Below are positions 1 through 32,233 of a DNA stretch of 32,233 bases, piece after piece. The translations under genes and the position numbers were made by a program. The DNA is from a virus. The DNA lies in the IMG/VR virus record IMGVR_UViG_3300020183_000289, positions 1 to 32,233 of that record; one strand, written 5' to 3'. The number at the start of each line of letters is the position of its first letter. Position 1 is the stretch's first letter. Below the pieces are notes generated by a model. It was not told the DNA's origin. It worked only from the letters and a program-made list of their open reading frames with translations, and searched no databases.

Positions 1-1296
1 CACTAGTGCTCCAGAGGCATATGCAGAGGGCCAGACGCTATATCTTGACTTGACCTTATAGTAACAGGCATCCTTTGTGCCACTACCTTTACCCTTTCTG
101 TCCGATTCTTCGTTCATTTCTCCACTATCAACGTAATCTGCTGCTGTATCTATGTAGTCAGCGGCTTTTGTGATCTTTGATTGTACCCATGCTTCTACGT
201 TTCCTTCACCTTTTGCCATTTTTTTTCTCAGTCTCTTGGCAGCACCAATTATTGTAGATAGTTCTGAACGAGCCATAGAATACTCGTGATCCCTTGTCTT
301 TGACACTGTTGGGCACTCCTCATTTCCGTGACATGGGCAGTATGTGCCCTTTTTAGTGTGGTTGCAAAGTTTTTTCTCAATCAGTCCTACTAAATCAGTT
401 TCTTCTTTACGTGTTTTTCTTTTCTGTCTTTTTTTCCTTGGTGAATCAGTTGAGACATAAGTTGGACTTGCAGCACCAGTTTTTGCCTGTTGTCCAGGAT
501 CTGCTGCCTTCTTTCTTCTTGCGGCAGATAGTCTTTCTGCCTTTGTCATACTTGCTCTCTTTGCAGAAGAGACGCACTTAGGAGTTCCTTCTCCTGGTTC
601 ATCACTCGCACACGTGCCACCTGTTACGACATTAACCCAACCACCTTTACCATCCTTTGATTTGGACTTGCCAAACCAGTCACGAAGACCTTCTTCAGAT
701 ATATCAGAACCATTTCCATTTCCATTAGAACCATTTCCTTCAGAATCATCTTCTTTATCAAGCATACCATCACGACCTATCATATATCCAGCAGGAATTG
801 GTTTACACTTTTTATCTGTATAGCAATAATAGTTTCCTGATTTGCACCTATTTTTCTTTTTTTCCTCATTCATTTCTTCTGTTTTCTTTTTCATTGAGTT
901 AATAAATTTTCTAAAAATAGCAGCTTCAGAAGTCTTTCCCATCACTCTTGCTCTTTGTTCCATAGCAATTGCTGCTTGAATTTTGTGAGCATGAGATCTT
1001 CCAGAGTTTCTTATTTTTGAAACACTTTCTTTTGCAGTTGCAACATCCTTAAATCCCAATCCATGAATTGTTCCTTTCGGATCTTCATCTGTATAGAGAT
1101 CAGAGTGTTTATCAGATTTGTTTGGTTGTCCTGGTTTTTTGGGTATGCGAGGATTATTCATTTCATTGAACGGTGATTTTGATTTAGTCTCTTCACCCTT
1201 TGCTCTTTTTTTGCGAGCAGCACAATGAGCTTTCTGAGAAAATCCACTAGGATTATCACAGTTTATTGATCTTTTATATTTGTTAGACCAACTCAT
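1..1296 (-). CDS. Patchwork cyanophage protein, probably virion-associated (partial, C-terminus off window)
   Basis: An open frame of 432 codons with no stop before the window edge, starting at the ATG 4 bases after the gp16 stop. I do not know its function. It is a string of short modules that recur in cyanomyovirus proteins: GFSQKAHCAARKKR (residues 18-31), a segment with GLGFKDVATAKESV and SHAHKIQAAIAMEQRA (about 77-134), YYCYTDKKCKPIPAGYM (about 156-172), a Gly/Asn/Ser linker (186-197), a LRDWFGKSKS...GGTCASDEPGEGTPKC segment (204-241) that resembles a viral domain of unknown function (DUF5872/DUF6321-like, from memory), a Cys/His cluster (C311, H313, C320, C322, H323, C328), EAWVQSKITKAADYIDTAAD, and DACYYKVKSRYSVWPSAYA from residue 409. 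The protein is strongly basic. Its place after gp16, where the large terminase gp17 would be expected, suggests a late protein, but packaging, capsid or DNA-binding roles are all open. The reading frame is sure; the role is not. Confidence 0.85.
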   Translation of the reverse strand, partial: MSWSNKYKRSINCDNPSGFSQKAHCAARKKRAKGEETKSKSPFNEMNNPRIPKKPGQPNKSDKHSDLYTDEDPKGTIHGLGFKDVATAKESVSKIRNSGRSHAHKIQAAIAMEQRARVMGKTSEAAIFRKFINSMKKKTEEMNEEKKKNRCKSGNYYCYTDKKCKPIPAGYMIGRDGMLDKEDDSEGNGSNGNGNGSDISEEGLRDWFGKSKSKDGKGGWVNVVTGGTCASDEPGEGTPKCVSSAKRASMTKAERLSAARRKKAADPGQQAKTGAASPTYVSTDSPRKKRQKRKTRKEETDLVGLIEKKLCNHTKKGTYCPCHGNEECPTVSKTRDHEYSMARSELSTIIGAAKRLRKKMAKGEGNVEAWVQSKITKAADYIDTAADYVDSGEMNEESDRKGKGSGTKDACYYKVKSRYSVWPSAYASGALV

Positions 1297-1300
1297 TTTA

Positions 1301-1753
1301 TTAAGAATCTTCTTTATTATTTAGAAAACCTTGCTTTAGTAGTTTTGATAATTCAGCAGTGGACCCAACAAATAGAGCAGTATTATTAACTGTGTTGGTT
1401 GTCTTTGTTGATGTCTCTTCAACATCTTTTAATTTTTTCTGAAGATCCATCAATTTATCACTTACATCTCCAACACTTTTTATGAGTTGTCCTGCAACTT
1501 CATAAGCTCGTGGTGAATCACTTTCACCAGCAAGTTCTAAAATTCCATTGATAGCTTCTTGACCTTTTTCTATTAGAGAGTAAAGATTAGCCCTTGTATA
1601 TTCATAATCTTTTTCAATATCAACTGAATTTTTACTTTTTTCTATAGTAGTTATTTCATCAACAACATCAATTTCCAAAGACTCTGGATTAACCTCTACA
1701 ATATCACAGTCCGTATTAAGAACCTTATCTATGGCATCAAAATTTTTATTCAT
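1301..1753 (-). CDS. 16: Small terminase subunit (T4 gp16-like)
   Basis: A 150-aa protein, close to the length of T4 gp16 (164 aa). In T4 the small terminase forms a ring that recognises the DNA and stimulates the large terminase gp17 during packaging into the prohead. The central part (about residues 48-115: DYEYTRANLYSLIEKGQEAI, PRAYEVAGQLIKSV, DKLMDLQKKLKD) is the predicted helical, coiled-coil core characteristic of cyanophage gp16. The acidic N-terminus (about 1-45) is variable in the family. The gene follows gp15 with a 9-base gap and has no evident Shine-Dalgarno sequence, so translational coupling is likely. A 16-bp perfect palindrome covers its start codon. Order gp13-gp14-gp15-gp16 supports the assignment. 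Confidence 0.88.
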   Translation of the reverse strand: MNKNFDAIDKVLNTDCDIVEVNPESLEIDVVDEITTIEKSKNSVDIEKDYEYTRANLYSLIEKGQEAINGILELAGESDSPRAYEVAGQLIKSVGDVSDKLMDLQKKLKDVEETSTKTTNTVNNTALFVGSTAELSKLLKQGFLNNKEDS

Positions 1754-1763
1754 AATTATGAAT
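1748..1763. repeat. 16-bp perfect palindrome over the gp16 start codon
   Basis: ATTCATAATTATGAAT is its own reverse complement. It joins the last base of the gp15 stop to the start codon of gp16. It could fold weakly in mRNA or be a DNA-binding site, but it is AT-only apart from one C and one G, so it may be chance. Confidence 0.4.
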
Positions 1764-2560
1764 TAGATATCTACTTTTTGCGTTGGACTATATTCTTTTC
1801 CATCAAAGAACATTTCTAGCGATTCATCAAATCCAAAATTATCATCAGGACCAGCATTAATTGGATCTGGTTCTACGGTATATCTCATTTCTCTCTTCGC
1901 ATTTTTAGTATCTGTGCTGCCATAATAATCAACTTGAACCTTACGAATAAGACCATCAGTTGTCGCTGCAACAGGTCCAAACAAGTACGTTTTAGCAATA
2001 AAATTAAATGTATAAATCAAAGTTCTTCTTGTTGAAAAGTCACCTTCATAGTCATCTTGAAATGAAATATTTTCTAAAACAACTGGAATATCTCTCTTTT
2101 CACCGATGGAGTCAACTAAGTCTACAGTTAGATTGAAAGACGGTTGAAAAAATGGTAAAATTTGTTCCGCAACTTGAAGGGCATCATCGTTTAACTTTGC
2201 AATAAGACTTAATTGAAATCCTATGTTGTATGGAACTGGCATAAAAACTTTTTTCAAGTTTTGTCCATCACTTGCTTTGAATGTCTGTGTAACACCTGCT
2301 TTTCTAGTTCCATCATATGAAATTGATGTCATCTCAAATGACATTCTAGGTAGCGTCACTGCTATTGGTCTTTCTAAATCTTTTTGTTGTTGTACTTTAG
2401 CTAAAAATTTCTGTATGGGTCCATACGATAATGGAACTTTTAAGTCAGAAATAACATCATCATCAGCATTTTGATGTTGAATATGAATATCATTGAATAA
2501 AGTCCCAAAAGCAATGATTGTTCTTCTAATAATTTGATGGTAATAATAAGTTCCTAACAT
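1763..2560 (-). CDS. 15: Tail sheath stabiliser / tail completion protein (T4 gp15-like)
   Basis: A 265-aa protein (T4 gp15 is 272 aa). gp15 caps the finished tail tube and sheath and forms the surface that joins the tail to the neck. The sequence follows T4 gp15 along its length: an N-terminal aromatic start (MLGTYYYHQIIRR, T4 MFGYFYNSSFRR), a VPLSYGPIQKFLAK segment (T4 VPITYASKEHFMMK), LPRMSFEM near residue 70, AEQILPFFQPSFN around 130-142 (T4 VEQILPYFQPHFN), KRDIPVVLENISFQDDYEGD, and GLIRKVQVDYY around 205. The start codon overlaps the gp14 stop by one base (TAATG), which points to translational coupling. A divergent tail near the C-terminus (DPINAGPDDNFGFDE) is normal for the family. Confidence 0.93.
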   Translation of the reverse strand: MLGTYYYHQIIRRTIIAFGTLFNDIHIQHQNADDDVISDLKVPLSYGPIQKFLAKVQQQKDLERPIAVTLPRMSFEMTSISYDGTRKAGVTQTFKASDGQNLKKVFMPVPYNIGFQLSLIAKLNDDALQVAEQILPFFQPSFNLTVDLVDSIGEKRDIPVVLENISFQDDYEGDFSTRRTLIYTFNFIAKTYLFGPVAATTDGLIRKVQVDYYGSTDTKNAKREMRYTVEPDPINAGPDDNFGFDESLEMFFDGKEYSPTQKVDI

Positions 2561-3969
2561 TAATAAGTACCAAATGGATTTCCTTCTGAAAAGTCTAAAA
2601 ATGTATCAGCTGCATCCTCTATTTCTTCGTTTTGTCTATATGGATCATATATATCGTCATCTAAGTAAGATTTAACAATATATGAAGCAGAGGAGGCAGA
2701 TCCGACAACTAGCTCTCCAGGAGAGAAAGTACCACTATTTAGTTGTATTTTGAGTGTGCTTGTACTGATACCTGCTTTGTTTATCCATTCTTTTACAATA
2801 GCAATTGCTCCAGAAGTTTGACCAATTACAGTTTCCGTTGCAATGAATGTTCCTACGCCAACAATTGGTGGTGCAGCAAAAGTAACCGTTGGTGAAGTAT
2901 ATCCAAATCCAGTATTTGTAATTAGAACTGCTTGAACCTGACCATTAGAAATACTTGCAATACCAACTGCAGTTGTTCCCGCTCCAGGTGATGAAAAAGT
3001 TACCAGAGGCGCCTTATAGTAGTTGTTACCACCGCTTGTAATATTGACTTTATAAACACCACTACCCGTGCTTATGCCAGCCGTGGCTGCCGCTCCAATG
3101 CCTCCACCACCACTAATAGTAATAGTTGGGATTGTTGTATATCCATATCCAGCATTAGTGAGTGCAATTTCCCTGATTGCAACTTTACCTCTGCCAATGG
3201 AAGTTGTTATAGCAACTGCTGTTGCCCTTACACCACCTGCAGGTGGTGCTGATATGGTAACTGTTGGAATACTAGTATAACCATAACCATCGTTGTTGAG
3301 ATAGATTTTTTGAACACCTGTTGATAGTCCAACTAGTGCGGTTCCAGTAGCAGTTGAACCAACTCCAACTAAAGTAAGGGTTGTGATAAACCCAATATCT
3401 TTTGTTCTTTCTTCTATTTCTGAAATACTGGTATTAATTTCTTCATCTTCATACTCGAAGAGTTCACATTGCAATTCATAAACATAATTTTTACCAAGTT
3501 GATAAAAAGGTCTATCAAATTCAATTTTTTTTATTTCAAATATTCTTTGCCCTAATGGAAAATAAATTAAGTCTCCTTCTTTTGGTCTAGTTGCAAATAA
3601 TGCGGAACCTTCAGTATTCTTTGAGGATTCATCACCTTGTATAATACTTTGAAGAATAGGCGCAATAAAATCTTCAAATCTTTCCCTTGATATTGTAAGA
3701 GTCAGTTCATTTTTTAATGAAATGCCAAATTTTGTCATAATATCAGAACCTGGTGCATATCCTTCATAATTGTTTAGGTATGCTTCAATAAGAAAAGAAT
3801 CATCAAAAGTTGACGATTGTACTTCTTTAATAATATTATCTGTTTTGATATATTTTCTTGGGATATAGTAAACCTCAATCCCAAACATCCTCAAATGTTC
3901 GTTAATAATATCTTGCACCAAATTTTGTTCATTTGGCGCTCCGTGTAAAAAATAAGGATTGAGTGCCAT
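2560..3969 (-). CDS. 14: Neck protein (T4 gp14-like) with inserted beta-repeat module
   Basis: A 469-aa protein, far longer than T4 gp14 (256 aa). gp14 joins gp13 in the collar that closes the packaged head and docks the tail. Residues 1-195 match T4 gp14: an N-terminal segment with FGIEVYYIPRKYI (T4 GVECYYVPREYV), EAYLNNYEGY, FGISLKNELTLTISRERFED, and PKEGDLIYFPLGQRIFEI...FYQLGKNYVYE. The short C-terminus (about 446-469, EIEDAADTFLDFSEGNPF) also looks like the T4 end. Between them, about residues 198-445 are foreign to T4 gp14: four GxGYTSIPTVTIS-type repeats with Ala/Gly-rich spacers, then a VIGQTSGAIAIVKEW unit and a second GxxSSASYIVKSY unit. The same units occur in gp8 and both giant tail proteins of this window. 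The gene begins 3 bases after the gp13 stop. Confidence 0.92.
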   Translation of the reverse strand: MALNPYFLHGAPNEQNLVQDIINEHLRMFGIEVYYIPRKYIKTDNIIKEVQSSTFDDSFLIEAYLNNYEGYAPGSDIMTKFGISLKNELTLTISRERFEDFIAPILQSIIQGDESSKNTEGSALFATRPKEGDLIYFPLGQRIFEIKKIEFDRPFYQLGKNYVYELQCELFEYEDEEINTSISEIEERTKDIGFITTLTLVGVGSTATGTALVGLSTGVQKIYLNNDGYGYTSIPTVTISAPPAGGVRATAVAITTSIGRGKVAIREIALTNAGYGYTTIPTITISGGGGIGAAATAGISTGSGVYKVNITSGGNNYYKAPLVTFSSPGAGTTAVGIASISNGQVQAVLITNTGFGYTSPTVTFAAPPIVGVGTFIATETVIGQTSGAIAIVKEWINKAGISTSTLKIQLNSGTFSPGELVVGSASSASYIVKSYLDDDIYDPYRQNEEIEDAADTFLDFSEGNPFGTY

Positions 3970-3972
3970 ATG

Positions 3973-4815
3973 TTAACCAATGAAATCGTATGGTGGAAGT
4001 TCATAGTCAATTGCCATTCTAGATCTCAATGATTCTATTTCTTTTTCGGCATCATCATAAATTTCTCTCCCATTTAGTTCAATTCCACCAGGGAGTTTTA
4101 CGCCTCTAAATTTTATAAGATTTTGACCCCATTGTTTTTTAATCAGAGCAGTAAGATATCTTTTCAAAAAACTGTCATTGTAAACTTTAGTAAAATTATC
4201 TGGATCTAAAATTCTATAGCAATCAATAACCAGAAATGAATTGGATTTTTGAGCACCCCAGTCAATATCAAGATACATTCTATTTTGTCTTCTGTTGAAT
4301 CTAATCTGTTTATCAGTTGAAAGTAAAAAGTCAATATCTTCTAGATATCTTTTTACCATTGCATACTGAAGAAGTTCAACAGAATCGAAATAAAAAAGAT
4401 CATTCAAGAACAACTGATACTTTATACTAAACATTCCTCCTGAAATATCACTTGTATCAAATTTCAAGACCTTTTCAATACCAATTACTGAATCTGGAAT
4501 TTGAATGTAGTTTGAAGTTTCGTAAAAATTAAATGTTGTAGATCCATATCCCGTTATATTAGATGTTCCAGTAGTTGTGACAATTCCTATGCCGCCTGTA
4601 TTTTTAGCAGAACCTCTATCAATATCTGCTTGTGTGATTTTATATTTCAAATACATTCTTTCAACACCATCAAAGTGTCTTTCTTGAAAAAATTGCAGTG
4701 CGTCATCAACACAATCGTCGATTTGATCATCATCAACATTAATTTCCAACACAGGAGCACCTAGGCGTCTTAGGCAATAATCAATAAGTTCTTGTCTTGA
4801 TGCTGGTTTTGCCAT
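3973..4815 (-). CDS. 13: Neck protein (T4 gp13-like)
   Basis: A 280-aa protein (T4 gp13 is 309 aa). gp13 binds below the portal after packaging and, with gp14, forms the neck. The N-terminus (SRQELIDYCLRRLGAPVLEI, then DDDQIDDCVDDALQFFQERH and FDGVERMYLKYKI) lines up with T4 gp13 ([26 protein letters not shown]...HFDGLNKGF). The C-terminus (FRGVKLPGGIELNGREIYDD, KEIESLRSRM, PPYDFIG) matches T4's [27 protein letters not shown]...PPFGILVG. The start overlaps the stop of the upstream 116-aa gene by one base (TAATG). No insertion is seen here, in contrast to gp14 next door. Confidence 0.94.
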   Translation of the reverse strand: MAKPASRQELIDYCLRRLGAPVLEINVDDDQIDDCVDDALQFFQERHFDGVERMYLKYKITQADIDRGSAKNTGGIGIVTTTGTSNITGYGSTTFNFYETSNYIQIPDSVIGIEKVLKFDTSDISGGMFSIKYQLFLNDLFYFDSVELLQYAMVKRYLEDIDFLLSTDKQIRFNRRQNRMYLDIDWGAQKSNSFLVIDCYRILDPDNFTKVYNDSFLKRYLTALIKKQWGQNLIKFRGVKLPGGIELNGREIYDDAEKEIESLRSRMAIDYELPPYDFIG

Positions 4816-5165
4816 TATCGTGTTACTCCTGGTCTTACTAATGCAGTTCCTTCAACTACTTTTAGTTTATCACTATTGGAAGAAAACCCCCCATATTGAA
4901 TAGCAACATCATACACATGTCTACCAGACTTCAATTGTGATGTTTGAGTATCAGTTAGTGAGATTTTGATTTTACCGTTTGCCTGGTCAGTAATTGTAGA
5001 AGCAAAAGAAACAGAAGTTGAACTAGTATAATTTTTTCTAATTTGTGCGGTAATCCCGTATCCAACCAAATTTAATGGTCCGTCAGTTAGTGAATCTGCA
5101 AGTTCAAAAGTTGCTGCAAAATCATACCCCTGTTCAACAACAATATTTGCTACATAAACTGCCAT
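4815..5165 (-). CDS. Small beta-rich virion-region protein, function unknown
   Basis: A 116-aa protein made almost entirely of predicted beta strands: EQGYDFAATFEL, NLVGYGITAQIRKN, SVSFASTITDQANGKIKISL, LKSGRHVYDVAIQY and a final VVEGTALVRPGVT strand. The pattern (an 'ITAQIRKN' strand, a 'GKIKISLTDTQTSQLKSGRHVYDV' stretch ending in a 'VVEG..LV.PGVT' strand) is familiar from small phage tail or baseplate proteins with an Ig-like or BppU-N-like sandwich, but I cannot name a characterised homologue. It is the first gene after a late promoter (TATAAATA at 5188-5195) and overlaps gp13 by one base, so it is made together with the neck proteins. No Shine-Dalgarno is visible in the AT-only leader. 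Confidence 0.75.
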   Translation of the reverse strand: MAVYVANIVVEQGYDFAATFELADSLTDGPLNLVGYGITAQIRKNYTSSTSVSFASTITDQANGKIKISLTDTQTSQLKSGRHVYDVAIQYGGFSSNSDKLKVVEGTALVRPGVTR

Positions 5166-5187
5166 TTTTAATTATTTTATTTAGAGT

Positions 5188-5195
5188 TATTTATA
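5188..5195 (-). promoter_or_regulatory. T4-type late promoter box upstream of the 116-aa gene and neck genes
   Basis: On the minus strand the sequence reads TATAAATA, the exact T4-like late -10 element used by the phage sigma factor (gp55 type). It lies 22 bases before the ATG at 5165 and overlaps the stop codon of the 56-aa gene. A second, weaker CTAAATAA follows on the same strand. It would drive the 116-aa gene, gp13, gp14, gp15 and gp16. Confidence 0.75.
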
Positions 5196-5361
5196 TTTCT
5201 GCAAGGGATGCAATAACTTCTTGCTGCTTGAAATACAATTTGCAATAAAATTTTGCAACCTTAATCAATTCGTCCTTACTTAAGTGATCTAAAGTACGAC
5301 AGTGTTTTTCATATTCGAATAATTTATCAATTGATTCTAAACTAATTTCTTCTGGATTCAT
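5191..5361 (-). CDS. 56-aa conserved-type small protein, function unknown
   Basis: A short frame that starts inside the 3' end of the 72-aa gene (20-base overlap) at ATGAATCCAGAAGAAATT and ends in TAA at 5191. The protein begins MNPEEISLESIDKLFEYEKH and continues as a predicted helix-turn-helix of amphipathic helices (LSKDELIKVAKFYCKLYFKQ, then QEVIASLAEI). It looks like a small protein I have seen beside tail genes in other T4-like cyanophages, but no function is known to me. The layout 'SLE...LS..E......Y..LY.KQ' weakly recalls NblA-type phycobilisome degradation adaptors; the resemblance is too slight to use as a name. Without this gene a 176-base gap would remain between its neighbours. 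Confidence 0.75.
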   Translation of the reverse strand: MNPEEISLESIDKLFEYEKHCRTLDHLSKDELIKVAKFYCKLYFKQQEVIASLAEI

Positions 5362-5560
5362 TTATCAACTCCATCAATAAGGACTTAATTTCATTAACAT
5401 CATTTTTTAAGTTTTCGATTTCTTGTTTTTGTGAGAGTTTTTGTGCCTCCTTCAAATTTTTATTACTTATATAATTTTGATATCCTGTATCATTACAATT
5501 CAATATAGCACCTGTGTTTTCATCCCGATATAAATCAGGGTGTCCTTTTACTGGTATCAT
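5342..5560 (-). CDS. 72-aa small protein with C-terminal coiled coil
   Basis: Starts MIPVKGHPDLYRDENTGAIL, a compact N-terminal motif (GHPDLYRD..TGAI) that recurs in small proteins of T4-like marine phages next to tail genes. The second half (about residues 36-68: LKEAQKLSQKQEIENLKNDV, then NEIKSLLMELI) has heptad-like spacing and should form a coiled coil. Its ATG overlaps the stop of the 2446-aa gene (ATGA), which implies coupled translation and suggests a role with that tail protein, for example as an assembly helper or small structural subunit. The function is unknown. Confidence 0.8.
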   Translation of the reverse strand: MIPVKGHPDLYRDENTGAILNCNDTGYQNYISNKNLKEAQKLSQKQEIENLKNDVNEIKSLLMELINESRRN

Positions 5561-8500
5561 GCTAATGCAATCGCCCTAAGGTCTTTAATGATTGGATAAT
5601 AAACCTGATTTGTTCCTGCAAAGATAATTTTAATTGTAAATCCAGTAAACGGTCCAATGTCAGAGGCAGTATATTGATATTCCTTAAATTCACCATTTAA
5701 ACTAGATGCAACTTTAAAATCAGATAATCCGTTATTCTTAGATGGATCTATAACATCAAGGAAACCATCTTGATCATTATCGATAGTTAAGTTATCATAT
5801 CCTGGGAATAACTCAAAAGATTGTTCGACTTCACTTGAATCTGGTCTAATCAAATTATAAAGAACTCTAATATCTGCAGACGAGTGTTTGAAGGTTGATA
5901 ATATAACTCTTAAACTTGAAGATGGTTGCTCAAGAAGAATGGTATTTGAAACATAATAAGCAGCATTAGGATCATCAGTTAGTGAATTTACTCTTGGGTC
6001 TAAATCATAATTTGTAACTGGATTATTAAATCTAGCACTTCTAAACTCACTAAAGCAATTATTCACAAAAACTAACGGTGACAATATTGGATTAGTGGTA
6101 GATAATGTCAAGGCGGTAATCAAAGATTTATTTCTTGGCATGGCGCTTAAATATTCGGTTTCATTAACTTTTGAACACACTATTCTTGCTGAAGTCAGTA
6201 AATTTTCTCTGTTTATTGAGACATCCTCAAAACCTTGATCTACAAACGATACTTCATTTCCATCAACACTTGTTCCACTTACTGTTCTTATTTTTGCAGT
6301 AATTCCAGTAGAAGTTCCTGGGATAATATTTTCATATGCTGGAACAATAGAAGTATAAAGGAGATTTTTAGTTGCAGTAACTTCATCTCCACCAAATGAC
6401 CCATTAGATTCAAAATTGACCATAGGACTACTTGGGAGAGTGGCATTCAAACTATCTTTATCACTAGATCTATCAACAGAGCCGCTTACAAGTCTTTCAA
6501 CTTGAATATAATAATTATCAATATCAACACCAAGAGAACTAATACTGTGAGTTTTATTAATTCTTCTCAGAGAAATACCATTTAATTCATATTTGTAAAT
6601 AAGCGAACCCAGATTATGAGGAACAGCTATTGTTGAATCTATACCTCTAGTTATTCCACTGATTGTGCCAGTTGCATCTACAGATTCATACTTAACAATT
6701 TCATTATCAATTTTTATATATCCTGGGTTTAAGGCAGATACACGATGACCTTCAAAACTACCAAAGTTAGTTGTGCTTCCAGCAGAAACTGAAATTGACG
6801 TTGACGATATTGTTAATGGTGAAATTATCTTAACAGGTGGAACAGTGCTTTTTGCATTGTTTATTGTAATCTTATTATTCAATGCATACATTCCATGTCC
6901 TAATTGATCAATTGCGATTACATTTCCAGAACTTAACGAATTAAGAACACTAGAACTAGTGAATAATGTTGATGCCCAGGAGACTCTTACATTGCTATCA
7001 TTATAATAGATAAGATTAGAAGATCCATCTGTAGTGAAACCCTCTCCGATAAAGTTTCCTAAGTATAGAGTATCAACAAAACTGGCAGCGTTAACTGTAA
7101 GTTGGGCTCCAGTTCCAGTGTTTGTACTAACAGAACTGGTCACAATGCCAACAACATCCCCTTGTTGATATCCACTTCCCGATGAAACAACACTAACGGC
7201 ACTTATTCCACCTACAGAGTCTGTTGTTATACCAAGAACCAATCCAGTCCCATTACCTGTTATTGATATTGTGTTGACTGATGCATCACTAGTATACCTA
7301 GTTCCTGCTGTTGAAATTGCAACTGAAGATACCGAGGATCCAACACCAGTTATGTATCCAAAAGTGAAATCATTTTTACTCTGTCCAATCTTTCTACCAA
7401 CATTTAGTTGTGCTATAGCGGCACTATCTGTTACAGTGCTTATACCAACTTTTAGAGATCTTGAAATAGTTCTTAGTGGATTTTTTGATAGTGTATCAAC
7501 ATATCCATTACTTGGATCAAGTGTTGTATTTTGGAAAAATGCAGTTCCAGATGATGCTGTAAAATTAGCTTTATAAAGCTTGAATTTCATATCTTGATAA
7601 TCATTTGGTGTCCATTCAGAACCATTTTGAGATTTGTAAAGTCTTCCAATAGCAAATTGCCTTGTATACCTTACATTTTCTGCCCCACCAACAGATGCAG
7701 CGTTGACGGTATTTTCCCCCATTTCTGCAATCCAAACTTCATATTGATCACTTTCTGGCGCTAATAAAACAACTGCATATTGATTTCCTGGTTCTAAGAA
7801 AATTGGATATGGGAAAGTAAATTTAGTGGCAACGCTAGCATCAGTAGAAGTATTAACCTGACTTGGATTTAATGTCACTGGTTCTCCAAGAATTGTTCTC
7901 GTCGGTGTTCCCAATTCTATAGTTCTGATTTCGCAAGTAACTGGAGCATTTCTTGGATCTTTTTTTGCAAAAAATACATCAACCGCAGTCAAAAATGCTC
8001 CATTAACATCTTCACTTTGATTTATTGCACTTGGTGCTTCTATATTACCACCAACAACAAATGATTGTGCTAAAGGATCATAAAAATTTGTTCTAGTCGT
8101 TACATTATTAATTACTAAGGTTCTAACATTAGTTCTAGTAGTGGTTTGAGTTTCAATTCTTCGATAGTACTCAATAGTTCCCTCCGAAACGTAATTAGTT
8201 TCTCCAGATGAAATAAAAGTACTTCCTGGTAGTGGAGACTCATTTGTTGGACTAGAAGATAGTTTGAATGTTTTAGTCCCAGCGGTAATTCTCACTGTTG
8301 GGGTTGGGGTTTGATTTGGATTTTCTAGGAAAAATGATCCAACTACGGATCCAAAATTATCCGCAATTAGTTTTAGATCTTTTACATATGCAATTGCTCC
8401 GCTAGTTTGACCTACAAGAACTGCTCCTTTTTTTAGATATCCTGAATATTTTCCTTGCGCTTCTTGTGATAGTGAAAAAGTATCTATGTTAAGAATTTTT

Positions 8501-11500
8501 GATGATTGGCTATACTCAATAGGCACAATCTCAGAAGTAATATAAGGATTCTGAGTATAAATTTGATCTGGATTTGAAAATAATCCAGATTTATGATTTG
8601 ATTTCGCAACTCTAAAACTTATAATATTTTTATCATCATATCTACCAATAACAGTTTCACCTACAGTGAATGCAGCAGATGCTCCGTAATTAGATAATGA
8701 TGCATCAATTGCTATCTCCAACAATTTAGGTATGAAATGCACTCCGCTACTGCCATCCAAAAATTGATAATATCTTTCATTTGGCCTTAAGTTTACTGCA
8801 GAAAATTCAACATTTCTAGACCTCATAAATGTTTCTGGTGCTGTTGATTCTAATCCATTAATAACCACACTAGCCACATCAACTTCTTGAGAATTTTCTA
8901 CAGATAAACTTTGAGATGTAGAAACATCTGTCTGTCCTGCTCTTCTAGGGTTTGGAACCCTAGATTCAATAGTGTTGAAGTTTTCTCTCACATCAGTTCT
9001 TGTTCTGGTATTGGTTACAAAAACTCTTCTATCTGGTAATTGTATTGTTCTAACCCAACTATCCCTTTGTGGTGATAATGTAATTTTTCCAGCATACACT
9101 ACAACGTGGAATGGATTGACATTTTCAACTTTTGTTGCTAATTTTTGCTCAATCCACCCAATACTTTCATATTTCAGTGTTACTACATTTCCAGTTTTTT
9201 GAACATTTTCGTCCAATAGCGCAAAATTAGTAGATAAATCTAAGTTTTCATCTGTAATTTGTTCTGCTGGTATAATTTGATTAGCAAGACTATTTTTAGA
9301 AATAAATGGTGTCAATACCTTGAGATTTTCATTAACTTCTACCCTTGACACTCTACGATTTAGTCTAGAATTATCTTTGAAATCATCAACAAAAAATCCT
9401 GTTCTAAATCTATCTGTATTATTGGCATCTCGTATTTGTAAAGTTGATGTATTCAATTCTAATAGAGACAAGGATGTTACCTTTTCTAAATTTTGAACTC
9501 TACCTTCAATTTTTCCAATATCTCTCATAGTATATCTTCTATTATCAACTAAAGAGAATTTTATGTCCCTGTGTGAATAAAGATATGGTGGAAGAAATAT
9601 TGTTGCTAATTCCATTACATCATCAGCAATAATTGGTGGTTTTGGATCTCTAGAAGAGGTACCTTTTTCTACAATAAATTCACCTAGTTTATTCAAGTAA
9701 ATCTTATCAATTCTTGGTAGATAATAACTATAACCAATAATAGTGGATTCTCCAGGAGATGCAATTACTTTTAATGATGATGAAAAATTTCTAGCCTCAA
9801 AGGCAAATGGTGATGTAGTAATTCCAGAAAATACATCAACATAAGGTCTAAAATCTATAGTATCAGATGCTCTAATAGATTGATTTTCTATAACAGGAAT
9901 ATCCTTTCCATAATCACCACCACTATTTGCATAACTAAGAACTGTAAACGCATGACCATTATCAGATGATGGAACTGAATAATAATCAAATATTATTGTT
10001 AATCTTCTAGATGGTTCAAAACCACCTGGATTTCTTTTTATTCTAGCATAATCATAATATTGACTTCTTTGCCCCTTATCTAACGTATAGTTATTAGTTA
10101 TATCTGTGTATGAACCTAAAAGAACGGTTTTTATATCAGTTGTAATTTTAGACTGCGTAAATGTTACTATTTCACCCTCAAGAAATCTTTCTTGATTTAA
10201 GTAAACAAATTCAACATTATTTGGCGATCCAGCTGGTTTAGAAACAATTCTAGCTATAGCTCCACTAGTGGCACCAATAATATTTTCACCAATTATAACA
10301 TTTGTTGTAACATTTATAATTACAGAAAACGATAATTGATCGAGAACTGGTGAAGAATTATCTAGGGATTCTAAAATAGCAACAACATTTGTTACATCTG
10401 GATAATTTAAGGAGATTTCATCGTCTTGAACTCTTAGTCCATAAAATTTATTATAGGTCAATCCATCATTTATGTTATTTCCTGCCGTTGTTCCAGATCC
10501 AACATATTTTGATCTAGTTACATTTAATACTTGACTTCTATTAAGATTTTTTATTTTAGTAACAATCGATGGTTTTATAAAAGATGCCGTTACTGCATCC
10601 ACAGTTTTTCCAACTGTAAGTCCGCTGAAAGATACTTGGTTAAGATTCAAATTAAATTTATCTGAAGTAAGTGTCTCTACAGTTCCATCACTATAAGTAA
10701 TAGAATATCGTTCTACATCAAAAGGTTGAAATAAAGCACCAACTAAATTAGTTGGGAGATTAAAATCATTTACACTCAATGATAATGTGGCTACACTAAG
10801 TGTAGTGTTTAGATTAGCTTGGGCTGTAAATGATAGCACAGAATTATTAAGATTTATACTTTCTATACTATTATTAGGTAATATGGAAAAAAGATATCCA
10901 TTCTTTTCATTTATTATTTTAGGTGAAATAATACTAAATGGACTTGAAATTGTTGTTGTAGAAATTCCACCATCACATACATTACTTACCGAAAGAACAG
11001 TTGCTACTCCAATGGATCTTCCATCTGGAGATATTGAAAGTATAGAATTGAATGTAGGTAGAGTAAATCCTGGTCTAGAATATCTAACTATATCTCCAAC
11101 TTTTAATCCAGAAAAAAGTTTACCATTAGCAGTTATAGTTGCTGGAACAATGGTCGTTCCTGCGATTGATACAAATTCATTTCCAGAAAATCCCCTTACA
11201 GGTTGTGTGAATAATTCCGTATCTGCAGTAAATGGCGCTGAATATCCAGAGATAGAAGTTGGTTGTATTACGGATTTTATATCTTTAGTGTTATATGCTC
11301 TGACTGTCTTAATACTACGGACGGTTGTAGTATTTCCATTGATTAATATTTGTTCTCCAGATATAAAAGTTCCCGAAGTTTGTGACAAGTAGATAATCAC
11401 TCCACTTCCAGCGGATACTGAATATCCGCTTGCACCACTACTCATTCCCTTAATATAAGCAGATATTGGAACTTCGGATGCGTTAACAGATGAATTTAAT

Positions 11501-12897
11501 TCAATTGATGTATATGTTTGAATATCGAATAAGTACAAATCCCAAGATGAACTAGGAGACAAGTATGGGGCATCCGTTAGATTATGATTATATACTCTCG
11601 CATATCCTATTGTAGTACCAGCGGCTACGCTGTCACCAGTTTTTCTTGCATCCTGCAAATAAATCACATTTTTTTGTAGGGGACTTCCATAAACATTGTT
11701 TATTCTAATCAAATTTCCCATTTCAAACGGAACTAGGGATGAAGGAACTACTTCAGTATCTCTAGGTTTCTCAACATCTATGATTGTAGATCCTATTCTT
11801 TCAATATCGTATCCTCTAACGTAAGCTTTTCCTGGAGAAAGTTTTATGCACATCAAATCATCTGATGGCTTGTTTCCAGATTCTGTTTTTTCGGTATCGA
11901 AAAATAATCCATCATTTCCTAATCTGTCATTTAGAGATTCATGAGCAGATATTTGAAATGGTTCAACAGTGTAATTACCAGACTCATCATAAGTTCTCTG
12001 TGCTAGATAATCCTTAAGAATATTATATTGTGTTTTATTCTCTACTTTTTGTAATTTTCCTTTTTTTACCCTTAAGATTTCAATAAAATCAGTATCATCT
12101 AAATCATCTAAAGATTTTTTAGTTAACGTAGTTGAAATTTTTAATCTATCTGCTCCAGGAGCTGCAAAGTTTGTAAATCCCTTTGCATTATCATATAAAG
12201 AAGAATCATCCTTAGAAGATGTAATTTCCTCAGACACTTTTAGTCCAATTCTATATGAAGAATTATTGATATATGGATCTAAAACTAAAGTTTGTTTATT
12301 TACCCTTACAAAAGTTCCTCTGATAAAATAAATCCCATCACTGATTGAAACTGCTGATCCAATTGAACTAGCATCATTAGAAATTAATGTGGAAAATATT
12401 GTTCCTGCATTGATAACTGTATTTCCATACGTAATATCTTCAGTACAATATAATTCTTCACCATCAAGAAATAAATTGAATTCGTTATTACTATCCGAAC
12501 TAATATACTTAACGAAAATAGTTGGGAACTCAATATTGATTTGGTTAGGTAATTCAATTGATTGAATTACTGCACTTATTCCTGAAGCTTGCCCTATGAT
12601 TGTTTTATTAATGAATTTGTCAAGGTATTCTGAAATTGGAATCCCAAAATTTAGAGAGTTTAATTTTACAGAGAAGAAATTATTGTCATAAGTCGTGCTT
12701 CCTGGGATAACAATAGAACCTTCCTTAAATATATTACTACCAAAAGTTTCAATCTGATTTTGTAAAATAGATTGTAAAGTATTTAACTCTCTAGTCTGTA
12801 TTGGTCTTCCTGGATTAAAAAGAACCTTATAATAATTTTTAGATGGATCAAAGTCATCAAAATATGGAGTTACATTTAGATTTGTTTTTTGAGCCAT
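5557..12897 (-). CDS. Giant tail/baseplate protein with DUF4815-like N-terminus (2446 aa)
   Basis: The N-terminus (about 1-90: LNVTPYFDDFDPSKNYYKVL, PIQTRELNTLQSILQNQIE, FGSNIFKEGS) is the hallmark of DUF4815-type structural proteins of T4-like marine phages. Further regions seen: GQTSGA-type beta units near the N-terminus, around residue 470 and near 880 and 1490; a conserved tail-protein block around 1600-1730 (DPLAQSFVVGG, then VFFAKKDPRNAPVTCEIRTI, FPYPIFLEPGNQYAVVLLAP); GxGY-type repeats around 1840-1920; an IKIDNEIVKYESV...TRGI unit around 2065; a calcium-loop-like DNDQDGFLD at 2373-2381; and a C-terminal block (EYQYTASDIGPFTGFTIKII, KDLRAIALA) common to this family. It starts 3 bases after the gp8 stop. 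It occupies the place of T4 gp9-gp12, so a baseplate-rim or fibre-attachment role is inferred. No enzymatic motif was seen. Confidence 0.88.
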   Translation of the reverse strand: MAQKTNLNVTPYFDDFDPSKNYYKVLFNPGRPIQTRELNTLQSILQNQIETFGSNIFKEGSIVIPGSTTYDNNFFSVKLNSLNFGIPISEYLDKFINKTIIGQASGISAVIQSIELPNQINIEFPTIFVKYISSDSNNEFNLFLDGEELYCTEDITYGNTVINAGTIFSTLISNDASSIGSAVSISDGIYFIRGTFVRVNKQTLVLDPYINNSSYRIGLKVSEEITSSKDDSSLYDNAKGFTNFAAPGADRLKISTTLTKKSLDDLDDTDFIEILRVKKGKLQKVENKTQYNILKDYLAQRTYDESGNYTVEPFQISAHESLNDRLGNDGLFFDTEKTESGNKPSDDLMCIKLSPGKAYVRGYDIERIGSTIIDVEKPRDTEVVPSSLVPFEMGNLIRINNVYGSPLQKNVIYLQDARKTGDSVAAGTTIGYARVYNHNLTDAPYLSPSSSWDLYLFDIQTYTSIELNSSVNASEVPISAYIKGMSSGASGYSVSAGSGVIIYLSQTSGTFISGEQILINGNTTTVRSIKTVRAYNTKDIKSVIQPTSISGYSAPFTADTELFTQPVRGFSGNEFVSIAGTTIVPATITANGKLFSGLKVGDIVRYSRPGFTLPTFNSILSISPDGRSIGVATVLSVSNVCDGGISTTTISSPFSIISPKIINEKNGYLFSILPNNSIESINLNNSVLSFTAQANLNTTLSVATLSLSVNDFNLPTNLVGALFQPFDVERYSITYSDGTVETLTSDKFNLNLNQVSFSGLTVGKTVDAVTASFIKPSIVTKIKNLNRSQVLNVTRSKYVGSGTTAGNNINDGLTYNKFYGLRVQDDEISLNYPDVTNVVAILESLDNSSPVLDQLSFSVIINVTTNVIIGENIIGATSGAIARIVSKPAGSPNNVEFVYLNQERFLEGEIVTFTQSKITTDIKTVLLGSYTDITNNYTLDKGQRSQYYDYARIKRNPGGFEPSRRLTIIFDYYSVPSSDNGHAFTVLSYANSGGDYGKDIPVIENQSIRASDTIDFRPYVDVFSGITTSPFAFEARNFSSSLKVIASPGESTIIGYSYYLPRIDKIYLNKLGEFIVEKGTSSRDPKPPIIADDVMELATIFLPPYLYSHRDIKFSLVDNRRYTMRDIGKIEGRVQNLEKVTSLSLLELNTSTLQIRDANNTDRFRTGFFVDDFKDNSRLNRRVSRVEVNENLKVLTPFISKNSLANQIIPAEQITDENLDLSTNFALLDENVQKTGNVVTLKYESIGWIEQKLATKVENVNPFHVVVYAGKITLSPQRDSWVRTIQLPDRRVFVTNTRTRTDVRENFNTIESRVPNPRRAGQTDVSTSQSLSVENSQEVDVASVVINGLESTAPETFMRSRNVEFSAVNLRPNERYYQFLDGSSGVHFIPKLLEIAIDASLSNYGASAAFTVGETVIGRYDDKNIISFRVAKSNHKSGLFSNPDQIYTQNPYITSEIVPIEYSQSSKILNIDTFSLSQEAQGKYSGYLKKGAVLVGQTSGAIAYVKDLKLIADNFGSVVGSFFLENPNQTPTPTVRITAGTKTFKLSSSPTNESPLPGSTFISSGETNYVSEGTIEYYRRIETQTTTRTNVRTLVINNVTTRTNFYDPLAQSFVVGGNIEAPSAINQSEDVNGAFLTAVDVFFAKKDPRNAPVTCEIRTIELGTPTRTILGEPVTLNPSQVNTSTDASVATKFTFPYPIFLEPGNQYAVVLLAPESDQYEVWIAEMGENTVNAASVGGAENVRYTRQFAIGRLYKSQNGSEWTPNDYQDMKFKLYKANFTASSGTAFFQNTTLDPSNGYVDTLSKNPLRTISRSLKVGISTVTDSAAIAQLNVGRKIGQSKNDFTFGYITGVGSSVSSVAISTAGTRYTSDASVNTISITGNGTGLVLGITTDSVGGISAVSVVSSGSGYQQGDVVGIVTSSVSTNTGTGAQLTVNAASFVDTLYLGNFIGEGFTTDGSSNLIYYNDSNVRVSWASTLFTSSSVLNSLSSGNVIAIDQLGHGMYALNNKITINNAKSTVPPVKIISPLTISSTSISVSAGSTTNFGSFEGHRVSALNPGYIKIDNEIVKYESVDATGTISGITRGIDSTIAVPHNLGSLIYKYELNGISLRRINKTHSISSLGVDIDNYYIQVERLVSGSVDRSSDKDSLNATLPSSPMVNFESNGSFGGDEVTATKNLLYTSIVPAYENIIPGTSTGITAKIRTVSGTSVDGNEVSFVDQGFEDVSINRENLLTSARIVCSKVNETEYLSAMPRNKSLITALTLSTTNPILSPLVFVNNCFSEFRSARFNNPVTNYDLDPRVNSLTDDPNAAYYVSNTILLEQPSSSLRVILSTFKHSSADIRVLYNLIRPDSSEVEQSFELFPGYDNLTIDNDQDGFLDVIDPSKNNGLSDFKVASSLNGEFKEYQYTASDIGPFTGFTIKIIFAGTNQVYYPIIKDLRAIALA

Positions 12898-12900
12898 TTT

Positions 12901-14496
12901 TTAGAATTCCAGGATAATTTTAACGTCTTCTTTTTGCCTAAGATTTCTTTCTACTAAAGGTCTATTATCAATGTAGATAATATCTCCAGATGTTTTATTT
13001 ATCTCTGGATTTGATAATCCATTTGTAAATTGCATTCCTAAATTTATGATACTAGAACCAACCACTGTAGTAATTCCAGAATAACCAGAGTCAATAGAAC
13101 CACTAAATCCACTTGTTTTTCCGACTATTGCGCTACCAGTTATACTAAATTTATTAGAAACCACGTTAGCAGAAGTTGTTACTCCAGTATAATCTGTTTG
13201 ATCATAAGGGACGGATCTTCTGTAGTAAAGAGATCTATCTTGGAAATATTTTAATACTTTAGTTGTACTATCAAAAGATGCAACGTATCCTACTGCTTTA
13301 TTACCATTACTCAGTGTCTGCTCAATTATTTCACCAACTTGTGGCGAATACACGTTTAGGCTAGATGCATTCATTTTTAATGCAAAGAGACTGGAGAATT
13401 CATTTTCTGTAAATATTTCTGTCGAAATAAATTTTGCAGGATTTTTTAATATTCCAATTTGGCAAAATTTAGTATCTACTGGAAAATCTTTTGTTGAATC
13501 ATCGAATCTAGCATACACTAATACTTTATCGGTTCCTAATTCTTTATAGATGTCAAATCCATGACCTCTAGATGGTGGAATAATAGGAATAAGTTTTGCT
13601 GGGTTTGGGATTGTTCCAGCTGGTTGTAAGATACCAAGATCTACAATACCATAGGTGTATCCTTGTCCTCCAGAAGTTACAATTGCATTTACTATTTCTC
13701 CATTAGCATTTGTGTCAATAAAAACTCTACCACCAGTGCCATTCCCTAAGATATCAACTTCTCCTGATGAATAACTAGATCCTCTATTATCAATATAAAC
13801 TTTCTTAATCTGGTTATTGTTTATTGAAGAGTCTCCATTTTCTCTAACGGATACAATCTGAGAATCTGTAGTTGTTGACCAATTATTAGGGACAGCAATA
13901 TATTCAGTGGAATCAAATTTAATTATATCACCAGGAGCAACCGTAAATAGATATTTCCAAAGATATCCATCACCACTTTCTCCAGCTTTAGATGGTTCCA
14001 AATCTGTAAATTTTGGTTCGTCTTGGGAAGAGTTTCCAGTTGTATTGATTCCAGAACTACCGTTATCTATACAGATATAGACTTTAAAATCTGAATTGAT
14101 CACATAATAGTTAGAATCATATAATCTAGATCTTTTAGTGATAGATGACAAATTAGAGGTACTATAGTCATGTCGATACATATCATATTTTACACCCCTT
14201 GTCCACTCAACTTTTCTTATAACTCTTCTTACATTTGCACTAATTATTTTTTTTCCAAAAATAGAAGTGTCTCCATTATGAGATAAGGAATCAAAATTAT
14301 CTACAGGATTGGGAACAACAGCGAGTGATGGATCTGGTATATCACTTCTATCCCAATTAGAATTCCTACCAAATCCAGGCTCTTCTGGATTTGGTAGACC
14401 AAGAAAAATATAATATGAGTTAGAAGAATTCTCAATAGAATCTACAAAATTAGATGTATTAATGATTCTAAATTGATCTGTTACTATTGCAGCCAT
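12901..14496 (-). CDS. 8: Baseplate wedge subunit (T4 gp8-like), enlarged
   Basis: A 531-aa protein; T4 gp8 is 334 aa. gp8 is a dimeric wedge component that links gp7, gp10 and gp6 in the baseplate. Matches to T4 gp8 are an N-terminal AIVTDQFRIINTSNFVDSI (T4 AIVTSKFRTEKMLNFYNSI), SNSYYIFLGLPNPEEP, VRRVIRKVEWTRGVKYDMYR, GDGYLWKYLFTVAPGDIIKF with EYIAVPNNW (T4 GDGYVWEYLFEIPPDV...EYIVVPWP), and the C-terminal GDIIYIDNRPLVERN...EDVKIILEF (T4 GEMIYMENRPPIIMA...EEINILFTF). The extra length includes repeat units of the type shared with gp14 and the giants (RGSSYSSGEVDILGNGTGG and SGGQGYTYGIVDLG at about 240-290; VGKTSGFSGSIDSGYSG near 465). It is the first gene after a late promoter at 14514-14521; no Shine-Dalgarno is visible. 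Confidence 0.92.
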   Translation of the reverse strand: MAAIVTDQFRIINTSNFVDSIENSSNSYYIFLGLPNPEEPGFGRNSNWDRSDIPDPSLAVVPNPVDNFDSLSHNGDTSIFGKKIISANVRRVIRKVEWTRGVKYDMYRHDYSTSNLSSITKRSRLYDSNYYVINSDFKVYICIDNGSSGINTTGNSSQDEPKFTDLEPSKAGESGDGYLWKYLFTVAPGDIIKFDSTEYIAVPNNWSTTTDSQIVSVRENGDSSINNNQIKKVYIDNRGSSYSSGEVDILGNGTGGRVFIDTNANGEIVNAIVTSGGQGYTYGIVDLGILQPAGTIPNPAKLIPIIPPSRGHGFDIYKELGTDKVLVYARFDDSTKDFPVDTKFCQIGILKNPAKFISTEIFTENEFSSLFALKMNASSLNVYSPQVGEIIEQTLSNGNKAVGYVASFDSTTKVLKYFQDRSLYYRRSVPYDQTDYTGVTTSANVVSNKFSITGSAIVGKTSGFSGSIDSGYSGITTVVGSSIINLGMQFTNGLSNPEINKTSGDIIYIDNRPLVERNLRQKEDVKIILEF

Positions 14497-14513
14497 ATAT
14501 TAGATTTTTTTTC

Positions 14514-14521
14514 TATTTATA
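14514..14521 (-). promoter_or_regulatory. T4-type late promoter box upstream of gp8
   Basis: TATAAATA on the minus strand, an exact match to the T4 late consensus. It overlaps the TAA stop codon of the 4491-aa gene and lies 17 bases before the gp8 ATG, which would leave a leader of only about 10 bases if the start site is at the usual distance. The leader contains a run of A and no Shine-Dalgarno. Confidence 0.75.
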
Positions 14522-17500
14522 TTGATTTTGTAAGTCCACCAGTATCTCTCAATCCAGTATCTCTTCTTTGAATGATTGGATATGTACTTAATCCAGAAGT
14601 AACTGTTTTTCCAGTAACCCCTATAGAAATTGGACTTGATGATCTCGTAAAGGCAGAAATTCTACCCCAAGTAAATCTTCCCGCTGGATTATTGAATGTC
14701 CCAGTAGTCACTATACCAACAACGCTAGTATTAGATTTGATGTTACATGTTGCAATTCCAGTTACTGAATCAAATGCATGTATGTAATAAATGTTATCCA
14801 GACAAGTTGTGCCAATTCCAATAATACTATCATCATGAGTATCAACAGAAGTTACTCCATTTCCAACTCTAGTATCGGTAATGTAAAGTGGGAATCCAGT
14901 TGTTAGTGTTGGGAATGTCAAAGGATCTCTAGATAAAGTAAATTTGAGTGCCAATGGAACGCCAATTCCAGTAGTAGTTGCAATGCCAACAATTTTACCA
15001 TCGTAACCATTCACAAGTTGTGCTTTTTTGATGAAATCAATAGATTCTTTGGGCAGTGAAACAATGACTTGAGGAGGCGCTGTATAAGTATATCCAAAAC
15101 CTGAGTTTGTAATTTGTGCTGTTGTTACAGAACCATTTACAATGGTAATAGATGCTGTTGCACTAGTACCGATTCCAACACCAATTCTCTTTGGTCGAGA
15201 TATTTTTATAGTTGCTGAAGTTGACAATCCACTACCATTTTGGTTGATAATTAATGATTGTATTGTTCCTGCTATAGAAACAAGGGCAGTTATTCCAGCA
15301 GAAACGGGATCATTATATTGATCGAGAATCACTGCACCAAATTCTGTTGGATTTTTTCCCTCATAATTGAAGAAATCAGCATTATCAACAAATAACACAG
15401 ATGAACTGGAACTAAGATCCTTAATTATTCTCGCCGCTGGATATATTTGAGTTTCTATAGAGTCTCTTGTTTTTGGAATTATAGTATTATTGATAAACAA
15501 ATCTGATTTTTGTTTAGTCCAAGCTAATGGACGTAAACGTGAAGCATCAATTCCATTTCCAAGATAAAGGTTTGTTTCTATCTTATCAGAAGCAACGATA
15601 TCAATAATTGTTCTTTTATCTTGTGAAACTGTATTTTGCAAATCTGTATTACTAGAGATAATCTGAACTTGATCTCCTGGTTTTATTGTTTCGACAACAT
15701 TAACAGATACTGAATCCTCATTAGCTGTGCCAAGATAGAAAAATACAGAAATATTATCTTCTGGTTTTGGTGGGAAATTGAAGACGAATGATGTTCCACC
15801 ATCAAATGTGTATGCTTTTTTGGGTTCTTGTATAGCACCATTGATAAAAATTACTAGTAGCGCGTCAAAATCAATTAATTGAGAATCTAAATCATTGGCA
15901 TTTGTTTCAAAACTTAGAAGTTGATTTTTGTAAAATAATGGGAATCTTGTTCTTACACCATCTTGATAATTCTTAATTGAATCAATGTAATTGAGCTCAC
16001 CAAATTGCCAAGATGCAAAACTATCATTGTAAATATCAACAACAGTAAGTTCAAATGGAACCAGAGGTTCTGCAAGTCCCTTGGCAGTCACTAGTCCTAC
16101 TGGTCTAAATTTATCACCCCTTCTAAATCCATATCCAGGTCTCTTAATTTTGAATCCACTAATTTCAAATACTGAACCAGCAACACCCACTTTACTTTGT
16201 GGTAAAGTTCCCAAACCAATTGCGTTAGTTACAATACCAACAAGAGATCCAATTGCAGAAGCGATATCTGCACAATCATTTGAATTATAAACTCCAGCAA
16301 CTCCAGAAACATCTCCTGTAATCGTTAGATCAAAGTTTTGTGGTAGTGATGAATGTTCTGAAATGATAATTGAAGTTGTGATAGCGACTGAATTTAGAGA
16401 TAATTTATCAATAAAAATAGTTCCAATTCCAATGGAGGAAATTTTGGTATCGTATTGAATGACGTTTGGTAATGATCTAACTTGTTTATTAATTGTAAGA
16501 CCAGTAGTATCAATACCAGTTATACTTGTCGTTGTAATACCAATGGTCGCTGATACAGAGTTACCAACACCAATATTTTTCATCACATCAATTGCGAAAT
16601 CTCTTGCTTTATCATAAGCAAAAACTGATTGTTCCTCTTCGCCAGCAAGATATCCGTTATCAATATAGATTTTTCCAGCATCATATACTTTGTTATTTCC
16701 ACCAAACTGTAAGTTGAATGCAAGAGATTCAAGAACTAATTGAATATCGTCTGTGCAATTTTGATTTCCCCCTGGAATAGAGAATCCAGGGAAAGCTTGT
16801 AATGTTTCACCAACTGCTTCCTCTGCAATTAATAGTTTGTTTGCCTTAATCAATGTAGCAGCATCGGCAGCTTTATTAGAAACACTGATAGGATCTCTAT
16901 CAGATACACCAACCTCAAGATCTAGTAAAAGACCTATTCCAGTTTCTGTAGTGGTTCCAATACCAACCCTAAATGTGCCCTCTACGCTTACATTATCATA
17001 ACATGGGGGTCGAACAAATATTGTTGGAGAAACATAACCACTACCACCACTAACTACGTTGAATGTCAATGTCCCACCAGCACCAACAGTTGCAGTAATA
17101 GATGCTGCGGTTCCAGTATGGGATGGATCTGTAATAGCAACCGAAACTTGACCATTATAACCAGATCCAAAACTACCTGATTGTTGTACTTGTGTTCTTG
17201 TCGATGGTAAAGTTCCAAGTCCAATCGCATTGGTTACAATACCAACTAGAGAACCTATAGAAGAAGAAATATCAGCACAATCATTAGAATTATAAACTCC
17301 AGCAACTCCAGAAACATCTCCTGTAATTGTCAGGTCAAAATATTGTGGTAAAGTTGAATATTGTGAAATGATAATTGAAGTTGTGATAGCGACTGAATTT
17401 AAAGATACTTTATTGATAAAAATACTTCCAATTCCAATAGAAGAAATTTTGGTATCGTATTGAATTAGATTTGGTAAAGATCTTACTTGTTTTCCAATGG

Positions 17501-20500
17501 ATAATCCTGATGTATTGATACCAGTTATCATTGTTGTTGTAATACCAATGGTCGCTGATGTTGATGTTCCAATACCAATATTTTTCATTGACAAAATTGC
17601 CAAATCTCTAGCTTGTTGGAATGCATATATGCTTTCATCTTCTTCGCCAGACAAATAAGTATTAGTAATATAAAGTAGACCAGCATCATAAGTTAGATCA
17701 TTTGCTCCGTATTGTAAATTATGTGATACGGATTCTAAAACGTTTACAATATCATCCTCACAAGATATGTTACCACCAGGAACAGCAAATCCAGGATATG
17801 CGCTCAGCATTATTCCAACAGATTCTTCAGCGATTAATCTCTTATTCTGAAGTATTACTCTAGATGCATCTGCAGCCTTGTTAGAAACGACTAGAGGGGG
17901 GGTTTCAATACTTGTGATAGTACCTAGTCCACTTAGTCGTGCAACGACATTAGCGCCGACTAGAGGGGCATATCCAACCCCAACTGTAGATCCTATAGAA
18001 ACGATAACTCCACCTCTAGGAAGTTGATTTTTATTGATATCAAAATCTGAAATAATCAGGTTACCATTTGTATCTGTTATTCCACTGAATATTACACTTG
18101 TAAATCCAGCTACAGCAACAACTTCAATAATTGCAAAATTATTATTTAAGTTATTTTCTGTCGTTGGTGCTTGGAATATACTGTTAATGAATACGATTCC
18201 ATTTCCACCAGTTGTTCCCAATCCAACAGTATTGATTCCTTGTGCCGTTAAGGTAAATGTTGCACCAATACCAGTGAATTTTTCAGTGATACTGTCATAT
18301 ACCTGATTTGTAGCATAATTTTTTCTCAAGAAAACTCTACCAGAGAACGATGCCTTATCCCTAGTAAGATTTCTTTCATCTTTATCAGATACAAAGAATC
18401 CAGCACCTCTTGGAGGATCTGTAAAGTGAATTTTATTTTTTACAATATTATACGATCCTCTGTAAATTCTTGAAGTAGTCGCTGATGTATGACTTGTAGC
18501 CGCAGTCCCAACAGATCCTCTCTTAACTTCTATTAGTGGAAAACTGCCTGTAAATGTAATTGGGCCAATACTAGAAGTTCCTAATCCAACATTAGTAACG
18601 AATAAATATTCATCATCTATTCTTACAAGATCTTTTGGATTAACACTAGAGATTCCACTTAGTGGAAATACTGTATCGCCAGCACCAACATTTTGTGTTA
18701 AAGTGAAAGCTAAGTCAGAATATGCCAGTGGATACTGTACTAAATTATTCAAAGTAATGATGGTTTTTTCATTTTTTTTGAACATTTCAAATAAATGAGC
18801 ATTACCACCACCTATAGATGTAAATGTTACTGCGATACCAGAATCAGCATATTGTTTTCTACTTGCTATTCTAAATTCATCATTATTGTCCTTAATTGCA
18901 TATACTTTAGACGGTAACACAGTTGTTGATACTCCAGTCCAGTCAAGTGTAGAGACAATATCAAATGCAGTTGCTGCTACACCTAAAAATGTTGAGGTTG
19001 GTTGGTAAATTAATTCCTCTCCCGTGCTGAAGAAATGATTTGTGACCTTAAATACACCAGTTTGTAAATTGAAAACAGTTGTATCTGAAGGATCAATTGT
19101 TTTCATAAAAATGGGAACACCATTGTAATTTGTTTCAAATTGTGTTACATTTAGTTCATCTGAATTCAATCCAAATGCCCTCTTAATCCCAACAGAATCT
19201 CTGACAGATCCATAATCTAATTTTGGTGGTGTATTAACTTCATCGGTGGTTTCATATATTTGTTCGCTAAATGATAGTATCTTAATACTTGTTGTTATTC
19301 CAGAATCAGGATAAAATTCTAGTATTACATCATTACCATTGAAAATTCCTCCAAAAGATCCAATTCCTAGAGGTTGATTTGGTGATAAAAATGGATATTG
19401 TGTTGTAAAAATATTATTTTTATCATGAACTAAAAGAACTTGATGCAAAGTATTAGTATTTCCTAATCCAACTTGCACTGTTGCTTTTATGGAACTGAAT
19501 AGATTTTTATCAAAAGAAAGAACTGTCGCAGTAGTAACTCCTGCTGTACTAATAGTGCAATTTGTTTTGTAAATCGCTGTTCTTTCTGCTCCAGATGGTT
19601 GTCCAGATAACTTAAATCTATGCACTCCATCTATTCCAACAGAAGTGCTTCCAAATCCAACAGATCTTCCAATAATTTTTACTCCATCTGTAAATGTATT
19701 GTAAAAATCAAATTTTAGAAGATTACCCGAAACGTATGATGTAAATATTCCAATCGGCGTAGTACTAGATTCATTATTTGTAGAATCAAAATAAAGTTCT
19801 GAAAGGAATGAATTATTTCCATCATGTGTTACATATACCTCCACATAGTTCATAGTATTATTTGTATCACATACAACTGCAAAATTACCATAAAATGATG
19901 TAAGAGTATCTTTATTCAAAGATAAAATATTTGTTGTAGTTCCAATACCTATATTAGTATTTGATGAAAGTAACTTAACGAATGCAATATCAGTAGATCC
20001 TACTCCCACAGAAAGTCCTGTGTATTCGCTTTGGAGATACTTTATGTTGTAATTTGTATTGAGTAAATCTTGTGCATCAAATCTTACGTATATTTCTTTA
20101 CTTATTTCATCAATATCTCCATAAAAATCTCCCACTAATACATCATTATTTGATATATTACCTTTTTTCAAATTAAAGACTGAATTAGAATCATTGAGAA
20201 CAACTAATTCATTAAGTTCAACAGTTTTTCCATAGACATCGGTGCTATCTACGATTGTTTGAATTAAGAATCTATTAAGTCTCCGAGTGTTGTCTAACTC
20301 TGCAACAACTGAATAATTTGGTTTAAGATCTTCAAGACTAGAAAATTCGTCACTAATATCATCGACTGTTAGAACCCTATTGCTTCTTACTTCAACGTAA
20401 TCAGAAAGATTTAGATTATCAAACTTAATAAATTTAGATCTTAATGGAGTTGACTGTACGTCTACATCAGTGTCTGAAACTAATTCAAAATTATTGATAG

Positions 20501-23500
20501 TATCAACTCGTCTTTCATCAATAAAATCGTTAATAATTAGAGTTTCAGATTCTGGAGCGGCACCCGTATATCCTATTCCATTAAATTGAACAGACTTAAG
20601 TAATTCAGTATCTGCAAAATTTTTGAGTCCAACTGAATGAACTAATCTATTCACTGGTGTTACTATTTGATTCCATTCTTTTGGACTTTTTACTGAATAT
20701 GAAAGATTTTGATAATAATCATTATCAGACAATACTTGAGAATCTTCACTCAATTTGCCCGTTTCATCGCTCCAACCAATTCTTTCTTCTTTAGATGCCC
20801 CGACACTAAATGTTCCAGTTGTTTTTTTGACTGTGTTTATGCTTGCAATACTATTAGACTCAAATCCTTTGATGATATCACCAACTTTTACTATTGTTCT
20901 ACCTATTAATCTAATAAAGTTAGTGCTAGAAGCAGATACAACTAGGTCTGTACTCTCAAATCCAAACCCACTATTAACATAAATCTTTTCACCAACAAAG
21001 AAATCTAAATGTTTTTGCAAAACAGAAAATCTGGGATAATTATCGTACTTAATAATTGACGCATACGCATCTTGCACAGTTTTTGCAATTCCTGGATTTG
21101 TGGTAACTCCAGAAACATTAAATTCAAGTTTTCCAGGATTAGTAGGATAATAATTAGCAACAGTGAAGAAGTTATATCCATAATCAGATGAATTAAATCC
21201 TGTTCCATCGACTCCAGATTTTTGTATACCTTCAACCCAAATAAGATCTCCAGATGCAAATGGATCTGTTCCAAATCCAGCTAAAGGAGTGCTCAGTATA
21301 CATGTAACAATTCCAGATGATGAACTCTCTACTAAACTTATAGAAACTCCATTAGAATTATTTACTGTTCTTAGTGTAACTGGAATTGCTGGTAAACCAG
21401 TGGGTTTGCTTAGTATTTGTACTGATTCAACTGTTGAACCTCTTAGTTTGGATCTTAAATCTCCACTATTAATTACATCTCTTGAATCTGTATCAATAAT
21501 TACTACTTCTGGAGGTGTAATATAATTTGTTCCACCAAATTCTACATCTATATTTGTAATAGTATTAGAAGACTCAATTGAGACAACTTGTGGAAATAAT
21601 GCTGTTGGTCTAAGAGTGACATCTGAGGCATAATCAAATCCAGAGTTTATAATTCTTAATTCATTTACTTTTCCTATTGAATTTGATTTTGCAACTATAT
21701 AAGCACCTACACCACCATCTGTTTTTTTATTCCCCACAAATCTAGGCAATTCTTTATAAGTTGCTGTAGAAGAAATTTTTATTTTAGAAATTCCACCAAT
21801 AGCAGATACAGACTTAGTAGAGTATACTAATGTATCACATTGACTTTGATTATAAGTAAGACTCTCTGGATAATTTTTTATTGTTATTGCAAAAGTAGTA
21901 GTGCCAACTCCATAAACAGCATAAGAACCAGAATACTCACTATCAACAAATTTTATTTGATTAGCATCAATAACATCTTTATCTGACGTGCTAATATATC
22001 CACTTTTTTCTAAATTGTAATACAATCTTTCTGGTAGATCATCAGAATATCTTACAGTTAAGGAGGCAAAAGTTGATACACCAATGGTTCCAACTCCAGA
22101 AACAATAAAATTATCTGTTTTTGCAACTGATACAAATTTTTTACTAAAGTTTTCATTATGAAAAATATTGAAGTCAAATCCCACTAATGAAACGTGAGAC
22201 AAATCAAAAACTAAATCAGTATTTTTTGTTACTTTTATTTCTGGATTTATAAGACTAATCTCTTGAGTATTACCACCAAGAGACTGAGTGTTTATGACTT
22301 CACCATTAGTAGAGACAGAATCGTTATATGATTCACAAAGACTTACTACATTATTGTTAATTTTTTTAATAAAATAAACATTATCATCAAGTAAACCAAC
22401 AGGTGCATTTCCATTACCAGTATAATGAACTTTATCCCCTGACTTAAGATTGTGATTAGGGAGTGTAATAGTATCATTTTCTGTGCTAATTCCTAATGTG
22501 CTAAATCCAAGAGGATTTACTAATAATAATCCTTTTGTAGAATTATATCTTATTATTGTAGATGTAGTGACACTAGTTGTTCCAAATCCAACTGGTAAAG
22601 AACTTGTTTTGATATTCGGTTTTACATTAAGAGTTACAATATCACCATCTTTCAACTTACTGGAATTTGCTGTTGATACTGTAGTTTTGAATTGGTTAAT
22701 TAATGCTGTTTCTTGAGAGTATTGAGAGGTAAATGAATATTCATAATTAGCACTTCCATTTGATAGGAAATATACTCCTCCACCACTTGATATTCCAGCA
22801 ATGTCAGTAGAAATACCAATTAAATCTTTTGATTTATTGATTATATAAACTGAAGGAGTATTAGAAACTGAAAAGAATTGAAAAGATGGTGTTCCAGTTA
22901 TACTGGGTGAATAAGTTATATCACTAGTGCTTGCAGGTCTACTAAAAGTTACTCTATCTCCAGTCTTAAATGGATGATCTGGAAGGTATATACTTTGAGT
23001 AGGTATAGAAACAGTATATTGCGTATCCCCTATATTGTAAGATTTACTTATCGTTGTCCCAGGTGTGGTTCCAACACCAACCGATAAAATTGGATTGAAA
23101 TAAACTACATCATTTAAGGTTGATGAAAAACGTTGTACTTTTTTCGGAATAGTAAAAGAATCTGGAATAAAATATATCGGAGTTGGAGATGTATGTGAAG
23201 TCGCTATTCCAGAATACCGTTTTACCCTAATAAAACTACTAAAAATATTTAATACGGTTAGTATTTCAGATTCTATTTTTATACTACTCCCAATAGAGAT
23301 ATTGGACGGAATATTAGAAACCGAAATATCTGTGTGTATTCCTGTAGAAGCATAAGTGCCTATATCTTCAGATAATATTGAAGTATAAGTTGTTAGTCCA
23401 ATCCTATAAGTTCCACTGATTTTTGACAGGGATGTACTGACTCCTGAAATAGTAATTTTATCTTCATTTATAAAATTGTGATTTGGTGTAATTGTTACTT

Positions 23501-26500
23501 TTACACTATTACCATTTTCCCAAGTTAGTTTTGCATTTTCATATGTAACTGAAGTAGTGGCTATACTTGTGATGGTCTCACCCTCAACCTCAGTAATCTC
23601 TACAACAAGATCTTCTGACTTACTTGTGGAAAATAAAAGTTGATCCCCAACTTTATAGTTATTTCCCGAACTAACAATATCAAAACCATCTACATTTCCA
23701 GAAAATACTGACTCAATAATGGTTTTTTGATTTACAATCTCATTAGACTCAATAATAAAATCATTACCAGCATAATTATCACCAATTTTATATGGATGCG
23801 TATTTCTTATTAGATTGCTAGCATTAAAATCAAAAGATTGATCTAATAAAGTCTCTTCTGGATTATAATATGATCTATAATGATTACCAATGAAGTATGG
23901 AAATCTACCCACATACTGTCCAGATGGATTCTGTTCTACAGTAGCAAAATATGCATAAACCCCCTTTGGAAATTCAGGAGTTTTACAATATCTTCCATTA
24001 TATTCATCTAAATCACCATTTTCAGTATATCTATAATCTTCAATAAAAAATCCAGAGCTAAATCCAACAGGTCTATTTTCTACATTAGTTGCACTATAAG
24101 AATATCCAGGTATCATCAATCTTACACTTGAATTAAGATTACTTGGATCATCATGTCCATATGGGCCATATATTGGATTTCCGTCATAGGACCATCCAAT
24201 AATAGGAGAATGATTCACTCCATTATCATTGAAATAATTAATTAAATACTGATTATATCCAACAACATAGTATTGTAGATTACTTTTACTTGATAAAACA
24301 ATATCACTAGCGGGAGATCTATATAATGTGTCTTGAATACCATATTCGTATGAACTATTAACAGTAAGTTCCCTAATTCTAGAATCAAATTTTGCATTTT
24401 GACCCGCAGATTTCACCAAGATTGATGTATCAGTTGTAGAGTATCCAAAACCTGGATTTACCACTATTACACTACTAATTTTTTCATTTTGAACAATAGC
24501 TCTTAGTGTACATCCACTCCCCGATCCATTAACTATTATATCAGGAACAGAAAAATATTCTTGTCCTCCATATTGAACTTGTACATCGATAATTTGACTA
24601 TTTACAATAATTGGGCTCAATTGTGCAAATTTTCCATTTCTGACTATTATTTTTGGATTATTATTTACATTTATAATACTAGAACCATAATTAGATCCAT
24701 TTTCGTATAGATAAACATCCGTTATTTTACCTCGAACAACAGGTGTTGCTGTGATACTACCCTTTACTGGTAGAGTTGTTCCTATACCAATTGATGAAAA
24801 ATTAACTGATAATGAAAGTTCTGGATATGAAAATATTTGATATCCTGCTGCAGTTGAAACTCCTGTAAATTGCACATATTTTCTTTTATTGTAATTTGTT
24901 TTATCTGTGCCTCCTATTCCAGCATCACAAATTCTAAAAGAATCATTATTCGTTTTTAATACATAATATTGCTTAGATGTAGATAAACCAGTTACGAGAG
25001 TTGATATTCCAGTTGTTAGATTTGGTTCATAATTATAATTAATTAAGTCACCATCTAAAAATCCATGATTCTTAAAATTAATTGAAAAATCTGTTGGAAG
25101 GATTTGATTAGGTTTTACAATTAATTTTCTATTTTGAAATCCACTTCCTGGTTCTATTACTTTTATTTCTGATAAGGTTTTTTTAGGTAGTGTCTTAAAT
25201 TTATGAATTCCAGTAGCATTTTCTGTGGTAAACCCAATAGTATTGATACCAGTAAAAACATCAATAGAACTATTATGTAATTTAATAGTTCTAATATTCA
25301 GTACTTTTGGATAATAAATTTCATTATTGAGTAATGTTTTATATTGTATAAAATTAGAACCATCAAAACTTCCTATTCCTATAGAAAGATTCAGGTTATT
25401 ATCATAAATTATCGGTTGCCCATCTACAAAACCATGATCAGATTCAAATGTTATTGTCTCAGAATCTGTATTTAAACCACCACCATCAGTAAAATTTCTT
25501 CCATCAAATAAAACCTCCCTTGTAAAAGTTTTTATAACAGGTTTAAACACTGCCCCGCTTCCGTTTCCACCACTATATCCAATAGATATTGAAACATCAA
25601 TATCAAAATCTTGTCTATCCACATAAACTTTTTCAATAGAACCACTAAGAACTGGTTGTAGTTTTGCTTCACCATAAGATAGATCTAATTTTGGTGGATT
25701 TAAGACATCAAAATTTTCCCCACCATTTAGGACCGTAACGCTATCTAGTGGACCATAATAAACTTTATCGTTAGTTTTATAATTGAAAATTTCAACTCCA
25801 TCTTTTAATATTCCTACAGGTCCAGGAATTGTGCTAATTTTATCATTAGATCCAATATCTGGATTTACTCTTATTTTTCTAAAAATACTTTGTGGAGATA
25901 TTAAGTCTTCTTTTTGATCGTAAAGTATAAATTGATGTGTTCCAGGTGGTATAATTTTTTGTTCATCACCAAGGAAAACAACATCGGATGTTCCCACAAA
26001 TGATAGTGATGAATAAAGTTTTATTGATTTTTTATTCGATAAGACCTCAACAAAATATGATGTTTCTGAGGTCAATCCAATAATTGGATTCCCCGAACAT
26101 TGATAGTAAACTCTATGACCTGATATAAAAGATACTTCATTTGCAAAATCAATTGCGCTCGATTTTCCTTCATCTGGATCAAATCCAGACAATGAAACTG
26201 GATTATACTTAAATGTTTTTGTTTCTATTGCGTAAGATGGTAGAGAATTTGCAGCAACATAAAGATTATCTATAAAACTATCATCTTCACTTGTATCAGA
26301 ATAAACATTTTGAACATCTGAAAGTACATTTGGAGAAAATTCCAGAGGTATAAATGTTGAACTAGATTTCTTTAGTTTTCTCCTAAGATCATATTCTAAT
26401 GCAGTTGTTCCTAATCCAACGCATGAAGTATCTAACGTAATTTCTTTGCCTACAATGTCTACGATTCCTACATTTTGATATCCATTCACTATATTTTGAC

Positions 26501-27992
26501 TATTTCTAATTAAGATTTCGACAGTATCACCTTTTTTCAGACTAACATCTTCAATATCACTTTTTGTTACTAAGGTATTACCAGATGAGTCGAAAGTATC
26601 AATTTGATAACTCGATCTTGTATTGTAAATCCAACTGTTGGATAATATCTCCTTATAAGTTGGTTCATCTGATTTCTTAATAACCTCTCCCAAGTAATTA
26701 ATATAAATTTCATCACCTGGAATAAAATCATACTGAAACTTGTTAGAGATAGTCAAATCTTTCACAACTCCAGTTATTCTCAATTCTACTTTTTTCGAAG
26801 TATCTCCATTCTCATAACCAAAATATATTTCACTAGTTCTAACGATGGATTGGGTTGGAATAGATATACCTATAGAAGAGTTTCCTGAGGTGGAACATCC
26901 AAAAAACTGATTTACACTTTTACTGGTATAAAAAATTTCATGTTCTTGGCCAGTGCTTTGATTTTTATAAAATATACTTCCACTATTTGAAAAACCAATC
27001 GTTGAATCTACTGATATAATTGTTGATCCTGGTTGAATTAATTCTAAAACTTTAGTGCTGGGTGTAATTGTAAAATTCCCAGTTATATAAGATGTGGCAT
27101 CATCATACCCCACAAAAATAAGCAATTTATAATATGTTTTATTACGTCTTGTTATAATTTCAACTTCAGAAATTGTAGCTGTGGTTTTTTCATCACCTTG
27201 TTTCTTAATTGTTTGTCCTATAAGATTAGTTGGTTCTCCAGACAATCTTTCTGATAAAGCAATTTGTCTTCTAACATAGGATGCAGAAGATGATTTAATT
27301 AAATACTGTTCTAAATTTATTACTTTAGGTGTAACTCCAAATAATACATTAAAAAGTATTTTAAAAGATTCTATTGTCCCCTTAGATCTATAAAAAGATT
27401 TTGCCTCTTTTATAAAGTTACCTACATTCAAATTAGAAACAAAATTAGTATCTTCTAGTCCAGGAGTTAGAGAATACTTAATTTTTTTATAAAATTCCTG
27501 TAAGAAAAGAATACTAAGGTTCGTTACTTTAGAATTAGTATTATGTGTTGATTTTTCAGTTGATTCGAATATAAGTTCTTCTTTGTTTACATCTTGATAT
27601 AAGTTAGTAACTCCACTAAATCCTCTAATACAACCAGTGAAAGAGTTTGTAGTTATACCAGTATATGTAATAATTTCATCGTCTATCTTAATTAATCCGT
27701 ATTTTTCTGGAAATCCTTTTGTACTTGCAACGTTAATTGTTGCAGCAGAGATAGTGGTAGAATTGGTAGTCGTTGTAAATCCAATAACCACCTCTGGAGT
27801 TAGGTTATCTAACTTTAGATACTGATCTAAATTATCTGTAATATCAACTGGTCCACCAGTATGTTCTTGTGATATGTAATATTGTTTTAAGAAATCAGAT
27901 GTTTTTGGACTCTCATCCAAAATAAACTCTGGAAGTTGATTTTGAATAATTTGTTGAATCTTAATTCTAGTTTCAAAACTAGTAGATATCAT
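14517..27992 (-). CDS. Giant baseplate protein in the gp7 position (4491 aa)
   Basis: A single 13.5-kb frame between gp6 and gp8, where T4 has gp7 (1032 aa), the wedge protein that starts baseplate assembly. The N-terminal 250 residues (QIIQNQLPEFILDESPKTSD, FLQEFYKKIKYSL, FIKEAKSFYRSKGTIESFKI, LFNVLFGVTPKVINLEQYL) look like the conserved head of cyanophage gp7-position proteins. The rest is modular and beta-rich: IDDEIITYTG...IRGFSG units; at least seven HxFxxGDxVxY repeats (DNA about 19000-26150); GxGY repeats; a YHYH-like domain (about 1230-1375); a two-copy 1005-bp duplication (residues about 3369-3596 and 3704-3931); and a C-terminal GRFTWGRISAFTRSSSPISI, IQRRDTGLRDTGGL tail. RBS AGAGG lies 8 bases before the ATG, just after the gp6 stop. 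Homology to T4 gp7 itself is inferred from position; it could have absorbed rim or fibre functions. Confidence 0.88.
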   Translation of the reverse strand: MISTSFETRIKIQQIIQNQLPEFILDESPKTSDFLKQYYISQEHTGGPVDITDNLDQYLKLDNLTPEVVIGFTTTTNSTTISAATINVASTKGFPEKYGLIKIDDEIITYTGITTNSFTGCIRGFSGVTNLYQDVNKEELIFESTEKSTHNTNSKVTNLSILFLQEFYKKIKYSLTPGLEDTNFVSNLNVGNFIKEAKSFYRSKGTIESFKILFNVLFGVTPKVINLEQYLIKSSSASYVRRQIALSERLSGEPTNLIGQTIKKQGDEKTTATISEVEIITRRNKTYYKLLIFVGYDDATSYITGNFTITPSTKVLELIQPGSTIISVDSTIGFSNSGSIFYKNQSTGQEHEIFYTSKSVNQFFGCSTSGNSSIGISIPTQSIVRTSEIYFGYENGDTSKKVELRITGVVKDLTISNKFQYDFIPGDEIYINYLGEVIKKSDEPTYKEILSNSWIYNTRSSYQIDTFDSSGNTLVTKSDIEDVSLKKGDTVEILIRNSQNIVNGYQNVGIVDIVGKEITLDTSCVGLGTTALEYDLRRKLKKSSSTFIPLEFSPNVLSDVQNVYSDTSEDDSFIDNLYVAANSLPSYAIETKTFKYNPVSLSGFDPDEGKSSAIDFANEVSFISGHRVYYQCSGNPIIGLTSETSYFVEVLSNKKSIKLYSSLSFVGTSDVVFLGDEQKIIPPGTHQFILYDQKEDLISPQSIFRKIRVNPDIGSNDKISTIPGPVGILKDGVEIFNYKTNDKVYYGPLDSVTVLNGGENFDVLNPPKLDLSYGEAKLQPVLSGSIEKVYVDRQDFDIDVSISIGYSGGNGSGAVFKPVIKTFTREVLFDGRNFTDGGGLNTDSETITFESDHGFVDGQPIIYDNNLNLSIGIGSFDGSNFIQYKTLLNNEIYYPKVLNIRTIKLHNSSIDVFTGINTIGFTTENATGIHKFKTLPKKTLSEIKVIEPGSGFQNRKLIVKPNQILPTDFSINFKNHGFLDGDLINYNYEPNLTTGISTLVTGLSTSKQYYVLKTNNDSFRICDAGIGGTDKTNYNKRKYVQFTGVSTAAGYQIFSYPELSLSVNFSSIGIGTTLPVKGSITATPVVRGKITDVYLYENGSNYGSSIINVNNNPKIIVRNGKFAQLSPIIVNSQIIDVQVQYGGQEYFSVPDIIVNGSGSGCTLRAIVQNEKISSVIVVNPGFGYSTTDTSILVKSAGQNAKFDSRIRELTVNSSYEYGIQDTLYRSPASDIVLSSKSNLQYYVVGYNQYLINYFNDNGVNHSPIIGWSYDGNPIYGPYGHDDPSNLNSSVRLMIPGYSYSATNVENRPVGFSSGFFIEDYRYTENGDLDEYNGRYCKTPEFPKGVYAYFATVEQNPSGQYVGRFPYFIGNHYRSYYNPEETLLDQSFDFNASNLIRNTHPYKIGDNYAGNDFIIESNEIVNQKTIIESVFSGNVDGFDIVSSGNNYKVGDQLLFSTSKSEDLVVEITEVEGETITSIATTSVTYENAKLTWENGNSVKVTITPNHNFINEDKITISGVSTSLSKISGTYRIGLTTYTSILSEDIGTYASTGIHTDISVSNIPSNISIGSSIKIESEILTVLNIFSSFIRVKRYSGIATSHTSPTPIYFIPDSFTIPKKVQRFSSTLNDVVYFNPILSVGVGTTPGTTISKSYNIGDTQYTVSIPTQSIYLPDHPFKTGDRVTFSRPASTSDITYSPSITGTPSFQFFSVSNTPSVYIINKSKDLIGISTDIAGISSGGGVYFLSNGSANYEYSFTSQYSQETALINQFKTTVSTANSSKLKDGDIVTLNVKPNIKTSSLPVGFGTTSVTTSTIIRYNSTKGLLLVNPLGFSTLGISTENDTITLPNHNLKSGDKVHYTGNGNAPVGLLDDNVYFIKKINNNVVSLCESYNDSVSTNGEVINTQSLGGNTQEISLINPEIKVTKNTDLVFDLSHVSLVGFDFNIFHNENFSKKFVSVAKTDNFIVSGVGTIGVSTFASLTVRYSDDLPERLYYNLEKSGYISTSDKDVIDANQIKFVDSEYSGSYAVYGVGTTTFAITIKNYPESLTYNQSQCDTLVYSTKSVSAIGGISKIKISSTATYKELPRFVGNKKTDGGVGAYIVAKSNSIGKVNELRIINSGFDYASDVTLRPTALFPQVVSIESSNTITNIDVEFGGTNYITPPEVVIIDTDSRDVINSGDLRSKLRGSTVESVQILSKPTGLPAIPVTLRTVNNSNGVSISLVESSSSGIVTCILSTPLAGFGTDPFASGDLIWVEGIQKSGVDGTGFNSSDYGYNFFTVANYYPTNPGKLEFNVSGVTTNPGIAKTVQDAYASIIKYDNYPRFSVLQKHLDFFVGEKIYVNSGFGFESTDLVVSASSTNFIRLIGRTIVKVGDIIKGFESNSIASINTVKKTTGTFSVGASKEERIGWSDETGKLSEDSQVLSDNDYYQNLSYSVKSPKEWNQIVTPVNRLVHSVGLKNFADTELLKSVQFNGIGYTGAAPESETLIINDFIDERRVDTINNFELVSDTDVDVQSTPLRSKFIKFDNLNLSDYVEVRSNRVLTVDDISDEFSSLEDLKPNYSVVAELDNTRRLNRFLIQTIVDSTDVYGKTVELNELVVLNDSNSVFNLKKGNISNNDVLVGDFYGDIDEISKEIYVRFDAQDLLNTNYNIKYLQSEYTGLSVGVGSTDIAFVKLLSSNTNIGIGTTTNILSLNKDTLTSFYGNFAVVCDTNNTMNYVEVYVTHDGNNSFLSELYFDSTNNESSTTPIGIFTSYVSGNLLKFDFYNTFTDGVKIIGRSVGFGSTSVGIDGVHRFKLSGQPSGAERTAIYKTNCTISTAGVTTATVLSFDKNLFSSIKATVQVGLGNTNTLHQVLLVHDKNNIFTTQYPFLSPNQPLGIGSFGGIFNGNDVILEFYPDSGITTSIKILSFSEQIYETTDEVNTPPKLDYGSVRDSVGIKRAFGLNSDELNVTQFETNYNGVPIFMKTIDPSDTTVFNLQTGVFKVTNHFFSTGEELIYQPTSTFLGVAATAFDIVSTLDWTGVSTTVLPSKVYAIKDNNDEFRIASRKQYADSGIAVTFTSIGGGNAHLFEMFKKNEKTIITLNNLVQYPLAYSDLAFTLTQNVGAGDTVFPLSGISSVNPKDLVRIDDEYLFVTNVGLGTSSIGPITFTGSFPLIEVKRGSVGTAATSHTSATTSRIYRGSYNIVKNKIHFTDPPRGAGFFVSDKDERNLTRDKASFSGRVFLRKNYATNQVYDSITEKFTGIGATFTLTAQGINTVGLGTTGGNGIVFINSIFQAPTTENNLNNNFAIIEVVAVAGFTSVIFSGITDTNGNLIISDFDINKNQLPRGGVIVSIGSTVGVGYAPLVGANVVARLSGLGTITSIETPPLVVSNKAADASRVILQNKRLIAEESVGIMLSAYPGFAVPGGNISCEDDIVNVLESVSHNLQYGANDLTYDAGLLYITNTYLSGEEDESIYAFQQARDLAILSMKNIGIGTSTSATIGITTTMITGINTSGLSIGKQVRSLPNLIQYDTKISSIGIGSIFINKVSLNSVAITTSIIISQYSTLPQYFDLTITGDVSGVAGVYNSNDCADISSSIGSLVGIVTNAIGLGTLPSTRTQVQQSGSFGSGYNGQVSVAITDPSHTGTAASITATVGAGGTLTFNVVSGGSGYVSPTIFVRPPCYDNVSVEGTFRVGIGTTTETGIGLLLDLEVGVSDRDPISVSNKAADAATLIKANKLLIAEEAVGETLQAFPGFSIPGGNQNCTDDIQLVLESLAFNLQFGGNNKVYDAGKIYIDNGYLAGEEEQSVFAYDKARDFAIDVMKNIGVGNSVSATIGITTTSITGIDTTGLTINKQVRSLPNVIQYDTKISSIGIGTIFIDKLSLNSVAITTSIIISEHSSLPQNFDLTITGDVSGVAGVYNSNDCADIASAIGSLVGIVTNAIGLGTLPQSKVGVAGSVFEISGFKIKRPGYGFRRGDKFRPVGLVTAKGLAEPLVPFELTVVDIYNDSFASWQFGELNYIDSIKNYQDGVRTRFPLFYKNQLLSFETNANDLDSQLIDFDALLVIFINGAIQEPKKAYTFDGGTSFVFNFPPKPEDNISVFFYLGTANEDSVSVNVVETIKPGDQVQIISSNTDLQNTVSQDKRTIIDIVASDKIETNLYLGNGIDASRLRPLAWTKQKSDLFINNTIIPKTRDSIETQIYPAARIIKDLSSSSSVLFVDNADFFNYEGKNPTEFGAVILDQYNDPVSAGITALVSIAGTIQSLIINQNGSGLSTSATIKISRPKRIGVGIGTSATASITIVNGSVTTAQITNSGFGYTYTAPPQVIVSLPKESIDFIKKAQLVNGYDGKIVGIATTTGIGVPLALKFTLSRDPLTFPTLTTGFPLYITDTRVGNGVTSVDTHDDSIIGIGTTCLDNIYYIHAFDSVTGIATCNIKSNTSVVGIVTTGTFNNPAGRFTWGRISAFTRSSSPISIGVTGKTVTSGLSTYPIIQRRDTGLRDTGGLTKSI
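16201..16882 (-). repeat. Internal duplication in the giant gene, downstream copy
   Basis: Second copy (residues about 3704-3931) of a roughly 680-bp unit repeated at an exact 1005-base offset. It runs from NKAADA through CTDDIQLVLESLAFNLQFGG, VYDAGKIYIDNGYLAGEEEQ and VRSLPNVIQYDTKISSIGIG to CADIASAIGSLVGIVTNAIG. Several stretches are nearly identical in DNA to the other copy, for example around 16282-16322. Confidence 0.9.
17206..17887 (-). repeat. Internal duplication in the giant gene, upstream copy
   Basis: First copy (residues about 3369-3596): NKAADAS, CEDDIVNVLESVSHNLQYGA, TYDAGLLYITNTYLSGEEDE, VRSLPNLIQYDTKISSIGIG, CADISSSIGSLVGIVTNAIG. It matches bases 16201-16882 at an offset of 1005 (335 codons). 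The C..DDI....E....NL..G motif with GEE and a following ARDxAI helix is widespread in cyanophage tail proteins, so the unit is a known-type module that has been copied here. Confidence 0.9.
23860..24300 (-). other. YHYH-like domain inside the giant protein
   Basis: Encoded segment (residues about 1230-1375) with SPIIGWSYDGNPIYGPYGHD, GDLDEYNGRYCKTPEFPKGV, YAYFATVE and RFPYFIGNHYRSYYNPEE. This is the layout of the YHYH family (GxxxDGxPIYGP, then the YHYH tetrad, then a PYxIG end), but the tetrad itself reads YAYF, so the two histidines that name the family are gone. The likely role is structural or surface binding, not catalysis. Confidence 0.7.
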
Positions 27993-27993
27993 A

Positions 27994-29931
27994 TTACTGC
28001 CTCTTTAATTGCCCATTAGAATAACTTGACCTGTATGATTCCTTAGAAAATGTTACACCAGAGATATCATCTCCAGAAGATATTACATCTCTTATCATAT
28101 TTATTTTACTTTTTGAAATATCAAATGATAAGTAGATATCTTTCAATCCAATAATATCATTTGACTCTGGAAATGCCTGTATTTCAATAATGTCATTTGC
28201 AACTTCTGTGGAAGTAAAATAAATCGTATTAATAAGTATATCACCCTTTTCATAATTTATAGTTCCAGCAGGCGCAACTATATTTACTGTTGAAGTACTA
28301 TTGTTAATAGAATCTGAAAACTTAGCCAATAATAAAGTTCCAGTTTTTCCGTCATCATTTGGTTTATCCGTAAAATATACAATATCTTCTTCATCCTTTA
28401 TTTTAAATCCAGTTGATTTTATATTAAATCCATTTGGATTTACATGGAACTGATTTCCAAAACATAGTTCATATTGACTAAATTTATTTACAAGGGCTCG
28501 TAAGTCCCTTCTCATTATAACTTTTGTAATATTAGAAGTAATTGCATTGTCGGTATTATCAATAACTTGTAAAACTTTACTATACTTAAATCTACCACCA
28601 AATGTATTCAAATCGATCGATTCAGAATATTTTGTTAGTGAATTTATAACTCTAGTTTTTAGAGTTCCAACACTGGAAATTTGAGCGTTATTATAATAAA
28701 CTGCTGAGTCAATTTCCACATATAAAACTTTCAAATCAATAATTTTTGGACTGATTCCCGAAACAGTATATTGTCTTAATTTTGATAATATCTGTGTCTT
28801 GTCAAAATCAGATACAAATGTACCATTTTTTGGTTTAATACTAATCAAAACACTACCGAACTGGGGAGGTTGTAATTCCTCTCCACCAATCACTGAAACA
28901 GATTGAGTATTTAAGTATATTTTATTCTTAATGATAGATTCATAGTCTCTTGACGTAACCGCTCTTGACTGTGATTCATACGCCCTCGGTGCATAATATC
29001 TAATCGAATCTACAGATTCAATTTCTGCACCGTTTCTTGCTGATTGTTTAGTTGTAATTGTAGATACTGATAATGGAATGATAGTATTCGGTGGTGTAGA
29101 GGAAGTTCCAGCATCTTTTATCGTACCCGAAAAACTAAAGTTAGTTGGACCATTTCCATCTTTACCACTGGTAATCAAGTAACTAATGGTAATAACTGAG
29201 TTATTTTGTAATTTTTTACCAAAAATACCATCACCAAATAGTAATTCATATCTTTCATCATTAATTTCTTGAATTAAGTAAATTTCAGAAGTTGATTTTA
29301 CATCAATAATATTATCTACAAGAAAATATTCATTACCAACACCACTATCGCTTATTCCCTTGACAAAGACTTTAATTGTTGATGTATCTATATTTGGATT
29401 ATCTAGAACAAATCTTTGATCTAGAGAACCATCTACAACAAATTGCTTAGTTAGATACGTCCCTTCATATACTGTTAAGTCACTAAATGATGCAGTTCGA
29501 ATATTATTATTCCCTAAAATTGCCGATGCAGATATACTTTGTGGTACGGAAAAAACATAAGATGTGCCATCGTTAGTGCCAACACAAATTGGTCCAGGAT
29601 CTAATGTTATTACATCTGTATTCGCAGTTGTTTGAACTGTAAATGAAACAACTGCCTCGGCACACTTTCTAGATCTTGGCACGTATCCAATTGTTCTAGC
29701 GAGTGAAACAACGTTCTCTCTGACTGTTGCTGAGTCTAAGAAAGACTCATTAACAACCATATTTGAATTAAACGCCGTAATATAAGTATTATACGCTAAA
29801 GTATCGATCAAGACAGAAAAATTGGATCCCTCAAAGTCAAAATCTGTAAAGTCAGAATTTGCACGAAGATAATCTTTGATAGAAGTTTTTATTTGATCAA
29901 AATCTAAATTAGTAAATTTTGTAAAAGGCAT
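27994..29931 (-). CDS. 6: Baseplate wedge subunit (T4 gp6-like, J-type baseplate fold)
   Basis: A 645-aa protein; T4 gp6 is 660 aa. gp6 dimers form the inner iris of the baseplate and drive its opening during sheath contraction. The N-terminus (NLDFDQIKTSIKDYLRANSD, FTDFDFEGSNFSVLIDTLAY, NTYITAFNSNMVVNESFLDS, VRENVVSLARTIGYVPRSR) is the most conserved part of gp6/baseplate-J proteins. Then follow a beta-rich middle with YELLFGDGIFGKKLQNNSVI, and a RYYAPRAYESQSRAVTSRDYE segment near 315 that is the classical gp6/gpJ core. The start lies just after the gp25 stop; AGCAGGAT in the gp25 end may act as ribosome-binding site. The stop is one base from the giant gene. Length and motifs are normal, with no insertion. 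Confidence 0.95.
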   Translation of the reverse strand: MPFTKFTNLDFDQIKTSIKDYLRANSDFTDFDFEGSNFSVLIDTLAYNTYITAFNSNMVVNESFLDSATVRENVVSLARTIGYVPRSRKCAEAVVSFTVQTTANTDVITLDPGPICVGTNDGTSYVFSVPQSISASAILGNNNIRTASFSDLTVYEGTYLTKQFVVDGSLDQRFVLDNPNIDTSTIKVFVKGISDSGVGNEYFLVDNIIDVKSTSEIYLIQEINDERYELLFGDGIFGKKLQNNSVITISYLITSGKDGNGPTNFSFSGTIKDAGTSSTPPNTIIPLSVSTITTKQSARNGAEIESVDSIRYYAPRAYESQSRAVTSRDYESIIKNKIYLNTQSVSVIGGEELQPPQFGSVLISIKPKNGTFVSDFDKTQILSKLRQYTVSGISPKIIDLKVLYVEIDSAVYYNNAQISSVGTLKTRVINSLTKYSESIDLNTFGGRFKYSKVLQVIDNTDNAITSNITKVIMRRDLRALVNKFSQYELCFGNQFHVNPNGFNIKSTGFKIKDEEDIVYFTDKPNDDGKTGTLLLAKFSDSINNSTSTVNIVAPAGTINYEKGDILINTIYFTSTEVANDIIEIQAFPESNDIIGLKDIYLSFDISKSKINMIRDVISSGDDISGVTFSKESYRSSYSNGQLKRQ

Positions 29932-29932
29932 T

Positions 29933-30334
29933 TTATCCTGCTGTCTCTAAGATGAAGGAAAACTGTTGTGTTGGAAACTCTTGCCCAATAATATCAAATG
30001 TCACATAGATTTCAAAATTATTTGAGTCTGGTTCTGGGATAACATTCACTTCTACTCTATCGACTCTTGGTTCATAGTTCCTAATTGTCTCAAGAATCTG
30101 ATCTTCAATAATAGATGCAGTACCATAATCAACAAATTCAAATAGAGAAGATCTAACATCCGATCCTAAGTCGGGGTCAAAAAATTTTTCACTAGGAATA
30201 GTTTGAACTAAATTTCTAATCGATCTTATAATGGCATTTTGATTCCTAATAACAGGTAAATCCTTCGTCACGGGATGTGGTTCAAAGGATAAACTAATAT
30301 CTTTGAAGGATCTGGATATCCTTGTTATTGCCAT
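29933..30334 (-). CDS. 25: Baseplate wedge subunit (T4 gp25-like)
   Basis: A 133-aa protein, almost exactly the length of T4 gp25 (132 aa). gp25 has a lysozyme-like fold without the enzyme function and staples gp6 in the wedge core; it is also the nucleus for sheath assembly. Motifs: AITRISRSFKDISLSFEPHP at the start, DLPVIRNQNAIIRSIRNLVQ (the family's 'N..AI..S..NLI.T' helix), PSEKFFDPDLGSDVRSSLFE near 50-68, and NYEPRVDRVEVNVIPEPDSN near 90-108. The gene is preceded by a late promoter (30357-30364) and has no visible Shine-Dalgarno. It is followed directly by gp6, the standard order in T4-like phages. Confidence 0.95.
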   Translation of the reverse strand: MAITRISRSFKDISLSFEPHPVTKDLPVIRNQNAIIRSIRNLVQTIPSEKFFDPDLGSDVRSSLFEFVDYGTASIIEDQILETIRNYEPRVDRVEVNVIPEPDSNNFEIYVTFDIIGQEFPTQQFSFILETAG

Positions 30335-30356
30335 TTGAGCATGGAAATTTCTGATT

Positions 30357-30364
30357 TATTTATG
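30357..30364 (-). promoter_or_regulatory. T4-type late promoter box upstream of gp25
   Basis: CATAAATA on the minus strand, one base off the TATAAATA consensus, in the 37-base gap between the 80-aa gene and gp25 and 22 bases before the gp25 ATG. It would start the baseplate transcript (gp25, gp6, giant). Confidence 0.65.
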
Positions 30365-30371
30365 CCCAATA

Positions 30372-30614
30372 TCACATTGATTCATAAGTTGGTTCTGTTC
30401 CATATTCCCAATCATCATAATCATCATCATTTCTAATTTTTTTATGTAAATTTGTTTGTTCAATCAAATTATGTTTTTTTGAATGTAAATCATCATGCAT
30501 AATTTCTTGAATAACTTTTTTTTCAGACACTTCATCATAATCTGTAACGAGTTTTGTAGTACCCCACATTGATTTCATATAGTCTGAATTTCTATCGACT
30601 GGTGAATTAGACAT
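30372..30614 (-). CDS. 80-aa acidic hypothetical protein
   Basis: I do not recognise this protein. It begins MSNSPVDRNSDYMKSMWGTT, has a His/Lys-rich middle (HDDLHSKKHNLIEQTNLHKK) and ends in an acidic, aromatic stretch (RNDDDYDDWEYGTEPTYESM) encoded by a run of GAT codons. No membrane segment or signal peptide is seen. It has a good ribosome-binding site (AGGAG, 6 bases before the ATG) placed right after an 8-bp hairpin. It stands alone between speD and the gp25 late promoter, with hairpins before it, so it may be expressed separately from the baseplate genes. Coding is supported by its spacing and ribosome-binding site, not by homology. Confidence 0.65.
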   Translation of the reverse strand: MSNSPVDRNSDYMKSMWGTTKLVTDYDEVSEKKVIQEIMHDDLHSKKHNLIEQTNLHKKIRNDDDYDDWEYGTEPTYESM

Positions 30615-30622
30615 TTTAGCTC

Positions 30623-30643
30623 CTGTTTTAGTAAATAAAACAG
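30623..30643 (-). promoter_or_regulatory. 8-bp hairpin just before the 80-aa gene's ribosome-binding site
   Basis: CTGTTTTA and TAAAACAG form a perfect 8-bp stem around a 5-base loop on either strand. On the minus strand the AGGAG ribosome-binding site of the 80-aa gene overlaps or directly follows the stem's last base, so the fold could affect translation or mark a processing site. No terminator-like U run follows. Confidence 0.5.
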
Positions 30644-30653
30644 AACTTTTATA

Positions 30654-30673
30654 AAGGAGGTTGCTATCTCCTT
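30654..30673 (-). terminator. Possible weak terminator hairpin after speD
   Basis: AAGGAG and CTCCTT form a 6-bp stem with an 8-base loop, starting 8 bases downstream of the speD stop. The following bases on the minus strand (TTATAAAAG, with T counting as U) are only a poor U tract, so termination would be partial at best. An RNA processing site is an alternative. Confidence 0.35.
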
Positions 30674-30681
30674 GTTTCTAT

Positions 30682-31008
30682 TTAACGATTTACTTCACGT
30701 ATCGAATATGAGTCCGAATTGAGATATTTTAAGATTTCTAAGGCAATCAAACGTGGATCTCCATTGCCACAGGTATACACATCCACCGCTAAGCACCCAT
30801 TTTCAGGCCAAGTATGGCAAGAAACATGACTTTCTGCAAGTGCAATCACAATTGTACACCCCTGTGGCACAAAATGATGAGAAAATGTGTTTAAAATCTC
30901 CATTTTTGCACGTTGAATGCCCGTAATCATGGCATTCTGAAGCGATTGTATGTTATTAATCGTTTCAAACTCAACATTATACACCTCTAAGAGCAGGTGT
31001 TTGCCCAT
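30682..31008 (-). CDS. speD: S-adenosylmethionine decarboxylase proenzyme (SpeD)
   Basis: SpeD removes the carboxyl group of S-adenosylmethionine, giving the aminopropyl donor for spermidine synthesis. From the chosen start (MGKHLLLEVYNVEF) the protein has 108 aa, in line with short bacterial-type SpeD. The processing and active site is complete: LAESHVSCHTWPENG with the self-cleavage point between E59 and S60 (Ser becomes the pyruvoyl group), H65, and the VDVYTCG motif with C80. The frame is open further upstream to a GTG at 31095 and an ATG at 31086, but the family similarity begins at MGKHLL, the extra residues overlap the coding part of the previous gene, and a late-promoter box lies at 31044-31051. 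It is a host-type metabolic gene carried by the phage; no spermidine synthase is in the window. Confidence 0.92.
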   Translation of the reverse strand: MGKHLLLEVYNVEFETINNIQSLQNAMITGIQRAKMEILNTFSHHFVPQGCTIVIALAESHVSCHTWPENGCLAVDVYTCGNGDPRLIALEILKYLNSDSYSIREVNR

Positions 31009-31042
31009 TGAATACTGTTTCAACTCAATTTTTGTAAAAAAT

Positions 31043-31699
31043 CTATTTATTTTCCCGTTCTTCGGGTGTTGTATAAAAATATTCATCACAATCACCTAAA
31101 CGACCCCATTCAAGTTCATTTTCAACTTCAAACCACTGCGTTGAAACCTTAAAATCAGGTATTTTTGGTTCTGATGGAGTCAAAGACACGTCATATATGC
31201 GACATCTGTTGTTTGGATAGAGTGCATACTGACCATTTTCAAGTTCTAACAGATTAAATGACTTGTGTTCTTGAGGAATTTCACTTGTACTGTAGTCAAT
31301 TTCGTCTGTGGACTCGTGATAGTTATCGAGTGTGCAAATATAAGACCCATTGATCTCACCAAAATGACGAGTACGCACAACCCAACGCATGGATCCCGTA
31401 AATTGTTTATGAATATTAGTAATTCCGTAGTCCATGCAGTTCCAAAACTGTAAATTTGAGAGATCTAGATCAGGAGTTGGAGTTTCTGGAGATGCAACAA
31501 ATGCTGATATCGGTAGTTTATCAAACATTGCTCCATATTCAGGTAAATAAGTCTCAAAATAAAAAGCACGTCCAGGTATTGACTTTGCCGAGACCCAGAC
31601 ACCCTCAACAAACTCACCGTGTCCATCCTGTAAATCACGCAGATACTCTTTACGAACCCAAACCTTTTGTGCAGGTAGATTTGTAATTAGACAACTCAT
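31043..31699 (-). CDS. 218-aa conserved cyanophage-type protein, function unknown
   Basis: Starts MSCLITNLPAQKVWVRKEYL with the ATG overlapping the SET gene's stop (ATGA); a TTG two codons upstream is a less likely start. I recall similar proteins in marine T4-like cyanophages, always without a function. Visible blocks: GHGEFVEGVWVSAKSIPGRA with FYFETYLPEYGAMFDKLPIS (about 24-63), LSNLQFWNCMDYGI (about 78-91), SMRWVVRTRHFGEINGSYIC, TLDNYHES, and EHKSFNLLELENGQYALYPN with NRCRIYDVSLTP (about 144-175). There is no signal peptide or membrane helix. Aromatic- and beta-rich composition suggests a soluble globular domain. Its last bases overlap a late-promoter box for speD. Confidence 0.85.
   Translation of the reverse strand: MSCLITNLPAQKVWVRKEYLRDLQDGHGEFVEGVWVSAKSIPGRAFYFETYLPEYGAMFDKLPISAFVASPETPTPDLDLSNLQFWNCMDYGITNIHKQFTGSMRWVVRTRHFGEINGSYICTLDNYHESTDEIDYSTSEIPQEHKSFNLLELENGQYALYPNNRCRIYDVSLTPSEPKIPDFKVSTQWFEVENELEWGRLGDCDEYFYTTPEERENK
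31044..31051 (-). promoter_or_regulatory. Late-promoter-like box upstream of speD
   Basis: AATAAATA on the minus strand, one base off the TATAAATA consensus, overlapping the end of the 218-aa gene and 35 bases before the ATG chosen for speD. It supports that start over the upstream GTG and ATG. Confidence 0.5.
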
Positions 31700-32070
31700 A
31701 ACCAATCTTTCTCTTCTTCTAAGTATCTATACGTTAACTCTTCATCTTTTAAGATGGTGCGAAGTGTAATGTATGCTTCTTCTTCATTGACGCCACAGTT
31801 TGGATCATCAGAATGATTGACATAATACGCCTGATAAAAACGATCTAAATGACAATCAATCCAAAATCCTTCTTCATCACACCAAGTCATTGAAACTATG
31901 TGTTGATGAATTTTCTCTGGAATTGAAGTCCAGGGCACTTTATATGCCTCATCTCTGATTTTCCAAATGATCGTGTCTTTTGGAATTTCAATCAAGGCAA
32001 AGACACCGACTCCACTGCAAATTTTACTAGGAGCAAGATAGGTATACAGTTCTAGACTGTATGGATTCAT
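31696..32070 (-). CDS. SET-domain protein (putative protein lysine methyltransferase)
   Basis: A compact 124-aa SET domain. SET enzymes transfer a methyl group from S-adenosylmethionine to lysine in a protein. Seen: the N-terminal strand SGVGVFALIEIPKDTIIWKI (the family's GxGvfA....kG..I motif, about 19-38), and the cofactor/active-site knot YYVNHSDDPNCGV (83-94, family NHSxxPN) followed by AYITLRTILKDEELTYRYLE (99-118, family I..GEELT.dY) with Y115 in the catalytic tyrosine position. There is no pre-SET or post-SET zinc region, which is usual for bacterial and viral minimal SET proteins. Both ends overlap neighbours by ATGA. The substrate is unknown; activity is likely but unproven. Confidence 0.88.
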   Translation of the reverse strand: MNPYSLELYTYLAPSKICSGVGVFALIEIPKDTIIWKIRDEAYKVPWTSIPEKIHQHIVSMTWCDEEGFWIDCHLDRFYQAYYVNHSDDPNCGVNEEEAYITLRTILKDEELTYRYLEEEKDWL

Positions 32071-32216
32071 CCTTTACCTTGTCCTCTATATTTTTTAGGA
32101 GCTCCATTGCGAGAAGATGCGGCATACTTCGTGCCATTTCCTGTTCCCTGACGAGATTTTTTAGGCGGCCCAGGACTATAAGAACTCTTGTTTAAACCGA
32201 CTTTTGACTTTGCCAT
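32067..32216 (-). CDS. 49-aa very basic small protein
   Basis: MAKSKVGLNKSSYSPGPPKK, SRQGTGNGTKYAASSRNGAP, then KKYRGQGKG. It has nine Lys and three Arg and no acidic residue, with many Gly, Ser and Pro, so it should be disordered and nucleic-acid binding. It resembles a small lysine-rich protein I have seen in other marine T4-like cyanophages; its function is not known. A GAGGA ribosome-binding site lies 7 bases before the ATG. The stop overlaps the SET gene's start (ATGA), so the two are translated together. The gene is complete; its own promoter is outside the window. Confidence 0.8.
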   Translation of the reverse strand: MAKSKVGLNKSSYSPGPPKKSRQGTGNGTKYAASSRNGAPKKYRGQGKG

Positions 32217-32233
32217 TCGCGTTCCTCTACATA

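Follow-up and report, generated by a model that had tools for sequence, protein, structure and literature searches.

In bacteriophage T4, the internal proteins IPI, IPII and IPIII as well as Alt carry a capsid-targeting sequence and are cleaved by the prohead protease gp21, which cuts after L/I-x-E and also splits three core proteins, among them the scaffold protein gp22, into several pieces (PMC9026906). As described there, residues 4 and 7 of the targeting sequence matter for targeting and residues 8 and 10 for processing, and processing of IPIII is inhibited when the cleavage position is occupied by Asp; IPII and IPIII both start with MKTYQEFIAE/A (here and below, a slash marks the cut or presumed cut). 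The interval between gp16 and gp17 of cyanophages has been described as a hot-spot where genes are inserted (PMC3037559). A gene found there, T4-GC119, is common in cyanophages, and no role of it was recorded in the literature searched.

The modular gene behind gp16

The window (the whole stretch of 32,233 nucleotides that was analysed) begins with an intact T4-GC119-type ORF on the minus strand (1..1296), which comprises 432 codons without a stop and is open at base 1. It starts 4 bp after gp16, the terminase small subunit (1301..1753, minus strand; Pfam PF11053, E 4.3e-9; PHROG terminase small subunit, E 1.1e-50), and encodes a protein with 87 K/R versus 55 D/E and a pI of 9.6, which confirms the basic patchwork protein described directly after gp16 in an earlier note on this DNA. 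Because the IMG/VR record of the virus comprises no more than the window (32,233 bases), the 3' end of the gene lies beyond the readable sequence. Complete close relatives, whose ends are alike, measure 675 (L001), 716 (L019) and 751 aa (L025), and the C-terminal end of L025 is Pfam DUF6321. In all three, gp17 follows the modular gene, as the earlier note had wished to see checked, with one extra ORF of 92 aa in between in L019; a frame break, which that note had named as a possible objection, is seen neither within 1-1296 nor in the complete close relatives.

The protein SSM2_109 of phage S-SM2, a member of the cyanophage cluster T4-GC119, shares 72% identity with the window protein over 80% of the query, in five pieces. 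Judged by this similarity and by its place, directly after gp16 and with gp17 next in relatives, the window gene can be assigned to T4-GC119. Family members occupy 25 of 30 gp16-gp17 intervals and are missing from five, in contigs that were found through gp17, also hold gp16 and were picked by closeness to the gp17 of L025 and not by the module protein; thus, the gene is common in cyanophages. The suggestion that this is a site where genes are inserted agrees with the published hot-spot between gp16 and gp17 (PMC3037559). T4-GC119 precedes gp16 in P-SSM2 (L174), and in P-SSM4 (L185) it is separate from the terminase genes, with the T4-GC190 cytidylyltransferase nearby. The same late-gene run of the window includes ORFs of 4491 aa (14517-27992, minus strand) and 2446 aa (5557-12897). 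Besides, the labels of terminase large subunit and tail sheath are apparently swapped in the S-SRM01 record (MW015081.1, L167 9968-13929), where the gp17 match falls under the label 'tail sheath protein'.

At least five short modules had been proposed, and seven module cores were found in the window protein, at residues 6, 49, 151, 203, 311, 336 and 408. Module A (KYKRSINC..., residues 1-43; 1168..1296, minus strand as for all following modules; core at residue 6) recurs in 22 of 68 relatives. It is followed by module B (NPRIPKKPGQP..., residues 46-141; 874..1161; core at residue 49), module C with three Cys (CKSGNYYCYTDKKC, residues 145-183; 748..864; core at residue 151) and, after a Gly/Asn-rich linker, module D (GLRDWFGKSKSKDG..., residues 202-296; 409..693; core at residue 203). 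Module F1 (residues 308-333; 298..375) contains the Cys cluster C311-x8-C320-x-C322-x5-C328 and leads into module E (DHEYSMARSEL..., residues 334-393; 118..297; core at residue 336), and the start of module G (GSGTKDACYYKVKSRYSVWPSAYASGALV; 1..108; core at residue 408) is cut by the window edge.

The module combinations, which the earlier note had proposed to count in other cyanophages, are shuffled: 52 different orders occur among 68 full-length relatives when eleven module cores are searched, the core patterns being hand-written after inspection of the relatives and the set being reduced from 91 to 68 by dropping near-identical proteins (4-mer overlap >= 0.7). The commonest modules are D (57), G (55) and H (50), and three of the 68 relatives feature none of the eleven cores. 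Module B reaches a mean column identity of 92% over 23 copies. The SNWR motif, considered as a possible internal targeting signal, occurs in 27 copies, with a variable spacing to the next [LIMV]-x-E (7 at 6, 6 at 8, 6 with none). Many modules are basic. The AlphaFold model of the 751-aa relative L025 has a mean pLDDT of 51, in which some helical stretches are predicted confidently and long linkers with low confidence, and module B alone gives a helical model (pLDDT 69) for which none of 212 matches was a PDB fold match at E <= 0.001 (best E 0.85). Likewise, the modular protein gave no PDB sequence match and no NCBIfam match, and no Pfam effector or peptidase domain was found in the window protein or L025; the Pfam matches were DUF6321 in L025 and DUF192 in L116. 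In S-CREM2, modules are split across separate virion proteins, ORF160 (L172) and ORF155 (L206), and the latter contains YSWREELSE, which resembles the SNWR motif of the family.

Cys 311, 320, 322 and 328 stand as the earlier note had given them, with His at 313, 323 and 337. A factor that binds zinc and acts with the terminase in packaging or maturation, as that note had hinted, would fit this Cys/His cluster as well as the adjoining gp16. However, clusters of this type are carried by 9 of 68 relatives, seven of which keep the spacing C-x8-C-x-C-x5-C, and the other 59 are without the module; S-SM2 and Bellamy feature the version C-x8-C-x2-H-x4-C. The cluster is thus a real but optional module and not the heart of the protein, and the objection that it might not be conserved applies in part, because it is optional. 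Moreover, P-SSM2 has the gene ahead of gp16, P-SSM4 has it far from the terminase genes, and several contigs have it beside gp23; five of 30 gp17-derived intervals have no member. A zinc-binding packaging factor is therefore rejected as the main role, on account of the optional Cys cluster, and is regarded as very improbable.

Excess of hydrophobic-x-Glu at module junctions

A hydrophobic-x-Glu pattern at the module junctions had gone unnoticed in the earlier note. For its analysis, fixed patterns located each internal module start, and from there the closest Glu run up to 14 residues upstream was taken, whatever precedes it, with P3 denoting the third residue before the presumed cut; repeated junction 11-mers were dropped before counting, and this first-Glu rule undercounts at Glu runs. 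Of the 246 distinct junctions in the discovery set, 191 had L, I, M or V at P3, whereas 500 draws of random places in the same proteins gave 0.22 on average and at most 0.289; strictly L or I was found at 94/246 (control 0.123). Likewise, Glu near a module core had L, I, M or V at P3 in 280 of 585 cases versus 444 of 2439 for Glu elsewhere (Fisher), whereby control figures and Fisher value are not strict probabilities, since the junctions are related by descent. The excess is carried by modules A (6/7), B (12/15), C (7/8), D (38/40), G (42/49), H (34/44), I (22/27) and F1 (6/8), and weaker junctions are those of module E (18/29, from 31 contexts including two without Glu), F2 (6/14), DUF192 (3/8), module L (1/2, from 14 contexts) and the SNWR motif (4/25).

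The identity of the P3 residue bears on two further explanations. M stands at P3 in 54, V in 43 and F in 12 of the 246 junctions. The frequent M could point to a recombination seam, i.e., a hot-spot at which former small genes were fused, with M-x-E at the junction as an old gene-start remnant that would be functionless in the protein. Consistent with this, some separate genes start with M-x-E right before module D (MNEEGLRDWF, MNEGNLHKWF, MKEGSLHKWF, MQEGNLHKWF), and the gp16-gp17 region is described as a hot-spot (PMC3037559). Nevertheless, L, V and I, which are no start remnants, together account for 137 of the 246 junctions, and the junction DNA words are diverse (144 distinct 9-mers of 214), so that the motif is not one copied DNA seam; such a seam is considered improbable. 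Alternatively, the protein could remain uncut, as a beads-on-a-string virion protein with a DNA-condensing or structural accessory function, in which hydrophobic-x-Glu would be the signature of flexible acidic linkers or helix ends. The enrichment of Glu itself near breakpoints (1.40x), the helical stretches and long low-confidence linkers of the L025 model and the many basic modules are in line with this explanation, which is nevertheless rather unlikely: the enrichment sits at P3 and P1 in a protease-like manner (KL 1.60 at P3 vs 0.34 at P4 and 0.71 at P2), and the motif also follows non-helical Gly/Asn linkers.

In the window protein, candidate protease sites on the minus strand are FNE45/ (1162..1170; F at P3, not canonical), MNE144/E (865..873), ISE201/E (694..702), LIE307/K (376..384) and MNE396/E (109..117). 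Each of the protein's five [LIMVF]-x-E sites closely precedes a module core (P 0.03 given the positions of its 30 Glu), which taken alone is weak because 16 of the 30 Glu lie just upstream of cores. The F1-E junction of the window protein has no hydrophobic-x-E. Module boundaries were also mapped by BLAST breakpoints, at whose starts [LIMV]-x-E was enriched 1.74x, whereas controls that were shifted or altered reached 1.0 to 1.6x; with this modest specificity, the approach was too blurred to decide and was rejected.

Fifteen loci from named phage records (L171-L185), which had not been used in forming the idea, served as a held-out set with 13 family ORFs and 41 junctions, 38 of which remained after removing those already in the first set. 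At P3, 18/38 of these have L, I, M or V (control 0.20, maximum 0.368 of 200 draws), whereas strict L/I was not significant in this set (8/38 vs 0.109, control maximum 0.263). A relaxed rule, devised after the held-out junctions had been seen, which admits any Glu of the run and F at P3, gave 26/38 (control 0.235, maximum 0.395). Thus, the wider hydrophobic class is significant in both sets, and the junction effect stands, yet it is smaller outside the discovery set and its residue preference is wider than that of T4.

The same class of motif is present in the major capsid protein gp23 of these phages. In all 34 readable sequences (36 ORFs, two of which were dropped as they are without the region), the last Glu before the conserved body start has L, M or I at P3 and is followed by A, Q, T, G or S. 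Judged by its place and by analogy to T4, this Glu is presumably the gp23 cutting site. V and F at P3 were not found among the 34 gp23 sites, although they are frequent at module junctions. In addition, proteins copying the mature N-terminal arm of gp23 were noticed (L081 5671-6099, L148 4033, L076 9516, L172 543-1436); in three of these small proteins the copied part stands right after [LI]-x-E. S-CREM2 gp160 matches the major head protein PHROG 696 (E 4.8e-10).

Relatives in virions and capsid-targeting-like N-termini

According to the mass spectrometry reported for S-CREM2 virions, ORF136, ORF137 and ORF160 were detected with 8, 4 and 7 unique peptides, respectively (PMC10665884). Module I forms the end of ORF137, and modules D, H and G are found in ORF160; a hydrophobic-x-E precedes each of them. 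The family member of S-SCSM1, a phage with a measured virion proteome (PMC9602691), is annotated as virion protein, and that of S-P4 as structural protein, T4 GC0119. The family is therefore likely present in virions, with support coming from relatives other than the phage of the window itself, whereby virion mass spectrometry reveals presence and not a position inside or outside of the head.

Among the 8390 distinct Met-started frames of the loci, 23 matched a targeting pattern fixed by positions 4, 7, 8 and 10 of the T4 sequence, compared to a mean of 0.23 and a maximum of 2 in 200 shuffled sets, many of the 23 matches being relatives of each other. Of 21 named cyanophage genomes, 11 contain the DNA form of the pattern, at 19 places in total, and none the reversed pattern. 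Module proteins with the start MKSLN[TLS]F[IL][NQ]E/G are encoded in six contigs (L045, L052, L054, L055, L074, L078), in five of which gp23 is the next labelled gene upstream. Within the window, the pattern had no match even with one mismatch; the window protein itself is without the N-terminal capsid-targeting sequence that is typical of the T4 internal proteins. A few of the 19 places in named genomes are short frames which may be due to chance (e.g., in Bellamy, 51 aa), and SSCSM1_30 features the targeting start, yet is annotated as hypothetical and not as virion protein.

Genes with the targeting pattern that are unrelated to the modular gene include the NMNAT/cytidylyltransferase of S-SM2, S-SCSM1, S-B43, P-SSM2 and DSL-LC02. 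Targeting-like starts of this enzyme, such as MKSFLQFLKE/A, MKSFFQFLSE/A and MKNFSSFLTE/A, were found in L189 (S-SCSM1 88819), L186, L191, L196, L201 and L206 (S-CREM2 ORF154). The S-SCSM1 enzyme is annotated as virion protein, and the cytidylyltransferase of S-CREM2, starting with MKNFSSFLTE/A, was detected in virions by mass spectrometry (PMC10665884). The recurrence of an NMNAT-like enzyme in cyanophage virions has been presented as a puzzle (PMC9602691), which the capsid-targeting-like N-terminus in several phages would explain. In the literature searched, to which subscription papers mostly did not belong, no statement of the cargo reading or of NMNAT targeting was found. Two further observations concern other genes. 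Adjoining the modular gene is a conserved ORF (phrog_1742), some 102 to 108 aa long, which starts with MKSF[KQ]QF[IL]SE/S (L083 6542, L086 7246, L089 7402, L093 6859, L167 8334 and others); in S-SCSM1 it bears no virion-protein label. Upstream of gp17 in L163 (187-1002), the start MKTFKQFIAE/AR precedes a glucosaminidase domain, and from its sequence this protein is possibly a lytic enzyme packed in the head.

Proposed head cargo and comparison with known systems

Junction signals like the sites of a head-maturing protease suggest a cargo that would be packed into the head and cut into pieces. Accordingly, the window gene is best read as a shuffled polyprotein of internal head cargo which gp21 would cut into its modules, a reading that is given a probability of about 0.55. 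From the motif, the position and the company of the gene we infer the location inside the head and the cutting at the junctions. The precursor would enter the prohead core alongside other internal proteins, and at its module junctions gp21 would cut behind hydrophobic-x-Glu, as expected for the major capsid protein. The cutting would release small, mostly basic and partly Cys-bearing modules, which would remain in the head with the DNA and would probably be delivered into the host together with it. By analogy to the T4 internal proteins, a role of the modules in host take-over, counter-defence or DNA binding appears likely, and their shuffling would serve an arms race, as in the case of those proteins.

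Several findings count against this reading, namely the null result for strict L/I in the held-out set, the absence of V and F from the gp23 sites, the weak junctions of E, F2, DUF192 and L, the siteless F1-E junction, the modest specificity at BLAST breakpoints, the missing targeting start of the window protein, the annotation of SSCSM1_30 as hypothetical and the P-SSM4 gene away from the terminase genes. As for the link to packaging or capsid maturation hinted at in the earlier note, the connection to the head gains support from the virion proteomics of relatives and from the protease-site and targeting motifs, whereas a connection to DNA packaging found none. In a wider and more tentative reading, which we hold at somewhat less than even odds, cyanophage heads may carry a rapidly reshuffled polyprotein, encoded by one gene as a cassette whose interchangeable modules act on the host or bind DNA and would be cut apart by gp21 in the head and co-injected. 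A T4-type signal would bring in other cargo, such as the virion NMNAT/cytidylyltransferase, a glucosaminidase and proteins that resemble the gp23 arm in their mature N-terminus. The cargo reading allows a direct test of what is injected along with cyanophage DNA.

The T4 internal proteins and Alt resemble the family in being basic proteins of the virion, with support from relatives in the case of T4-GC119, in an x-E cleavage motif, which is a candidate one in T4-GC119, and in the near-identical ten residues at the N-terminus of some family members and neighbours. Unlike the T4-GC119 protein, they are single proteins that lose a short propeptide, whereas the window gene strings shuffled modules together in one long ORF, with candidate sites in between and no N-terminal signal. 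The T4 core proteins gp22, gp67 and gp68, which gp21 cuts into several pieces (PMC9026906, PMC5694885), feature several protease motifs per chain, comparable to the candidate sites of the modular protein; no sequence match to the modules was seen, and their fragments are described as mostly leaving the head, unlike the fate proposed for the T4-GC119 modules. T4-GC119 itself (PMC3037559) is the same family as the window gene, with the same place and the same modules; the literature and GenBank notes consulted refer to it as hypothetical or structural protein and describe neither module shuffling nor a junction motif. Polyvalent proteins (PMC5512222) are reported to be likewise multidomain, often encoded near virion genes, variable in architecture and proposed to be processed. 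Still, they comprise large enzymatic domains with embedded peptidases (PMC5512222), whereas the window family consists of small modules that an outside protease would cut, and the window protein does not show the several effector or enzymatic domains with embedded peptidase that define them. Finally, the inner-body and ejection proteins of phiKZ and SPN3US are described as head proteins cut at a short x-E by a gp21-like protease (PMC5694885, PMC9026906); there propeptides are removed, whereas in the T4-GC119 family whole modules would be separated from each other.
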